From Oscillospiraceae bacterium (GTDB lineage: Bacteria; Bacillota; Clostridia; Oscillospirales; Acutalibacteraceae): a stretch of 64,000 bases of DNA. The first letter of the stretch is position 1; each line of letters opens with the position of its first letter. Position numbers and translations under genes: made by a program. Below the pieces are notes generated by a model. The model did no database searches. It was not told the DNA's origin and saw nothing but the letters and a program-made list of their open reading frames with translations. This document shows positions 1-64,000 of the stretch, piece after piece. The stretch covers positions 1-64,000 of the forward strand of contig CACYHA010000002.1 of the NCBI GenBank assembly GCA_902774035.1. The letters are read 5' to 3'.

Positions 1-1
1 A

Positions 2-136
2 GCGCCCGACACGCAAGCGGGAGACAATCTCTGCAAGTGGGACAACACGGATCACGGCACGTCCTTCTTTGGCAGGCTCATCCGGTTTTTCCACTCCATT
101 CTGTATTTCTTCGCCCACCTGTTCGGGCGGAAATAA
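2..136 (+). CDS. C-terminal end of a secreted surface protein (5' truncated by window)
   Basis: Only the last 44 codons are inside the window; the reading frame is open from base 2 to the TAA at 134-136. The visible peptide has a CKWDN segment followed by an aromatic, amphipathic tail (SFFGRLIRFFHSILYFFAHLFGRK). Tails of this style (one Cys, then repeated FF/LF hydrophobics ending in basic residues) are, to my knowledge, common at the C-termini of large repeat-containing secreted proteins of gut Clostridia, and such proteins occur in this window at 34.1 kb and 58.2 kb. Surface retention by the tail is inference. Nothing of the functional domains is visible. Confidence 0.6.
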   Translation, partial: APDTQAGDNLCKWDNTDHGTSFFGRLIRFFHSILYFFAHLFGRK

Positions 137-293
137 ATGACCGTACAAACGATCCGATTATATGATTTGCGGCGGCGCTCCAAAAGGACGCTGCCGTTTT
201 CTTCGGCGGCGTATTTCGGAAAAGTGTTCCGCCGGCAGACACGGGGATAAAACGCGCCGAAACGGTGCAGGATGATGGCGAAAAAGACAAAAG

Positions 294-323
294 AAAGAGC
301 TGCCTCAAGGGCGGCTCTTTTCT
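294..323 (+). terminator. Rho-independent terminator
   Basis: AAAGAGCTGCC (294-304) pairs with GGCGGCTCTTT (310-320) with one G-T pair, followed by a short T run. It probably ends the transcript of the surface protein at 2-136. Confidence 0.6.
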
Positions 324-555
324 ATAGAATTACACTGCTCTCAAACGCGTTCAACGCGTGCTTGCTTAGATGATTGGTGAAACAGCCCCCTTTTCTCTTG
401 ACGAATGAGGGACAACTTTGGGACAACCGAAAAGGACCATTCCTCTAACTACCTTATTTTACAAGGGCTTTCGCCTTCTGCAATTTCAGCAATACGGTCT
501 CAAAGGCGCCCGCCGTGCACCGCAGTTCTCCAAGAGATAACAAGTTGTTATTCAT

Positions 556-587
556 CAACGTCGTCCGTTTGGGCGGCGTTGTTTTTT
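556..587 (+). terminator. Rho-independent terminator, CAACGTCGTCC-GTTT-GGGCGGCGTTG
   Basis: An 11-bp stem (two G-T pairs) with a GTTT loop is followed by six Ts. A near copy with the same stem sequence occurs at 3327-3357, so the hairpin is a repeated intergenic unit. Confidence 0.7.
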
Positions 588-619
588 CACCCGGGCGGCG
601 GGATTTTTTGGCCGCTGTC

Positions 620-648
620 TTGATTTTCTCCCGAGTTTTGTGTATATT
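620..648 (+). promoter_or_regulatory. Sigma-A-type promoter of the sugar symporter gene
   Basis: TTGATT at 620-625, a 17-base spacer, and TATATT at 643-648. It lies 32 bases before the start codon and directly after a terminator. Confidence 0.55.
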
Positions 649-680
649 TATGTTGAATACAGTCATTCGGAGGAGATACC

Positions 681-2072
681 ATGAAAAAATATATGACGTT
701 TAAGGAGATCGCCGCCTATTCGCTGGGACTTTTCGGCTTTCAGGCGATCGTGGGCTTTCTCAACTCCTATCAGGCGGAGTTTTACCACGCGCAGATGGCT
801 GCCAATCTGGCGGTGGTGGGCGTGCTGATCCTGGTGGTCAAAGTGGTTTCCGCCGTGTTCGATCCCGTGGTGGGAAATCTGATCGAGCGCGGCAAAAGCC
901 CGAAAGGAAAGCTGCGGCCCTTTATCGCGTATTCGCTGCTGCCGCTGCTGGTGACAACAGTGGTGGTGTTCATCCGCGTGCCGCTGACGGGCGTTGCGCT
1001 TTACGCTTACATCTTTGTCACCTTCCTGCTCTGGAGCATGGCCATGACGCTGGGGGACGTTCCCTCCCAGGCCATCGCTTCCGTGCTGACGCCGAACCCG
1101 ACGGAACGCACCAATGTGATCTCCATCGCCAACACGCTCAAGCAGATCGGCTTTTCCGCAGCGGCGGTGCTGGTGCCGGTGGTTTGCCTGCTGGTCCCCG
1201 GCGGCTCCCGGGTGTTCGGGATCCCGGAGGGACAAAAGGACGATCCCATCAGCGTCGCGGAATATCTGGCGGTCGCCGTTCTGGTCGCGGTGCTGGGCTG
1301 CGGTCTGTTCTCGCTGATCTACTTTTGGAACAAAGAGCGCGTGACCTACGCCGGTGAAACCATGACGTTTCGGGAGATGTTCGCCTCTCTGCGCGAAAAC
1401 AAGCCGCTGATGCTGGTGATCGTCTCCTATTTCCTCGGCGCGGGGCGTCAGATGGCCATGGCGATCCAGGTGCAGGCTTCCAACGCCCTGCTCGGCAGCG
1501 AAAACTATGTGCTGGCGCTGGGGATCTCCACCGCGATCGGCACCATGCTCAGCATGGCGCTCACGCCGGTGCTGATCAAAAAGCTCGGCGAAAAAAAGGC
1601 CTACATTGCGCTTTCCCTCTACGGGTTTGCGGTCTCGATGCTGGCGTTCTTCGTCTATGTTTTCGTAACGCAGAACATGATCGTGATGTTCGTCTTCCTG
1701 TTCTTGATCGGTCTGCAGTTCGGCGCCGTGACGCTGATGCCGATGATCATGGTCACGGACTGTGTGGACGACGATGAATACCGCACCGGCAAGCGCAGGG
1801 AGGGCCCGGCCTTTTCCGTTTTGACGCTCACCATCAAGGTCTGCCTTGCCGTGGGCGCGGCCCTCGGCCTCATCCTCGTGCAGGTCTCGGGCTATCAGGC
1901 GGAAGCGGCGGAGGTTTCTCTCCACACGAAAAACATCATCTTTTTCGCTTACGTGGCCATGCCCGGGATCTTCAGCCTGCTGTCGGTGTTCCCGATTCTG
2001 AAATACGACCTCACCGGCGAGAAAAAGAAACAGATCGCCGAAGCGCTCCAGCAGCGCAGAAAAGGCGAGTGA
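681..2072 (+). CDS. MFS sugar:cation symporter, GPH (MelB-like) family
   Basis: 463-aa integral membrane protein, the usual length for glycoside-pentoside-hexuronide:cation symporters, with about twelve hydrophobic segments. The family loop between helices 2 and 3 is visible as DPVVGNLIERGKSPKGKLRPF (about residues 61-80), matching the GPH pattern D-P-x2-G...R...G-K-x-R-P. It should take up a sugar or glycoside with Na+ or H+; the substrate cannot be read from sequence. The start is fixed by GGAGGAG about 6 bases upstream. It stands alone between a terminator and the divergent-looking, AT-rich TIR gene; an alpha-galactosidase lies 17 kb away but is not linked. Confidence 0.85.
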   Translation: MKKYMTFKEIAAYSLGLFGFQAIVGFLNSYQAEFYHAQMAANLAVVGVLILVVKVVSAVFDPVVGNLIERGKSPKGKLRPFIAYSLLPLLVTTVVVFIRVPLTGVALYAYIFVTFLLWSMAMTLGDVPSQAIASVLTPNPTERTNVISIANTLKQIGFSAAAVLVPVVCLLVPGGSRVFGIPEGQKDDPISVAEYLAVAVLVAVLGCGLFSLIYFWNKERVTYAGETMTFREMFASLRENKPLMLVIVSYFLGAGRQMAMAIQVQASNALLGSENYVLALGISTAIGTMLSMALTPVLIKKLGEKKAYIALSLYGFAVSMLAFFVYVFVTQNMIVMFVFLFLIGLQFGAVTLMPMIMVTDCVDDDEYRTGKRREGPAFSVLTLTIKVCLAVGAALGLILVQVSGYQAEAAEVSLHTKNIIFFAYVAMPGIFSLLSVFPILKYDLTGEKKKQIAEALQQRRKGE

Positions 2073-2099
2073 GGAGACTCTCTTATAAAATGATTATTC

Positions 2100-2149
2100 G
2101 ACAGATATCTCTGTCTGCAATTGACATTTGTGAATGCATTTGATGTAAT
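2100..2149 (+). promoter_or_regulatory. Promoter of the TIR gene with an adjoining inverted repeat
   Basis: TTGACA at 2121-2126, a 17-base spacer and TGTAAT at 2144-2149 form a strong promoter. A perfect 6-bp inverted repeat, GACAGA-TATC-TCTGTC (2100-2115), ends five bases before the -35 box and could be an operator; it has no T run, so it is a poor terminator. Confidence 0.6.
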
Positions 2150-2183
2150 ATCAGTGATTTTCGGACAAATTGAGAGGTTGTAT

Positions 2184-3185
2184 ATGGACGCATTTATCAG
2201 TTACAGAAGAAAAAAAGGCTTTGTTTATGCAAAGACTGTATATGATCAGTTAATGGATTCCGGAGTAGAAGCCTTTTATGATATTAAAAGCTTGCAGGAG
2301 TACTCTGGTGAATTTACTTTGGAACTGCAGAACAATATTGATGACGCAGGCTTTTTCATTTTGATTCTGACTGATCAGTGCTTCACAATTCCAGAAAAAG
2401 AAAAATCTATATTTCTACAGGAAATTCTCTATGCAAGAAAAAAGAATAAAACGATTATTCCTGTTCTTTGTGAAGATTTTTCGTATCCGGAGGATTTGTT
2501 TCCGGAACTTGCTTTCTTGGTGCGGCTTCAATCCGTGCTTTTGACAACAGATCGGGATTTGGATAATCTGATACCGGATTTATTTGCGAAGATGATCCAT
2601 ACAACCAATCTGAAACTAAAACAAACAATTTCAGTCTTTTCTGCGAAAACAGTTCTTAAGAATAGGCAAGTTGTTGATAAAGATCAAGCACTCTCCTCTT
2701 TTTTTACCTCTGATGTCAAATCTCTTGATATTTGTTCTTTTTCCTGCCAGGCATTGCTCCGGAATGCGCGTCAATATTTTGAATTGATGCTTGAAAATGG
2801 TTGCAGGATTCGAGTTATTATGAATACACCGAATTCACCTGCAGCGTTGGAGGCAGCTCATTTGAAAAGCGCAAGCGGAACTCGAAGACAGCGGGATCGG
2901 ATACATAGAGATGCTTTTGAAGACTTAATGGATTGGGTCGAAGCGTATCCCAAACAAATTTTTTACCGCACAACGGAATTGTATCTGCCCTGCGCGATTA
3001 TGATATTAAAATACCAGGATCAGAAAAAAGATAACATCAAAGTGGACTATTATTCGTTTAATTGCCCGGATAAGGATCGGCGCAGTTTGCTGATCAAGTC
3101 AAGTGATTATGATAATTTTAACTTCTATGAGAGGCAGTTTGAATGGATTTGGGAGAATCCTCATGTTTTGCCGCAGGATGTGTAA
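2184..3185 (+). CDS. TIR-domain protein with C-terminal PLD-like/DUF5919-like sensor domain
   Basis: 333 aa. Residues 1-about 140 form a TIR domain: MDAFISYRRKKG at the N-terminus, then YDQLMDSGVEAFYD and an acidic residue in the helix where the NADase Glu is expected (FTLELQNNIDDAGFFILILT). Bacterial TIR domains commonly consume NAD+ or make cyclic ADP-ribose signals in anti-phage immunity. Residues about 190-330 resemble a PLD-like domain found C-terminal to many regulators: ICSFSCQALLRNARQYFELM, GCRIRVIMNTP, then VDYYSFN and FEWIWENP near the end. The ATG at 2184 follows GAGAGG; an upstream in-frame start would overlap the -35 box. The gene is visibly more AT-rich than its neighbours and has its own promoter, suggesting acquisition. 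Defence is inference. Confidence 0.75.
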   Translation: MDAFISYRRKKGFVYAKTVYDQLMDSGVEAFYDIKSLQEYSGEFTLELQNNIDDAGFFILILTDQCFTIPEKEKSIFLQEILYARKKNKTIIPVLCEDFSYPEDLFPELAFLVRLQSVLLTTDRDLDNLIPDLFAKMIHTTNLKLKQTISVFSAKTVLKNRQVVDKDQALSSFFTSDVKSLDICSFSCQALLRNARQYFELMLENGCRIRVIMNTPNSPAALEAAHLKSASGTRRQRDRIHRDAFEDLMDWVEAYPKQIFYRTTELYLPCAIMILKYQDQKKDNIKVDYYSFNCPDKDRRSLLIKSSDYDNFNFYERQFEWIWENPHVLPQDV

Positions 3186-3326
3186 ATCGTACAACCCAAC
3201 CATTGTGATGATTTCTGTCCCGATGTTTTAACCGGATATTTCTTTTTTTGATGTTTCTGGTACTTCGGTTTCAAAGGGAGCCGGCGAATCTCGTGGCGTT
3301 CAAAGCGGCAAAAAGCATCTTTTTCT

Positions 3327-3357
3327 CAACGTCGTTCCTCTGGGCGGCGTTGATTTT
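3327..3357 (+). terminator. Rho-independent terminator (second copy of the 556-587 hairpin)
   Basis: CAACGTCGTTC (3327-3337) pairs with GGGCGGCGTTG (3342-3352), followed by ATTTTG. The stem arms are nearly identical to those at 556-581. It separates the TIR gene from the phosphatase gene. Confidence 0.6.
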
Positions 3358-3407
3358 GAACACATTGTTTTCTAAAGGTCAAAAACACTTCGTAAAGGAG
3401 GATACTT

Positions 3408-4103
3408 ATGATCTATGTAACGGCCGATTTGCATGGCTTTCCGCTGGAAGGCCTGAAAACGCTGCTTGAAAAAGCGGGATTTACTGCGCAGGACGAGCTG
3501 TATGTCTTGGGCGATGTGATCGACCGGGGGCCGGAGGGAATCACGCTGCTGCGATGGATGATGTGTCAGCCCAACGTGGAGCTGATTCTGGGAAACCACG
3601 AGGAAATGATGCTGGAAAGCGCGTTTTTGCTGGAAGAGATCACGCAGCGCAGTCTGGATGCGCTGACGCCGGAAACGCTGGACGCGCTGGCAAACTGGCT
3701 CGCCAACGGGGGAGCGCCGACCATCAGTGCGCTGCGGGCGCTCCCTGCAGAGGACCGGGCGTACATTTTTGATTATCTGCGGGATGCGCCGCTTTTCGAG
3801 ATCGTATCCGCCGGGGACAGGCACTTTCTTTTGACCCACAGCGGGCTCGGCGGCTTTTCGTCGGAAAAGGAGATCGACGACTACGGGCGCGACGAGCTGC
3901 TTTGGAACCGTCCGCGCTTGACGGATCGTTATTACGAAAACGTCACAACGGTGTTCGGCCACACGCCGACCGTGAATTACGGGCAGGAGTTCGCGGGCAA
4001 GGCGATCGTGACGGAGACCTGGATCAATATCGACACGGGCGCGGGCTGGGAGTTCGCGCCGATGCTGCTGCGGCTGGACGATCTGCAGGAATTCTACTTA
4101 TAA
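3408..4103 (+). CDS. Metallophosphoesterase, PP1/PrpA-like serine/threonine phosphatase fold
   Basis: 231 aa, typical of small bacterial PPP-type phosphatases. Metal-binding signatures are in order: ADLHG (residues 5-9; canonical GDxHG has A for G here), GDVIDRGP (about 36-43), GNHE (about 63-66), LTHSG (about 144-148) and GHTP (about 185-188). It should hydrolyse phosphomonoesters with two metal ions; phosphoprotein or dinucleotide polyphosphate substrates are both possible in this family. The start follows AAAGGAGG with ideal spacing. It is monocistronic, between two terminators. Confidence 0.88.
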   Translation: MIYVTADLHGFPLEGLKTLLEKAGFTAQDELYVLGDVIDRGPEGITLLRWMMCQPNVELILGNHEEMMLESAFLLEEITQRSLDALTPETLDALANWLANGGAPTISALRALPAEDRAYIFDYLRDAPLFEIVSAGDRHFLLTHSGLGGFSSEKEIDDYGRDELLWNRPRLTDRYYENVTTVFGHTPTVNYGQEFAGKAIVTETWINIDTGAGWEFAPMLLRLDDLQEFYL

Positions 4104-4132
4104 CACCCGACACATCCTTACGGAAGAAGCTT

Positions 4133-4168
4133 CAGGGGGCGCAGCCTTACGGCAGGCGCCTCTTTTTT
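4133..4168 (+). terminator. Rho-independent terminator of the phosphatase gene
   Basis: GGGGCGC...GGCGCCTC with an inner GCC-TTAC-GGC pairing, followed by six Ts (4163-4168). Confidence 0.55.
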
Positions 4169-4279
4169 GTTTCAAATCACACTGTGATACCTGTGTTTGA
4201 ACAAGTCCAGTAAAAACGGACAATAGAAAAAACAGCCTCCTATGGTAGAATGAAAGAAACTACCATAGGAGGTTTTGTT

Positions 4280-4615
4280 ATGGCAAGAGGATATAGTCAC
4301 ATACAGAAATATGAAAAGGAAATCATAGAAAGAATAGAAAAAGGAGAAACACTTAGAGAAATCGGGGAAGCATATGGGTTCACGTATCAACAGGTGCGAA
4401 ATTTTAAGACGCGATATAATGAGAAGAAACGAAAGATAGCAGCAGGAATAGCAATAAGGAAGAAAGGGCGCCCGCCGAAGGATTATCAGGTCAGCGAAGA
4501 AGATAAGGTCGCACAGCTTCGCTACATCATCGACCGGAAGGACGCCAGGATCAAATCGTTGGAGATGGAGAATGAATTGATGCGGGATTTTCTCTCGCTC
4601 ACAGAAAGGAAGTGA
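4280..4615 (+). CDS. IS3-family transposase OrfA (helix-turn-helix subunit)
   Basis: 111 aa. Residues about 15-50 form a helix-turn-helix (ERIEKGETLREIGEAYGFTYQQVRNF), and a C-terminal heptad-like helix precedes ELMRDFLSLTERK. It binds the element ends and partners with OrfB. The ATG at 4280 is preceded by AGGAGG at the right distance; an upstream in-frame ATG at 4250 lacks a site. The stop codon overlaps the OrfB start as GTGA, so here OrfB appears to be made by translational coupling rather than needing only the -1 frameshift used by most IS3 elements. Confidence 0.85.
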   Translation: MARGYSHIQKYEKEIIERIEKGETLREIGEAYGFTYQQVRNFKTRYNEKKRKIAAGIAIRKKGRPPKDYQVSEEDKVAQLRYIIDRKDARIKSLEMENELMRDFLSLTERK

Positions 4616-5466
4616 GGACAAGCGTAAAATATCTGGTAATCTATCGCCACAAAGAGAAATATACGATCAGCGAAATGTGCAGATTTTTTGACGTATCAAG
4701 AAGTGGATATTACGATTACGTCAAGCGCATGGAGCAGCCGGATCGGGACCTGCCGTTGGCTGAGCAGATCCGCGCTTGTCAGTCAGAAGTCAAACAGACA
4801 TATGGCTATCGGAGAGTACAGATCTGGCTTGACCGGCAAGGTATCCACCGCAATCCGAAAACGGTGTTGCGTGTGATGCAGAAGTTCAATCTACTTTCCG
4901 TTGTCAGAAGAAAGAAATATCAGCATTACGGCAATTGTTTACACCGTTATCCCAATCTGCTGAACAGAGATTTCCATGCGGACAAACCAAATCAGAAGTG
5001 GGTGACGGATATTTCATACATCAAAACAGGTCAAGGATTTCTGTATCTTTCAATCATTCGTGACTTGTATGATAACAGCATTGTTGCATACAAAACCGGC
5101 ACGGAACAAAATATCCACCTTGTGTTGAGTACAATCAGAGACGCCCGGAAAAGAGAAAATGTCACTGCAGAGCTGCAACTCCACAGTGACCAAGGCTTTC
5201 AATACACCTCACAAGCATATTTCCGCCTGACTCAATCATACGGCATTACGCCGTCAATGTCAAGACGTGGAAATCCATATGACAATGCTTTAGCAGAAAA
5301 TTTCTTTTCAATTCTGAAAACAGAGTGTATCTACCGGGCGCGGCCGCGCACCTATGAGGAGGCGCGCCTCCTCATAGGTGAATACATCCACTTCTACAAC
5401 TACCAGCGTATTCAACTCAAAACAAAACTGACACCGATGGAATACCGATGCCAGTTCGTTGCTTAA
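4612..5466 (+). CDS. IS3-family transposase OrfB (DDE integrase)
   Basis: 284 aa, full length. An HTH_21-like N-terminal region (residues 1-90, including YGYRRVQIWL) is followed by the rve integrase core. The DDE triad is visible: WVTDISY (first Asp, about residue 129), LHSDQGFQYTS (second Asp, about 194) and NALAENFFSILKTE (Glu, about 229). It starts with GTG at 4612, overlapping the OrfA stop by four bases. The gene is intact and should be functional. Confidence 0.9.
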   Translation: MRTSVKYLVIYRHKEKYTISEMCRFFDVSRSGYYDYVKRMEQPDRDLPLAEQIRACQSEVKQTYGYRRVQIWLDRQGIHRNPKTVLRVMQKFNLLSVVRRKKYQHYGNCLHRYPNLLNRDFHADKPNQKWVTDISYIKTGQGFLYLSIIRDLYDNSIVAYKTGTEQNIHLVLSTIRDARKRENVTAELQLHSDQGFQYTSQAYFRLTQSYGITPSMSRRGNPYDNALAENFFSILKTECIYRARPRTYEEARLLIGEYIHFYNYQRIQLKTKLTPMEYRCQFVA

Positions 5467-5672
5467 TCTATTATTCTATTTCTACCATTTAGGCTGTTTT
5501 TGTACTGTCCGTACAAAATGGAGCAGTTCACGTTTCTTTTTTTTGAAAAAAACAAAAAATGTTCCGTCCCAACGCCTGTGCTTTTAAAAAACGAGGTATC
5601 ATCGTTCTGTCGGCAGAAAAACGAAAGCAAAAGAAAGCCAAACACCATGGAGCAAAAATTAGTCGAATGCAG

Positions 5673-5701
5673 TTGCTTTTTGAAGAATCTTCCTATATAA
5701 T
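5673..5701 (+). promoter_or_regulatory. Promoter of accessory operon A
   Basis: TTGCTT at 5673-5678, 17-base spacer, TATAAT at 5696-5701. It lies 35 bases before the first start codon and outside the IS end, so the operon does not depend on IS transcription. Confidence 0.6.
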
Positions 5702-5735
5702 TATTTTCAAAGACGATTCAAAAGGAGCATGCGTA

Positions 5736-7925
5736 ATGGCGATGTCGAACATGAATTATTCCGATCTACTGAAATCCGTGCGGGATGAGCTGGGTAATGA
5801 ATTCAAACCTTTCCGTTCGGCGGAGGAGTATCGGTTTTTACGCGAACGCCTGATGGCGAGACTCGGCGGTCTGAAAGAGGCGAACCACAACAACAGCGAA
5901 ACCCAGATCTACAGCGACCCGAAGCTTCGCTCTTTCTTTGCAAAACTCAGACGTCTGCTTGCGACTGCTTTGCCCGAAAAAGAAAATGAACTGCCGCTTC
6001 TTCCGGAGATCATCGAGAAAAAGGCGCAGTTTCATGCGCTGCTCCGGGCGTTTGATGCGGTTGCTGCGCATTTGAAACCCCAAGCGGAGATCGATGCCTC
6101 CTTTATGAATGCGCTGAGCTGCCGTTGCGCCGCATATAAGAGTTCCGAGGATTACATTCGCCGACTGGTCATTCGGCGGCTGGCGCAGATCAGCCCCGAG
6201 TTCGTCTGCCAGAAGAACAGCGCGGGGGAATGGGAAACCGACGCTTCCGGCAATCGGATCCTGCGCAGGGAGATCCTGCAAAAGGACGCAGCAAATCGGG
6301 ACGTGGTTACCACCAGACTTTTGATCCTGAAGCAGCTTATCAAACAATTCCACTGGTGCGAGGGGGTCGAGCACGAGGGCGACAAACACGGCGACGGTTA
6401 TCGCTGCGAACGGCTGAAAACGCTTTGCGAAACCGGATTTGGCGGAAACTGGGAGCGCATGACATTGGAAATGCGTGATGACGCCGAGGTGTCGGTGTTC
6501 CATGAACTGAAGCTCAAAAAGAAGCTGAACCGGGAACACAAGTTGGTCAAGGATCAGACGGCGGCGGCAAACAATCTGGCGCTGGTGCTGATCGCAAAGG
6601 ATTTTGCATCTGGCTTTTTCGGCAGTAAGGCCTCCACAAGAGAAGGGCTGTATGTGTTCGCCCTTGCCTTTGAAATGACCTTTTCCCTTCCTGCAAAAGT
6701 ATCGGAGAAGGGGGACGCAGACTATGATACGGACATTCGGAAAAACTTGTTTTTCGATTTTTATACGGACAGTCTGACAAACACCTACAATCGGGACGCG
6801 CGGACAGAGCGCTATGTTTCCGGATACGGGATCAACTACAAGAACTTTGTAGAGATTTCCTATCTTTATGCTCTGCAGCAGAGGGAGGATGAACTGGAAG
6901 CCTTTGAACAAGCGCGGGAACTCCGGCGCACGACTCCGGCGCTGAGCCGGTTCATTGAGGCGCGCACGCTGATCAACGAATGCAAGGCGTCGAGTGAAGC
7001 CCAGGATGAAGAGGATGTGGATATCTCAAAGCTTCTGCGTACCAGCCATTTCGAAAGCTTCTTTTCCGGCTTCAAAAGCCTGCCGTACGAAGCTTTCAAA
7101 AAAGAGCTGCTGCGCGTTTACGCGATCCGTTCCGAGGATGCAAGCAAGGATCTGGATGTATTTGAAGGCAACATCACTGCGGGAGAGGTCTATTATGATT
7201 TGCTGAAGTGTCTGTCGACCGTCAATCGCCGGGAGCATCTGGTGGTTCGCGGATTCGGAGAGTATTATCCGTCAAAAGCAAAGGCAGTTAGGGCAAAGGA
7301 AGAAAACGAAGAAACAAAGAGCAGCCCTTTAACTGTGCCGCAGTTGCTCCGGCGGCTGGAAAACGCAGACGCGGAGATTTTTGATTCCGCCGGGAACGCC
7401 GTTCCGCCGGAAGGCAGAGACGTTACGATCCTGTATCGGCGATTCAAGGAACTGCTGGATAAAGAAGCAAAGCTTCGCAAACGGCTCACGGAGATCAACG
7501 CTCACACCCTGCGCACCGATCCGAAGGCGCTGGCCTTGCTGCTGAATCGGATCTGCAGCGATGAGGATTTGAAGCTTGACGAGCACGCGCTGGTCGTTGC
7601 CCGGTCTGATCTCATGATCATCGCGTGCGTCTACCTCTGCGTGGCTGCCGAAAAAAAGACGGTCGACGCTTTGGATCGGATTCTTCTGAGCTTTCAAAGC
7701 TTTTATAAATACATGCAAAACGAGGCAAGAATTCCCTGCAAAAACGTGAAGACCTTTTTCGGTCTCAACGACCTGCTGCTCGAATGCGGTTTTATGGAGG
7801 TCCATCACAAAAACCTGTTCGACATGATGCTGCTTTATTTTACCTATCAGAGGCTGGTCACAAAACGAAATGTAAAAAAATATACGGCAGACAGCGGTTC
7901 CGCCGCGGAATGTCCCGAAGAATAA
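5736..7925 (+). CDS. Uncharacterised 729-aa protein, first gene of accessory operon A
   Basis: I do not recognise this protein. It is soluble (no signal peptide or membrane segment), rich in charged helical stretches, with no visible Walker, zinc or protease motif. An acidic stretch (EAQDEEDVDISKLL) sits around residue 415-430. The ATG at 5736 follows AAAGGAG; the frame is open upstream to 5559 but has no site there. It is followed after 99 bases by a PP2C phosphatase and then a kinase fusion, in the same direction, so it may be their substrate, scaffold or effector. That role is inference from position only. Confidence 0.7.
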   Translation: MAMSNMNYSDLLKSVRDELGNEFKPFRSAEEYRFLRERLMARLGGLKEANHNNSETQIYSDPKLRSFFAKLRRLLATALPEKENELPLLPEIIEKKAQFHALLRAFDAVAAHLKPQAEIDASFMNALSCRCAAYKSSEDYIRRLVIRRLAQISPEFVCQKNSAGEWETDASGNRILRREILQKDAANRDVVTTRLLILKQLIKQFHWCEGVEHEGDKHGDGYRCERLKTLCETGFGGNWERMTLEMRDDAEVSVFHELKLKKKLNREHKLVKDQTAAANNLALVLIAKDFASGFFGSKASTREGLYVFALAFEMTFSLPAKVSEKGDADYDTDIRKNLFFDFYTDSLTNTYNRDARTERYVSGYGINYKNFVEISYLYALQQREDELEAFEQARELRRTTPALSRFIEARTLINECKASSEAQDEEDVDISKLLRTSHFESFFSGFKSLPYEAFKKELLRVYAIRSEDASKDLDVFEGNITAGEVYYDLLKCLSTVNRREHLVVRGFGEYYPSKAKAVRAKEENEETKSSPLTVPQLLRRLENADAEIFDSAGNAVPPEGRDVTILYRRFKELLDKEAKLRKRLTEINAHTLRTDPKALALLLNRICSDEDLKLDEHALVVARSDLMIIACVYLCVAAEKKTVDALDRILLSFQSFYKYMQNEARIPCKNVKTFFGLNDLLLECGFMEVHHKNLFDMMLLYFTYQRLVTKRNVKKYTADSGSAAECPEE

Positions 7926-8024
7926 CCGATGATCTCTCTTGAATGCGCAAAGGATCTCCGCCGGGAAAGGGTCAGCGGTAGCCTGCGGCGGACACATCGA
8001 CTGCCAAAAGGAGGAGATTGTTTG

Positions 8025-8708
8025 ATGCATACGCAAGTAACCAGGTATTCCAAAATCGGTGAGTTCCACAAGCAAAAGCACTTGGAAAACCAGGATTTTA
8101 TCTATGAAAAAGAAACCGAGTGCGCTGTCTTTTATGCGGTCGCGGACGGCGTGTCCGCCTGCGCCAACAGCAGCGAAGGTGCAAGGATCGCCTGTGAGAT
8201 CAGCGCAAAAGTAATTTTGGACGATGTAGATTATTATTTTGATCTGAAACGGGAAAAAGCTATCCATCTGGTGATTTCAAATATCCGAAAAGCAATTGAA
8301 AAGGCCGCCGCAAGCGCCGGGGCTGCGCCGCTCTCGTTCGCGAGCACGCTCTGTTTTCTTTGTATCCATAAAAAAGCAGGGAGGATCATGACGTTCGTTC
8401 TGGGTGACAGCAGAATCTACGGCATACGAAGCGGTACGATCATTCAAAAAAATCCTGTTCGGGAATACAGAGAAAATGTCACATGCACCACGATGACGGC
8501 GTTTGCGCAGGCGGATGCTGCATTTGCGGTGAACTGCCTGGACAAAAACGAAGCATGGATGCTCTGCACGGACGGCTGCTGGAAAGAATTGTTTTTTCTT
8601 GACGATAACAAACAGATTTCGATGCGGGAAATGCGTCTGGATCGAATCGCCGGCTATCTGGAACGGCGAACGATCGGTGATGACTGCACGTTTTTGACTG
8701 TTGCATGA
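8025..8708 (+). CDS. PP2C-family serine/threonine phosphatase
   Basis: 227 aa, about the size of a minimal PPM/PP2C domain. Motifs in order: ENQD near residue 22, AVADGVSACANS (about 38-49; metal-binding Asp in DGV), LGDSRIYG (about 126-133), CTDGCW (about 183-188) and GDDCTFL at the end (DDxT motif). It should remove phosphate from Ser/Thr using Mn2+ or Mg2+. AAAGGAGG stands 10 bases before the ATG at 8025; the longer frame from 7929 has no site. It lies 27 bases before the kinase gene, the classical kinase-phosphatase pairing, and probably reverses that kinase's action. Confidence 0.88.
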   Translation: MHTQVTRYSKIGEFHKQKHLENQDFIYEKETECAVFYAVADGVSACANSSEGARIACEISAKVILDDVDYYFDLKREKAIHLVISNIRKAIEKAAASAGAAPLSFASTLCFLCIHKKAGRIMTFVLGDSRIYGIRSGTIIQKNPVREYRENVTCTTMTAFAQADAAFAVNCLDKNEAWMLCTDGCWKELFFLDDNKQISMREMRLDRIAGYLERRTIGDDCTFLTVA

Positions 8709-8735
8709 GGCCGTTTGGCCGGAAGGTGGATGAAT

Positions 8736-11700
8736 ATGAAGGGACCTCGGGATACAAGAGAATTTCTGCAAAGCGGGAGCGTGTTATATCTGCGTCCGTA
8801 CCTTCCGCAGCTTTTTGATTCGGAAAACAGCTTCGGCGGCCCCGTGTCCGAGACGGCAGAGGTTTTTTCCATCGTCGGGCAGGAGGGCTGCGGCAGCTCC
8901 GCGATCTGTTATGAGGCCGAAATCATTGCGGAAAACGGAACGCGCCGCCGCGGAAAGCTGAAGGAGTTTTATCCGGTGGATTCGGACGACGCGGGCTTGG
9001 AGATGCATCTGGTGCGCACGGATTCGGTGCGTGATGAGAATAAAAATCAGATATATTCAAAGTTTGGGACATTCCACAATTTTTTCCAGTTGAAGCGGAT
9101 CTATGAAAACTCTTATGCGATCATTGAAAAGAAGCGGAACGACAGAAGTTATTTTGCAAATGATCTGAACAAGTACATTCCAAAGTATTCCTTTTATTGC
9201 GGCATACCGTCTCAACCTGTAAACGACGAGTTGGACGGGGAGACCGCGGCGGAGAACTATACCTTTTATGTCTGGGTGGAAAACGAATCCGGAATCCAGG
9301 AGTTTGATGCGTACCTTGCCGGCCTGTGCCGTGAAATGCAGGAAAACCGCACAAAAAACATCGGCCGCACCAACCGGATCCACGATCTTGCGTTCGTTTT
9401 GAACTGCATTCTGGAGCTTGCCAAGTGTATGGATATCCTGCACAGGTTCGGTCTCTACCATTTGGATCTCAATCCGCGCAATTTCGGCGTGGGCCTGTAT
9501 AACGACAGGATCGACCAGGACAACACGACGATCAAGCTCTATGATACGAACTCCCTGCTTTCCGACAGGATCCGGGAGCAGGTTCTGCTCTCCTCCGGTA
9601 CGCCGTATTTCAGAAGCCCTGAGGTGATTCGCAACGACGCGGAGGCCTGCGGTATTCAGTCCGACATCTATTCTCTCGGCGCCATTCTGTTTTATGCTCT
9701 GGTGATCCGGGAAAAAGACGGCGCCTACCGAAACATCCATTTTTGCGAGGGCACGCAGGAATGCAGCAGAGAGGCCTATGACAACCTTGCGGTCGATTTT
9801 GTGAATTCCGAGTTGCTGCAGTCCTCCGACGACACAAAGCAGACGCTGATTTTTGAACATCTGCTCTCGATTCTGAAAAAATCTCTGAATCGGTTTTATG
9901 AGGAAGAGGATCGCTACACGACCGTCGGCGATCTGGCGGAGGATCTGCGGCAGGCGATTGAGCAGACGGGACTGGATTCCTGGAAAAGAAGCATTGAGGA
10001 ACATTCCGGCTATCACGCACAGACGATCCTTGAAAACAAGGAGACCTTTTATGACAGAGAGATCGGCGCCGCCGGTGCGATCCAGAAGCTTTTGTTTCAG
10101 GAGCCGCTGTATCAATACGGCGCTCCGTCGGAAGACGGGGTGCAAAACTGTGACATTCTGGTGATCGGCTGCGGCACCTATGCTTCCGAGTTTATCGACT
10201 ACGCGCTGGAGCTTTCGCAGGTGAAGGGCTGCCGACTGCATGTGACGGTCGTCACCAAAGAGTGTGAACGGAAAAAAGAGACCTATCTTTCCATCCGGAA
10301 AGCGCTGCCGCTGTTTTTTGATATTGACGGTGTTCCTGCGTCAAAATGTCCGGCGGGAGATTCATACGGAACTTTGAATTTCCGGGAGATCCGTCTGCAG
10401 AAGGGAAAAAGCAGATCAAACGCGGCGGCGCTCAGAGCAATGGCAGACCGAAAGTATTCCTACGTGTTCATTGCGTTGAACGACGACGTTTTAAATCTTG
10501 AGATCGCCTCTGCCTGCGGCGGAATTGCTCAGAAAAACGCCCTGATCGCGTTTGTACAGTATCAGACTTGTGATGTCAGCGCATTTCCCCCGCGGCTGAA
10601 GCCGGTCTTTGTGAATGAAACCCTGCAGGATATCCCGGAGTACAGATTCCTGCTGCAGATGGCTTTCAATATCCATCTGACATGGGATAAGGATTATATC
10701 AATGACCTGGAAGGCGCCGAGAGCGAGTTCCGGAAACCCTATAATTTCAACAGCTCGATGGAAAACGCTCTGAGTATCGTCTACAAGCTGCACAGTGTGG
10801 GCATCGACTTGGATTTCAACCGCCCGGAGACGGCTTCATCGGCCTTTTCCCAAATCACGGATCAGGAGACGATCCGTGCGCTGATCTGCTATGAGCACCG
10901 GCGCTGGGTCGTGGAAAAGATCACGTCTTCCTGGCAGCCGATGGAAGACCTTTCTCCGTTGACAACCGACACAAAGGATCGTGACCGGCGGCTGCACCCG
11001 TGCATTCTTACCAGCACGGAGAGCCGTGCGCTGAACGATCCGCAATGGACGGCCGACGACCGGGCGAGATGGGACGATCCGAACGCGGATCTGTCGGAGC
11101 TTGACCCGCTGGATGCGCTGAGTATCCGCTTCCACCGCCACTGGAAGACGGTCCTGGACGGGATCCGGTCGCAAAAAGGAGAAAGCGCCGTCAACCGGAA
11201 GATGGATGACCTGCAGGGTCGTTTGGAGAACGACGAAAAGCGAGGGATTCTGTGCGATTCCCTGCGGCAGATGATCAATCAGTTGATCTATCAGGACAGT
11301 TATAACACCGGTGCTGTTGCAAAATATCACCATCTATTCAATCAACTTAACAGCGCACTGAAAAACGCCGACCTTTCCGAAGCAGCGGAGCTGCTCTCTG
11401 AGATCGGAGAGGAGATGACGCCGGTTCTTGAATACAGACAATACACCGATTGGAAGAAAAAGGACGAAAACCTGATCCGCAATATGCCCTTTGTTCTGAC
11501 TTATCACACAGGGATCCATCTATGCATTCCCTTTTTCTTTGAGGCCGGTGCAGAGCAAAACACATCTCGTTTGTTTTCCAATGTGGCGTCTGTGCTGATG
11601 GTGAACCCGAAAACCGTCACCTACATTGTGGACGGAGAGCGCGCGGCTTCCAACGAACAAGGGCTGCTGAGCGGACTGCGCTACGTTGTGAATATTCTTG

Positions 11701-13193
11701 AAAAGCACGGGCTGCAAACGGCGCTCAATATCAAGATCCTCAGGGATGAGCGCTATAAGGTTTCCATGGAGCTGAAAACGGCTCTCGGCCGGATCGGCAG
11801 AGTGCAGAGCGTGGACACCCTGCCCTATCAGCAATGGCTGCAGACAAACGCATTGCGCCAGTTCCTGACGCAGAAAAGCAGCGGCGATTTTACCGCCATT
11901 GAAGTCAATGACACGAACATCAGCGGTTGTTTGCAGAGCGCGAATTATACTTCGGATCCGCAAACGGATGTCCCTGTCGCGCCAAAGCCGCTGGTGCCCG
12001 CCTACGGCTTTGATTCGGTCACCCGCAAGTTTTTCACAACGGACGGTTGCGCTTTTCTGCAGTATATCGACAACGCGCCGGTTCTCTTTTCGGAGGATCT
12101 TTATGACGCGAAGGGAAAAATGGTGCAGGATTCCAGACCGGAGCTGATGCGCTCCTATCAGCTTGCGTGGTCTCTTTATACCGGCGAGAGTCCGCTTCTG
12201 ACACAGCATGACCGTGCGGAATGCAGTGCCGCCTGGAAGAAGCTGTGCGGCAGCATTTCAAATTATATTGCGCATCATTGCAAGCTGGCAGACATACACT
12301 ACAGGGAAGAGCGCGCCGAAGTGTCTGGGGAGCCGGTCAGATACATTGTTCCGGCCTTTTGTCAGACATTTTTGGATCGCTTCCTCAGGCAGCTCAAGCA
12401 TTCCCTTTACGGCTTTTTTGAAAGTCACGAGTGGAAGTGGCTTTCGTCGCGAACGGTCTGTTTGGAGATCGCCGCGCCCTCGAACAGTCTGCAAAACGCT
12501 TTGGAAACCCTGCTTTCAGATCCGATCCGGCTTTCACAGAACAGCTTGCTGGAGATTCTCCGGACGGCGGACGGGTTCCAGGTGGTCTATAAGTCTCTGC
12601 GCATCTCCGATTTGGTTCTTCCCGAGGATTGCGCCGTGCTGTGCCGGGAAATGTTGGAAATCCTGCAGAGCAAGGGCTATATCCGCGGGTTCAGGATGCG
12701 CGAGCCCGCTGCAGAGGGAGGGCCGGTTTCCTTTGTCTTCGCCTGTGAGCACCTGGTTCATCTTCTGTCTGATGAGAGCTATTTATTCCGGTTGAACGCC
12801 TATTATGAGGCGCTGCGCTCCGGCTATTTCGACGATGTCAGCATCGGCGTGAAGATCGTTTGGAACGACGAGGGCCTGAACAACGAAGTCGGCGTCGTTC
12901 TGACAAGAGGCTTCCAGACCATTACGCTTGACTGCAGAACAAGCCCCTTGATCGAACAGGAAAACTACTATCGTCTGTATCCTCTGTCAAAGATCTTCGG
13001 CATCAACACGATACCGGTACTGCTTGTGGATCTCGGCGGCGCTGCGTTGACGCCGGCGAACCGAATGGAGATCCGCCGTGGCGAGGAACTCGGCATAAAG
13101 ACGATCTGCTCCACGGAGGATCTTGCACGCACATTGAAAGATTTGTTTGACATGCAGGAAGCAGCCCAACGTTTGAAAAAGAAAATGCTGTGA
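8736..13193 (+). CDS. Giant fusion: serine/threonine kinase, Rossmann (TrkA-N-like) domain, RyR domain, degenerate DUF1887-like C-terminus
   Basis: 1485 aa, cytoplasmic. Residues about 45-410 are a protein kinase: glycine loop VGQEGCGSSAICYE, Lys in GKLKEF, catalytic loop HLDLNPRN (about 242-249), a DTN in place of DFG, and SGTPYFRSPEV then SDIYSLG. Residues about 470-620 begin CDILVIGCGTYASEFI, a nucleotide-binding Rossmann start as in TrkA-N/RCK domains. Around 710-760, YEHRRWVVEK...DRRLHPC matches a RyR-type segment. The last about 120 residues (NEVGVVLTRG...LDCRT...LYPLSKIFG) resemble the DUF1887 nuclease at 44.3 kb but with D-to-G and K-to-R changes. ATG 8736 is chosen over TTG 8715 and ATG 8730 because GGAAGG then sits about 10 bases away. 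Substrates unknown; the C-terminal call is tentative. Confidence 0.75.
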   Translation: MKGPRDTREFLQSGSVLYLRPYLPQLFDSENSFGGPVSETAEVFSIVGQEGCGSSAICYEAEIIAENGTRRRGKLKEFYPVDSDDAGLEMHLVRTDSVRDENKNQIYSKFGTFHNFFQLKRIYENSYAIIEKKRNDRSYFANDLNKYIPKYSFYCGIPSQPVNDELDGETAAENYTFYVWVENESGIQEFDAYLAGLCREMQENRTKNIGRTNRIHDLAFVLNCILELAKCMDILHRFGLYHLDLNPRNFGVGLYNDRIDQDNTTIKLYDTNSLLSDRIREQVLLSSGTPYFRSPEVIRNDAEACGIQSDIYSLGAILFYALVIREKDGAYRNIHFCEGTQECSREAYDNLAVDFVNSELLQSSDDTKQTLIFEHLLSILKKSLNRFYEEEDRYTTVGDLAEDLRQAIEQTGLDSWKRSIEEHSGYHAQTILENKETFYDREIGAAGAIQKLLFQEPLYQYGAPSEDGVQNCDILVIGCGTYASEFIDYALELSQVKGCRLHVTVVTKECERKKETYLSIRKALPLFFDIDGVPASKCPAGDSYGTLNFREIRLQKGKSRSNAAALRAMADRKYSYVFIALNDDVLNLEIASACGGIAQKNALIAFVQYQTCDVSAFPPRLKPVFVNETLQDIPEYRFLLQMAFNIHLTWDKDYINDLEGAESEFRKPYNFNSSMENALSIVYKLHSVGIDLDFNRPETASSAFSQITDQETIRALICYEHRRWVVEKITSSWQPMEDLSPLTTDTKDRDRRLHPCILTSTESRALNDPQWTADDRARWDDPNADLSELDPLDALSIRFHRHWKTVLDGIRSQKGESAVNRKMDDLQGRLENDEKRGILCDSLRQMINQLIYQDSYNTGAVAKYHHLFNQLNSALKNADLSEAAELLSEIGEEMTPVLEYRQYTDWKKKDENLIRNMPFVLTYHTGIHLCIPFFFEAGAEQNTSRLFSNVASVLMVNPKTVTYIVDGERAASNEQGLLSGLRYVVNILEKHGLQTALNIKILRDERYKVSMELKTALGRIGRVQSVDTLPYQQWLQTNALRQFLTQKSSGDFTAIEVNDTNISGCLQSANYTSDPQTDVPVAPKPLVPAYGFDSVTRKFFTTDGCAFLQYIDNAPVLFSEDLYDAKGKMVQDSRPELMRSYQLAWSLYTGESPLLTQHDRAECSAAWKKLCGSISNYIAHHCKLADIHYREERAEVSGEPVRYIVPAFCQTFLDRFLRQLKHSLYGFFESHEWKWLSSRTVCLEIAAPSNSLQNALETLLSDPIRLSQNSLLEILRTADGFQVVYKSLRISDLVLPEDCAVLCREMLEILQSKGYIRGFRMREPAAEGGPVSFVFACEHLVHLLSDESYLFRLNAYYEALRSGYFDDVSIGVKIVWNDEGLNNEVGVVLTRGFQTITLDCRTSPLIEQENYYRLYPLSKIFGINTIPVLLVDLGGAALTPANRMEIRRGEELGIKTICSTEDLARTLKDLFDMQEAAQRLKKKML

Positions 13194-13227
13194 TATATCA
13201 CTTCAGGGAAAGAAGGTGACAAACCGC

Positions 13228-13515
13228 ATGTATCAACCGAACCCGATCGACACATCAGACGTGATTCTCCCCGAAGATCTGGAAGCGCTGAGTGAAGAGC
13301 TTGCCCGGAACACCCATGAGGTCTGGGCTGCCGGCCGCGCATCGCAGGGGTGGACTTATGGTGATGTCAGAGATGACGCTGCAAAGAAAACGCCGTGTAT
13401 GGTTCCCTATGAGGAGCTTCCGGAATCCGAAAAAGACTATGACCGAAACACCGCAAAGGAAACGATCCGGCTTATTCTCAAGCTGGGATATATAATCAAA
13501 AAAGGAGAATCATAA
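13228..13515 (+). CDS. RyR-domain protein
   Basis: 95 aa consisting almost only of a RyR domain: YQPNPIDTSDVILPEDLEAL, then ELARNTHEVWAAGR, GWTYGDVRDD, MVPYEELPESEKDYDR and TAKETIRLILKLGY. This fold, first named in ryanodine receptors, occurs alone or fused in bacterial and phage genomes and is thought to bind small ligands; the ligand here is unknown. The ATG at 13228 follows AGGTGA by eight bases; a GTG at 13216 is the alternative. It is 34 bases after the kinase fusion, which carries a related RyR segment, so the two may form one sensing complex. Confidence 0.85.
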   Translation: MYQPNPIDTSDVILPEDLEALSEELARNTHEVWAAGRASQGWTYGDVRDDAAKKTPCMVPYEELPESEKDYDRNTAKETIRLILKLGYIIKKGES

Positions 13516-13516
13516 C

Positions 13517-13912
13517 ATGAAAAAGGAAGACAAAAATCTTGACAAAACTGTGAAAGAAATGGAGTCGATGTTTGAAGAATTGTTCGGTTCATCGGATGAA
13601 AAAGCCGATACAGCTGCTACAGAGGCGGCCGGCGAAGCGGACGAACTCGATGACAGTGTTGTCATTCTGAATGACGAAAACGGGAACGAAATCAGATTTG
13701 AGTTTTTGGATTTGATCGAATATCAGGGCGAGGAGTACGTTGTGCTGCTCCCGGAGGATGAGGATGCAGAAGAGGTTGTGATTCTGAAGGTGGAAGACAC
13801 CGGGAGCAGTGACGAGGAGGCATATGTCAGCGTTGATAACGAGTACACACTGCAAACGATCTTCGAAATCTTTAAGGAAAAGTTCCGGGACATATTTACC
13901 TTTTTGGACTGA
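13517..13912 (+). CDS. DUF1292 family acidic protein
   Basis: 131 aa, strongly acidic. Residues about 45-95 match DUF1292 (YrzB-like): DDSVVILNDENGNEIRFEFL, YQGEEYVVLLPED and EEVVILKVED. The family is widespread in Bacillota and has no assigned biochemical function. The start codon is one base after the RyR stop, with AAAGGAG inside the preceding gene, so the two are translated together. A strong terminator follows, making this the last gene of operon A. Confidence 0.8.
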   Translation: MKKEDKNLDKTVKEMESMFEELFGSSDEKADTAATEAAGEADELDDSVVILNDENGNEIRFEFLDLIEYQGEEYVVLLPEDEDAEEVVILKVEDTGSSDEEAYVSVDNEYTLQTIFEIFKEKFRDIFTFLD

Positions 13913-13952
13913 GAAACGCTTGATATTATCTATGCTTTTTCATCTTTTCTTA

Positions 13953-13979
13953 CCCCGTCTTCCCGGACGGGGCTTTTTT
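13953..13979 (+). terminator. Rho-independent terminator of operon A
   Basis: CCCCGTC-TTCCCG-GACGGGG followed by CTTTTTT. Confidence 0.85.
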
Positions 13980-14074
13980 GCGGAATCTTTCCAAATATGA
14001 CGCCTTCCTGCATTGCAAATGACGGCCGATTGTGCTATAATTACCTTTGTATTTTACCAAAAGGACGTGATCTC

Positions 14075-15676
14075 ATGATCAGCACCAACAATGTCACCCT
14101 TCAATACGGCGGCCGCGAGCTGTTCCACAGCGTTTCCATCAACTTCACCAAAGGGAACTGCTACGGACTCATCGGCGCGAACGGGGCGGGCAAATCCACC
14201 TTTTTGAAGATCCTCTCCGGCGAGATCGAGCCGAACAAGGGCTATGTGACCGTCACGCCGGGCGAACGCCTTTCCGTACTCAAGCAGGACCACTTCGCCT
14301 TCGACGAATATGACGTGATCCGCACTGTGCTCATGGGCAACGCGCATCTGGTAGAGATCATGGACGAGAAGGAGGCGCTGTATAGCAAGGAGGAGTTCAC
14401 CGAGGAGGACGGGATGCGCATCAGCGTGCTGGAGGAGGAGTTTGCCGAGATGGACGGCTGGAGCGCCGAAAGCGACGCGGAGATCCTGCTCAACGCCCTT
14501 GGCATCCACAACGAGTTCCACGGCAAGCTGATGAAAGAGCTGACCGGCGAGCAAAAGGTGAAGGTCCTGCTTGCCCAGGCGCTGTTCGGAAACCCGGACA
14601 TCCTTTTGCTCGACGAGCCGACGAACCACCTCGATGTGGCGTCGATCCACTGGCTCGAGGAGTTTTTGCTCGACTTTGAAAACACCGTCATTGTGGTCAG
14701 CCATGACCGTCACTTTCTCAACAAGGTCTGCACCCACATCGCGGATGTGGACTACGGTAAAATTTCCCTCTATGTCGGCAACTACGATTTCTGGTACGAA
14801 TATACCCAGATGGCCCAGCGCCAGCAGCGCGAACAGAACAAGAAGAACGAAGCCAAGGTCAAGGAGCTGCAGGCCTTCATCGCCCGCTTTTCCGCAAACG
14901 CTTCCAAATCGCGCCAGGCCACGAGCCGCAAAAAGCTGCTGGATTCCATCGTGATCGAGGATCTGCCCGTGTCGTCGCGGCGGTTTCCGTTCATCGAGTT
15001 CAAGCCCGACCGTGAGATCGGCAACGATCTGCTGAAGGTGGAGGGGCTTTCCAAAACCGTGGGCGGCCGCAAGGTGCTCGACAATGTGAGCTTTACCCTG
15101 CTGCCGAACGAAAAAGTTGCCTTTGTGGGCACGGACGCGCTGGCAAAGACCACGTTTTTCAAGATCATCTTGGGCGAGCTGGAGCCCGACGAAGGCTCCT
15201 TCAAGTGGGGCGTGACCACCTCGCAAAGCTATTTTCCGAGCGACAACGCCGCCTTCTTTGACGGGGTGGAGGACTCTCTGATCGACTGGGTGCGCCGCTA
15301 CAGCGACCTGCAGTTTGAAACCGACGTGCGCTCCTGGCTCGGCCGGCTGATGTTCAGCGGCGAAGAGGCCACCAAAAAGGCGAAGGTTCTTTCCGGCGGC
15401 GAGCGTGTGCGCTGTATGTTCATCAAAATGATGCTCTCCGGGGCGAACGTGCTGATCTTTGACGAGCCGACGAACCATCTCGACCTCGAATCCATCACGG
15501 CGCTGAACAATGCGCTGATCAAGTTCAAGGGCGCGATCCTGTTCACCTCCCACGACCACCAGTTTGTCCAGTCTGTGGCCGACCGCATCATCGAGTTCCG
15601 TCCCGACGGGCTCTATGACCGCAAGGAGACCTACGACGAGTTCCTCGAGAACAACCGGCTTTTGGAGACAAAATGA
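14075..15676 (+). CDS. ABC-F family ATPase (YkpA/YbiT type)
   Basis: 533 aa with two ABC ATPase domains on one chain and no membrane segment, as in ribosome-associated ABC-F translation factors. Domain 1: Walker A GANGAGKST (about residues 37-45), a degenerate signature LTGEQ and LLLDEPTNHLD. A basic linker follows (about 240-300). Domain 2: Walker A is altered (VGTDALAKTT), signature LSGGERVR and LIFDEPTNHLD are intact. Altered second P-loops are known in the YkpA/YbiT branch. ATG 14075 follows AAAAGGACGTGA; the frame to 13997 is not used. The stop overlaps the next start as ATGA. Confidence 0.88.
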   Translation: MISTNNVTLQYGGRELFHSVSINFTKGNCYGLIGANGAGKSTFLKILSGEIEPNKGYVTVTPGERLSVLKQDHFAFDEYDVIRTVLMGNAHLVEIMDEKEALYSKEEFTEEDGMRISVLEEEFAEMDGWSAESDAEILLNALGIHNEFHGKLMKELTGEQKVKVLLAQALFGNPDILLLDEPTNHLDVASIHWLEEFLLDFENTVIVVSHDRHFLNKVCTHIADVDYGKISLYVGNYDFWYEYTQMAQRQQREQNKKNEAKVKELQAFIARFSANASKSRQATSRKKLLDSIVIEDLPVSSRRFPFIEFKPDREIGNDLLKVEGLSKTVGGRKVLDNVSFTLLPNEKVAFVGTDALAKTTFFKIILGELEPDEGSFKWGVTTSQSYFPSDNAAFFDGVEDSLIDWVRRYSDLQFETDVRSWLGRLMFSGEEATKKAKVLSGGERVRCMFIKMMLSGANVLIFDEPTNHLDLESITALNNALIKFKGAILFTSHDHQFVQSVADRIIEFRPDGLYDRKETYDEFLENNRLLETK

Positions 15677-16098
15677 GCGCGAAAAAAGAGCAAAGCCTGC
15701 GCGAAGCCGTTGCCGCCTATATTGCGGACAGCTACGGCGTGGAGCCGGATTTTCCCTGGGTGCGCTATCCGGATTATGCCGTGTTTCGCCACGGCAGCAA
15801 CCGCAAGTGGTTCGCGCTGGTCATGCGTATTCCGAAAAGCAAGCTCGGTCTGCCGGACGAAACGCCTGCGGACGTGCTGAATCTCAAGCTGGAAAGCGAT
15901 CTTGCCGTGGAGTTTCTGACAAAAGAACCGGGATTTTTCCCGGGCTACCACATCAGCCGCGGGTGCTGGGTCTCCGTTTTGCTGGATGGCACCGTGCCGC
16001 AGGAACGCATTTTTCCCCTGATCGACCGGAGCTTTTCTCTTACGGCGGTCAAAGGGAAAAAACGGGCAAAAAAGAACAGGGAACATTTCTCCGGTTGA
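15673..16098 (+). CDS. MmcQ/YjbR family protein
   Basis: 141 aa. Family features are the N-terminal helix ending in YGVEPDFPW, FRHGSNRKWFALVMRIP, LNLKLESD and the GYHISRGCWVSVLLDG strand-turn. The YjbR fold resembles DNA-binding CyaY-like domains, but no molecular role is established. It is translationally coupled to the ABC-F gene (four-base ATGA overlap). The C-terminus is lysine/arginine rich. Confidence 0.85.
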   Translation: MSAKKEQSLREAVAAYIADSYGVEPDFPWVRYPDYAVFRHGSNRKWFALVMRIPKSKLGLPDETPADVLNLKLESDLAVEFLTKEPGFFPGYHISRGCWVSVLLDGTVPQERIFPLIDRSFSLTAVKGKKRAKKNREHFSG

Positions 16099-16110
16099 AA
16101 AGCAACAAAA

Positions 16111-16143
16111 AAAGAAGGCGCCCCTAATGCGCCTTCTTTTCTT
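16111..16143 (+). terminator. Rho-independent terminator
   Basis: AAAGAAGGCGC pairs perfectly with GCGCCTTCTTT around a seven-base loop; T-rich on both strands, so it can end the ABC-F/YjbR transcript and also lies 45 bases past the convergent gene at 16190. Confidence 0.8.
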
Positions 16144-16189
16144 GTCGCTTTTCCGAAAAATGCAGCCGCCCTTTTGTGCGGGCGCGGAG

Positions 16190-16774
16190 TCAGGAGCGGC
16201 GATGTGCTGCCAGATACGCCTCGAATTCCCCGGTGGTCGCCAGACGGCCGTCCGGCATCCGGGTGTGGCGCAGCTCGGCGGGCTTTTGAAACCGCTGCCC
16301 GATCATGGCCTCAAAATCGCAGAACGACGGGCTGTCGTTCACAGCCTGATCGGTGACATAATTGACGATCAGTTTTTCTTCTCCGGAATCCTGCTTTGTG
16401 AGGGAAACTCCGGTGATCAGCAGGGGAACGCTGTAGGCGTCGATCAGCCAGTTGGCATAGGACATGATCTCCTGCAGCAGCGACAGGGTTTGCGCCTGCC
16501 GCTGTTTTCGTTCCAAAAGTGCCTGCTTTTTTTCTTCCTTCTGCTGAGCTCTGGTCTGCGCTTTCGCTTTTTGCGAGATCCAGAAGGGCTGCTCCGGAAA
16601 AGGCTCCAGCCTGCTGCAGTGCTTTTCCAAACAGCCTTTGCGCTTGACAATACTTTTGACCAAAAAGCCGGGATGCTGCTTGCTGTGGCAGAAGCCGACC
16701 AGCTCCGCCTGCTCCCGATAAACGCTTTCGCCGGAGATCAGCCGGATCTTTTGTTTGGAATAGGACGCTCCCAT
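16190..16774 (-). CDS. Hypothetical protein with central coiled coil
   Basis: 194 aa; product not recognised. Residues about 68-100 are a lysine/glutamine/glutamate-rich helix (QKAKAQTRAQQKEEKKQALL) predicted to form a coiled coil. The part after it (ANWLIDAYSVPLLITGVSL, about 107-125) is more hydrophobic but too polar for a clear membrane segment. The start ATG (complement of 16774) follows AAAGGGGTG. It is convergent with the YjbR gene and monocistronic. Confidence 0.6.
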   Translation of the reverse strand: MGASYSKQKIRLISGESVYREQAELVGFCHSKQHPGFLVKSIVKRKGCLEKHCSRLEPFPEQPFWISQKAKAQTRAQQKEEKKQALLERKQRQAQTLSLLQEIMSYANWLIDAYSVPLLITGVSLTKQDSGEEKLIVNYVTDQAVNDSPSFCDFEAMIGQRFQKPAELRHTRMPDGRLATTGEFEAYLAAHRRS

Positions 16775-16905
16775 AGGTACACCCCTTTCGTTCTTTTTCG
16801 CTGTTATGATAACACATCAAAAAGGGAAAAGGAGCGTTGGGGGCGAAAAATCATATGTTTTGTGGATTGTGACAAACGGCAGAGACTTTTTTGTCATTTT
16901 GTCCT

Positions 16906-17649
16906 TCATATCGTTCCGCGCACCAGCTCGTGGGCGATGGCGACCAGCTCGCGCAGGTTGTTCATCGGCACGGCGTACCACTTGCTCGGCGAGCCGAGAT
17001 GCGTATAGGAAAGGCCGAGCTTTCGGGCGATCCGTTCGGCGCGAAAAACATGGAAGCTGCTGGTCACCAGCGCGGCGTTGTAACCGTTCGGGAACCGTTC
17101 GCGCAGGAGCGCATCGGATAATTTGAGGTTTTCCAGTGTGGAAGTCGCTTTCTCTTCTTTGATGATCTGCGCCTCCGGGATGCCTGCGGCAACAAGGTAG
17201 CGGCGCATGGCCTCGGCTTCCGTGATTTGCTCCTGTGCGCCCTGCCCGCCGGAAACGACGATCAGCACATCCGGGTCGATGCCGGAAGAAAAGGCGATCG
17301 CTTTGTCCAGCCGCCGGGCAAGGCCGACAGAGACCCGGTCGCCGCGTACGCCGCAGCCGAGGACGACCAGCGCGTCCGGCCCGGCGCTCTGGACTTGCAC
17401 ATTGTCGATGCTGCCGTAAAGGGAAAGCCAGGCGCACAGCAAAACCAGCAACGCACAGCCGCAGGAAAAGAGGATACGCAGCCACTTCCACAGCCGCGCA
17501 TACAGTGCGGCAAACAGCAGACAGGCCGCGCCCAGACCGAAGACCAACAGCGTTCCGAAATTGAGGTTGGAAACAAGCAAAACGTGTACGCCGTTGAGCA
17601 GCAGGGCGACGCCGGCAATCAGAAAAAGGATGCGCATGGCTTTTTTCAT
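16906..17649 (-). CDS. YdcF/SanA-like DUF218 membrane protein
   Basis: 247 aa. Two or three N-terminal hydrophobic segments (MRILFLIAGVALLLNGVHVL; LLVFGLGAACLLFAALYARL; ILFSCGCALLVLLCAWL) anchor a DUF218 domain starting at DALVVLGCGVRGDRVS (about residue 95). Further family motifs are VVSGGQGAQEQITEAEAM, KEEKATSTLENL and ALVTSSFHVFRAERIA. Members are implicated in envelope and peptidoglycan metabolism; no reaction is proven. The start at 17649 follows GGAGGGATCTCC; a longer frame to 17802 reads through low-quality sequence and is rejected. Confidence 0.82.
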   Translation of the reverse strand: MKKAMRILFLIAGVALLLNGVHVLLVSNLNFGTLLVFGLGAACLLFAALYARLWKWLRILFSCGCALLVLLCAWLSLYGSIDNVQVQSAGPDALVVLGCGVRGDRVSVGLARRLDKAIAFSSGIDPDVLIVVSGGQGAQEQITEAEAMRRYLVAAGIPEAQIIKEEKATSTLENLKLSDALLRERFPNGYNAALVTSSFHVFRAERIARKLGLSYTHLGSPSKWYAVPMNNLRELVAIAHELVRGTI

Positions 17650-17994
17650 GGAGATCCCTCCGTAGCGTTTTCTGTGTTCAGTGTAGCAGAGCGGGGGCGC
17701 GGTGTCAAGGCTGTTCAGCGGTTTGTCAGAAGATCGTAAGGAATCATTAAGAAAAAGGCGGGATTGCAAAACAGACCGGCAACGCGTTCTGTTGTTCCGC
17801 ACGATTCAACCGTGCGGAACGCGGCGGCGGAACCGCGCGGCCCGGGCCGCGCGAAAACGAAGCAGGGCTTCGTTTTGCCCCGTGCATGGCACGGGGCGTT
17901 CCGCCGCCGCCTTCGCCGCAAAAAGACGCTTTCAGAGGAGATTCCCTTTGAAAAACGTCCTTTTGCATTGGTTAAAACTGTTTGTTACAAAGTT
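17650..17994. other. Gene-free stretch carrying a cloverleaf element
   Basis: No gene is supported. Bases 17794-17910 are almost completely self-complementary (separate entry); the rest has no RBS-led frame. Confidence 0.6.
17794..17910. repeat. GC-rich cloverleaf-like palindromic element
   Basis: A free 10-bp hairpin, GTTCCGCACG-attcaac-CGTGCGGAAC (17794-17820), abuts a closed cloverleaf. Outer stem: GCGGCGGCGGAAC (17821-17833) with GTTCCGCCGCCGC (17898-17910), 13 bp, perfect. Inside, without unpaired joints, are a 20-nt palindrome (17834-17853), AAAACGAAGC-agg-GCTTCGTTTT (17854-17876) and GCCCCGTGC-atg-GCACGGGGC (17877-17897). It has no T run on the right place for a simple terminator. A similar but longer branched element is at 35700-35880. 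It may be a non-autonomous mobile repeat or a structured RNA; the sequence alone cannot decide. Confidence 0.7.
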
Positions 17995-18732
17995 TTACGG
18001 CAGATCTTCGGTGTTTTCCAGCGTGTGCCAAACGCCCTGCACGTCGTCGTTGTCTTCCATCATCTCCAACAGGCGGCCCATCATTTTCAGATCCTCCTCG
18101 TTTTCCAGGCGGGTCGTGGTGGAGGGGATGTATTCCACCTCGGCGGAGACGAATTTATAGCCCTTGGCGGCGAGATCGTCGCGTACGGCGCCGAGATCGT
18201 TCGGTTCGGTGCGGACAATGTAGACGTCTTCGTCGGTGATGAAGTCGGCGGCGCCGGCTTCCAGCGCGTCTTCCATCAGCTTTTCTTCGTCGATGTCCTC
18301 GGCTTCGATCACGATCTCACCCTGGCGGGTAAAGAGAAAAGACACGCAGCCGCTCTGGCCCATGTTGCCCTTGTTCTTGTCGAAATAATGGCGCATCTCA
18401 CCGGCGGTGCGGTTGCGGTTGTCGGTCAGTGTTTCCACGATCACGGCAATGCCGGAGGGGCCGTAGCCCTCATAGACGATTTCCTCGTAGTTGGCGCTGT
18501 TGCCGTCGCCGGAGGCTTTTTTGATGATGCGGTCGATGTTGTCGTTCGGCACATTGTTGGCCTTGGCCTTGGCGATGCAGTCCTTGAGCTTGGAGTTGGA
18601 TGCCGGGTCGGGTCCGCCCTCGCGCACGGCGACTGCGATCTCTCTGCCGATTTTGGTGAACACTTTGGCGCGCGCGTTGTCGGTCTTTTCCTTCTTGCGC
18701 TTGATGGTGCTCCATTTGGAATGTCCTGACAT
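17995..18732 (-). CDS. yebC: YebC/PmpR family protein
   Basis: 245 aa, full length. The N-terminal signature MSGHSKWSTIKRKKEKTD is diagnostic, followed by KVFTKIGREI, KAKANNVPNDNIDRIIKKA and YEGYGPSGIAVIVETLTDNRNRT. YebC proteins act as transcription regulators in some bacteria and recently as translation factors relieving stalling at proline stretches. It has its own promoter (18768-18796) and is monocistronic. Confidence 0.95.
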   Translation of the reverse strand: MSGHSKWSTIKRKKEKTDNARAKVFTKIGREIAVAVREGGPDPASNSKLKDCIAKAKANNVPNDNIDRIIKKASGDGNSANYEEIVYEGYGPSGIAVIVETLTDNRNRTAGEMRHYFDKNKGNMGQSGCVSFLFTRQGEIVIEAEDIDEEKLMEDALEAGAADFITDEDVYIVRTEPNDLGAVRDDLAAKGYKFVSAEVEYIPSTTTRLENEEDLKMMGRLLEMMEDNDDVQGVWHTLENTEDLP

Positions 18733-18767
18733 ACTGTCACCTGTCTTTCATGAAATGATACTTTTAT

Positions 18768-18796
18768 ACTTTATCATGTTTTTGCCGCTTTGTCAA
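18768..18796 (-). promoter_or_regulatory. Promoter of yebC
   Basis: Read on the minus strand: TTGACA (complement of 18791-18796), 17-base spacer, TAAAGT (complement of 18768-18773), 36 bases before the start codon. Confidence 0.65.
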
Positions 18797-18827
18797 GCCG
18801 GAAGGGGCGCTACGGCGGCGCCGAGGT

Positions 18828-20126
18828 TCAATTTTGTCCGCCGGCGTCTTCCATTCGAAAAACGCCGCTGGCGTGCGGCGCAAGGGCCGCCGAGAACGTG
18901 CCTTTGACCGGCGCAAGGCGCCGCTTTGTCCAAAGATCGACCGGGGTGAAGGCCGCTTCCTTTCCGCATTCGGAAAGCGAGACCGAAACGGTCTGCGCTT
19001 CGTCGGCAAGATTGAAAAGCGCCAGCACAGGAGCGCCGTGTTCGTCGCGGCAGCACCACGCGGCCTGGTCTTCCGTGCGGAACAACTGCCGGTTTTCCGA
19101 CGAATGCTGATTCAGCGCCAGCAACTCCTTGTTTTGCAGCAGCCGCAGATCCTCCGGGCGGTTTTCGCGCAGCTCGCCGCCGAGGAAGAGCGGCGAACGG
19201 AAGACGCACCAGAGATTCAGCATGGTCTTTTGTTCCTCCGGCGTGAAATTCGTGTAGCGGTCTTTTTCACCGAGGTAAGCGCAGGTTTTGCTGATTTTCC
19301 CCAGCGGCAGCATGTCGCAGTCCGGCCAGCAGCCCTTTGCCCGGTAAGCGTTCCACTGCGCGCAGCGTTCGAACATGGCCTTGAGCTTATCCCAGTGATC
19401 CCAGAAATCGCCGGTCAAGCGCCACATATTGGCGTTTTGCGCCAGATGCGCCGCGTCGCAGATCCTCGCCGGTCCCGGGGAGAGGGAAAGCACGATCTCC
19501 CGGCCGCAGCGGTCGATGGCGCGGCGGATCAGCTCGATCTCCGCTTTGGCACTGTAGGGGGCGTCCGGGCGGAACTCCGTCACGGCGATGTCGTCCACCT
19601 TCACAAAATCGACACCCCAGGAGGCATATAGCGCAAACAGACTGTCATAGTAGCTTTGCGCCCCGGGCTGCGCAGCGTCCACGCCGTACATGTCCGTGTT
19701 CCAGGAGCAGAGCGAAAAGGGGTGGGCGATGTCGCGCGCGGTTTGATCGCTGCCCAGAATCGGTGTGTTCCGGTGGACCGCCTGCCGCGGAATGCCGCGC
19801 AGGATGTGAATACCGAATTTCAGACCGAGGGCGTGGATCTCGTCGGCAACCGCGCGAAACCCGTGGGGGAAGCGGTTCGGCGCGGGAACAAGACGGGAAA
19901 CCCCGTCCATGCACAGATCGGCGAATTTGTGGTACAGGTTGCTGTCGGCCGTCGGTTCATACCACTGGATGTCGCAGACGATGTACTGCCAGCCGCAGTC
20001 CTTGAGATGTTCGGCCACATATTGCGCGTTGCCGAGGAGCTGCGCCTCGTTGACGGCCGCGCCGTAACAGTCCCAACTGTTCCAGCCCATGGGCGGGGTT
20101 GGGGCAAAGGTGTTTTTGTCGGACAT
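18828..20126 (-). CDS. Alpha-galactosidase, glycoside hydrolase family 27
   Basis: 432 aa, cytoplasmic (no signal peptide). GH27 signatures: PPMGWNSWDCYG at residues 11-22, YIVCDIQWYEP, a LGLKFGIHI strand, and the nucleophile region VDFVKVDDI (about 180). The acid/base Asp probably lies in RLTGDFWDHWDK (about 238). A C-terminal beta-sandwich follows. It should release alpha-linked galactose from short oligosaccharides, feeding the Leloir/GalE route (galE is 4 kb away). An own promoter lies at 20175-20203 and it is divergent from pyk. Confidence 0.88.
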   Translation of the reverse strand: MSDKNTFAPTPPMGWNSWDCYGAAVNEAQLLGNAQYVAEHLKDCGWQYIVCDIQWYEPTADSNLYHKFADLCMDGVSRLVPAPNRFPHGFRAVADEIHALGLKFGIHILRGIPRQAVHRNTPILGSDQTARDIAHPFSLCSWNTDMYGVDAAQPGAQSYYDSLFALYASWGVDFVKVDDIAVTEFRPDAPYSAKAEIELIRRAIDRCGREIVLSLSPGPARICDAAHLAQNANMWRLTGDFWDHWDKLKAMFERCAQWNAYRAKGCWPDCDMLPLGKISKTCAYLGEKDRYTNFTPEEQKTMLNLWCVFRSPLFLGGELRENRPEDLRLLQNKELLALNQHSSENRQLFRTEDQAAWCCRDEHGAPVLALFNLADEAQTVSVSLSECGKEAAFTPVDLWTKRRLAPVKGTFSAALAPHASGVFRMEDAGGQN

Positions 20127-20174
20127 AGAGACCTCCGAAAAAGCAATTGAGATGGTTGCAGAGTTTGCTTCTTC

Positions 20175-20203
20175 ATTTTATCAACCGCGCAAGGGAAAGT
20201 CAA
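20175..20203 (-). promoter_or_regulatory. Promoter of the alpha-galactosidase gene
   Basis: Minus strand: TTGACT (complement of 20198-20203), 17-base spacer, TAAAAT (complement of 20175-20180), about 49 bases before the start. Confidence 0.65.
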
Positions 20204-20332
20204 CGCCCTTTATTCATTTTTGCCATTTTTCCGCGGCCGGGTTCTGCCGAATGGGGCAGAATAGCCATAGCTTTTTCCGTAAAAATCGGGTATAATGAAA
20301 ACAAAAAAAAACACCTTTATGGAAGTGAGAAT

Positions 20333-21745
20333 ATGAGAAAAACGAAGATCGTCTGCACCATCGGTCCGGCCAGCGAAACAAAGGAGACCCTGCGCGAGAT
20401 GTGCCTTGCCGGCATGAACGTGGCGCGGCTGAATTTTTCCCACGGCACCCATGCGGCGCATCGGGAAAAGATTGAACGCATCAAAAAAGTGCGCGAAGAA
20501 CTCGGTCTGCCCATCGCCGTTCTTCTGGATACCAAGGGGCCGGAGTACCGCATCCGCACCTTCAAAAACGGAAAGATCATGCTGCGCACCGGCGACGAAT
20601 TCACCTTCACCACCGAAGAGGTCGAGGGCGACGGGAGCCGCGTTTCCGTCAGCTATCCGGATCTCCACAACGAGATGCGCCCCGGCGACCGCATTCTGGT
20701 CAACAACGGTCTGCTGATCTTTGAGGTGGTCGCCGTTGCGGGGCGGGACATCCGCTGCAAGACCCTCGCCGGCGGCGAGATGAGCGACCGCAAGAGCATG
20801 AGCTTTCCCGACAAGGTGCTGCACAGCGTCTATCTCAGCGAGCAGGACAAGGCCGATCTGCTGTTCGGCATCGAGAACGACGTGGATTTCGTGGCCTGCT
20901 CCTTTGTCTCGTGTGCGCAGGATCTCAGGGACGTCAAAGCCTTTCTCGACGAAAACGGCGGCGGCGATATCAGCCTGATCGCCAAGATCGAGAACCGCAG
21001 CGGCGTGGACAACATCGAAGAGATCTGCGAGGAGTGCGACGGCATCATGATCGGCCGCGGCGACATGGGCGTGGAGATCCCCTATGAGCAGCTTCCGGGC
21101 ATCCAGAAGGAACTGATCACCAAATGCCGCCTGCTGGGCAAGCGCGTGATCACCGCCACGGAGATGCTGGAATCCATGACCCACAACCCCCGCCCCACCC
21201 GCGCCGAGATCTCCGACGTGGCCAACGCGGTTTATGACGGCACCAGCGCCGTGATGCTCTCCGGCGAAACGGCGGCGGGCGATTACCCGGTGGAAACGAT
21301 CCTCGCCATGGCAAAGATCTGCGAGCAGACCGAGCGCGACATCAACTATATCAAACGGTTCCGCGCCAGCGATTTCAAGATCAAGAACACCGTGGACGCC
21401 ATCTCCCACGCGACCTGCGGCATGGCGATCGACATCGGCGCAAAAGCCATCGTAGCCTGCTCCCTTTCCGGCGGAACGGCGCGGATGATCTCGCGCTTTC
21501 GCCCGCCGGTGGATATCATCGGCCTGACCGTGCATGAAAAAACCTATCGCCAGCTCGCCCTGTCCTGGGGCGTGATCCCTGCGTTGTGCGAGGTCTTCCA
21601 GTCGGTGGACGTGTTGTTTTATACCGGGGTCAAAGTGGCGAAAAACGCCCTTTCCCTTTCCGGCGGCGACCGCATCGTCATCACCGGCGGCCTGACCAAC
21701 GGCGTTTCCGGCAACACAAACATCATCAAAGTGGAAATGGTGTAG
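20333..21745 (+). CDS. pyk: Pyruvate kinase
   Basis: 470 aa, the length of the core enzyme without the C-terminal PEP-utiliser domain found in Bacillus. It transfers phosphate from PEP to ADP, the last glycolytic step. Visible: MRKTKIVCTIGPAS at the N-terminus, NFSHGTH, LDTKGPEYRI (where many enzymes have GPEIRT), the catalytic/metal site region SLIAKIENRSGVDNI, and the signature MIGRGDMGVEIP with KRVITATEMLESM. ATG 20333 is used; the frame upstream is noncoding. TATAAT at 20291-20296 is the likely -10. A hairpin terminator follows. Confidence 0.95.
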   Translation: MRKTKIVCTIGPASETKETLREMCLAGMNVARLNFSHGTHAAHREKIERIKKVREELGLPIAVLLDTKGPEYRIRTFKNGKIMLRTGDEFTFTTEEVEGDGSRVSVSYPDLHNEMRPGDRILVNNGLLIFEVVAVAGRDIRCKTLAGGEMSDRKSMSFPDKVLHSVYLSEQDKADLLFGIENDVDFVACSFVSCAQDLRDVKAFLDENGGGDISLIAKIENRSGVDNIEEICEECDGIMIGRGDMGVEIPYEQLPGIQKELITKCRLLGKRVITATEMLESMTHNPRPTRAEISDVANAVYDGTSAVMLSGETAAGDYPVETILAMAKICEQTERDINYIKRFRASDFKIKNTVDAISHATCGMAIDIGAKAIVACSLSGGTARMISRFRPPVDIIGLTVHEKTYRQLALSWGVIPALCEVFQSVDVLFYTGVKVAKNALSLSGGDRIVITGGLTNGVSGNTNIIKVEMV

Positions 21746-21931
21746 GCAAATTTCAGAAAAACAGCAAACGACCCCGCCGCGGACTCGCATCCACGGCGGG
21801 GTTTGCCTCACCCACCACTCGCCTTGGGCGAGCGGTCCTCTTGAAGGGGTCTTGCAGCTGCCGCGACAAGAGAATCCTATCGCAACGAAGAAACGCTCCG
21901 CCGGAGCCTTTCTTATCTGACCGCTGCTCTT
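21746..21931 (+). terminator. Terminator and hairpin-rich spacer after pyk
   Basis: ACCCCGCCG (21771-21779) pairs with CGGCGGGGT (21794-21802) within CAAAC...GTTTG; further small inverted repeats (CTCGCC-ttg-GGCGAG around 21820; GCTCCGCCGGAGC around 21895) fill the spacer between convergent genes. Confidence 0.6.
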
Positions 21932-23224
21932 TCATTCGCTGCGCTTTTTTCCGAACCGGCGCAGCACGATGGCCAGCACGGTGTTGGACAGCAGGGAGCG
22001 GTTTTTTACCTGCCGTTTGATCGTGCAGGCGGCGGCAAGGATGAACAGTGCGAGGATGACCAGACAGATGCTGCCCCGGCGGGCATAGTAATCCGGGAAG
22101 GTTTGGAACCACAGGTCGTTCGCCTTGGTCAGCAGTACGATCTGCACCGAGTTCTGGAACAGCACGACCATGGAGAGCACGATGATGCCGTGAAAGAGCA
22201 GGTGGATCTCGTTGGGCAGACGGTCGGTGGCGCAGTATTTGATGGCGCCGTTGTATTCCCGCCGTCCTGCGACGAGAAACACCAGCACGCCCAGCACGAA
22301 CGCCGCCGCCAGGAAAAAGATGAAGCGCAGCAGCCGGGTGTGCACCTGACGGTAAAGGGCGGTGCAGCGGCTTTCCATCTCGGCGCAGACGGTGTTAAAC
22401 TCCAGTCCGCCGTTGAGGGAAAGATAAAAATCGAATTCCTGCGGAAAGTTTTCGGCGGCCTGCTGCACCAGCGGCACGAATTCCTCCATCGTGTCGGCGG
22501 GGAAGACAGGGTCTTCGGTGTTGAAAACGATCAGGTTGTTCTTTGTGCCGGAGAAAAAGCGCTGCAGCTCGCCCGCTTTGGTGCAGCCGGTGTTGGTGAC
22601 CAGACGGCCTGCGGTATGGTCCATCACGGCGTAGTACACGCCCCGCAGATCCTCCATCGCGTTCATCAGTTCCCGGTATTCCCGGTCCATGGTGCGCTTT
22701 TCGCCCTCCATCAGTTCATCGTAGACGGCGGTGTAGTGGGCGGTGACGGCGTCTTCGTCCACCCGAAAGCCGCCGTTGTCATCGGCGGTGATGAAGCCGT
22801 TTTCAAGGTTTTCCGGGGCGATCTCATTGTTTTGGATCTGCCAGTCGCAGATGGAGATCGTCGCGCCGATCTGGGCGCGGCAGTTTTTTTCTTCCCGCTC
22901 CAACTGGAGCTGCAGAAGATCGCCCCCCGCAAAGCCGCTCAGATCCTGATAGTTCAGCGCATAGCGCAGGATGTTGTCGATCGTGTTTTTCAGCTCCACC
23001 GAAAAGGGGACGCTGGTGCGCAGGTCGAAGTTTTCGCCCTGGGTCAGCGCGTTGCGCACGCCGTCACGGTCGTCGGTATAAAGCCGGCAGCCCTCAAAAA
23101 ACTGGTCGCCTGCCGCGAAGGTCAGCGCGGCGATCAGCAAAAGCAGCACCAACTTGGTCGCCAGCAGATAGGGCGCGTTGCGCAGGATGCAGCGCAGATC
23201 GCCGTCGGAGGAAAAGCGCTTCAT
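21932..23224 (-). CDS. Multi-pass membrane sensor-like protein without an output domain
   Basis: 430 aa. One membrane segment near the N-terminus (LVLLLLIAALTFAAGDQF, about 26-43) is followed by a large extracytoplasmic region (about 45-290), then four hydrophobic segments (FIFFLAAAFVLGVLVFLVAG; LLFHGIIVLSMVVLFQ; SICLVILALFILAAA; NTVLAIVL). The layout resembles the input half of clostridial sensor histidine kinases, but the protein ends (RRFGKKRSE) where the kinase domain would begin, and no kinase motif follows in any frame. Its start overlaps the rsmA stop by four bases (ATGA), so it is co-translated with rsmA. Function unknown. Confidence 0.65.
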   Translation of the reverse strand: MKRFSSDGDLRCILRNAPYLLATKLVLLLLIAALTFAAGDQFFEGCRLYTDDRDGVRNALTQGENFDLRTSVPFSVELKNTIDNILRYALNYQDLSGFAGGDLLQLQLEREEKNCRAQIGATISICDWQIQNNEIAPENLENGFITADDNGGFRVDEDAVTAHYTAVYDELMEGEKRTMDREYRELMNAMEDLRGVYYAVMDHTAGRLVTNTGCTKAGELQRFFSGTKNNLIVFNTEDPVFPADTMEEFVPLVQQAAENFPQEFDFYLSLNGGLEFNTVCAEMESRCTALYRQVHTRLLRFIFFLAAAFVLGVLVFLVAGRREYNGAIKYCATDRLPNEIHLLFHGIIVLSMVVLFQNSVQIVLLTKANDLWFQTFPDYYARRGSICLVILALFILAAACTIKRQVKNRSLLSNTVLAIVLRRFGKKRSE

Positions 23225-24081
23225 ACGGCACCTCCCAGCGCACGGTACAGCGCGGCAAGCGCTTCGGTGGAAAGCGCTTCGGCGCGGACGTTGACGTCAA
23301 GGCCGCAGGCGACGAGAGCATCGGCAACGACCGGTTTCGGGATGCCGAGCGTGGCGCTGACGGAGTTGACCGCCGTTTTGCGCCGTTGGGCAAAGGCGGC
23401 TTTCACCAGTCGGAAAAACGCCTGCGGGTCATTCACCTCCACAGGGGGCGCGGCGCGGCGGGTCAGCCGGATCACGGCGGAATCCACCTTCGGCGAAGGC
23501 GTGAAGGCGCCCTTGCTCACGCCGAAGAGCTTTTGAGCTTTCGCGTAATAATCCACCGTTACGGTGATCGCGCCGGCGTTTTTGCCGCCCGGCCGTGCGG
23601 TTAGGCGGTCGGCAACCTCTTTTTGCACCATGACGGTGATCGCTTCAAAGGGCAGACCGCTTTCCAGCAGACGCATGAGGATGGGCGTTGTGATGTAGTA
23701 GGGGAGATTGGCGCAGACCACCACGGGGTCGCCGCCGAATTCCGCCCGCAAAAGCGCGGCAAGGTCAAGCTCCAGCACGTCGCCGTGCACGATCTTCACG
23801 TTGCCGAAGTCGGCGAGGGTTTCGTTCAGCACGGGCAGCAGCCGCCGGTCAAGCTCTACGGCGACGACTTTTTTTGCGCGCTGCGCCAGCTCGGATGTCA
23901 GCACGCCGATGCCCGGGCCGATCTCCAGCACGCAGGTGTTCCCGTCTGCGCCGCAGAGCTCCGCCATGCGCGGACAAACCGTGGCGTCTACAAGGAAGTT
24001 TTGCCCCAGCGCCTTGGAAAAGCGGAAGCCGTGACGTTCCAGAATGCTATGGATGACCCGCAGGTCGGAAAGATTTTCCAT
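23221..24081 (-). CDS. rsmA: 16S rRNA (adenine1518/1519-N6)-dimethyltransferase RsmA
   Basis: 286 aa, family length. SAM-dependent dimethylation of two adjacent adenines in helix 45 of 16S rRNA. Motifs: KALGQNFLVD (about 22-31), motif I VLEIGPGIGVLT (about 51-62), VAVELDRRL, and the catalytic NLPYYITTPI (about 128-137). It is divergent from galE; promoter elements are shared in the 90-base gap. Confidence 0.95.
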   Translation of the reverse strand: MENLSDLRVIHSILERHGFRFSKALGQNFLVDATVCPRMAELCGADGNTCVLEIGPGIGVLTSELAQRAKKVVAVELDRRLLPVLNETLADFGNVKIVHGDVLELDLAALLRAEFGGDPVVVCANLPYYITTPILMRLLESGLPFEAITVMVQKEVADRLTARPGGKNAGAITVTVDYYAKAQKLFGVSKGAFTPSPKVDSAVIRLTRRAAPPVEVNDPQAFFRLVKAAFAQRRKTAVNSVSATLGIPKPVVADALVACGLDVNVRAEALSTEALAALYRALGGAV

Positions 24082-24108
24082 AAAACATCACCTTTTGTTC
24101 TTCATCTC

Positions 24109-24137
24109 TTGAAAAATGCGGACATATCGATTATAAT
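24109..24137 (+). promoter_or_regulatory. Promoter of galE
   Basis: TTGAAA at 24109-24114, 17-base spacer, TATAAT at 24132-24137; start codon 36 bases further. Confidence 0.75.
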
Positions 24138-24172
24138 GAACATAAGAATCTCAGGAAAAGGAAGGAAAACAT

Positions 24173-25192
24173 ATGTCTATTCTTGTCACCGGCGGCGCCG
24201 GATACATCGGTTCCCACACCTGCATCGAGCTGCTGAACGCGGGCTACGACATCGTGGTGGTCGATAATTTCTATAACAGCAAGCGCGAATCTCTGCGGCG
24301 CATCGAAGAGCTCGCCGGAAAACCGTTCAAATTCTATCCGTGCGACATCCGCGACCGCGAAGGGCTTGATCGCATCTTCAAGGCCGAAAAGATCGACGCC
24401 GTGATCCACTTCGCCGGTCTGAAGGCTGTCGGCGAATCCTGCCAGAAGCCGCTGGAGTATTACGACAACAACGTGAACGGCACGCTGGTGCTCTGCGACG
24501 TCATGCGGCAGAACGGCTGCAAAAAGATCGTCTTCAGTTCCTCGGCTACGGTCTACGGCATGAACAATGTATCGCCGCTGAAGGAGACCATGCCCACCGG
24601 CGGCACAACGAACCCCTACGGCACGACGAAGTTCATGATCGAGCTGATCCTCAAGGATCTGCAGGCGGCGGATCCGGAATGGTCGGTCTGTCTGCTGCGC
24701 TACTTCAATCCCATCGGCGCCCACAAGAGCGGCCGCATCGGCGAGGATCCCAACGGCATTCCCAACAACCTCATGCCCTATATCACCCAGGTCGCCATCG
24801 GCAAGCGCGAATGCCTGAGCGTCTTCGGCGATGATTACGACACCCCGGACGGCACCGGCGTGCGCGACTACATCCATGTGGTCGACCTCGCCCTCGGCCA
24901 TGTCAAGGCCGTGGCGCACACCCTCGGCAAGACCGGCGTGGATGTTTACAACCTCGGCACCGGCACGGGCTACAGTGTGCTGGACGTGGTGCACGCCTTT
25001 GAAAAAGCCAGCGGCGTGAAGATCAACTATAAAATCGCGCCGCGCCGCCCCGGCGACATCGCCACTTGCTACTCCGACCCGGCAAAGGCCAAAGCGGAGC
25101 TTGGCTGGGTCGCAGAGCGCGGGCTGGAAGAGATGTGCGAGGATTCCTGGCGCTGGCAGAGCACGAATCCGAACGGGTATCCGGAGGACTGA
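24173..25192 (+). CDS. galE: UDP-glucose 4-epimerase
   Basis: 339 aa, full length. NAD-dependent interconversion of UDP-glucose and UDP-galactose. Rossmann motif GGAGYIGSH (residues 6-14), [20 protein letters not shown], the SSSATVYG strand and the catalytic YxxxK as NPYGTTKFM (about 147-155), followed by [10 protein letters not shown]. Preceded by GGAAGG. Monocistronic, with a strong promoter and a perfect terminator. Confidence 0.96.
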
Positions 25193-25243
25193 TGCGCTTT
25201 GCGCGGCGGTCAGCGGTTAGCGGTTATCAGGCAGAATATGAGA

Positions 25244-25271
25244 GGTCGCAGAGAAATCTGCGGCCTTTTTT
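25244..25271 (+). terminator. Rho-independent terminator of galE
   Basis: GGTCGCAGA-gaaa-TCTGCGGCC followed by six Ts. It is embedded between two copies of a (T)CAGCGGTTAGCGGTTA-like motif in opposite orientation (25210-25228 and 25273-25291). Confidence 0.85.
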
Positions 25272-25289
25272 GCTGACTGCTAACCGTTC

Positions 25290-25979
25290 TTATCCGCGCT
25301 GGCCGTAATACGCATTTGCGCCGTGTTTGCGCAAAAAGTGCTTGTCCAGCAGTTCCTGCTGCATCACGCCGTGGGCGGGGTTCAGCATCAGGGTGTGCCA
25401 GGCCATGAAGGCGACCTCTTCAAGCACAACAGCATTGTGAACGGCGTCAGCGGCGCTTTTGCCCCAGGCAAAGGGACCGTGGGAATGCACCAGCACGGCC
25501 GGCACGTCGAGGGCGCTGTCGCCGACAGTTTCCAGAATCACGCTGCCGGTCTCTTTTTCATAGGCGCCGGCGATCTCCGCCGGGGTCATTTTCCGTGTGC
25601 AGGGGATCGCGCCGTAGAAGTCGTCGCCGTGGGTCGTGCCGAGCGCGGGAATGTCCATCCCGGCCTGGGCAAAGACGGTCGCCCAGCGCGAATGGGTGTG
25701 TACCACGCCGCCGATGGCCGGCCAGGCTTTGTACAGCTCCAGATGGGTCGGCGTGTCGGAGGAGGGGTTGAGCTTTCCCTCCACGACCTTGCCGTCCAGG
25801 TCGACCACGACCATATCGTCGGCGGTCATGGCGTCATAGCTGACCCCGGAGGGCTTGATGACCACAAGCTTCGTTGCGCGGTCGATCGCGGAGACGTTGC
25901 CCCAGGTGAAGACCACGAGGTTGTGCTTGACCAGATCGAGGTTCGCTTTGCAGACCTCGGCTTTTAATTGTTCCAGCAT
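25290..25979 (-). CDS. araD: L-ribulose-5-phosphate 4-epimerase (class II aldolase family)
   Basis: 229 aa. Zinc enzyme converting L-ribulose 5-phosphate to D-xylulose 5-phosphate. Family motifs: WGNVSAID (about 26-33), KPSGVSYD, zinc ligands in [14 protein letters not shown] (about 92-105) and HSHGPFAWG (about 167-175). It is the last gene of a minus-strand run with a P-loop kinase and an FGGY kinase, fitting pentose entry into the pentose phosphate pathway. Upstream GGAA(C)TGAAACTC leaves a weak ribosome site. Confidence 0.92.
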
Positions 25980-25985
25980 AGAGTT

Positions 25986-26534
25986 TCAGTTCCTTTCAAA
26001 ATAGTCGATCGTTGCATCCAGTGTCTTTTTATACGAGGCATCGATCAGTACGATTTTTTCACCGTGCCGTTTGCAGCCGTCGATGTACCGTTGATTGTCT
26101 GCTTTTAGCGCTGCCGACGTACAGTCGTCGGTCAGCCTTGATTCTATGTCCGCTTCGTGCGCAAGGATGTCGTCAAAATGCGTTTCGATATAGCTTTGCG
26201 TCATCGCAAGACAAAGAAATCGAATGAACGGCAGATACCGTTGGTCAAAATCCTGCCGCCAGTCAAGCGGGATATAGCAACCCTCCACGATCAGGTTCTG
26301 CCGGTTTTCAATCGCGGTTTTGATCATCTCCCGCACAATCGGCCAGAGATAATCGGTCAGCGCATCGTCGTCCTCCGGTGTGAGGCTTGTGTTTCCACTG
26401 CGGATCAGACCCATTTTCAAATGGTCAACGGACAGATACGGAAACTGGTATTTTTCAAGCAGTCGCTGCGCCAAAAGAGTTTTTCCGGTGTGGGAGGCGC
26501 CGGTGATTATGATAATCATAGTTTTTTTCTTCAC
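25986..26534 (-). CDS. P-loop kinase of the adenylate-kinase/zeta-toxin-like type
   Basis: 182 aa. Walker A ITGASHTGKTLL (about residues 9-20), a DHLK segment as in small-molecule kinases (VDHLKMGLIRSG), and ENRQNLIVEGCYIP. It probably phosphorylates a small metabolite; the substrate is not predictable and zeta-type toxins share the fold, but no antitoxin neighbour is present. Its start overlaps the 3' end of the FGGY kinase gene by four bases, so the two are co-translated. Confidence 0.7.
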   Translation of the reverse strand: MKKKTMIIIITGASHTGKTLLAQRLLEKYQFPYLSVDHLKMGLIRSGNTSLTPEDDDALTDYLWPIVREMIKTAIENRQNLIVEGCYIPLDWRQDFDQRYLPFIRFLCLAMTQSYIETHFDDILAHEADIESRLTDDCTSAALKADNQRYIDGCKRHGEKIVLIDASYKKTLDATIDYFERN

Positions 26535-28120
26535 TTGAGCGTCTTCGCCGCGATTTGCTCCAGCGGCAGGGCGCGCAGGAAGCGCTGATAATACGTGTCA
26601 AACCCGGCCTGCCCCGCGGCGTCGGGCTGAACGGCGGATTGCTTTGCGTCTGCGAATATGTGCTTATCCAAAAAGTCGGGCAGGGTTTCCTCGCCGCCGA
26701 TTTGTGAAAACAGGGCCAGCACCGCCATGCCCCAGGGGCCGCCCACGTCTGCGGTCTCCATGACGGTGACAGGCACGCCCAGGGCGTTCGCCATCATGGT
26801 CTGCCCGGCCTGCTTCGCCTTGAAAAAGCCGCCGTGGCCGTAAAAGACGTCGGTCCGCACCTGCTCCTGCTTGAGCAGATCATAGCCGGTTCGCAGGGTG
26901 CACAGCGCGCCGGACAGCAGGTTGCGGGCGAAGTTGGCGAAACTCAAACGGCTCTCCTTGCCGCGCAGGAGCAGCGGTACACCCTCCGGGGTCTTCGTGA
27001 TGGATTCTCCGGAAAGGTAGTTGAAGGAGGTCAGACCGCCGCAGTCCGGGTCGCCGGAAAGCGCCGTTTGATACAGCAGATCAAAGACCTTGCCCTTTTC
27101 GAGGGGCAGGTCGGCAGCTTGGGCAAAGTCATAGAATACAGCCGCCCAGGCGTCGATGTCGGCGGTGCAGTTGTTGCAGTGCACCATGGCCACCGGGTCA
27201 CCGCAGGGCGTGGTTACAAGGTCGATTTCGGGATAGACGCGCGAGAGCGCCTGCTCCAGCACGAACATGGCGAAGACAGACGTGCCCGCAGAGACGTTGC
27301 CGGTGCGCACGCGCACACTGTTCGTGGCGACCATGCCGGTGCCCGCGTCGCCCTCCGGCGGACAGCAGGGAACCCCGGGCAGAAGGTCGCCGCTCGGGTC
27401 GAGCAGGGCGGCGCCGGAGGCTGTCAGTGTGCCTGCCGCTTTCCCGGCGGGCAGCACGCCGGGCAGCAGGCCGCGCAGCGTCCACGGAAAGCGCTTTTCT
27501 TCCGTAAGCGCGCCAAAGATATTCAGCATGGCGCCGTCATAATCGTCGGTTTTGCTGTCGATCGGGAACATGCCTGACGCTTCACCCACGCCGAGGACAC
27601 GTTCACCTGTCAAAAGAAAATGGATGTACCCGGCAAGGGTCGTCAGGTGCGCAATTTGCGGCACATGATCCTCGCCGTTTAGAATCGCCTGATAGAGGTG
27701 GGCGACGCTCCAGCGCTCGGGAATGTTGAACGAGAACGCCTCGGTCAGCGCAGCGGCGGCTTCGCCCGTGATCGTGTTGCGCCAGGTGCGGAACGGTACG
27801 AGAAAGCGGTCGCTTTTGTCCAACGCGAGGTAGCCGTGCATCATGCCGGAAACGCCGAGGGCGCCGATTGCGGTCAGGGTGAGGTCATAGCGTTCGCGCA
27901 CATTGGCTTTGAGCGCGGCATAGCAACCCTGCAGGGCTGCGAGGATGTCGCTTTCGCGGTAGGTCCAGCAGCCGTGTTCAAAGCGGTTTTCCCAATCGTG
28001 GACGCCTTCGGCGAGGACGGCGGCGTCTTCGCCGATCAGAACGGCTTTCACGCGGGTGGAGCCGAATTCGATGCCGAGGGCGGTCCTTCCGGCGGCGACA
28101 GAAGCGCGTTTGTCAGTCAT
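26531..28120 (-). CDS. FGGY-family carbohydrate kinase (probable L-ribulokinase/xylulokinase type)
   Basis: 529 aa, typical of FGGY kinases. The N-terminal phosphate motif is LGIEFGSTRVKAVLIGED (about 15-32); GVSGMMHGYLALD is the sugar-binding part of domain 1, and GNVSAGTSVFAMF, then YGHGGFFKAKQAGQ and GGPWGMAVLA are the C-terminal ATP-binding segments. Linkage to araD two genes on suggests phosphorylation of L-ribulose, but xylulose or another ketose is possible. ATG at 28120 follows AGGAGAGACC; it overlaps the trmD stop by eight bases. Confidence 0.82.
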   Translation of the reverse strand: MTDKRASVAAGRTALGIEFGSTRVKAVLIGEDAAVLAEGVHDWENRFEHGCWTYRESDILAALQGCYAALKANVRERYDLTLTAIGALGVSGMMHGYLALDKSDRFLVPFRTWRNTITGEAAAALTEAFSFNIPERWSVAHLYQAILNGEDHVPQIAHLTTLAGYIHFLLTGERVLGVGEASGMFPIDSKTDDYDGAMLNIFGALTEEKRFPWTLRGLLPGVLPAGKAAGTLTASGAALLDPSGDLLPGVPCCPPEGDAGTGMVATNSVRVRTGNVSAGTSVFAMFVLEQALSRVYPEIDLVTTPCGDPVAMVHCNNCTADIDAWAAVFYDFAQAADLPLEKGKVFDLLYQTALSGDPDCGGLTSFNYLSGESITKTPEGVPLLLRGKESRLSFANFARNLLSGALCTLRTGYDLLKQEQVRTDVFYGHGGFFKAKQAGQTMMANALGVPVTVMETADVGGPWGMAVLALFSQIGGEETLPDFLDKHIFADAKQSAVQPDAAGQAGFDTYYQRFLRALPLEQIAAKTLK

Positions 28121-28820
28121 GTTTGGTCTCTCCTTCCTCATGCAAAAGCTCCGGCCGCTTTTCTCTGGTGCGGCGCAGAGCGTCTTCTTTGCGGTAGGCT
28201 TCAATGTTGGCGTGGTGGCCGGAAAGCAGAACGTCCGGCACTTTTTTGCCGTGCCATTCCGGGGGTCGGGTGTACTGGGCATATTCCAGCAGGCCGGAAA
28301 AGTGGCTCTCTTCGGTGAAGCAGGCTTCGTCTGCCAGCACGCCCGGGAGCATCCGGGCCACAGCGTCGCACAGCACGAGCGCCGGCAGCTCGCCTCCGGT
28401 GAGCACATAGTCGCCGATGGAGATCTCTTCGTCCACCAGCTCCTCCAGCACGCGCTCGTCCACGCCTTCATAGTGGCCGCACAGCAGCACAAGGTTGTCA
28501 AGCTGCGCCAGTTCCTTCACACGCTGCTGGGTGAGGGTCTTGCCCTGCGGCGAAAGATAGATCAGGCGCGGCCGTTTGCCGAGCGCGGCGCAGACCGCCT
28601 GAAAGCAGTCAAAGATCGGCTGGGGCTGCATGATCATGCCCATGCCGCCGCCGTAGGGGGCGTCGTCCACACGGCCGTGCTTGTCGGCGGTATAGTCGCG
28701 GATCTGGTGGGTCACAAACTCCACCTTTCCGTTTTTCTGCGCCCGGCCGAGGATGCTTTCGCCGAGCACCGTGTCGCACATTTCCGGGAAGAGGGTGAGA
28801 ATGTCAATGCGCATCGTCAA
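28113..28820 (-). CDS. trmD: tRNA (guanine37-N1)-methyltransferase TrmD
   Basis: 235 aa. SPOUT enzyme methylating G37 next to the anticodon, preventing +1 frameshifts. Signatures: MRIDILTLFPEM at the start, DAPYGGGMGMIMQP (about 52-65), the knot YLSPQGKTL and LLCGHYEGVDERV, and SIGDYVLTGGELPAL. It overlaps rimM by 17 bases, the usual rimM-trmD arrangement, and its 3' end overlaps the sugar-kinase gene, an unusual downstream neighbour. Confidence 0.96.
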   Translation of the reverse strand: MTMRIDILTLFPEMCDTVLGESILGRAQKNGKVEFVTHQIRDYTADKHGRVDDAPYGGGMGMIMQPQPIFDCFQAVCAALGKRPRLIYLSPQGKTLTQQRVKELAQLDNLVLLCGHYEGVDERVLEELVDEEISIGDYVLTGGELPALVLCDAVARMLPGVLADEACFTEESHFSGLLEYAQYTRPPEWHGKKVPDVLLSGHHANIEAYRKEDALRRTREKRPELLHEEGETKHD

Positions 28821-29325
28821 AAATTCCTTTCAGCGGGCGGATGAGGATCCGTTCGGCGTCGATATCGGTGTCGATGACTACCGGCGGGATCGCGGGGATC
28901 AGATATTCTTTTCCGTTTTCATCGGTGATGTGCCAGACGTCGTTTGCGCCGGTCTTGCTCACGTCGGTGAGCGTACCGTAGCGCCGGTCGGGTTCGTCCG
29001 CGTCAAAAACGGCGCAGCCGAGCAGATCCTGAATGAAAAACAGCGTCTTCGGCAGCTTCGCATCCTCGCGGCGCATGAACAGCACCTTGCCGCGCAGGGC
29101 GGCGGCCTGTTCCACGGTGTCGGCGCCGTCGAGCTTCAAAATCACAATGTTGCCGTGGGGACGGCAGGCGAGCACTTTGATTTCGCGAGCGCCGGCCTTG
29201 TCAAAATAGAGGGTCTTGAAGCGCTTCATAAAGGCGGGTTCGTCGCACCAGGGCTCGACCCGCACTTCGCCGCGCACCCCGTGGGTGCCGACGATTTTTC
29301 CGATTTCAAGATAAGGGTGACGCAT
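28804..29325 (-). CDS. rimM: 16S rRNA processing protein RimM
   Basis: 173 aa. Assists maturation of the 30S head domain. Features: EIGKIVGTHGVRGEVRVEPW at residues 7-24 and the C-terminal PRC-barrel with LIPAIPPVVIDTDIDAERI. First gene of the rimM-trmD-FGGY-kinase-araD run. Confidence 0.93.
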   Translation of the reverse strand: MRHPYLEIGKIVGTHGVRGEVRVEPWCDEPAFMKRFKTLYFDKAGAREIKVLACRPHGNIVILKLDGADTVEQAAALRGKVLFMRREDAKLPKTLFFIQDLLGCAVFDADEPDRRYGTLTDVSKTGANDVWHITDENGKEYLIPAIPPVVIDTDIDAERILIRPLKGIFDDAH

Positions 29326-29387
29326 GGGACCTCCTTGCGGTTGGCATGAAGTGTTTCTCCTTCAAACGACGGACAGCGGGTACCTTT

Positions 29388-29416
29388 ATGCAAAAAGGCT
29401 GCAAAGCAGCCTTTTG
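29388..29416 (-). terminator. Rho-independent terminator of glyA
   Basis: AAAAGGCTGC-aaa-GCAGCCTTTT, a 10-bp stem; on the minus strand it lies directly behind the glyA stop and ends in a T run. Confidence 0.8.
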
Positions 29417-29417
29417 T

Positions 29418-30671
<1,254 letters not shown>

Positions 30672-30722
30672 ATGAGATCAAGTTCCTTTCTGTATTCAGA
30701 TGACGGCTGACGAAACTCCGCA

Positions 30723-31991
30723 TCAGCGGATTTCGTCCACGCCCATATACGGACGCAGTACCTCCGGCACGGTGACGGAGCCGTCGGCGTTCTGGAAGTT
30801 TTCGAGAATGGCGGCGACGGTGCGGCCGATGGCGACGCCGGAACCGTTGAGGGTGTGGACAAGCTTCGCCTTGTCCTTCGGGTCGTCCTTGTAGCGGATC
30901 GACGCGCGGCGGGCCTGGAAGTCTTCAAAGTCGGAGCAGGAGGAGATCTCCACGTAGCGGCCGTAGGACGGCATCCAGACCTCGATGTCATAGGTCTTTG
31001 CGGAAGAGAAGCCGATGTCGCCGGTGGAAAGGGCGACCACACGGTAGGGCAGACCCAGGAGCTGCAGCACACGCTCGGCGTCGTTCGTCAGCTTCTCCAG
31101 CTCGGCGTAGCTCTCTTCGGGTCTGGTGAATTTCACGAGCTCAACCTTGTTGAACTGGTGCTGGCGGATGAGTCCGCGGGTGTCGCGGCCGGCGGAACCG
31201 GCTTCGGCGCGGAAGCACGCGGAATAGGCGCAGTAGGAGATCGGAAGCTTCCTGCCGTCGAGGATCTCGTCGCGGTGCATGTTCGTCACGGGGACCTCGG
31301 CTGTCGGGATCAGGAAGTAGTCGTTCGTGAGCTTGAAGGCGTCCTCCTCAAATTTCGGCAATTGGCCGGTGCCGGTCATGGAAGCGCGGTTGACCATGAA
31401 GGGCGGAAAGATCTCGGTATAGCCGTGGGCGGTGTGGGTGTTCAAAAAGAAGTTGATGATCGAACGCTCCAGCCGTGCGCCGAGCCCTTTGTAAAAATGG
31501 AAGCGCGCGCCAGTGACCTTGGCCGCGGTTTCCGGATCGAGGATGCCGAGGTCGGCGCCGATGTCCCAGTGCGCCTTGGCGTCAAAATCGAAAACGCGCG
31601 GCTCGCCCCAGCGGCGGATCTCCACATTTTCGCTGTCGTCTTTGCCGATCGGCGTGGTGCTGCTCGGCACGTTCGGGATCTCAAGGATGAGGGCCTTTTG
31701 TTTCGCTTCCAGCGCGGCAAGCTCGTCCTCGTCGGCTTTGATGGCTTCCTTGACGGCGTTCATCTTCGCCATGATCTCGGAAATGTCGCCGCCGGCCTTC
31801 TTGATGGCCGGGATCTGCTTGGACGCGGCGTTCTGTTCGGCCTTGAGCCCGTCGCGCTTGCTGGAAAGCTCGCGGCGCTTGGCGTCAATGGCGATGATCT
31901 CGTCGATCACGGCGTCCATGTCCTTGTTGCGCGTTTTCATGGCCGCTTTGATGCGGTCGGGGTCCTCTCGGATCGCTCTGATGTCTAACAT
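30723..31991 (-). CDS. serS: Seryl-tRNA synthetase
   Basis: 422 aa, class II synthetase. An N-terminal coiled-coil arm (about 28-105) binds tRNA-Ser; motif 2 [21 protein letters not shown] (about 260-280) and motif 3 [17 protein letters not shown] (about 384-400) are intact. No T-box leader precedes it: only 14 bases separate it from parB, so it seems part of a parA-parB-serS-glyA transcript. Confidence 0.96.
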
Positions 31992-32005
31992 TGCGGTAAT
32001 CTCCT

Positions 32006-32860
32006 TTATTTATCCAACGAATTTAATAACTTGCTGAGGTCTTCCTTGCTGAAGAACTCGATCTCCACGCTGCCCTTTTCTTTGCCGCGCAGATGGACCT
32101 TTGCTTTGCGGCCGAGACACTGCGACATGGAAAGCTCCGCTTCGTCAAAGAAGGTGTCGCGCTTTTGCGGCGAGCGGCTGCGTTTCGGCGCCGTCATGGC
32201 TTTGACCCGGCGCTCGGTCTCGCGCACGGAAAGTCCGTCGCGCACGATCTCCTGCGCCAGGGCGAGGGCGTCGTTCTTTTCCGGCAGCGCCAGCAGCGTG
32301 CGGGCATGTCCGGCGGAAAGCGCGCCGCTTTCCACCAGCGTGAGCACTTCTTCCGGCAGCGCCAGCAGACGCAGGGCGTTTGCCACGGCGGGGCGCGATT
32401 TTCCGACCCGCTCGGCGGCCTGCTCCTGGGTGAGGGCGTAGGTCTCCATCAAAAGCTGAAAGCCTCGGGCCTCTTCGATCGGGTTCAGGTCTTCGCGCTG
32501 CAGGTTTTCCACCAGCGCAAGTTCCATGGCCTCGCTGTCGCTCATTTCGCGGATGACGACCGGCACTTCCGTGAGGCCGGCCATGCGGCTTGCCCGCCAG
32601 CGGCGTTCACCGGCGATGAGCTGATAGGTTCCGTCGGCCAGCGGCCGCACCAGCAGCGGCTGCAGCACCCCGTGGGAAGCGATGCTCTGCGCCAGCTCGG
32701 CGAGGGCTTCTTCGTCAAAAATCTTGCGCGGCTGGGCGCGGTTGGGCGTGATCTCGTTGACGGAAAGGGTTGCGGCGCTGCCCTGCGCCTCTTCCACGGC
32801 GTTGTCCAGAAACAGCGCGTCAAGTCCCTTGCCGAGACCGGACTTCTTTTTCGTTGCCAT
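32006..32860 (-). CDS. parB: Chromosome-partitioning protein ParB (Spo0J family)
   Basis: 284 aa. N-terminal [13 protein letters not shown]-binding/ParB domain with [19 protein letters not shown] and [12 protein letters not shown] (about 86-97); [16 protein letters not shown]; a helix-turn-helix [19 protein letters not shown] (about 137-155). It should load at parS and spread along DNA. I found no parS consensus (TGTTTCACGTGAAACA-like) in this window. Confidence 0.95.
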
Positions 32861-32872
32861 AGGGAACCTCCT

Positions 32873-33640
32873 TTACTCTCTGTTCTTTTTCAAAAACTCC
32901 TGCGCCAGATCCATATACGCCTTTGCGCCTTTGGACGTGCGGTCGTAATACATCACGGGCTGACCGAAGGACGGCGCCTCCGACAGGCGCACATTGCGGG
33001 GAATGACGGTGCCGTAGACTTTTTGCGGGAAAAAGCGTTTGACCTCCGTGACGACCTGCTGGGTCAGGTTCAGCCGGCCGTCGAACATGGTCAGCAGCAC
33101 GCCTTCCATGTCGATGTAGGGGTTATATTTACGCTTGACGAGGCGGATGGTGTTCATGAGCTGTGAGAGCCCCTCGAGCGCGTAGTATTCGCACTGGATC
33201 GGCACAAGCACGGTGTCCACGGCGCACAGGGCGTTGAGCGTGACGAGGCCGAGGGAGGGCGGGCAGTCGAGAAACAGATAATCATAGTCCGCCTTGACGG
33301 GCGCAAGGGCGGTCTTGATGCGTGTCATGCGGCTGTCCATCTCCGCGATCTCCAGCTCCGCGCCGGCGAGATTCATGTGGGACGGCAGCAGATCGAGGTT
33401 TTCAAACGCCGTTTTGATGCGGATCTCCGCGGCGGAGGCCGTGCCGATCAGCAGATCGTAGGTGGAAAGTTCCACTTGCTTTTTGTTCACGCCGAGGCCG
33501 GAGGTGGCATTGCCCTGGGGGTCGATGTCTGCCAGCAGCACGCGTTTGCCGCATTTGCCGACGGCTGCGGCAAGGTTGACCGCCGTGGTCGTTTTGCCCA
33601 CGCCGCCTTTCTGGTTCACGATGGCAATGGTCTTTCCCAT
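32873..33640 (-). CDS. parA: Chromosome-partitioning ATPase ParA (Soj family)
   Basis: 255 aa. Deviant Walker A KGGVGKTTTAVNLAAAVG (about 11-28), Walker A' DIDPQGNATSGLG (about 39-51) and Walker B DYLFLDCPPSLGL. Twelve bases separate it from parB. First gene of the parA-parB-serS(-glyA) run; a plausible -10 (TATACT on the minus strand) lies near 33683-33688. Confidence 0.95.
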   Translation of the reverse strand: MGKTIAIVNQKGGVGKTTTAVNLAAAVGKCGKRVLLADIDPQGNATSGLGVNKKQVELSTYDLLIGTASAAEIRIKTAFENLDLLPSHMNLAGAELEIAEMDSRMTRIKTALAPVKADYDYLFLDCPPSLGLVTLNALCAVDTVLVPIQCEYYALEGLSQLMNTIRLVKRKYNPYIDMEGVLLTMFDGRLNLTQQVVTEVKRFFPQKVYGTVIPRNVRLSEAPSFGQPVMYYDRTSKGAKAYMDLAQEFLKKNRE

Positions 33641-33750
33641 GGTTCTTCCTTTCCGGGGCTGTCCCGCTTTCTTGATGATTCATATTAGTATAACATAAAC
33701 GCAGATAATTGAAAAGAGTGATTTTACAAAAAAATCCGTCGATTCCGGAT

Positions 33751-33787
33751 AAAAAACTGTGCAGTCCGCAGACTGCACAGTTTTTTT
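33751..33787. terminator. Perfect bidirectional terminator hairpin
   Basis: AAAAAACTGTGCAGTC (33751-33766), CGCA loop, GACTGCACAGTTTTTTT (33771-33787). It lies just behind the small minus-strand frame at 33801-33893 and upstream of parA. Confidence 0.85.
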
Positions 33788-33800
33788 GTGAAATTCGGAT

Positions 33801-33893
33801 TCAGGTGGGGAAATTTCCGCTTTCGATCAGGGAGCGGATGATCCCCATGATCAGATTGACAATCTGAAGCAGCATTGCGCTTTTGGTATCCAT
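33801..33893 (-). CDS. Possible small protein, 30 aa
   Basis: An RBS-led frame too short for normal gene calling. AAGGGGG stands about 8 bases before the ATG (complement of 33891-33893). The peptide MDTKSAMLLQIVNLIMGIIR continues SLIESGNFPT and has an amphipathic or membrane-seeking middle (about residues 8-22). A perfect terminator follows within 15 bases. No homologue is recognised; it could be a small membrane peptide, a secreted signal or a chance frame. Confidence 0.4.
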   Translation of the reverse strand: MDTKSAMLLQIVNLIMGIIRSLIESGNFPT

Positions 33894-34000
33894 ATTCTTG
33901 TCCCCCTTGCAGTAGAATTGCCAATTTTCCAGTTCATAATTATTGTAAATGTAAAATGTGTTGATACTGTGAATAATCCCTGAAAATTTATTAAGAAGCA

Positions 34001-34029
34001 TTGACTTTTTCAGAAAAAATGTTTATGAT
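34001..34029 (+). promoter_or_regulatory. Promoter of the 34.1-kb surface protein gene
   Basis: TTGACT at 34001-34006, 17-base spacer, TATGAT at 34024-34029; start codon 54 bases further, after AAAGGAGG. Confidence 0.65.
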
Positions 34030-34082
34030 TATCATGTGCTATAGGCTGAATATCAGCCGCAATTCTAAAGGAGGTTTGTGCC

Positions 34083-35618
34083 ATGAAACACACCATCCGC
34101 ACAGGAAGAAACATCATCGCGGTTTTGCTGGCGGTTCTTTTGACCGTGCTGACCGCTTCCGTTGCCGCCGTGGCCGAGGATACCGACGTGCTCGTTCAGT
34201 TTGTGAACGAATATGCCACCGGCAGCATCGACGAGGGAACCAGCCTGACGAACTACAAGACGGAGGTTCTGAAGTCCTATTCCCTTGCCGCCGGTTCAAC
34301 GGTCGCGCTCGAGACCGCGGGTGCGCCGGTGGGCGCCACGGTGTATGACGGCGAAACGCCGACACGCCGCAAGGACGCCTCCTTTGGCGAATACACTTTT
34401 GCCGGCTGGGTCGACGGCGAAGGCAACGCGGTGGAGTTCCCCTTTGTCGCGAACCAGGATGCCACCTTCTACGCCAGCTTCACCGGCGTGGAGATCGAGT
34501 GTGAGATCGACTTCCGCTGCGACGGCGTCGCTTTGGACGCCGAGGGCAACCTGCAGCCGGAGATCATCACCGTGCCGGTGAAAGATCCCGAAACGGGCGA
34601 AGTCATGAAGGATGCGCTCGACGGCCATGTGATCACGGAGAATATCGTCAATCCGGCGGCGCACGTGTTCTATACGGTGCCTTACGGCGGTTCCGCAGCC
34701 GACAAAAAGCCGAGCAACGATCCGGTCCGTCAGGAGATCGACCCGCACTACAACTCCGTATTCCAGGGCTGGGACTATGATCTGGAACACATCTACAAGA
34801 GCGGCAGCATCAACGCCGTTTTCAAAATGGTCGGCAAGACCTATACCTTCGAATTCTGCGATTATGACGGAACTTCCCTTGGGAAGCGCGAGATCGTCTA
34901 CGGTGAGGCCTGCACCGACGTTCCCGAGGTTGCGCACCGCAGCTTCGGCACCAACACGTCGAACTATTACTTTGACGATGAATGGAACACCGTACAGGAC
35001 GGCCTGCAGACCGGTCTGGGCGAAAGCATCAACATGAACGAGATCCTGTTCTCCTATGCCGAGCCCGACCCGAAGACCAAAGAGATCAAGGTCTATGCCC
35101 AGTATTGGCAGCAGCTCAGAGAGTATTTCTTCTCCCTGCACCTGATCGATGAGGACGGCGAGCCCGCCGCGGACGTGCACGTGCAGGTCGCCGGTCCGGA
35201 CAACCAGCTTTTGACCGTGTTCACGGATGAATCCCTCGGCCACAACGGCGGCGTCGGCGTGACGGACGAAAACGGCTGGGTGAAGCTCTCCGTTCCCTAT
35301 CAGGAAAGCTACACGGTCTCTGCGTACGACACCTATTACAACCTTGCCGCGCAAAAGACGCTGACGCTCTATGACATTGAGAACGAAGCGCAGATCACGC
35401 TGCAGTTGAAGGAACCCTACGATTTGAACAACGGCCAGCAGTACTGCAACGACGTTTGCCACAGCTTCATCGGCGGCCTTTGGATCACCGGCCTGAACCT
35501 GTTCTACCGTCTGTTCAAGGTCAAGTATGTCTGCTGCTACGACATGTATGCAGCTCACGGCGACCGCCTGGTCTACGCCTCCAACAGCTCCGGCACGAGC
35601 ATCGGTCCTGCGAGCTAA
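34083..35618 (+). CDS. Secreted repeat-containing surface protein
   Basis: 511 aa. Signal peptide at residues 1-about 32 (RTGRNIIAVLLAVLLTVLTASVAAVA, cleavage near AVA-ED). Listeria-Bacteroides (Flg_new/InlB B-like) repeat units are recognisable by YTFAGWVDGEGNAVEFPF..DATFYASF (about 101-130) and VFQGWDYDLEH..INAVFKM. Residues about 355-445 look like a carboxypeptidase-regulatory/Ig-like domain (EPAADVHVQVAGPD...VTDENGWVKLSVPYQESYTV). The C-terminus is an aromatic tail with cysteines (CNDVCHSFIGGLWITGLNLF) like the one at 2-136. No LPxTG. Its own promoter and terminator flank it. Adhesion is a guess. Confidence 0.75.
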   Translation: MKHTIRTGRNIIAVLLAVLLTVLTASVAAVAEDTDVLVQFVNEYATGSIDEGTSLTNYKTEVLKSYSLAAGSTVALETAGAPVGATVYDGETPTRRKDASFGEYTFAGWVDGEGNAVEFPFVANQDATFYASFTGVEIECEIDFRCDGVALDAEGNLQPEIITVPVKDPETGEVMKDALDGHVITENIVNPAAHVFYTVPYGGSAADKKPSNDPVRQEIDPHYNSVFQGWDYDLEHIYKSGSINAVFKMVGKTYTFEFCDYDGTSLGKREIVYGEACTDVPEVAHRSFGTNTSNYYFDDEWNTVQDGLQTGLGESINMNEILFSYAEPDPKTKEIKVYAQYWQQLREYFFSLHLIDEDGEPAADVHVQVAGPDNQLLTVFTDESLGHNGGVGVTDENGWVKLSVPYQESYTVSAYDTYYNLAAQKTLTLYDIENEAQITLQLKEPYDLNNGQQYCNDVCHSFIGGLWITGLNLFYRLFKVKYVCCYDMYAAHGDRLVYASNSSGTSIGPAS

Positions 35619-35638
35619 ACTGTATTCTCAGAAATTCT

Positions 35639-35673
35639 GCAAGCTGCCGCTGCCGCGGCAGCTTGCATTTTTG
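35639..35673 (+). terminator. Rho-independent terminator
   Basis: GCAAGCTGCCGC-tgcc-GCGGCAGCTTGC, a perfect 12-bp stem followed by ATTTTT. Confidence 0.85.
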
Positions 35674-35699
35674 AGCTAAATCCAACAGCCCCACCAAAA

Positions 35700-35880
35700 G
35701 AAAAAGACGCGGCGGCGGGGCGGGACGAACCGCGCGCAGCGCGGTTCAAAAGGGCGCTTGCCGCGCCCGCAGAACAGCTGCGCTGTCGGTCTTTCGCCGG
35801 GGCGCACAGAAAAAGGCGCCTTTTTGCGCCCTTTTGCGCAGCGGAGCTGCGCGTCCCGCTCCGCCGCCGTGTCTTTTTTC
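35700..35880. repeat. Large branched palindromic element
   Basis: An outer stem of about 28 bp joins 35700-35727 with 35852-35880 (two G-T pairs, one bulge). Inside are AACCGCGC-gca-GCGCGGTT (35728-35746), an 11-bp perfect stem CAAAAGGGCGC/GCGCCCTTTTG (35747-35757 with 35826-35836) enclosing further hairpins including the palindrome AAAAAGGCGCCTTTTT (35810-35825), and CGCAGC-gga-GCTGCG (35837-35851). The arms abut without unpaired joints, the same architecture as 17794-17910, so the two belong to one family. Confidence 0.65.
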
Positions 35881-35889
35881 AAAAGGGGC

Positions 35890-35917
35890 TTGCTTTTTTA
35901 TCAATTTGTGTTATACT
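35890..35917 (+). promoter_or_regulatory. Promoter of the hydrogenase maturation operon
   Basis: TTGCTT at 35890-35895, 16-base spacer, TATACT at 35912-35917. Predicted transcription start about 35924, immediately before the structured leader. Confidence 0.55.
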
Positions 35918-35925
35918 ATACGCAA

Positions 35926-36025
35926 AGAACGACCTGACGCAAAGGGAGCAAAAGCTTCCTGACCGAAAGGTGATCTGTGTTTGCAGCTTCACCGTGCCGT
36001 CAGGTGCGGTGTTCTTTTATTATGA
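35926..36025 (+). promoter_or_regulatory. Candidate cis-regulatory leader (attenuator or riboswitch) of the hyd operon
   Basis: ACCTGACG near the 5' end pairs perfectly with CGTCAGGT near the 3' end, closing a domain with small hairpins (GGGAGC-aaa-GCTTCC; ACC-GAAA-GGT). The same CGTCAGGT also lies inside a terminator-like hairpin, CACCGTGCC-GTCA-GGTGCGGTG followed by TTCTTTTATT. The two structures exclude each other, the usual logic of riboswitches and attenuators. I cannot match it to a known riboswitch class; ligand unknown. Confidence 0.5.
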
Positions 36026-36119
36026 ACCTGATGATTTACGCAGATGCGCAAATCTTGACGGCAAGTTTTCACACAGTGCGTGAATCATCGGTTACATTTC
36101 ATTTTCGGAGGTACAAATT

Positions 36120-36371
36120 ATGGAAACCCGCATCGCAGTGATGAGCATCATCGTGGAAAACGACGACACCGTGGAAAGCCTCAACAGCATTCTGCACGAT
36201 TACGGCTCCTACATCATCGGCCGTATGGGTCTGCCCTATCACGCCCGTCACATCAACATCATTTCCATCGCGCTCGACGCGCCCCAGGACGTCATCTCGT
36301 CCCTGGCCGGCAAGGTCGGCAATCTTCCGGGCATCAGCGTGAAAACCGCGTTGTCCAACGTCGGCGAATGA
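36120..36371 (+). CDS. TM1266-family iron-only hydrogenase system regulator (ACT-like)
   Basis: 83 aa. METRIAVMSIIVENDDTVESL and the segment YIIGRMGLPYHARHINIISI are typical of the TM1266 family, small ACT-like proteins encoded with [FeFe]-hydrogenase maturation genes. It is thought to regulate the system by binding a ligand; this is not proven. CGGAGG precedes the ATG. It heads the operon and overlaps hydE by four bases (ATGA). Confidence 0.88.
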   Translation: METRIAVMSIIVENDDTVESLNSILHDYGSYIIGRMGLPYHARHINIISIALDAPQDVISSLAGKVGNLPGISVKTALSNVGE

Positions 36372-37453
36372 GCGAACCGACGGATCGCCTTGCCGCGCGT
36401 CTGCTGGCGGGCGAACGGCTGACTGCGCCGGAATTTGCCGCTTTGGTCGCACACCCGGAGCCTGCGCGGGATGAGATGCTGCGCAAAGCCGCCGTGGAGC
36501 GCCGCAAGGCCGGTTACGGCAGCGCCGTTTTCGTGCGCGGCCTGATCGAGATCTCCAGCATCTGCAAAAACGATTGCCTCTACTGCGGGATCCGCTGCGG
36601 GAATCCGAACGCCGAACGCTATCGTCTGACGCCGGAGGAGATCCTGCGCTGCGCCGAAGAAGGCTATGTGCTCGGCTTTCGCACCTTTGTGCTGCAGGGA
36701 GGGGAGGATCCGTTCTTTACGGACGAGATTCTTGTGCCGCTGATCGAAACGCTGAAAACGCGCTTTCCCGATTGTGCCGTGACCCTCTCTCTGGGCGAGC
36801 GCAGCCGAGATAGTTATCAGACGCTGTTTGACGCCGGCGCCGACCGGTATCTGCTGCGCCACGAAACCGCAACGAAGGCGCACTACGAAAAGCTCCATCC
36901 CGCGTCCATGTCGTTCGAGCACCGGATGCAGTGCCTGCGCGAGCTGCGAGAGATCGGCTATCAGGTCGGCGCCGGCTTCATGGTCGGCTCGCCCTTCCAG
37001 ACGGCGGAGGATCTCGGCCGCGACCTTGCGTTTTTGCAGGCGTTTCAGCCGGAAATGTGCGGCATCGGCCCGTTCATCCCGCATCGGGATACGCCGTTCC
37101 GGGATTTCCCCGCCGGAACGCTCGAACTGACGCTGCGGCTGCTGTCGATCCTCCGACTGGCCTGCCCGAACGTGCTGCTGCCGGCGACCACGGCGCTGGG
37201 CACGATCGACCCGCAGGGGCGCGAAAGGGGCATCCTTGCCGGGGCAAATGTCGTCATGCCGAACCTGTCGCCGGTGTCCGTGCGCAAAAAATACGCTTTG
37301 TATGAAGGCAAGATCTGCACCGGCGAGGAATCCGCCCAGTGCCGCGACTGCCTTGCCGCCCGGATGCGCGCCATCGGTTATGAAATCGTGGTCGACCGGG
37401 GCGATTGCGCGTCGATTGCGGCTCAATCGACACAATGGAAAATTGAAAATTGA
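36368..37453 (+). CDS. hydE: [FeFe]-hydrogenase H-cluster radical SAM maturase HydE
   Basis: 361 aa. Radical SAM protein contributing to the H-cluster dithiomethylamine-bridged diiron subsite. The radical-SAM cluster motif CX3CX2C is CKNDCLYC with Cys 66, 70 and 73. YGSAVFVRGLIEISSIC before it and LQGGEDPFF, LRHETATKAHYEKLHP, and GFMVGSPFQT after it are HydE-specific. ATG 36368 overlaps the preceding stop; the longer frame from 36080 is the regulator region in another frame. The gene ends in a short AT-rich tail formed by an intergenic repeat (WKIEN). Confidence 0.95.
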   Translation: MSEPTDRLAARLLAGERLTAPEFAALVAHPEPARDEMLRKAAVERRKAGYGSAVFVRGLIEISSICKNDCLYCGIRCGNPNAERYRLTPEEILRCAEEGYVLGFRTFVLQGGEDPFFTDEILVPLIETLKTRFPDCAVTLSLGERSRDSYQTLFDAGADRYLLRHETATKAHYEKLHPASMSFEHRMQCLRELREIGYQVGAGFMVGSPFQTAEDLGRDLAFLQAFQPEMCGIGPFIPHRDTPFRDFPAGTLELTLRLLSILRLACPNVLLPATTALGTIDPQGRERGILAGANVVMPNLSPVSVRKKYALYEGKICTGEESAQCRDCLAARMRAIGYEIVVDRGDCASIAAQSTQWKIEN

Positions 37454-37500
37454 AAAATTCTGCGTTTTAATTTTCAATTTTCAACTTTCAATTTTCATTT
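37432..37500. repeat. AT-rich direct and inverted repeat, AATTGAAAATTGAAAAATT type
   Basis: AATTGAAAATTGAAAAATT (37440-37458) faces AATTTTCAATTTTCAACTTTCAATTTTCA (37470-37498). The left part encodes the last residues of HydE. Such short intergenic repeats are common in Clostridia; it can form a hairpin between hydE and hydG. Confidence 0.65.
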
Positions 37501-37521
37501 CTTTCATCGGAGGTACCCACC

Positions 37522-38970
37522 ATGCCCATCTATAATCCCGCTTCCCTGAAGGCGGAAGAGTTCATCAACGACGAAGAGATCCGCGCAACGCTCGCTTACG
37601 CGGAAGAAAACAAGAACAACATGGCGCTTATCAACGAGATCCTCGAAAAGGCGCGTCCGGTCAAAAAAGAGCGCGGCTATGTGTGCCGCGGCCTTTCCCA
37701 CCGCGAAGCCAGCGTGCTGCTCGCCTGCGAGGATCCCGAAGTCACTGAGCGCATCTTCAAGATCGCCGAGGAGATCAAGCTCGCCTTTTACGGCAACCGC
37801 ATCGTCATCTTCGCGCCGCTGTATCTGTCGAACTACTGCGTCAACGGCTGCCTATACTGCCCCTACCATCTCAAGAACAAACACATTCCGCGCAAAAAGC
37901 TGACCCAGGAGGAGGTCCGCGCCGAGGTCATCGCGCTGCAGGACATGGGTCACAAGCGTCTGGCGATCGAGGCCGGCGAGGATCCGAAGAACAACCCGAT
38001 CGAATACATCCTCGACTGCATCAAGACCATCTACAGCGTCCACCACAAAAACGGCGACATCCGCCGCGTGAACGTCAACATCGCCGCAACCACGGTGGAA
38101 AACTACCGCAGGCTCAAGGAGGCCGGCATCGGCACCTACATTCTCTTTCAGGAGACCTATCACAAGGAGAGCTACGAGCATCTGCATCCCACCGGCCCCA
38201 AGAGCAACTACGCCTATCACACCGAGGCGATGGACCGCGCCATGGAGGGCGGCATCGACGACGTCGGACTGGGCGTCCTCTTCGGTCTGGAGCTTTACAA
38301 ATACGAGTTTGCCGGTCTGATCATGCACGCCGAGCACCTCGAGGCCGTTCACGGCGTCGGGCCACACACGATCTCCGTGCCGCGTGTCAAGCACGCCGAC
38401 GACATCGACCCCGACGCCTTCGACAATTCCATCACCGACGAGACCTTTGAAAAGATCGCCGCCTGCATCCGTCTGGCTGTGCCCTACACCGGCATGATCA
38501 TCTCCACGCGCGAATCCGAGGAGGTGCGCTCCAAGATGCTGCACATCGGCATCTCCCAGGTCTCCGGCGGCTCGCGCACGTCCGTGGGCGGCTACACCGA
38601 AAAGGAACGTCCCCACGACACGGAGCAGTTCGACGTTTCCGACCAGCGCACGCTCGACGAGGTGGTGAGCTGGCTGATGGACAACGGTCACATTCCCTCT
38701 TTCTGCACGGCCTGCTACCGGGAGGGCCGCACCGGCGACCGCTTCATGTCGCTGTGCAAGAGCGGACAGATCCTCAACTGCTGCCACCCGAACGCGCTGA
38801 TGACCCTCGCGGAATATCTCGAGGACTATGCTTCGCCCGAAACGAAGGCCAAGGGCTACGCGATGATCGAACGCGAGCTGCAGCGGATCCCGAAGGAAAA
38901 GGTGCGCGCCATCGCCGAACAGAACATCGCCGATATCCGCTCCTCCAACCGCCGCGATTTCCGCTTCTGA
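37522..38970 (+). CDS. hydG: [FeFe]-hydrogenase H-cluster radical SAM maturase HydG
   Basis: 482 aa, full length. Cleaves tyrosine to supply CO and CN- as an Fe(CO)2(CN)-cysteine synthon. N-terminal radical-SAM motif CVNGCLYC with Cys 106, 110 and 113. The C-terminal auxiliary-cluster ligands are in CTACYREGRTGDRFM (about 395-409), with CKSGQILNCCHPNA just after. EAGEDPKNNPIEYI and QETYHKESYEHLHP are typical. Preceded by CGGAGG. Three bases separate its stop from hydF. Confidence 0.96.
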   Translation: MPIYNPASLKAEEFINDEEIRATLAYAEENKNNMALINEILEKARPVKKERGYVCRGLSHREASVLLACEDPEVTERIFKIAEEIKLAFYGNRIVIFAPLYLSNYCVNGCLYCPYHLKNKHIPRKKLTQEEVRAEVIALQDMGHKRLAIEAGEDPKNNPIEYILDCIKTIYSVHHKNGDIRRVNVNIAATTVENYRRLKEAGIGTYILFQETYHKESYEHLHPTGPKSNYAYHTEAMDRAMEGGIDDVGLGVLFGLELYKYEFAGLIMHAEHLEAVHGVGPHTISVPRVKHADDIDPDAFDNSITDETFEKIAACIRLAVPYTGMIISTRESEEVRSKMLHIGISQVSGGSRTSVGGYTEKERPHDTEQFDVSDQRTLDEVVSWLMDNGHIPSFCTACYREGRTGDRFMSLCKSGQILNCCHPNALMTLAEYLEDYASPETKAKGYAMIERELQRIPKEKVRAIAEQNIADIRSSNRRDFRF

Positions 38971-38973
38971 GCC

Positions 38974-40167
38974 ATGAGTCTGAACAGTACCCCTTCCGGT
39001 GAACGGCCGCACATCGCCTTTTTCGGCCTGCGCAACGCGGGCAAAAGCAGCCTCGTCAACGCCGTCACGAACCAGCGGCTGAGCGTGGTTTCCGACACCC
39101 CGGGCACCACCACCGACCCGGTCAAAAAAGCGATGGAGCTGCTGCCCCTCGGCCCGGTCGTCATCATCGACACCCCGGGCTTCGACGATGAGGGCGCTCT
39201 CGGCGCACTGCGCGTGGAAACGGCGCGCCGCGTGCTGGCGCAAACGGATCTTGCCGTTCTGGTCGTCGATGCGCAAAAGGGGCTTTCTGCTGTGGACGAA
39301 GAACTGCTTACCATGTTCCGTGCGCGAAAGCTCCCGTATCTCATCGCTTATAACAAAGCCGACACCCTGCAAAACCGCCCCGACGCCGGCGAAAACGCTC
39401 TCTTCGTTTCCGCTCTGACCGGGGAAAACCTCCACACGCTGAAGGAACGGCTCGCCGCGGCGCTTTCACAGCCGAAGCAGGAAAAGCATCTGGTTTCCGA
39501 TCTGCTTTCTCCGGGGGACACCGCCCTGCTGGTGATCCCGATCGACAAGGCCGCGCCGAAAGGCCGGCTCATTCTGCCCCAGCAGCAGGTCATGCGCGAT
39601 CTGCTGGACGGCGGCCACGCGTTTCTTACCTGCCGCGAAACAGAGCTGCGGCAGACGCTTTGCGCACTGCGGACGCCGCCGGCCCTTGTGATCACGGATT
39701 CGCAGGTCTTTTCCCGTGTGGCGCAGATTGTGCCGGAAACTGTGCCCCTGACCTCGTTTTCGATCCTTTTCGCCCGCTACAAGGGCGATTTGCCCCTGCT
39801 TTATGCCGGGGCGCAGAAGCTTTCGGCACTCCTGGACGGGGACACGGTCCTGATCTCCGAGGGCTGCACCCATCACCGCCAGTGCGGCGACATCGGCACG
39901 GAAAAGCTGCCGGCATGGATCGGCGCATACTGCAAAAAGAACGTGCGCTTTGCCTTCACCTCCGGCGGCGATTTTCCCGAAGACCTCTCCGCCTTTGCGC
40001 TGGTCGTCCACTGCGGCGGCTGTATGCTGAACGAGCGGGAGATGCAGTCCCGGCTGGAACGCGCCGCGGCGCAGGGCGTGCCGGTTGTCAATTACGGCCT
40101 TGCCATCGCAAAGATGCACGGCATTCTGGAACGCAGCGTCGCACCGTTGAAAGGAGATCTTGCATGA
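38974..40167 (+). CDS. hydF: [FeFe]-hydrogenase maturation GTPase HydF
   Basis: 397 aa. Scaffold GTPase that carries the diiron subcluster to the hydrogenase. G1 loop GLRNAGKSS (residues 18-26), DTPGTTTDPVKK as switch region, G3 DTPGFDDEG and YNKAD as G4. The C-terminal Fe-S domain shows HHRQCGDIG and VHCGGCM, supplying His/Cys ligands. The operon lacks a hydrogenase structural gene within the window, so the target enzyme lies elsewhere. Confidence 0.95.
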   Translation: MSLNSTPSGERPHIAFFGLRNAGKSSLVNAVTNQRLSVVSDTPGTTTDPVKKAMELLPLGPVVIIDTPGFDDEGALGALRVETARRVLAQTDLAVLVVDAQKGLSAVDEELLTMFRARKLPYLIAYNKADTLQNRPDAGENALFVSALTGENLHTLKERLAAALSQPKQEKHLVSDLLSPGDTALLVIPIDKAAPKGRLILPQQQVMRDLLDGGHAFLTCRETELRQTLCALRTPPALVITDSQVFSRVAQIVPETVPLTSFSILFARYKGDLPLLYAGAQKLSALLDGDTVLISEGCTHHRQCGDIGTEKLPAWIGAYCKKNVRFAFTSGGDFPEDLSAFALVVHCGGCMLNEREMQSRLERAAAQGVPVVNYGLAIAKMHGILERSVAPLKGDLA

Positions 40168-40931
40168 AAACAGAAGTCATCACCCTCAACAGGGAACGCG
40201 GCGTCACGCTGACGGCGCTGCTGCAGGACGTGCGCGGCGAATACGGCTTTGCCGAGCGTCCGGCCATGCTGGTCATTCCCGGCGGCAGCTATCTGATGTG
40301 CTCCGACCGCGAGGCGGAGCCAGTGGCGCTCTGCTATGCTGCGGCGGGCTATCAGACCTTTGTTCTGCGCTACACCGTCGGCAAGGGCTGTGTCTGGCCG
40401 CTGCCGCTGGAGGATTATGAGGCTGCCATGCAGTGCATACAAACGAACGCCGAAGCGTGGCATATCGCCAAAGACAAAATTGCGATCGTCGGTTTTTCCG
40501 CCGGGGGCCACCTTGCCGCCTGCGCCGCCACCATGGCAAAGCACAAGCCGGCGGCCGCCGTTCTGGTTTATCCGGTGATCATCCCCGAACAGGAGGTGCT
40601 GCCGGAGATCATGAAGGCCGGGAACCCGCCTTTGCCGCTGCCGAACGAGCAGGTGGACGGCAACACCTGTCCCTGCTTTTTTGCTTCTGCCCGCGATGAC
40701 CGCACGGTGCCCATCCGCAACACGCTGGTGATGACGCAGGCGCTGGACGAGCACGGCATTCCCTTTGAAAGCCACATCTACGCTTTTGCCGGTCACGGGT
40801 TTTCTACCGCCGCGAAGCACATTTTCCGCGGCGAGGTCTGCGCCCGGGCGCATCACTGGGTCGAAGACAGCATCGGCTGGCTGAACGAACAGCTCGGCAC
40901 TCTGACCCGGGCAGGATTTCAAACGCTGTAA
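40164..40931 (+). CDS. Alpha/beta hydrolase (acetyl-xylan-esterase-like)
   Basis: 255 aa, cytoplasmic. Oxyanion region VIPGGSYLMC (about 36-45), nucleophile elbow GFSAGGHLAA (about 111-120, Ser in GxSxG), acid in ARDDRTVP (about 181-188) and His in FAGHGFS (about 210-216). This BD-FAE-like family deacetylates sugars or xylan oligomers. It overlaps hydF by four bases (ATGA), so it is transcribed with the hyd genes, though a functional link is unclear. Confidence 0.85.
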   Translation: MKTEVITLNRERGVTLTALLQDVRGEYGFAERPAMLVIPGGSYLMCSDREAEPVALCYAAAGYQTFVLRYTVGKGCVWPLPLEDYEAAMQCIQTNAEAWHIAKDKIAIVGFSAGGHLAACAATMAKHKPAAAVLVYPVIIPEQEVLPEIMKAGNPPLPLPNEQVDGNTCPCFFASARDDRTVPIRNTLVMTQALDEHGIPFESHIYAFAGHGFSTAAKHIFRGEVCARAHHWVEDSIGWLNEQLGTLTRAGFQTL

Positions 40932-40948
40932 CCGAACAGGAAATACAA

Positions 40949-40985
40949 CCCCCGCTGCGGATCGCAAAATCCGCAGCGGGGGTTT
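40949..40985. terminator. Bidirectional terminator
   Basis: CCCCCGCTGCGGAT-cgcaaa-ATCCGCAGCGGGGG, a perfect 14-bp stem, followed by TTT; between the convergent hyd operon and M20 peptidase gene. Confidence 0.85.
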
Positions 40986-41023
40986 CTGACTGCTGACAGC
41001 TAACAGCTAACTGCTGACAGCTC
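40986..41023. repeat. Short tandem intergenic repeat (CTGACAGCTAACAG type)
   Basis: Units of CTGACAGCTAA and CTAACTGCTGACAGCT repeat between 40986 and 41022. Related motifs flank the galE terminator (25210-25291). Confidence 0.5.
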
Positions 41024-42496
41024 TCATTCCGCGCTGGCTTCGCGGATGAAGTTTTTGAAGAAGATGAGCCCCTCCTCCATGCAGGAGACGGGAATGCGCT
41101 CGTTGGTGCCGTGGGTGCAAAGCAGAAGCGAGGCGTCGGCCTTGAAGGGAGCGTAACGGTAGATGTTCTCGCAGATGGGTTCATAGTTGCACGCGTCGGT
41201 GCCGCCCATGACGAGATAGGGCACGACGATGGAGTTCGGCTCCATCCGGCGGCACAGATCGGCAATGATGTTGTAAGAGCGGGAATCCGTGGGCGACATT
41301 TTGGAGGCTTCCTTGCTGTTGAGGACGTTGATCTCAATATCCTTGTTGCGCACGACCCTGCGGATGTGGGCCACCAGATCGTCGGTGGTCACGCCCGGCA
41401 TGGCGCGGAAGTTGATCGTCACGCTCGCGCGCTGGGGCAGCACGTTCGCCGCGGGGCTGCCCTGTGTCATCGTCACGCCCGTGGTGGTGCGGACCATGCA
41501 GGCGGCCGGGGGAATCAGCTTGAAGATCTGCAGCAGCACCGGCTGGAGCGCCTTGATGTTGCAGGTCACCAGACGCACGGGATAGGTCACGTTGCGCGAA
41601 ACGGAATCCAGAAGCTGCTTCATGTTGAAGGAGAACCGTGCGGGGAACTGGTGGTTTTCGATGTCCTTGATCACGTCGGCCAGAACGCCGATGGCGGAAT
41701 GCTTCGGCGGCTGGGAGGAATGGCCGCCCTTGGCGCAGACGGCGACCTCGATGTCGGCGTAGCCCTTTTCGCCGATGCCGATGCCGGCGAGGTACTTGCC
41801 GTTGATGACGCGGGGCACATCCACAGGCAGCATGGCGCCGCCTTCGTCCAGCACACAGTCCAGATGGATGCCCTGCCGTTTCAGGTGGTTCATAATGTCG
41901 CGTGCGCCGTTTTTGTCGTTGGCAACGACCTCTTCGTTGTCGCCGAAGAGCAGATAGACGTCGCGCGCGGGGGTGAAGCCGTCCTCCAGCAGCGCCTCCG
42001 TGGCTTCCAGCACAGCGAGCAGGTGATTCTTCATGTCCAGCGCGCCGCGGCCCCAGATGAAGGTCCCGTCGTCAAAGCCTTCAAACGGCGGATGCGTCCA
42101 ATCCTCCTCCGTGCCGCTCGTCACAGGCACCACGTCCTGATGGCCGAGCAGAGCGATGGGATCCAGATCGCTGCGCGTGCCCTTCCAGCGGAACACAAGG
42201 TTGCTGGGCGGCACCACGGTTTTTTCAAGCTTTGCCTTGATGTTGGGATAGGCCTCGTCGATGAAATCCTGGAGCTTCTGGAATTCGTTCCAGTCCACAA
42301 GGCTGCTGTCGCGGTTGGAGATCGTCTTGATTTGAATCGCGCGGGAGAGATGCCTGCGGTAGCGATCCACATCGACCGTTTCCTGCGGCAGCGGCGGCAG
42401 CGTTTCCTTTTTCGGGCGGAAGGCTGCGGCATGGATAGCGTTGGCCGCAGCAGCGGCGCCGACGGCGCAGGCGGCGATTTTGACGGACGTTTTCAT
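41024..42496 (-). CDS. M20 family metallopeptidase (PM20D1-like) with N-terminal membrane anchor
   Basis: 490 aa. The first 25 residues (IAACAVGAAAAANAIHAAAF) are a signal anchor. Catalytic-zinc motifs: LLGHQDVVPV (about 117-126; His), WGRGALDMKN (about 148-157; bridging Asp) and FGDNEEVV (about 182-189; Glu pair). A VNFRAMPG-like dimerisation domain segment (TINFRAMPGVTTDDL) follows. It hydrolyses a peptide, acyl-amino acid or related amide; substrate unknown. Monocistronic. Confidence 0.87.
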   Translation of the reverse strand: MKTSVKIAACAVGAAAAANAIHAAAFRPKKETLPPLPQETVDVDRYRRHLSRAIQIKTISNRDSSLVDWNEFQKLQDFIDEAYPNIKAKLEKTVVPPSNLVFRWKGTRSDLDPIALLGHQDVVPVTSGTEEDWTHPPFEGFDDGTFIWGRGALDMKNHLLAVLEATEALLEDGFTPARDVYLLFGDNEEVVANDKNGARDIMNHLKRQGIHLDCVLDEGGAMLPVDVPRVINGKYLAGIGIGEKGYADIEVAVCAKGGHSSQPPKHSAIGVLADVIKDIENHQFPARFSFNMKQLLDSVSRNVTYPVRLVTCNIKALQPVLLQIFKLIPPAACMVRTTTGVTMTQGSPAANVLPQRASVTINFRAMPGVTTDDLVAHIRRVVRNKDIEINVLNSKEASKMSPTDSRSYNIIADLCRRMEPNSIVVPYLVMGGTDACNYEPICENIYRYAPFKADASLLLCTHGTNERIPVSCMEEGLIFFKNFIREASAE

Positions 42497-42608
42497 AAAT
42501 ACAGCTCCTTTTCAAACAAATATATATTTATTATACAATACTTTCTCTGGAAAAGTAAATATGAAGCCGAAAAAATCTGCAAAACAAAAAAGATTTTTCA
42601 AAAAATGC

Positions 42609-42637
42609 TTGACTATTCGAAATGCTTGTGATAGAAT
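42609..42637 (+). promoter_or_regulatory. Promoter of tRNA-Leu
   Basis: TTGACT at 42609-42614, 17-base spacer, TAGAAT at 42632-42637, ten bases before the tRNA. Confidence 0.75.
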
Positions 42638-42647
42638 AATCAAGCAC

Positions 42648-42734
42648 GCGGATGTGGCGGAATTGGCAGACGCGCTAGATTCAGGTTCTAGTGGTAGCAA
42701 TACTGTGTGGGTTCAAGTCCCGTCATCCGCACCA
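42648..42734 (+). tRNA. tRNA-Leu (anticodon CAG)
   Basis: 87 nt including an encoded CCA. The acceptor stem GCGGATG pairs with CATCCGC; the anticodon loop TTCAGGT in the stem CTAGA/TCTAG gives CAG; a long variable arm typical of class II tRNAs precedes GGGTTCAAGTCCC. It is followed at once by a terminator and then by accessory operon B. Confidence 0.95.
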
Positions 42735-42736
42735 GG

Positions 42737-42780
42737 TCGAGTGTTCATAAGGGATTTCACTTTATGAACACTCGATTTTT
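42737..42780 (+). terminator. Terminator of tRNA-Leu
   Basis: TCGAGTGTTCATAA (42737-42750) pairs perfectly with TTATGAACACTCGA (42762-42775), followed by TTTTT. Confidence 0.9.
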
Positions 42781-42785
42781 GTTCT

Positions 42786-43295
42786 ATGGTGAAGGGAATT
42801 TTGGTATGCTCCCGGCAGTCTCTTGAATACTCCTTTGAAAAAAGTGTTATTTGCAGGCCTCAGAACCAACCAACAAACACAATCAGAGAAAGGAGCATCA
42901 AAGCATGGATGCTTCTTTGCTTCAAGTCTTTTTCGGCGTATGTGTGCCGGAGAAGGCTTTTTGATTGTATCAAAAACAGCGTTATATATTTCTGATCCAG
43001 TATGGAATTTGATTTAATTGATTTGACAAAGAATTCGGAGATGATCGAACACAAAGAATTCGGAGATGATCGAAACCTGTCTTGATTTTCGCTGAAAGGA
43101 TATGATATAATAAATCAAAATAAATCAAATTGAGAAAAATCGCGAGCTGCAAGTAGCGCGTTTCGGTTATACTTTTCTGTCTGTATATCTGGAGGCCGCT
43201 TGCGATTTATTAAGGATAATCAAATTCCAATTGTGCGGATTTGATTCAATGGAATTCAAGGCGCGGACAAGATCAAGAAGCAGGAGACATTTAAA
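42786..43295 (+). other. Gene-poor stretch upstream of accessory operon B
   Basis: No solid gene. An RBS-led 19-codon frame (AAAGGAG, ATG 42905) is a weak candidate leader peptide. A 22-24-bp tandem duplication, AAAGAATTCGGAGATGATCGAA, occurs twice at about 43026-43070. A promoter sits at 43082-43111, and the 5' leader contains a stem AAATCGCGAGC (43137-43147) with GCTTGCGATTT (43198-43208). The region is AT-rich compared with the hyd operon. Confidence 0.5.
43082..43111 (+). promoter_or_regulatory. Promoter of accessory operon B
   Basis: TTGATT at 43082-43087, 18-base spacer, TATAAT at 43106-43111; leaves a leader of about 175 nt with an imperfect 11-bp stem. Confidence 0.55.
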
Positions 43296-44264
43296 ATGAC
43301 GAACGAAGAAAAAAACAAGGCAAAAATGGTTTTTGAATCGTTGTGTTCTTTGCTGGATGCCCACAAATGGCTGACGCGGAAGAACGAAGAGGAGCTCAGC
43401 GTTGATTGCGATGCGCAGGGAGAAGATCTTCCGATGGCGATTACCGTTAGAGTTGATGCGGAAATGCAGTTGATTCAGCTTGTTTCTCATCTTCCGTTCG
43501 TCGTTGCCGAAGAGCAGCGGCTTGAAGTTGCAATTGCGGTTGCCGTAATCAATAAAAAGCTGCCGGACGGAAACTTCGAATACGATTTTCACAATGGAAA
43601 CCTGTTCTTTCGAATGACCACCAGTTTTATCGAAAGCGAAGTCAGCAACGGGGTGTTTGCCTATTTGCTGATGGTTTCTTTCACTACGATCGAAAAATAT
43701 AACGATAAGTTCTTTATGCTCGGCAGGGGAGCAATCAGTCTGGAAGACTTTATCTCTGAAAGCTATTCTTCCGGCAAGGTTGAAAAAACAACCGTGGATA
43801 TAGAAAAACAAGTCCTTGCAAAGCGTGTTTTTGAGGATCTTTGTCTAGCGCTTGAAAGGAAGGGCTGGTCATATAAAACGCACGAGGAGATGCTTGTCGT
43901 TACATGCAGCGTTTCCGGAGCGGATATTCCGATGGGGCTTATTCTGATTGTCGACGCTGAACGCCAGTTGCTCAAGGTGTTGTCGCGCCTTCCGTTCACG
44001 GTTCCGGAAGATAAACGGATGGAGCTTGCGGTGGCAGCTTGTGTTGCGACATTTGGCCTTGCCGATGGAAACTTTGACTATGATGTTGCAAAGGGAACCA
44101 TTGACTTTCGTTTGACTGCCGTATTCGGAGAAAGCAAAATCGGCGAGGGATTGTTTACATATCTTGTTGAATTCTCAAGTTCTGTTGTTGACCGATACAA
44201 CGATAGATTTCTTGCACTTTGCAAGGGGCTGATCAGCATTGATGCTTTTATTCTCAAAGGATGA
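43296..44264 (+). CDS. Duplicated YbjN-like protein, first gene of accessory operon B
   Basis: 322 aa made of two homologous halves (about 1-155 and 168-322). Each begins KxVFExLCxxLxxxxW and shares motifs such as LPMAITVRVDAEMQLIQLVS / IPMGLILIVDAERQLLKVLS, then LPDGNFEYDFHNGNLFFRMT / LADGNFDYDVAKGTIDFRLT, and a YND near the end. The pattern resembles the YbjN/type III chaperone-like fold, small proteins that bind partner proteins. GGAG lies 11 bases before the ATG. It is 46 bases from the CARF-nuclease gene. It may be an adaptor for the protease or a chaperone; inference. Confidence 0.7.
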   Translation: MTNEEKNKAKMVFESLCSLLDAHKWLTRKNEEELSVDCDAQGEDLPMAITVRVDAEMQLIQLVSHLPFVVAEEQRLEVAIAVAVINKKLPDGNFEYDFHNGNLFFRMTTSFIESEVSNGVFAYLLMVSFTTIEKYNDKFFMLGRGAISLEDFISESYSSGKVEKTTVDIEKQVLAKRVFEDLCLALERKGWSYKTHEEMLVVTCSVSGADIPMGLILIVDAERQLLKVLSRLPFTVPEDKRMELAVAACVATFGLADGNFDYDVAKGTIDFRLTAVFGESKIGEGLFTYLVEFSSSVVDRYNDRFLALCKGLISIDAFILKG

Positions 44265-44310
44265 ATCGAAACAGCGGGAAGCATTGGAAACCTGATAAGG
44301 AGTGTGCGCC

Positions 44311-45615
44311 ATGACACTGGTTGAATTTTTTGATAAGGATGCAGCCGAAAATATTTGTTCCAGCCTTACAAAGGTGCCTGAACGCGTCATTCTGATCGGA
44401 GACAAAAAAATTGCGGCAAAACATGCCAAACGATATGAAGCTGTATTACGAGCAAGGGGCTTTGCGGTGGAGTTCCTTTTTCGCCCTGTAAATAAGAATC
44501 ATCTCCCAACGATTGTTGACGCACTGTTGGAAATCATTTCAACGTATGATGATTGTGTTTTTGATCTGACAGGAGGAGAGGATCTTTATCTTGTCGCAAT
44601 GGGCGTTGTTTTTGAGAAGCAGAGAACACAGGAAAAACAGGAAAAACAGAAAAAACAGAATATACAGATGCATCGGTTTAATATCAGCAACAATACGATT
44701 ACCGATGTTGACCAGGACGGACAAACCATTCTGACAGAAGAAGCGCCCAATCTCACTGTTGAAGAAATAATTCGGATCTATGGCGGAAAGATCGTCTGTG
44801 AGGGCGAAGCGAGAAACGCCACAAAGCATTGGGATATGAACGAAGACTTCAAACAAGACATTCAAGATATGTGGGATGTTTGCAAATACGATCCGGGACT
44901 TTGGAATGCGCAGATCTCTTTTCTTGCAGCCGTTGTCAGATTGGCCGGTGAAACGGATGATCTGAAGATTACAGTTCCGATGAGTTGTCTGAAGGACATG
45001 GTTTGCAGTAAAGACGGAGTTTTCATGCCGAACAGTCGGGTCATGAAAGAGCTTTCTCTTTACGGCTTGTTGGAGTCCTATGCCTGCAATGATGAGGTTT
45101 TTTCCGTTACATTTAAAAACCTGCAAGTAAAACGCTGTCTGACCGTTGAAGGGCAGGCGCTTGAGATGATAGTTTTTCTTACGGCGCTTGAGGCAGCGGA
45201 GGAAGACGGCACGAAGATCTACAATGATGTGATGAACGGCGTTTGCATTGACTGGGACGGTGAGCTCGGGACGGAACAAAACAGCGTTGATACCGAAAAT
45301 GAAATCGATGTTATTATGATGCATGGAATGGTTCCGGTTTTCGTGTCCTGTAAAAACGGCGCGGTTGATAAAAACGAACTGTACAAGTTAAATGCAGTTG
45401 CAACACGGTTCGGGGGCAAATATGTTAAAAAGGTTCTGATAGCGACTTCTCTTGATAACTCGGAGTCCGCAGATTATTTTCGGCAACGAGCGATCGATAT
45501 GAACATTCACCTCGTTGAAGGAGAAAAGAAAAACAATGTTTTTACTCCTTTTGCCGAGTTAAATAAGGATGCAATCGATCGGGTGATTCGCTCCCTTTGG
45601 TCAACTTCGAATTGA
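44311..45615 (+). CDS. Card1/Can2-like CARF-nuclease, DUF1887 family
   Basis: 434 aa. N-terminal CARF domain: VPERVILIGDKKIAAKHAK and the ligand-loop VFDLTGGEDLYLVAMG (about 72-87), typical of cyclic-oligoadenylate sensors. A winged-helix middle (about 195-270) follows. The C-terminal PD-(D/E)XK-type domain has TENEIDVIMMHG (about 327-338), PVFVSCKNG (about 340-348) and LNAVATRFGGKYVKKVLIAT. The ExK position reads S-C-K. Known relatives Card1 and Can2 cut DNA/RNA when bound to cyclic tetra-adenylate from type III CRISPR; no CRISPR array or Cas10 is seen here. ATG 44311 follows AAGGAG; GTG 44302 overlaps that site. Confidence 0.85.
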   Translation: MTLVEFFDKDAAENICSSLTKVPERVILIGDKKIAAKHAKRYEAVLRARGFAVEFLFRPVNKNHLPTIVDALLEIISTYDDCVFDLTGGEDLYLVAMGVVFEKQRTQEKQEKQKKQNIQMHRFNISNNTITDVDQDGQTILTEEAPNLTVEEIIRIYGGKIVCEGEARNATKHWDMNEDFKQDIQDMWDVCKYDPGLWNAQISFLAAVVRLAGETDDLKITVPMSCLKDMVCSKDGVFMPNSRVMKELSLYGLLESYACNDEVFSVTFKNLQVKRCLTVEGQALEMIVFLTALEAAEEDGTKIYNDVMNGVCIDWDGELGTEQNSVDTENEIDVIMMHGMVPVFVSCKNGAVDKNELYKLNAVATRFGGKYVKKVLIATSLDNSESADYFRQRAIDMNIHLVEGEKKNNVFTPFAELNKDAIDRVIRSLWSTSN

Positions 45616-45730
45616 ACAGCGCGAAGGTTATACCTGATATTTCGAAAAGCGCTGTAAGAGCTGCGTTTTTCGGTGAAAACTACGGTTATCATATAGAGCC
45701 TACAAGAATCAAAAAGAAAGGATGACGGAT

Positions 45731-48700
45731 ATGAAAAACAGTACACTGCTTGACAAGATCTTGGATTATGCAAAAACATTTGACAAGAAAAGCAAGGCAA
45801 CCCTTACGGCGGAGCGTTATCTGGTGTCGGTGATTGAGGTTGTGACAGGGGATACCGCAATCGAGATCAGTGGGGAGGAAAAGAACAAACTGCTCACGCT
45901 TTTACAGAAAAATCTTTCTTCAGATGGCCTGAGCATTGAAAAGGCGAAGGAGATCCTGCTTGCACACATCGACCAAAAAGAGGAATCCTCCTATCTTGAG
46001 GGAATCTATATTCAGCAATGCTCCTTTAAAGCGAAAAAGATAGCAAAGGATCGGGGGAAGTCCGAACTGTCGCCGGATATTTTGCTTGAATGTATATTCA
46101 ATGAACCGAATGATTTTATTAAAAACAGTGTTTTTCACGGTTTGAAAACCGAAAAACAAGATGATACGGCGCCTGAATTTCTCGGAGAGATCGATAAAAG
46201 TCTGAGCGATCTTTTAGAGGAAGAAGGAAAAGAAGAGGAAGCCGACAAAGAAGAGAAAAAAGAGACGGAAGAGAAAGAAGAGAAAGAAGAGCCCGAGCCT
46301 CCTGCAGATCCCAGACTTTCCGTTGAAAACCTGACAAAAAGAGTGCGCGAGATCCGAGATCAGCTCAGTGAAGTTGTTTTCGAGCAGGAAAACGCAATCG
46401 GTGTTTTCACTTCCGGATTGTTTCAGTCTGAATTGATTGCTGCGACGGATAAAGCAAGAACTCGCCCAGCCGGAACGTTCCTGTTTGCAGGCCCGCCGGG
46501 TGTTGGCAAAACCTTTTTGGTGAACAATATTGTTAAGGTTCTCGGCATGCAGAACTGCTTCAAGGTTTTTGATATGAGCGAATATGCCGACCCGCAATCT
46601 TATCTGGATCTGATCGGATTCGGCGATAACTATAAGAGCCCGCAGGAAGGTTTGTTGACCGGGTTTGTCAAAAAGCACCCAAAGTGTATTTTGCTCTTTG
46701 ACGAGATCGAAAAAGCACATGTAACGACGATCCATTTGTTTTTGCAGATCCTTGATGAAGGGGTGCTGACAGACAGCAAACGACAGGAACGAGTATCGTT
46801 TAAGGACGCATTGATTTTCTTTACAACGAATGCAGGAAAAGAATTGTACAATGCTCCAGATGCATATGACTTTTCGGGTACGCCGAGAAAAGTCATTTTA
46901 AAAGCGCTGCAAAAAGACGTCAATCCGGCTACTCAGCAACCGTTCTTCCCGGCGGCGCTCTGCTCTCGTTTTGCATCCGGAAATGTCGTAATGTTCAATC
47001 AGATATCGGCAAGCGGTTTGCGTAAAATTGCTGAAACTGAGATTCAAAAACAGGCAGACCATTTTACAAATGAATACGGCATAGAGGTTCGTCTGGATCC
47101 GGAGGTGTTTACTGCGCTGATGTTTGCGGAGGGCGGCAATGCCGACGCCAGATCTCTGCGAGGACGCGCCGAACGATTCTTTGACGATGAGATTTTTGAA
47201 CTGTTTCGGTTTTTGGCGTCCGAAGAGCATCCGGGGAATATTTCCGAACTGGAGACGATTCACTTTAACGTTGAATCTCCTTCAGACCCGGAGGTCTCTT
47301 CTCTGTTTGGAAACGGTGAAGAGCACCATGTTTTGATGTTTGCGGAAGACGGGGTTATCAAAAAATATGAAGCATGCTGTTCCGGCATCCATATTTGCAG
47401 TGCGCAGGACCTTGCCTCGGTAAAGCAGCAGCTCAGCAGCAATTCATTCGGCTTTGTGGTTATTGATTTGCTTTTTGGAACGCCGGGTGTGAAAAAGTTT
47501 TTGAACATTGAAGACGTCAGCTCTACTGCGCGTGACGTGTTTCGATATATTCGTGAAAAGCATGCAGATCTTCCGGTCTTTATTCTTCAGCACAACGAAA
47601 GCCTTTTGAGCAAGGAGGAGCAGAAGTCGCTGCTGAAGGAAGGTGCGCGGGGCTTTATCATGCCGGGAGAGGAGGAGTCTGTCTTTTCTGACGAGATTTG
47701 CCGCATCTGCACAAGGCTCTATCAGCAGGCAAGCATGAAGAAACTTGCCAGTTCGAATCGACTGATCAGCTATGAAACCGGACAGAATGTCAGCGACGAC
47801 GGGAAAAGCGCTGAAATCACTTTGTTTGATTTTGCGCTGTCTACGGCCGTCGAAGCGGAGGATACACGAAATGTGATGAGCAATGTTTCTAAGCCCAATG
47901 TGAAATTCGACGAAATCATCGGTGCTGAGAACGCAAAAGAAGAATTGCAATTCTTTATTGATTATTTGAAAGATCCGAAACAGTTTGTTGAAAGCGGTTT
48001 AAGAACACCGCGCGGAGTATTGCTTTATGGTCCGCCGGGTACCGGAAAAACGATGCTTGCGAAGGCGGTCGCAAGTGAGGCCGGTGTAACATTCATCTCT
48101 GCGGAAGGAAATCAGTTCATCAAAAAATACATCGGTGAGGGAAAAGACGATCTGCACGACTTGTTTGCTGTTGCTCGCAAGTATGCACCTGCGATTATCT
48201 TTATTGATGAGTTTGAAGCAATTGCCAAGGAGCGCAGAGGTGGAGAACACTCCATGTCGAACGGTGAAGATGTATTGACTGCGCTGCTGACCGAAATGGA
48301 CGGTTTTCATACCGATATCGCCCATCCGGTATTTGTACTGGCGGCGACAAATTTTGAAATCACGCCCGGCACCGGGAAATCGCTCGACCAGGCTTTGCTT
48401 CGAAGGTTTGACAGCAAGATCTGCGTCGACCTACCCAACAAGCAGGAACGCATTCGGTTTATTCGGAAAAAAAGCTCCGGCAGCAAGGCCTTTGAAATCA
48501 GCGACGCGGAAATTGAAAGCATCGCTCTGCGGTCAACCGGTATGAGTCTGGCCGATCTTGATTCTGTTATGGAGCTTTCCCTTCGAACGGCAATCCGAAA
48601 CACCGACAAAAAAGTTACGGATCAGGTTTTGGATGAAGCGTTTGAAACTTTCATCGGCGGCGAAGAGAAAGGTTGGGACAAGGAACAGTTGATGCGCACC

Positions 48701-49225
48701 GCGCGGCACGAAGCGGGTCACGCCTTCCTTTGCTGGCACAGCGGTGAAACGCCAACCTACGTTACTGTTGTAGCGAGGGGGGATCACGGGGGCTACATGC
48801 TTCATGATACGGACGAAGGCAAGAAGATCTTCACGAAAGAAGAACTACTTTCAAGAATTCGGGTCGCACTTGGAGGACGTGCCGCCGAACTCGTCTATTA
48901 CGGCGAAAAAGACGGTGTTTCGACCGGCGCGAGCGGAGACCTCGCTTCCGCAACCGGATTGGCAAGACAAATCATCTGCACCTATGGTATGGACGAAAGT
49001 TTCGGCCTTGCTGTGATTGATTCGCAGGCGGCCAGAGAGGGAGAGCTCTCTCTTGAGGTGCGGAAAGCGGTCAACCAGATTCTGGAGAAAGAGATGAATC
49101 ATGCCATAAAAATCATTGAAGAGAACAGGCTGTTGATTGATGCGCTTGTGAGTCGACTGATGTCCGATAACCATCTGAACGGCGATGAGATCCAACACAT
49201 TTTCGAGTCGACTTCAAAGGGTTAA
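45731..49225 (+). CDS. Hybrid AAA+ protease: Clp-N-like, ClpB-D2-like, receiver-like, FtsH AAA and M41 peptidase
   Basis: 1164 aa, without a transmembrane segment, unlike FtsH. Residues 1-about 135 resemble a Clp N-domain (LTAERYLVSVIEV...LSPDILLECIF). An acidic linker (about 158-190) follows. Residues about 195-500 form a ClpB D2-type AAA: GPPGVGKT (about 254), ILLFDEIEKAH (about 319), sensor FFTTNAG. About 530-665 resembles a receiver fold (HHVLMFAEDG...FVVIDLLFG...VFILQHNES...GARGFIMPG). The FtsH AAA has GPPGTGKT (about 766), IIFIDEFEAI (about 822) and the SRH LLRRFD; M41 has HEAGH (about 993) and the third zinc ligand in GASGDLASAT (about 1065). ATG 45731 is favoured over 45722 by AAAGG spacing. 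Confidence 0.88.
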   Translation: MKNSTLLDKILDYAKTFDKKSKATLTAERYLVSVIEVVTGDTAIEISGEEKNKLLTLLQKNLSSDGLSIEKAKEILLAHIDQKEESSYLEGIYIQQCSFKAKKIAKDRGKSELSPDILLECIFNEPNDFIKNSVFHGLKTEKQDDTAPEFLGEIDKSLSDLLEEEGKEEEADKEEKKETEEKEEKEEPEPPADPRLSVENLTKRVREIRDQLSEVVFEQENAIGVFTSGLFQSELIAATDKARTRPAGTFLFAGPPGVGKTFLVNNIVKVLGMQNCFKVFDMSEYADPQSYLDLIGFGDNYKSPQEGLLTGFVKKHPKCILLFDEIEKAHVTTIHLFLQILDEGVLTDSKRQERVSFKDALIFFTTNAGKELYNAPDAYDFSGTPRKVILKALQKDVNPATQQPFFPAALCSRFASGNVVMFNQISASGLRKIAETEIQKQADHFTNEYGIEVRLDPEVFTALMFAEGGNADARSLRGRAERFFDDEIFELFRFLASEEHPGNISELETIHFNVESPSDPEVSSLFGNGEEHHVLMFAEDGVIKKYEACCSGIHICSAQDLASVKQQLSSNSFGFVVIDLLFGTPGVKKFLNIEDVSSTARDVFRYIREKHADLPVFILQHNESLLSKEEQKSLLKEGARGFIMPGEEESVFSDEICRICTRLYQQASMKKLASSNRLISYETGQNVSDDGKSAEITLFDFALSTAVEAEDTRNVMSNVSKPNVKFDEIIGAENAKEELQFFIDYLKDPKQFVESGLRTPRGVLLYGPPGTGKTMLAKAVASEAGVTFISAEGNQFIKKYIGEGKDDLHDLFAVARKYAPAIIFIDEFEAIAKERRGGEHSMSNGEDVLTALLTEMDGFHTDIAHPVFVLAATNFEITPGTGKSLDQALLRRFDSKICVDLPNKQERIRFIRKKSSGSKAFEISDAEIESIALRSTGMSLADLDSVMELSLRTAIRNTDKKVTDQVLDEAFETFIGGEEKGWDKEQLMRTARHEAGHAFLCWHSGETPTYVTVVARGDHGGYMLHDTDEGKKIFTKEELLSRIRVALGGRAAELVYYGEKDGVSTGASGDLASATGLARQIICTYGMDESFGLAVIDSQAAREGELSLEVRKAVNQILEKEMNHAIKIIEENRLLIDALVSRLMSDNHLNGDEIQHIFESTSKG

Positions 49226-49676
49226 GCGACAGTTTCAGAAGCTTTCTGACGGGCGGAGGAGTATTTTTAAAGAGAAACCTTTGCCTTTCCTGTTAGTTGA
49301 TCAGCGATTACTTAGAACGTTTCGGCTTAAAAAAAGATGATATTTGTTGTCTGTAGTTGCTTTTGCGGATGGAAACGGCAGACATTCAAATGACAAAGCA
49401 AATCCGGAAGTATGAAGCAGCCGCTCATTCATGCAAATGCGAAAAATTTGACGAGCAAGTTTTCTGTCGTTTTGCACGGAGATCTCTTGAAAGCCGGCAG
49501 GCTTCTGCGGGATGATCTCTGCTGCATCTGACAAAGATTTGCCCGTCAATTTTTTCAAACCGGGAAAACCAGCGGTTTCTTTGACGTTTTTCAGCTTTTG
49601 GAGCTCGGCGCGTGGCACGCGCCCCTTGCATTCTCCGCCGAACTGTGCTATGATACCTCTGAAAGGAGATGTTTTC
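49226..49676. other. Intergenic region after operon B
   Basis: No gene is supported in these 451 bases. A promoter for the next gene lies at 49626-49654. Open frames on the minus strand have no ribosome site or recognisable product, and no direct repeat of the tRNA-Leu 3' end is present. Confidence 0.5.
49626..49654 (+). promoter_or_regulatory. Promoter of the FN3 protein gene
   Basis: TTGCAT at 49626-49631, 17-base spacer, TATGAT at 49649-49654; GAAAGGAG follows before the ATG at 49677. Confidence 0.6.
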
Positions 49677-50588
49677 ATGAAACGCATTTTTACCCTTCTG
49701 CTCGCCCTGCTTGTGGTCTTCGGCGCGGCTCTGCCCGCCTTTGCCGGGGAGAAAAACAGCTATCTTGCGGGAGAAACCTCCCTCGCCGCGATCCCGTCGC
49801 TGAAAATTTCCACCGGCGGAAAGGCGAAGCAGCTCGTTCTGAAATGGAGTGCCGTGCCCCGCGCCGACGGCTACGAGGTTTTCCGCAGCACGAGCGGCAA
49901 AAGCGGCAGTTATCAGCCCATTGCCGACGAGGGCGGCACAACGTACACCGACACGGGACTGAAGAACTCCACCGCCTACTACTATGCCGTGCGCGCCTAT
50001 GCCTGGACGGGGGAGCGGACGGTTTACAGTCCCATGAAAAAGGCGAATCTTTCGACGCGGATCACGAAAACCTTTGCCGCCGACCGCTTCGTGAAGACCT
50101 GGAAGGCCATGGACAGGTTCACCAACGCCTTCCGCTCCGGCGAGGACGCGATCCAGAAGACCCGCAGCGGCTGGTACGGCTACTACTTTCCCTTCACGCT
50201 CAAGGGCTGCAGCACCAAGGCGGACGCCGTGAAGTTTTTGCGCGCCTATTTCACCAAGGCGGCGGCAAAGCGGATCGCGAACTTCTACCTCAAGGAGATC
50301 GGCGGCAAGCTCTACATCTGGTTGCCGGAAGATCCCGGCTCCATCGGCACGCTGGTGATCAACGACGTGACGACCCGCAAGATCAGCTACGCCGACAAGC
50401 GAGCGATCTGCAAGTTCGGCACATGGTTCGTTCCGCTCTTCGGCGCGGAGGAGACCGATCCGTTGGAGTATGTTGCCGTCAGGTTCGCGCTGGACTATGA
50501 AAGCGGAAGCTGGCGCTTCGACGACGACGGCTGGTACAACTTCGATTTCAGCTACACGTCCCTCATTACCCCGAACGACGGAAAATAA
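49677..50588 (+). CDS. Secreted fibronectin type III protein
   Basis: 303 aa. Signal peptide MKRIFTLLLALLVVFGAALP ending AFA-G near residue 24. Residues about 37-122 form an FN3 domain of the clostridial type: KQLVLKWSAVPRADGYEVFR, TYTDTGLKNSTAYYYAVRAY. Residues about 130-290 form an unrecognised domain with WYGYYFPFTLKGCST and WRFDDDGWYNFDFSY. No anchor is visible, so it is secreted or held by partners. Own promoter and terminator. Confidence 0.8.
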   Translation: MKRIFTLLLALLVVFGAALPAFAGEKNSYLAGETSLAAIPSLKISTGGKAKQLVLKWSAVPRADGYEVFRSTSGKSGSYQPIADEGGTTYTDTGLKNSTAYYYAVRAYAWTGERTVYSPMKKANLSTRITKTFAADRFVKTWKAMDRFTNAFRSGEDAIQKTRSGWYGYYFPFTLKGCSTKADAVKFLRAYFTKAAAKRIANFYLKEIGGKLYIWLPEDPGSIGTLVINDVTTRKISYADKRAICKFGTWFVPLFGAEETDPLEYVAVRFALDYESGSWRFDDDGWYNFDFSYTSLITPNDGK

Positions 50589-50605
50589 CACAGAAAACAA
50601 GAAAT

Positions 50606-50646
50606 CCCCGCCGGAGACGAAAGGTTCCCGGCGGGGGTTGTTTTGT
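50606..50646. terminator. Terminator between convergent genes
   Basis: CCCCGCCGG (50606-50614) pairs with CCGGCGGGG (50628-50636), followed by a T-rich run on the plus strand. Confidence 0.75.
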
Positions 50647-50662
50647 TTTTCTGACAGCTCGC

Positions 50663-51868
50663 TTACCGCATCAGGCGGCGGATCACGGCCTCGCAGTCGG
50701 CCTCGTTCATGATCTTCGGCACGGGGTAGAGCGGATTCGCTTCCTTCAGTGCGCGCTTGACAAGGATCGGCAGGTCCTCTTCCTTGATCTGCTCAAAGCC
50801 GTCGGGGATGTTCATCCGGCGGTTCATCTCGCGGATCTCCTCGATGAAGGCCTTGGCCTTCTCTTCGTCGGAGCCGACCTTGCAGGTGCCGGTCATTTCG
50901 GACAGGCGAGCCAGACGGAACCAGGCTTTTTCACCGTAATAATCCAGCACATAGGGCAGGATGACGGACATGGCAAGCCCGTGGGGGATGCCGTACATGC
51001 CGCCGAGATTGTGGCCGATGGCGTGGACATAGCCCACATAGGCGCGGGTGAAGGCCATGCCGGCGTAGTAGGACGCTTTGAGCATCGTGTTGCGGGCGTC
51101 CATGTCCTTGCCGTTGGCATAGGCTTTTTCCAGCGAGGTGAAGATCATCTTCACAGCCTTTTCGGCGTAGACCTCCGTGCTTCTGACGTTGCTCTTGCCG
51201 ATATAGGCTTCGACAGCGTGGGTCAGCGCATCCATGCCGGTGGTGGAGGTGATGTGCGGGGGAAGACCGATGGTCAGCTCGGGATCGAGCACCGCAAACT
51301 TCGGGCGCAGCTTCGGGTCGTTGATCGCGTTCTTCTCGTGGGTTTCCGGATCGGAGACCACGGCGGCGACGGTCGTTTCGGAGCCGGTGCCGGCGGTGGT
51401 GGGAACCGCAAAGAGAATGGCGGGCTTGTGGAAGACGCGCAGAGTGCCGCGCATCTGGCGCACGCTGGTGCGCGGATTGGTCACGCGGGCAGCCGCAGCC
51501 TTGGCGCAGTCCATCGGGGAGCCGCCGCCGAAGGCGATCACGGCCTGGCAGTTGTTGTCGATGTACATCTGCTTGGCGTCTTCGATGTTGCCGATCGTCG
51601 GGTTCGGCTGGGTGCCGTCATAGACCACGTATTCCACGCCGGCTTCGTCCAGCTTTTCATACAGACCGTCGAGCAGGTGCAGTCCGGTCAGACCCTTGTC
51701 GGTCACGACCAGCACTTTGTTGATGTTTTTGGACTTGATGAGGGCCGGCAGACGCTTCACGGCGCCCGGGCCTTCCAGCAGTTCGGGTTCCGACCAGTCG
51801 AAGATGAACATGGCATACTTCATCACGAACTGGAAGGTTCTGTAATACGCTTTCTTCAATTGCCACAT
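50663..51868 (-). CDS. Iron-containing alcohol dehydrogenase (group III)
   Basis: 401 aa. NAD(P)H-dependent reduction of an aldehyde or ketone. Features: VTDKGL and FGGGSPMDCAKAAA (about 106-119; dinucleotide binding), VPTTAGTGSETT (about 154-165), FAVLDPEL, DALTHAVEAY (about 214-223) and metal ligands in HAIGHNLGGMYGIPHGLAM (about 281-299). Substrate cannot be predicted; butanol/ethanol dehydrogenases of fermenters belong here. ATG 51868 follows AAAGGAAG. Confidence 0.92.
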   Translation of the reverse strand: MWQLKKAYYRTFQFVMKYAMFIFDWSEPELLEGPGAVKRLPALIKSKNINKVLVVTDKGLTGLHLLDGLYEKLDEAGVEYVVYDGTQPNPTIGNIEDAKQMYIDNNCQAVIAFGGGSPMDCAKAAAARVTNPRTSVRQMRGTLRVFHKPAILFAVPTTAGTGSETTVAAVVSDPETHEKNAINDPKLRPKFAVLDPELTIGLPPHITSTTGMDALTHAVEAYIGKSNVRSTEVYAEKAVKMIFTSLEKAYANGKDMDARNTMLKASYYAGMAFTRAYVGYVHAIGHNLGGMYGIPHGLAMSVILPYVLDYYGEKAWFRLARLSEMTGTCKVGSDEEKAKAFIEEIREMNRRMNIPDGFEQIKEEDLPILVKRALKEANPLYPVPKIMNEADCEAVIRRLMR

Positions 51869-51983
51869 GGGAAAAACTTCCTTTCTCCTGTTTAATAAAA
51901 CCATTTTACACTTTTTTGCGCCGTTTTGCAAGAGCAAACGGAGATTTTTGAAAGAAAAACTCTGTGGGAATTGCGGCGGCCCG

Positions 51984-52012
51984 AAAAAAGAGCGCAGCCG
52001 TTTGGCTGCCGC
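51984..52012 (-). terminator. Rho-independent terminator of the dCMP deaminase transcript
   Basis: Minus strand: GCGGCAGCC-aaac-GGCTGCGC followed by TCTTTTTT, directly after the stop codon. Confidence 0.85.
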
Positions 52013-52013
52013 G

Positions 52014-52511
52014 TCAGACCTTTTCTTCATCCAGCGCGATCACAATGGAAGAGCGCGTCGGGGTGAGCTTGCGCAGTTGCACGCCGGCCGCGCGGAACAT
52101 CCGCTTGGAGGCGCGGGTCATGGGGGAATCGGCGTACTTGTCGGAGAGATAGACGACCTCCCGGATGCCGCACTGGATGATCGCCTTGGCGCACTCGTTG
52201 CAGGGAAAGAGTGCAACATAGATCCGGCAGCCGCGCAGATCCGCGCCGGCGTTGTTGAGGATGGCGTTCAGCTCCGCGTGGCAGACATAGGGATACTTTG
52301 TGTCGATGGCTTCGCCCTCGCGCTCCCAGGGAAATTCGTCGTCGCTGCAGCCCACGGGAAAGCCGTTGTAGCCGACGGACATGATCTTGTTGTGCTCGTT
52401 GACAATGCAGGCGCCCACCTGCGTGTTGGGATCCTTGCTGCGATAGGATGAAAGCAGGGCGACGCCCATGAAGTATTCATCCCAGGTCAGATAATCGCTG
52501 CGCTTTGCCAT
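52014..52511 (-). CDS. dCMP deaminase family protein (ComEB-like)
   Basis: 165 aa. Zinc deaminase: the catalytic His-Ala-Glu is in [13 protein letters not shown] (about 82-94) and the PCxxC zinc site in [11 protein letters not shown] (about 112-122). An N-terminal extra zinc-binding region and [20 protein letters not shown] are typical of dCMP deaminases, which supply dUMP for thymidylate synthesis. It is the last gene of a zapA-U32-deaminase run. Confidence 0.9.
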
Positions 52512-52530
52512 AGCTGTACCTCTTTTCGTT

Positions 52531-54675
52531 TTATTCCACTCCGCGGTAATACAGGCCGCGGGTAAACGGTTCCTTTGCCGGTGCGCCTTCGCGGTAGGCG
52601 CGCAGAACGGCGTCTGCCTCCTCGCGCGTCTCCGTGGTGAAGGAGAGCGCCAGAAAGTCCAACGCGGCGAATTCCCGCAGCCGGTCGCTCAGCACAAGCG
52701 GGCGGGAGTTGTAAACCTCGCTGCAGCCGAGCTTGCACCGCACCGGGAACCGCACGCCCAGCCGGTCGGTCAGTTCGCTTTCGCCTTTGCAGTCGCGGCA
52801 GGACTTCACATTGCGCACCGGGCAGTTGCGCGTGAGCATCAGCGGCAGGCGGCCGTAGGCGAAAACGCCCCGGGGGACGCGCGTTCGGGTCTGCGCGATC
52901 TGCGCCAGTGAAAGCTCAGGTGACAAGGTAATTGACTTTACACCGAGATCTTCGAGCACGGCTGCGGAAATGCTGTTGAAAACATTCACGGAAAAGCCCG
53001 TATGAACGTCCATGCCGCAGTTTTTGGCGATTGCAACGGCGTCCAGCGTAAAGCAAAGGGCTGTTTGAATGCCGAATCGCCGCGCGCGGCGCAGCGCATT
53101 TTCCACAGCGGCAGTTTCGCCGAAAATTCCGCGCGGAATCGTCACACCGAGGCAATGTACGCGGTTTTTCACATTTTCCACCGAGTTTTCCTTGAAATTT
53201 AACGGCAAATACAAGTTTTCCACATGGGAAAGGTCGGTTGGAATCTGGTGATCATTTTCCACATAGACGTGAAACGCAGGGCATTCGGGTCTTTTTTTGT
53301 CAGGATTTTCCGGCATTCGACCCGGACTTTTTCCGTCCCGGACTTCTGCGGCGGACAAAGCGCGCAGCGCCGGAGCTATCTTCTCTTTTGGAATCATTTG
53401 AACATCTGTAAAGGTAATGGACTTTACAGATGAGAGGCTTTTTTCCAGTTCTTCCAGCGCGTTTCGGCGCAGGGCGTTGAGGGTCGCCGCGGACAGGGAA
53501 AGTCCGGCGTCCAGCTCGATTTCGACGTTGTCGGCATAGAACGGGGTACCGCCGCATTTTTCCAGCCGTTCGCGCAGCGCTTCTTCGGTCAGCGGCTTCG
53601 TGCGCGCCGGTTCCGGCAGCACGTCTTCGGAAACAAACACGGTTTTGCCCCCGGCTCTTGCGGTCAGCGAGGGCCGCTCGCCGTCGAGCACGCACAGATA
53701 AAACGTCACCGGTACGCGGGGCGTCTCCTTGTCATAGAGCCGCGCCAGCGCGGAGAGGACCTTCCCGGTGGCGGCGGTGACGTCCTCCTTTCGGCGGATG
53801 CCGAACATCTCTTTGCCGCGGCAGTCGTCGTAATAGCCGGAGGTGAAGCCGGAGCGGGAAAAGACCGCTTCCAGCGCGGCGGAAAGCGCCGGGTCGGGCG
53901 TACCGTTCAGCGCGTTGCGCGCGGCCTTCACGGCGGCGGCCACATACTCCGGCCGTTTCATGCGTCCCTCGATCTTGAAGGATTCCACGCCGAGACCGCA
54001 CAGCTCCTGCAGCCGGTTCATCAGCGAAAGATCCTTCAGACTCAGATCGTGCCGCCCGGGCGCCCCGGCGGAAAACGCCAGACGGCAGGGCTGGGCGCAA
54101 AGGCCGCGGTTGCCGCTGCGTGCGCCGAGCATGGCGCTCATGTAGCACTGGCCGGAAACGCACATGCACTGCGCCCCGTGGATGAAGACCTCGAGCTCGA
54201 GATCGGTGCTCTTTCGCAGCTTTGCGATCTCCTCCTTCGTCAGCTCTCTCGGAAGCACCGCGCGGCTGTAGCCGAGCTCCTTCAGCAGTGCGACGCCGGC
54301 CGGGGTCTGGACCGACATCTGGGTGGAGGCGTGGCGCGGCAGCTCCGGCGCACAGGCGCGGCAGAGGGCGGCGAGGCCGAGATCCTGCAAAATCAGCACG
54401 TCTGCGCCGAGCGCACAAACGTGCCGAAGCGTATCCAGCGCCGCAGGAAGCTCTGCGTCGCTGACCAGCGTGTTCAGGGTGATATGAACGCGCACGCCGC
54501 GGGCGTGACAATATCCCACGGCGCGTTTGAGCGTTTCTTCGTCAAAGTTTTCGGCGCCCCGCCGCGCGTTGAAGTTCTGCGTGCCGAGGTAGACCGCGTC
54601 GGCGCCTGTGCGCACGGCGGCGATCACCGCCTGCATGGAGCCGGCGGGCGCAAGGAGCTCTGCTTGCTGCGCCAT
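52531..54675 (-). CDS. U32 family peptidase / RNA-hydroxylation-type protein with DUF3656
   Basis: 714 aa. N-terminal U32 domain: [24 protein letters not shown] at residues 8-31, [15 protein letters not shown], the signature [20 protein letters not shown] (about 155-174) and [11 protein letters not shown], followed by [18 protein letters not shown]3656 middle and a C-terminal U32-like half with [17 protein letters not shown] follow. Long U32 proteins of this type (RlhA-like) act in 23S rRNA cytidine hydroxylation in E. coli; protease activity is historic annotation. It is one base from zapA. Confidence 0.88.
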
Positions 54676-54676
54676 G

Positions 54677-55069
54677 TTATTTTCTGCCGAGCTGTTCCAG
54701 CACGGAGGAGAGCTGCGCTTTCAGGCGGTCGATCTCCAGATTGGCGTTTTCCAGCTCGCGCTTGGCTTTTTCGGCCTCATGGCGGGCGAAATCGGCCTTA
54801 CTCTTGGCGCTGGAGGCGTCGTCGAGGTAATCCTTGATCTGCTCGCGCAGGTGGTCGGCGGTGGTGCTGGCTTTTTTGAACTCGTCGGCGTAGTTCAGGG
54901 TGGTGAGCACGGCGGCCTGGGTCACGGAGATGCGCGGATTCTCCTTCATCGTTTTTGCGATGGCGCGATCCACGTCCTTGCCCAGCTCGGCAACGTACTG
55001 GGCGTCGTCTTCGGTGAGGATGGCGTACTCCGCCCCGGCGATGGAGAGCTTTACTTTATTGCGAACCAT
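54677..55069 (-). CDS. zapA: Cell division protein ZapA
   Basis: 130 aa. NKVKLSIAGAEYAILTEDD at the N-terminus is the ZapA fold, followed by a long coiled coil (about 70-128; KSKADFARHEAEKAKRELEN). It binds and bundles FtsZ at the division ring. The start at 55069 is chosen because AAAGG lies about nine bases upstream; two closer in-frame ATGs overlap or precede that site. Confidence 0.85.
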   Translation of the reverse strand: MVRNKVKLSIAGAEYAILTEDDAQYVAELGKDVDRAIAKTMKENPRISVTQAAVLTTLNYADEFKKASTTADHLREQIKDYLDDASSAKSKADFARHEAEKAKRELENANLEIDRLKAQLSSVLEQLGRK

Positions 55070-55108
55070 AACATTCATCCTTTCATGATGCATCGATGGG
55101 ATATATTC

Positions 55109-55627
55109 TTAATTATTATACAATACTTTTCGGGGTTTATCAAGGGTTTTGGAGAAAAAATGTTTGGGGAACAGGGAGCGGATGATTGACAGATACAGAA
55201 ACCCTTGTCCTGTTTTGATGTATGAAATATCTGTTACCCACTTCTGATTTGGCCGATCAGCATGAAAATCTCTGTTCAGCAGATTCGGATATCTGTGCAG
55301 GCAATCTCCGTAATGCTGATACTTCTTTCTTCTGATCACAGAAAGCAGATTGTATTTCTGCATGATGCGCAGCACAGTCTTCGGATTTCGATGGATTCCT
55401 TGTCGCTCAAGCCAGATTTGAACTCTCCGATATCCATATGTTTGCTTCACCTCTTGCTGACAGATTCTGATCTGCTCCGCCAGCGGCAGATCTCGATCCG
55501 GTATCTCCATTCGTTTTACATAACCGTAATAACCACTTCTGGATACTTCAAAGAATCTGCACATCTCGCTGATCGGGTATTTCTTTCTGTGCCGATGGAT
55601 TACCAGGTATTTTACACTTGTTCTCAC
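55109..55627 (-). pseudogene. IS3 OrfB fragment
   Basis: The frame starts GTG like the intact copy and matches it for about 149 residues (MRTSVKYLVIHRHRKKYPIS to QGFLYLSIIR), then runs into unrelated sequence for 23 codons. Only the first Asp of the DDE triad (WVTDISY) remains, so it cannot be catalytic. Confidence 0.85.
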
Positions 55628-56054
55628 TTCCTTTCTGTGAGCGAGAGAAAATCCCGCATCAATTCATTCTCCATTTCCAGTCGCCGAATACAGCTTTCCT
55701 TTCGGGCAAGTTCATATTGCAACTGGGTAAGCTTGCTTAATTGCTGTATGGATGGTGGTACTTTTCCACTGTCTTTCCTCGGTCTGCCTTTGGGCTTAAT
55801 CTCTATTCCTGCTGCGATCTTTCGTTGCTTTCTGTTATATCTCTTAAAAAAGTCATGTGTTTGCTCTTTTGTTAGTCCATATCTTTCTCCAATTTCTCTC
55901 ACTGTCATTCCCTGTGCTTTTAATTCCAACATCTCTTCTTCGTATTCCTGAATATGCCGATAACCTGCCGTAAAAATTCCTCCTATGATACTTTCTTCCA
56001 TTGTATCATAGGAGGGGCCTTTTTTCTATTGTCCGTTTTTACTGGACTTGTTCA
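55180..56054 (-). mobile_element. Decayed, 3'-truncated IS3-family copy
   Basis: On the minus strand the left end (TGAACAAGTCCAGTAAAAAC, from 56054 inwards) matches the intact element at 4198. It contains orfA and the first half of orfB, then homology stops near 55180, right after the segment matching ...LYLSIIR of the intact OrfB. The right terminal repeat is missing. It sits between zapA and trpB. Confidence 0.85.
55624..56001 (-). pseudogene. IS3 OrfA with lost start codon
   Basis: The helix-turn-helix (MTVREIGERYGLTKEQTHDF) and the C-terminal ELMRDFLSLTERK are kept. The AGGAGG site is kept too, but the start codon in the position used by the intact copy reads ACG. An upstream ATG (complement of 56001) keeps the frame open without a site. 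Probably not expressed at normal level. Confidence 0.7.
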
Positions 56055-56100
56055 GATCCACAGCGGGGTTTTCTGTCCACTGTTCACTGTCCGCTGACGC

Positions 56101-57465
56101 TCAGATCTTCGGCAGTGTGGCGAAGCTTGCCTGCAGCTCCTCGTCGGTCGGGATATAGTCATCCATCTTGCCGTCGTGGAACTTCTCATAGGCGACCATG
56201 TCGAAATAGCCGGTGCCGGTCAGGCCGAAGACGATTGTCTTCTCCTCGCCGGTCTCCTTGCATTTCAGCGCCTCGTCGATGGCGGCTTTGATGGCGTGGG
56301 AGCTTTCCGGCGCGGGGAGGATGCCCTCCACCCGGGCGAACTGTTCCGCAGCGGCAAAGACGTCGGTCTGCTTGACGCTGACCGCTTCCATGTAGCCGTC
56401 GTCGTAAAGCTGGGAGAGAACGGGGCTCATGCCGTGGTAGCGCAGGCCGCCGGCGTGGTTCGGCGCGGGGATGAAGTTGCTGCCGAGGGTGTACATCTTC
56501 GCCAGCGGGCAGACCATGCCGGTGTCGCAGAAGTCATAGGCGTACACGCCGCGGGTGAAGCTCGGGCAGGACGCGGGCTCCACGGCGATGATGCGGTAAT
56601 CCGCCTCGCCGCGCAGCTTTTCGCCCATGAAGGGGGCGATCAGGCCGCCGAGGTTGGAGCCGCCGCCGGCGCAGCCGATGATGATGTCGGGCTTGATGCC
56701 GTATTTGTCGAGCGCAGCCTTGGTCTCGAGACCGATCACGCTCTGGTGCAGCAGCACCTGGTTGAGCACGGAGCCGAGCACATAGCGGTAGCCGGGGGTG
56801 CTGGTGGCGACTTCGACCGCCTCGCTGATCGCGCAACCGAGGGAGCCGGTCGTGCCGGGATGGGCTTCGAGGATCTTTTTGCCGATCATCGTGGATTCCG
56901 AGGGCGACGGGGTCACGCTCGCGCCGTAGGTGCGCATGACTTCGCGGCGGAAGGGCTTCTGCTCGTAGCTGACCTTGACCATGAAGACCTTGCAGTCGAG
57001 ATCGAAATAGGAACACGCCATGGAAAGCGCTGTGCCCCATTGACCGGCGCCGGTCTCGGTCGTCACACCCTTGAGGCCCTGCTTCTTGGCGTAGTATGCC
57101 TGGGCGATGGCGGAATTCAGCTTGTGGGAACCGGAGGTGTTGTTGCCTTCAAATTTGTAATAGATCTTTGCGGGGGTGCCGAGCTTTTCTTCCAGGCAGT
57201 AGGCGCGCACGAGGGGCGAGGGACGGTACATTTTGTAAAAATCGCGGATCTCCTGCGGGATCTCGATGTACCGGGTCGTGTTGTCGAGCTCCTGGGCGAT
57301 GAGCTCTTCGCAGAACACGGGCGCCAGTTCTTCCGGCTTCATCGGTTCGTGCGTTCCGGGATTCAGAAGGGGCGCGGGCTTGTTTTTCATGTCGGCACGG
57401 ACGTTGTACCATGCCTGGGGCATCTCCTTTTCTTCGAGATAGATTTTGTACGGGATCTTACTCAT
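56101..57465 (-). CDS. trpB: Tryptophan synthase beta subunit type 2 (TrpB2)
   Basis: 454 aa, longer than TrpB1 (about 400) as expected for TrpB2. PLP enzyme joining indole and serine. PLP lysine in GSHKLNSAIAQAYYAK (about 113-128), TETGAGQWGTALSMA, the phosphate loop GCAGGGSNLGG (about 242-252) and HAGGLRYHGMSP are visible. No trpA or other trp genes are near, so it likely salvages indole. A Trp T-box leader precedes it. ATG 57465 is preferred for its AAAGG spacing over ATG 57474. Confidence 0.92.
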   Translation of the reverse strand: MSKIPYKIYLEEKEMPQAWYNVRADMKNKPAPLLNPGTHEPMKPEELAPVFCEELIAQELDNTTRYIEIPQEIRDFYKMYRPSPLVRAYCLEEKLGTPAKIYYKFEGNNTSGSHKLNSAIAQAYYAKKQGLKGVTTETGAGQWGTALSMACSYFDLDCKVFMVKVSYEQKPFRREVMRTYGASVTPSPSESTMIGKKILEAHPGTTGSLGCAISEAVEVATSTPGYRYVLGSVLNQVLLHQSVIGLETKAALDKYGIKPDIIIGCAGGGSNLGGLIAPFMGEKLRGEADYRIIAVEPASCPSFTRGVYAYDFCDTGMVCPLAKMYTLGSNFIPAPNHAGGLRYHGMSPVLSQLYDDGYMEAVSVKQTDVFAAAEQFARVEGILPAPESSHAIKAAIDEALKCKETGEEKTIVFGLTGTGYFDMVAYEKFHDGKMDDYIPTDEELQASFATLPKI

Positions 57466-57512
57466 GTCATTCATCCTTTCTGTAAATTATTTGATCCGAG
57501 GATCCCCGTTTG

Positions 57513-57808
57513 CAGCCGCTTCGGCTGCTGCTGAGAAAAGAAAAACTCCCGTCTCAGCTTTTTGCTGGGACAGGAGAGGAAACTCTCTTGCGGTGCCACC
57601 CGGCTTGACGCTTTCGCGCCCACTTTGCGCATACATCGTGATATGCTGACCTTTGATAACGGAGCGCCTATCTCCGACGCACATACTCGCCTTGCGCTTT
57701 CTGCTTGCCCTCGGAAGTCCATTCGACCGCATATCTTCTGCCGCGCTTTCACCGTCCGCAGCTCGCTTTGAGAACAGGGGTGCGATCTACTCACTCTTCC
57801 TCATCGGT
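57513..57808 (-). promoter_or_regulatory. T-box leader (tryptophan) of trpB2
   Basis: On the minus strand: a stem I region with GATGAGGAAGAGTGAGTAGA near 57805, a candidate specifier TGG at 57721-57719 within GAATGGAC, the T-box core GGGTGGCACCGC (complement of about 57590-57601), and a terminator CTCCTGTCCCAGC-aaaa-GCTGAGACGGGAG followed by TTTTTC (about 57576-57538). Uncharged tRNA-Trp should favour readthrough into trpB2. Specifier assignment is by position, not by folding. Confidence 0.88.
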
Positions 57809-57815
57809 TTAGCAC

Positions 57816-57844
57816 ACTATATCACGAAAGCGGGCGCTTGTCAA
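57816..57844 (-). promoter_or_regulatory. Promoter of the T-box/trpB2 transcript
   Basis: Minus strand: TTGACA (complement of 57839-57844), 17-base spacer, TATAGT (complement of 57816-57821). Confidence 0.8.
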
Positions 57845-58022
57845 GCGTTTTTTGAAAAAAAGTTCCTTTATTTTTTTCGGCGGCGGCGATTGGAACGCGG
57901 CAAAAGCAACATTTGTCCACCAACTGCGGCGGCCGCTTTGGCAAAATGCACAAGGCGCACCGCCGTTTTTTCATCGAAAAGTCAAAAATGCGGGCGGGAG
58001 ACGGTTTTTTTGAATGCGGTTC

Positions 58023-58200
58023 TTGATTTCTTGACGGTTCGGTGTTATACTCATTATGACTAAGATTGACTTTTTCTATGCTGTTGCCGGCAGAACCGGG
58101 AAAACTTCGGTCAGGAGGTTGGCCCGTGTCGCGGCAGCGGCGGCGAAAAAAGCGTTCGAGTGCGGCTTGCCGCAAGTTTTTCCCAAGGAGGCAAATCTTA
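58023..58200 (+). promoter_or_regulatory. Promoter and structured leader of the giant surface protein gene
   Basis: TTGATT at 58023-58028, 17-base spacer, TATACT at 58046-58051. The leader of about 140 nt contains inverted repeats (GCGGCA...TGCCGC around 58133-58172; ACCG...CGGT around 58096-58112) and ends with AAGGAGG before the ATG. No known riboswitch is recognised. Confidence 0.5.
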
Positions 58201-61200
58201 TGTTTAAACTCGTGAAACGCAACCTCTCTGTGCTGCTGACGGTTCTGATGCTGCTGAGCTGCTGGGTCTTTGTTGCGCCCGAAAAGGCAAAGGCGGCAGT
58301 GGAACAGGAAATGTATGAAATTGAAGTTGCGGTCAGTCTCGTGAACGATAACGACCGCGACGACAACTATTATACTATTACTTATAAGCGGCCCAACGGC
58401 ACCACCGGCACCGTGAAGAAGTACCGCGCGGCGGAATTGGGCCCCGGCGGAACGGGCAAAACGGAGTATCGCATCGACACTTTTTCTCTGGACGGTATTC
58501 CCATCAGACTGGACTATGCCTGCAACGGTAATGAGGTGAGCTGCTGGTATATCATGGGTGTGTCGCTGGTCAGCGGCGACCAGAAAACTTTGTTCCAGGG
58601 TCAGCTCGGCGGCGAGACGCTGCTCATCTACAAAAGAATTTCCGCCTGGATCGACTTTACAAATAAGACCAGCGGGATCAGCGATAACGGTACGGACGAC
58701 AAACGGCACAATGACTGGACGAACAAAGACGCCTGCACAGCCACCAGCCAGCCGCACGTGGCGCAGCTCACGATGGAACGCCGACCGGATGAAGCCGGCG
58801 ACATCCAGATCCCCAACGAGGCCGGCGACTACGGCACCACCGGTACCACCTTCTATGTGAAGGATCAGTTCGGCGTGCGTCTGGGCAGCAACTGCTATAA
58901 TGTGACCGTCACGCCCAAGGACAGCGCACAGAGCGCTTATATCAGTGCGCATTCCGACGACTCCTACGCGTCGAACCTGCTGGAGGGCTATGCCATCGAC
59001 GTGGCCGAGGGTGCCCGCCGACTGCAGACCGTCTATAACAAGAACACCGGCACCTGGGGCGGCGGCGGCGATACCCGCTTTGACGAGCCTTTGACATTGA
59101 CCGTCACGGACAGAAAGCAAAACTATACGCTGACTGAAGACTTGATCCTTCCGCTGACGCAGCCCGAATATGAGGTCTTCTTCTCTGAATATACCGGCGG
59201 CGACGGCGAGGTCAGCCCCGAAAGCTACCCGAGAATGGTTTACAGTTTGCCGATCGGTTCTTTGCCGTCGGCGGACCGTCCGGGCTACACCTTCCTCGGC
59301 TTCTTCAAAGGCAGCGGCGGCGTGACAGAGAATTCGACCCCGCCCTCGAGCTGGGGCGAGCAGGTCACCGAAAACACGATCGTGAACGGCGAAAACACGG
59401 AGGCCTCAAACTCCCCGTATCACTGCGGCTGGACCTATGCGCCCTGTACCGTTACGGTGAAAAACAACCGGGGCAAGACGGTGCGCACCGTGACCGGAAA
59501 ATATGACCATACGCTCAACGGCTCCACCCTGAGCAGCATTTTGAACGACCCGGCGGCCGCCTACGAAAAGGCGCCCGGCGAAACCGGCGAATACAACGAC
59601 CTGCGGCCGTATAAGCTGGTCGTCGAATCCGGCATGGAGTATGTCAGCTCCAGCCAGCAGGAACGCTCCGAGGCGCAGATCGGCAAGGATCTGATCAACG
59701 ACAACCTGCAGCTTGAGGGCGATATCACCGTCCGCATTCACTACCGCCAGACGAACGCTTCGAAATATACCATCCAGTTCTTCGACAAATCGACCACCCC
59801 GATCAGCTCCAACGCGAACTATACCTACGGGCAGTACGCGGCTGTGCCGAGCGGCGAGTTCACCTGGCCGGAGGATAACACCTATACCTATACCTTCGCA
59901 GGCTGGGCGAAGCAGCGCCATGCGGGCGACAAGAACTACTTCCTCGACGCGCACTATGTGACAGTCAAGGATGACGAGGGTGTGGAACACACCGAGCTCG
60001 AAGTGAGCCAGGCCATTCCGCTGGTGGACGTTGCGAACACGCCGATCGTTGCGGACGTGAACTACGTTGCCGTCTATGCCCGTGTGTTCAAGACCTACGA
60101 CGCGACCTTCCATTACACCAAGGACGGCGACGAAAAACAGTCCTTCACCCAGGAAGACGCATACCATTATAATGGACACATCACGCCGCCGGCCTCCATT
60201 GAACGCGAGACCGAAAACGGCAAGGTCACCGACAACCCGACCGCGTCCTTCGTTGCCCGCGGCTATGTCTGGGAGTTTGCCGGCTGGTACACCGAGGAAG
60301 AGGGCGGAACCCTGGTCGACTTCGGCAACATGGCCGACCCGAACAGCAACCTGACCGATGTCGGCGGTATGGAATACTGGGCGCAATATGAACAGGGCGA
60401 TCCGACGTCGAACCGCATCCGCTTCTTCACCAAGGCGGGGGCGCTGCTGGAATCCGCGAACGTGGATTACAGCGAGACCGACGTCACCACTGTTCCCGCC
60501 ATGGAGGCTTCGGCCTACAACAAGCTGCGTGCCCGCAACCTTCTCAACTATGAGACCGACACCATGCGCTACACCTTCGACAAGTGGGTCAACGTCCAGA
60601 ACGGAGAAGAGCTGCCCTACAGCGAGAAGCCGCTGACGCCGGCGGATTACTATCCGTCCTATATCGAAGAGCCGCTGCTTACCCTGCGTCTGTATAATGA
60701 AAAGAATGAGCTCTACAATTATACCGACGTTGCGGGCGCAACGCTCGATATCAGTCAGCTCTCCGACGCCATTCTGCATCCGACAAGAAATGCCGACGCC
60801 TATTCCGAGGAATATACCTTCAAGGGCTGGTCCGAGACGGAATCGGTGCTCTGGACCGAAGGCGAGACCCTGGTGGATCTTTCCAACTTCGTCTTCCCGG
60901 ATCATGACGTCGACCTCTACGCGCATTACGACGCCGTGCCGATCAACTACACGGTGCGCTTCCTGCGCGACGACCAGGAGACGGAGATCAGCACCCAGAC
61001 CCTGCACTTCGGCGACCCGATCGTGGAACCCACGCTGAGCGAAGAAGACAAGGTCAAGAGCTCCGACTATCAATACAATTATACCTTTATGGGCTGGAAC
61101 CTGCCGCCGGCAGACACCTGCACCGGCAACGTCGATTACTTCATGACCTTCCGTCAGGGCTACCAGTACTACACCGTGAACTGGCTGGATTACAGCGGCG

Positions 61201-64000
61201 GTCTCTTCAAGAGCGAGAAATATGTCTATAACGGCCATATACACATGCCCTATAACGAGCCCGAAACGCCCGCTTATACCGATCCTGAAACCGGCGACCC
61301 CGACACCTCCCGCGTCAACGTGTTTGATTACTGGGAGTATGTGAACGCTGACGGCGCATTCGGCGAAACGGAGATCGGCCGCTTTGTGATCGGCCAGAAG
61401 CTGGGCGGCGCAACGCAGGAAGAGATCGACAACGGCAAGTACACCGGCCCGCTGACCCCGGCTTACTGGGCGGCGAACAACAATGTCATCACGCTGCGTG
61501 CCCGTTACACTGACACGGAAAACGTGGTCACCATCACACGCTATGACGGCATCGTCGAAGACGGCAAGCCCTTCGGCAACGAGATCGGCAAATCGAAGGT
61601 TCCCTACGGCACGACCTACGGCGAGCTGCAGGTCGCAACCTCCGTCTATACCCCGCAGTACACCGCCGAAGGCCACTGGAGATTCTCCAAGTGGAACCGT
61701 ATCACCGGCGAAACGACCTCATCGCCGATGGCGGACTCCTTCAGCTTCACTGCAGATACCTCCATTGTGGAGATTTACACGTCTGAGCCGCACGGCGGCA
61801 CCAACGGCGCGCTCTGGAGCGCGGTCGTGACAAAAGCGCCCACCTTCAGCGAAGAGGGCGTGCGCAGCCGCACCTGCACCGCGGAAGGCTGCGGCTACAC
61901 GGAGAACACGGTCGTGATCCCCGTGCTGCAGGATACCACGGCACCCATCGGCAAGCTCTATGTGAAAGAGAACCAGTGGTCTGCCTATCCGCAGACATTG
62001 AGCGAGTCTCCGATCCAGACGGCGCAGAACAACATGGTCATCGTGAACGCCGAGGATATGGCGAACAACGCCGGCGACACGGCAGCGAACGCCGAGTTCA
62101 ACAGCAAGGGCTTCGGCAGCGGCGTTGCCTCGATCCAGATCGCCCTTGTGGACGGCGACGCATTGCCTGCCTCTCCGTCGGAGATCACCACCTGGTACAC
62201 CGGCTATACCTATGATGAGGACGCGGCGCCCAACGCCAGTCTGACCATCGGCAACCTGCTGAACCTCGACGGCGAAGGCGCCGGCAAGCTCTTCCCGCAG
62301 ATCGAAAACGAAGGCACCTTTGTCATCTATGTGAAGCTGACCGACAACGCGACTGCGGCCAACGGCGCAGCGCAGGCGAACGTGACCTATCTGCGCTCCG
62401 ATCTTCTGGTGCTGGATACCACCTCGCCGGTGATCGAGATCACCTCCACCGACAATATGACGAACAGCATCCGCCACTGCGAGGATGCGACGATCACCGT
62501 CACCGACAACGAGCTGGCAACGGTCACCCTCAACGGCGCCTCTGATTATCAGCTTCCGGACGAGGAAAGACTCGCAGCCGACATCGGCGGCCTGACCGAG
62601 ATCACGGTTGGCGAAGACACCTTCCCGGCCACCGACAAGGGCGCCCAGCGCACCATGGAAGGCGGCAAGTTCGTTTACCTCTACAACTCCGCCGGCGAAG
62701 GCGAGGATCCCGTCTATGAGCGCTACACCGCGGACGAGGCCACCGCAACGACCTATACGCCCGAGGCCGGCGAAGGGGAAGACCCCGCCGACATTCCCAC
62801 CTACACGCTGATCCCGCTGTATGATTACCGCTACAACACTGCGGAGGACGGCGAGGATCCGGTCTATGCGACGGTCGCGCTGCCTGCGGGCGAAACGACG
62901 GTCACCGTCGATGAGACCACCTATGACGTGGAACCGCTCCACACCTATACCTATACGCTGCCCGGCGCAGTCCGTCCGCTGGTGGAACTGGTGCAGGAAG
63001 GCCTGACCATCACCAGGCGCGGCCAGTATCAGATCGTTGCGATCGACCGGGCCGGCAACAACAGCAAGGCGAACTTCGAGATCATCGGTTCCCACAGACT
63101 GGTCAACTACATTGTGGAAGCGACCTGCACCGACGACGGCATTAACGCGAAGCGCTGCACGGTCTGCGGCATGATGCCGGAGGAATACGTGGAAGTTCTT
63201 CCCGCCCTCGGCCACAAGATCGCCCACAAGACGGTTGCCGCCACCTGCACCGTGAACGGCAGAGAATACGATTACTGCGAACGCTGCGGCGAGATCCAGG
63301 AAGAGACGATGGTGTCCATCGAGGCGACCGGCCACGTATGGCAGAGCGCCGAGGAAGCCTATGTGCTGCGTGCGGCGACCTGCAATGTCGCGGGCGTCCT
63401 GCGCTTTAGCTGCACCAAGTGCGGCAAGACCAAGAACGAAGCCTATGCGGCCCTTGACCCGGACGGCTCGCGTTACACCGCCGCTTTGAGCAGCGGCACC
63501 GGCGAGAGCGCCTCTGTCTACGGCCACAGCCTGTATGCCAGCGAGACCCTGCCCGCCACCTGCACCAGAGCCGGCGACGTGAGCAGAGAATGCAAATACT
63601 GCGGCACCTACTTCGTGATGGAAGTTCTGCCTCCGCTCGGACATTCCCCGAGCACCAAGAAGTTCTATACCATTGAGGAGGCGACCTGCACCGAGACCGG
63701 TCTGCGCGCGCCTTACTGCGCAAACAACTGCGGCACGGTGATGTATTCCGAAACCGTGGAAACAACAGTGACCGTGAACGATGTGGACGGCCTGAGCGAG
63801 ATCACGGTCGGCGAGACCGGTTACCCGCTGACGAACACGGGCAAGGCCCGCGCCAAGGTGGAGGCCACCCCGAATCTTCAGACCTTCACGAGCGAGAACG
63901 CCGAAGAAACCGTCTATAACGGCCGCACGCTCACCCCGCTTTACGCTTACCGCTACAACATCGCCGCTGAAGGCGAGACCCCGTCCTTCACCTATGTGAA
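58201..64000 (+). CDS. Giant secreted repeat protein (3' end outside window)
   Basis: At least 1933 codons, open to the window end. Signal peptide MFKLVKRNLSVLLTVLMLLS up to about residue 38 (KAKA-AV). Residues about 340-1150 hold many Listeria-Bacteroides (Flg_new) repeats marked by YTFLGFF, YTFAGWAKQ, WEFAGWYTEEEGG, YTFKGWSE and YTFMGWN. After an Ig-like region (about 1250-1640), residues about 1640-1860 carry at least four CxxC units of the form ATCT..G...C..CG......LGH (for example ATCTVNGREYDYCERCGEIQ). Likely a cell-surface adhesin or matrix protein; no anchor is visible because the C-terminus is missing. Confidence 0.85.

Follow-up and report, generated by a model that had tools for sequence, protein, structure and literature searches.

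Among the described systems closest to this locus, Can2/Card1 and VC1899 combine a CARF domain and a PD-(D/E)xK nuclease domain in one protein. In the excerpted text of PMC7969007, the cA4-contact residues of Can2 are S19, T42, K99 and Y118, and VC1899 is an orphan CARF protein with weak RNase activity on which cA4 has no regulatory effect. Multi-component CARF/SAVED systems near type III CRISPR, as presented in the part of PMC10910872 drawn on here, join CARF proteins with further proteins that include HD/RelA-type enzymes. The YbjN / TY-chaperones are placed by the relevant section of PMC9503650 in predicted ADP-ribose conflict systems, and the same section treats YbjN-family proteins as peptide-binding chaperones. 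A ligand-sensing protein is linked to a protease in CalpL-CalpT-CalpS, a type III CRISPR system with a SAVED-Lon protease.

The locus described here lies in a 64,000-nucleotide stretch of an Oscillospiraceae bacterium genome (the window), in which the ORF listing shows three same-direction open reading frames on the (+) strand (43296-44264, 44302-45615 and 45722-49225), confirming the run of genes that had been proposed from the letters alone. Our main reading, to which we give a rough probability of 0.45, is that a YbjN-guided proteolysis core with interchangeable ligand-gated CARF nuclease and TrkA/RyR modules forms a CRISPR-independent stress or defence system. The features of the locus are as follows.

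42648..42734 (+): tRNA-Leu (CAG), with its own terminator-like hairpin at 42734-42778
43082..43111 (+): candidate extended -10 promoter TTGATT-N18-TATAAT with TG, upstream of the YbjN gene, by consensus match only
43296..44264 (+): gene 1, duplicated YbjN-like protein of 322 aa, with two YbjN domains at residues ~1-160 and ~161-322
44302..45615 (+): gene 2, CARF-PD-(D/E)xK protein of the DUF1887 (Can2/VC1899) kind, 437 aa from GTG, with an N-terminal CARF domain and a C-terminal nuclease domain carrying NEID and SCK
45722..49225 (+): gene 3, soluble Clp-receiver-FtsH fusion protease of 1167 aa, by Pfam, hydropathy and alignment of relatives
45722..46141 (+): helical N-domain of gene 3, residues 1-140, Clp_N-like by predicted fold (best Foldseek E 0.03, weak)
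46463..46951 (+): first AAA+ module, ClpA/B D2 type, Pfam AAA_2 residues 248-410, with Walker A K263, Walker B D327/E328 and R416 just past its end
47324..47761 (+): receiver-like domain between the AAA+ modules, residues ~535-680, with D582 in 28/28 rows and the remaining pocket not kept
48017..48430 (+): second AAA+ module, FtsH type, Pfam AAA residues 766-903, with Walker A K776, Walker B E830 and R895
48680..49201 (+): M41 metalloprotease domain, Pfam Peptidase_M41 residues 987-1160, with HEAGH at 996-1000 and the third zinc ligand D1073

The tRNA gene expected ahead of the run is present; it adjoins the cassette and is probably not a member of it. As for the cassette having its own promoter, a consensus match does exist upstream of gene 1, and it is treated as a candidate only because promoter-like sites in the region (15) also arise in shuffled sequence (7.7 +/- 3.2). 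The GC content of the three genes is 44-48%, compared with 58-59% in the 14-42 kb and 50-64 kb stretches of the window.

The AAA_2, AAA and Peptidase_M41 domains of the fusion protease all score over their Pfam cut-offs, the key ATPase and protease residues (including HExxH plus Asp) are intact in 28/28 aligned fusion proteases, and by hydropathy the window's own protease lacks transmembrane segments, so that the soluble ClpB-FtsH hybrid metalloprotease of the sequence-only reading stands. A hydrophobic stretch is found in only two of the 28 relatives, one with a doubtful N-terminus (G225) and one borderline (L094). Like FtsH, the protein has an FtsH-type AAA+ module followed by M41, HEAGH and a third-ligand Asp; unlike FtsH, it has no membrane anchor and adds a Clp-type AAA+ ring and receiver-like and Clp_N-like domains, and the FtsH equivalog TIGR01241, whose cut-off is 600 bits, scores 334. 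With ClpA/ClpB/ClpC it shares a D2-type AAA+ module and, by a weak match, a Clp_N-like domain, but D1 was not found and the second ring and protease are of FtsH type in a single chain. The ClpA model matches residues 198-467, far under that model's whole-protein cut-off, and no PADLOC model covers the whole fusion.

The two remaining domains were assigned by predicted fold, from models built on only four sequences for the receiver and three for the N-domain, the other four models of each having lower mean confidence. Pfam gave no Clp_N match in the N-domain; ten of the 11 best PDB matches to its model are Clp/Hsp100 N-domain structures by title, with four of the five predicted models of low confidence. 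In ClpA/C, the Clp_N domain takes adaptors (ClpS, MecA). The receiver fold match is firmer (E 8.8e-7) and its pocket is degenerate: across 28 rows the Asp is present in 28/28, the Thr/Ser site is S in 1/28, the Lys site is K in 1/28 and the acid pair is degenerate. A divergent protease clade (G222, G240 and others) has a different N-terminal start, and YbjN genes are nonetheless present in four of its six members.

Gene 1 had been read as a duplicated YbjN-like protein, and both parts of that description hold. Pfam YbjN (PF10722) is over its cut-off (29.5 vs 22 bits) as a single match at residues 14-139, and the duplication is taken as real because the YbjN domain of a relative (L030) matches both halves of the protein. 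That it might be an adaptor, also suggested earlier, is plausible in view of the weak Clp N-domain likeness of the protease and of the peptide-binding chaperones of this family in the cited section of PMC9503650. Unlike the systems covered in that section, the window YbjN gene lies beside a Clp-FtsH protease and not among ARG-centred genes.

For gene 2, a start at ATG 44311 is likelier than the GTG at 44302, because of a Shine-Dalgarno-like AAGGAG and the N-termini of relatives. Its identity as a DUF1887 CARF nuclease was borne out by a PADLOC match (CARF4/CARF_PDDEXK, 4.6e-33) and by a 12-relative profile that found VC1899 (1XMX, 6e-10) and Can2 (7BDV, 4e-8) in the PDB; Pfam Card1_endonuc falls under its cut-off (22.1 vs 26.4). 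That profile, A3, comprises 12 of the 21 aligned CARF proteins, which are themselves not all of the CARF matches. In common with Can2/Card1 and VC1899, the protein keeps the CARF plus PD-(D/E)xK layout, the NE-x-D catalytic pair (NEID, E334/D336, equivalent to Can2 E276/D278 and identical in all 12 A3 sequences) and the final K. It differs from Can2 at the ExK motif (TsuCan2 E302/K304), which reads S-C-K in 21/21 aligned rows including the window protein, and because S stands in place of E its nuclease activity is uncertain. In the profile alignment, the four cA4-contact positions of Can2 are occupied in gene 2 by D, D, D and R; by the excerpted text of PMC7969007, VC1899 and the window protein have Asp in common at two of them.

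Twenty-nine protease loci were compared, a set that excludes one protease in two adjacent ORFs (L095) and the long M41 ORFs G529 C15 and G970 C56, and that includes loci from a contig scan by generic Clp motifs (L091-L094), for which the number found is a lower bound. At 12 of these loci a YbjN gene is no more than 1.5 kb away, at seven there is a CARF nuclease gene within 6 kb, and at eight a gene for a TrkA/RyR-like protein, membrane-bound as a rule. At least one of the three is within 6 kb at 23/29 loci and none at six, one of which (G524) is truncated where its contig stops. Absent partners at L091, L273, L274, L275 and L277 mean little because those loci are on short contigs. The YbjN gene and the protease can stand alone, since nine of the 29 loci have YbjN within 1.5 kb without a CARF or TrkA/RyR-like module. 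Clade-B YbjN genes were detected by a later Pfam search only, the first YbjN scan, with a single query, having found YbjN genes in at least 24/300 genomes.

A fixed three-gene cassette, as first proposed, is not supported: 22/29 protease loci, some of them on short contigs, showed no CARF gene inside 6 kb, and the partner modules are absent at 14/20 retrieved CARF loci. The protease of G529 is the sister of the window protease, and its locus reads YbjN-YbjN-protease without CARF. On the protease tree (28 rows with flagged long branches, the partial L091 excluded), well-supported branches force at least five changes of CARF partnership, which makes CARF a swappable module. CARF and TrkA/RyR-like genes also lie close together in two genomes with no protease gene beside them (91 bp apart in G225, 3.2 kb in G270). 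Elsewhere in the window, a 1492-aa protein consists of a kinase, a middle part like the TrkA/RyR protein and a C-terminus like the nuclease of the CARF family, of which only that nuclease-like part was detected and the CARF domain was not. TIR-like genes were seen near three protease loci, by PADLOC in G602 and by eye only in G107 and G320.

The fusion protease is sporadic, occurring in 10/300, 13/394 and 3/391 sampled genomes with our own genome in each count; the genomes are incomplete drafts (our own 85%), and two of 12 protease matches in the 300-genome sample (G135, G284) were dropped as short frames with stops. In the 300 genomes of the family, CARF homologues are present in 9/10 genomes with the protease and in 33/290 without it (Fisher 8e-8; 5e-7 with our own genome removed), so the pairing is not accidental. 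The sequence-only reading had staked its case on the genes recurring as neighbours and on the protease not being a conserved housekeeping locus. Recurrent pairing was found, although adjacency is partial, with CARF within 6 kb at seven of the 29 loci. The second point held: canonical FtsH, with reading frames mostly of 607-743 aa, is present besides the fusion in 19/23 fusion genomes searched, which identifies the fusion as accessory and rules it out as the housekeeping FtsH. The genomes with only the fusion seen (our own, G064, G240 and G602) are all 71-85% complete, and the genus-mates G003, G138, G224 and G289 all have canonical FtsH.

These distributions bear on whether the three genes work together at all. 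They may be independently useful cargo that gathers in one kind of island without a common mechanism, as would fit the low GC of the segment, the sporadic distribution, a CARF label scattered on the protease tree like shuffled labels (225/500 shuffles as low) and the separation of CARF and protease onto different contigs in four (G225, G289, G222, G240) of the nine family genomes with both. We consider this rather unlikely, as several families of the order repeatedly show same-strand neighbours 0-150 bp apart and the adjacency in the other five of the nine, within 6 kb, is far above random placement (P ~3e-9, although islands violate the assumption of that calculation). A copy of the tRNA end was absent among the 20 listed of 34 repeat families. 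Four congeners yielded no empty site: the genes next to the flanking M20 peptidase gene differ there, and the stretch retrieved, which in G003 covers only 2.3 kb beside that gene, contains no tRNA. Integration targeted to the tRNA gene is thus unsupported. Inspection of the cassette ORFs by eye revealed no integrase, no CARF relatives were found in viral contigs or phage records, and one partial plasmid match covers 34% of the query. A prophage or phage origin was rejected as far as tested, the fusion protease being absent from the 80 viral loci listed.

A working link of a different kind is a guard arrangement, in which the protease would hold a toxic effector, the CARF nuclease or the TrkA/RyR protein, in check by degrading it with YbjN as tag reader, and the effector would be released under stress or when ATP is lost. 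The direct adjacency of CARF and protease genes (0-107 bp) in five of the seven loci with both, the resemblance of both exchanged modules to harmful effectors and the additional status of the protease beside housekeeping FtsH are in keeping with it. The CARF nuclease needs no guard alongside, however, since most retrieved CARF loci (14/20) are without these modules, and YbjN-protease pairs exist that adjoin no effector, so we regard the guard arrangement as unlikely.

The window locus resembles CalpL-CalpT-CalpS in linking a probable ligand sensor to a protease and, in some relatives, in sigma-like and small Hx3Cx2C proteins near the protease (G483, G970); a profile search gave no sigma-like gene in the window cassette itself. 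It is unlike CalpL in that the protease is an M41 zinc enzyme and not Lon, each of sensor and protease has a gene of its own, the sensor is a CARF nuclease and not SAVED (neither SAVED nor Lon families are among the matches listed for the window proteins, at most 25 per list for the protease), and no CRISPR link was seen. HD genes lie near CARF in two relatives, recalling the systems of PMC10910872; those adjoin CRISPR loci, and the part of that paper drawn on here mentions neither an FtsH-type protease nor a YbjN partner, the name FtsH occurring solely where a legend defines HflK. A search of open-licence PMC literature at the level of titles and abstract openings found, among the entries listed, no earlier description of the pairing or the fusion.

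Co-occurrence with CRISPR had been proposed earlier as a check. Cas10 (one model, PF22335), which belongs to the setting of Can2, was undetected in our own genome (G000, 85% complete) and in the six others with the CARF-protease pair (71-98%). It is over its cut-off in 2/22 searched genomes (G024, G289) and in 3/22 at E 0.001, with a Cas10 gene near one CARF relative (G024, L028). A SMODS nucleotidyltransferase occurs in 2/23 genomes (G024, G145) and not in our own, and no CRISPR genes were recognised by eye in the neighbourhood maps. Activation of the gene 2 protein by cyclic oligoadenylate, the signal first suggested, is doubtful and is weakened by the replacement of all four cA4-contact residues and by the failure to detect Cas10 in the seven genomes. 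A type III CRISPR effector cassette, with Cas10-made cA4 activating a Can2-type nuclease and the protease as ancillary effector like CalpL, is very improbable on these grounds despite the homology of gene 2 to Can2/VC1899, the Cas10 gene near L028 and the CalpT/CalpS-like genes of G483 and G970.

We therefore return to the YbjN-guided proteolysis core with exchangeable modules. The Clp-receiver-FtsH protein would assemble into a soluble hexamer with two rings, unfolding proteins and feeding them to its M41 zinc-protease chamber, and YbjN proteins may bind substrates and bring them to its Clp_N-like N-domain. The CARF protein would be recruited to this core as a ligand-gated nuclease, replaced or accompanied in relatives by the TrkA/RyR-like protein. 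Both modules probably sense a nucleotide-derived stress signal other than the cA4-Cas10 signal of Can2, which would make the locus CRISPR-independent, and proteolysis and nucleic-acid damage might be triggered, or reset, jointly. A tentative and somewhat doubtful elaboration is a modular immune or stress system with the protease as executor, YbjN proteins as adaptors and CARF or TrkA/RyR sensor-effectors that would read a nucleotide-derived messenger, CARF through an acidic pocket at the positions of the Can2 cA4 contacts.

To our knowledge, neither a ligand nor a partner has been established for VC1899 and other orphan CARF proteins. If CARF nucleases of this kind do operate outside CRISPR, together with a chaperone-like adaptor and a protease, these partners would provide a handle on what orphan CARF proteins sense. 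A soluble protease in which rings of the Clp and FtsH types are fused with a receiver-like domain would be a new AAA+ protease design, and would allow the control of proteolysis by an additional motor ring and a degenerate receiver to be tested.

Searches of the window for open reading frames and domains bore out the three same-strand genes and the domains that a sequence-only reading had named. The annotated start of the CARF nuclease gene lies 37 bp from the YbjN gene, although the AAGGAG preceding ATG 44311 suggests that translation probably starts there, and 106 bp separate the CARF gene from the protease gene. The cassette has a GC content of 44-48%, compared to 58-59% in comparison stretches (14-42 kb and 50-64 kb), and is preceded by a terminator-like hairpin at the tRNA-Leu and a candidate promoter ahead of the YbjN gene. 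Immediately 5' of this candidate promoter is a 24-bp exact tandem repeat (43026-43074, starts 25 bp apart).

The protease consists, in order, of an N-domain, a charged linker, a ClpA/B D2-type AAA+ module, a receiver-like domain, an FtsH-type AAA+ module and an M41 peptidase. Residues 1-140 are predicted to form a helical domain (pLDDT 82 in the best model, 41-57 in the remaining four), and 10 of the 11 top PDB matches of that model are, by title, Clp/Hsp100 N-domain structures, with a best E of only 0.03. Nearly all of the 18 PDB matches (E ≤5) of the receiver-like sequence profile were response-regulator proteins, all of them weak (0.04-1.2), and in structure comparison the best predicted model (pLDDT 76) hit receivers at an E of 8.8e-7, with target TM-scores reaching 0.79. 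As both Walker A lysines, both Walker B glutamates, both arginines, the HExxH motif and the third-ligand Asp are kept in all 28 aligned proteases, the motor and peptidase parts look active; the receiver domain looks degenerate, since its Asp is kept in 28/28 and the phosphorylation-pocket Thr/Ser and Lys in 1/28 each. This Clp-receiver-FtsH fusion is sporadic among the sampled genomes. With the window's own genome counted, 12 of 300 genomes matched in the family sample (10 of them with long fusions), and the fusion was present in 13/394 genomes at the order level and 3/391 at the class level. Public Clostridia draft genomes yielded at least four further fusion loci, one partial, and canonical FtsH is also present in 19 of the 23 fusion genomes searched.

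The proposed pairing of CARF nuclease and protease is upheld by co-occurrence in the 300-genome family sample, where shared ancestry and island clustering make all of the following P values too small: CARF homologues were found in 9/10 protease genomes versus 33/290 others (p 8e-8, or 5e-7 once the own genome is excluded), homologues of YbjN in at least 5/10 versus at least 19/290 (p 4e-4), and the CARF-protease pair lay within 6 kb in five of the nine genomes having both (P ~3e-9 under random placement), the two genes being on separate contigs in the other four. Of 29 protease loci, 12 had a YbjN gene within 1.5 kb (divergent in one case), seven a CARF nuclease within 6 kb (at 0-107 bp in five of those), eight a TrkA/RyR-like protein and three a sigma-like gene. 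At least one of YbjN, CARF and TrkA/RyR was within 6 kb in 23 of these loci, and none of the three was found within that distance in G225, G240, G375, G524, G543 and G996. The tie is looser from the CARF side, with such a module within 6 kb in 6 of 20 fetched CARF loci and none in 14, several on short contigs. The three genes are recurrent neighbors, but a fixed cassette, as envisaged earlier, is not supported. Because the CARF label requires six changes on the protease tree, five of them forced by well-supported branches, the CARF partner has been repeatedly gained or lost beside the protease; the label clusters no more than shuffled labels do. The sister of the window protease (G529; support 100/97) resides in a YbjN-YbjN-protease locus, and these two loci are consistent with the CARF gene having been placed between YbjN and the protease in the lineage of the window.

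At its C-terminus, the TrkA/RyR-like protein matches the RyR repeats of ryanodine receptors in the PDB (9.5e-9) and free-standing RyR proteins (hhalign probability 92%), while its TrkA_N match is sub-threshold, so that "TrkA" denotes resemblance only. Hydrophobic N-terminal segments occur in seven of eight aligned copies and are lacking in one, and free-standing RyR-domain genes adjoin some copies (G315, G320). In G320 (locus L271), the Clp-FtsH gene lies between two TrkA/RyR-like genes, followed by an RyR-domain gene and, by eye, a TIR-like gene. A divergent fusion protease in an uncultured Christensenella (L094) lies a few genes away from a large predicted defense protein (PADLOC PDC-S37/Hhe).

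A second island occupies 2.1-13.9 kb of the window.

Features of the second island
2121-3185, + strand: TIR-domain protein (Pfam TIR_2, 4.6e-10); very low GC, 38%
4612-5466: transposase gene with integrase core domain, after the TIR gene
5559-7925, + strand: 788-aa protein preceding the PP2C/kinase genes; no match in Pfam (E 0.01) or PADLOC (E 0.001)
7929-8708: PP2C phosphatase gene, upstream of the 1492-aa gene
8715-13193, + strand: 1492-aa protein with kinase, TrkA/RyR-like middle and nuclease-like C-terminus
13216-13515: RyR-domain gene, downstream of the 1492-aa gene

Residues 452-699 of the 1492-aa protein resemble the middle of the TrkA/RyR protein (hhalign 97%), with the RyR end only hinted at, and its C-terminus resembles the nuclease half of CARF-family proteins (97%); the search for a CARF domain in this protein found none. 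The nuclease-like part is probably inactive, as the catalytic D and K are replaced by G and R. A single chain uniting relatives of the protease's two alternative neighbors supports one functional network.

Activation by cyclic oligoadenylate (cA4), as suggested earlier, is unlikely to drive the cassette, because cA4 contacts are replaced and Cas10 was undetected. In profile alignments of the CARF protein with VC1899 and Can2, four Can2 cA4 contacts align with Asp (three) and Arg (one), and two of these Asp changes are identical in VC1899, described in PMC7969007 as an orphan CARF protein whose RNase activity is weak and not under cA4 regulation. One Cas10 model gave no detection in seven incomplete drafts (own genome, G145, G064, G260, G290, G384 and G301). 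A messenger other than cA4 is possible. The Can2 acidic pair E276/D278, whose mutation is reported to inactivate that enzyme (PMC7969007), is retained as E334/D336. The ExK glutamate is serine in all 21 aligned CARF rows, and since these include one near Cas10, this change may be tolerated. At L028 (G024), a Cas10 gene lies a few genes upstream of a CARF relative, apparently within a type III CRISPR locus.

Anatomy, conservation and association are established so far. YbjN would serve as an adaptor of the protease, given a weak Clp_N-like fold, its place as the most often recurring partner and the description of YbjN relatives in print (PMC9503650) as chaperones that bind peptides. Messenger-gated proteolysis has a precedent in CalpL, in which ligand binding leads to anti-sigma factor cleavage (PMC11229360). 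In G483 and G970 the protease, and in G270 the CARF gene, has sigma-like genes (with a single, weak Sigma70_r2 match, 0.006) and small Hx3Cx2C proteins in its vicinity. These hint at a CalpL-like output in some relatives, but the window cassette has neither. The Hx3Cx2C proteins may be anti-sigma factors. The G270 locus (L027) holds a CARF nuclease, a sigma-like gene, a small Hx3Cx2C protein, another AAA+ protein, a soluble TrkA/RyR-like protein, an HD-like protein and tandem YbjN. The Clp-FtsH fusion is absent from the 13.7 kb read there, and the other AAA+ protein may substitute for it. In two genomes (L060, 12397-12825; L027, 2887-3315), the CARF gene has a small HD-domain gene nearby. Both belong to one cluster, and that of L060 matches Pfam HD_4; presumably they resemble (p)ppGpp hydrolases.

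None of the literature matches listed describes an M41 protease paired with a CARF protein, or a Clp-receiver-FtsH fusion, and FtsH, Clp and YbjN are not mentioned in the accessible portion of the main text of the 2025 CRISPR classification (PMC12669027). Multi-component CARF systems near CRISPR have already been published (PMC10910872). All of the component domains are known, and what is new, as far as literature searches reach, is the fusion, its pairing with the CARF nuclease and the apparent independence from CRISPR.
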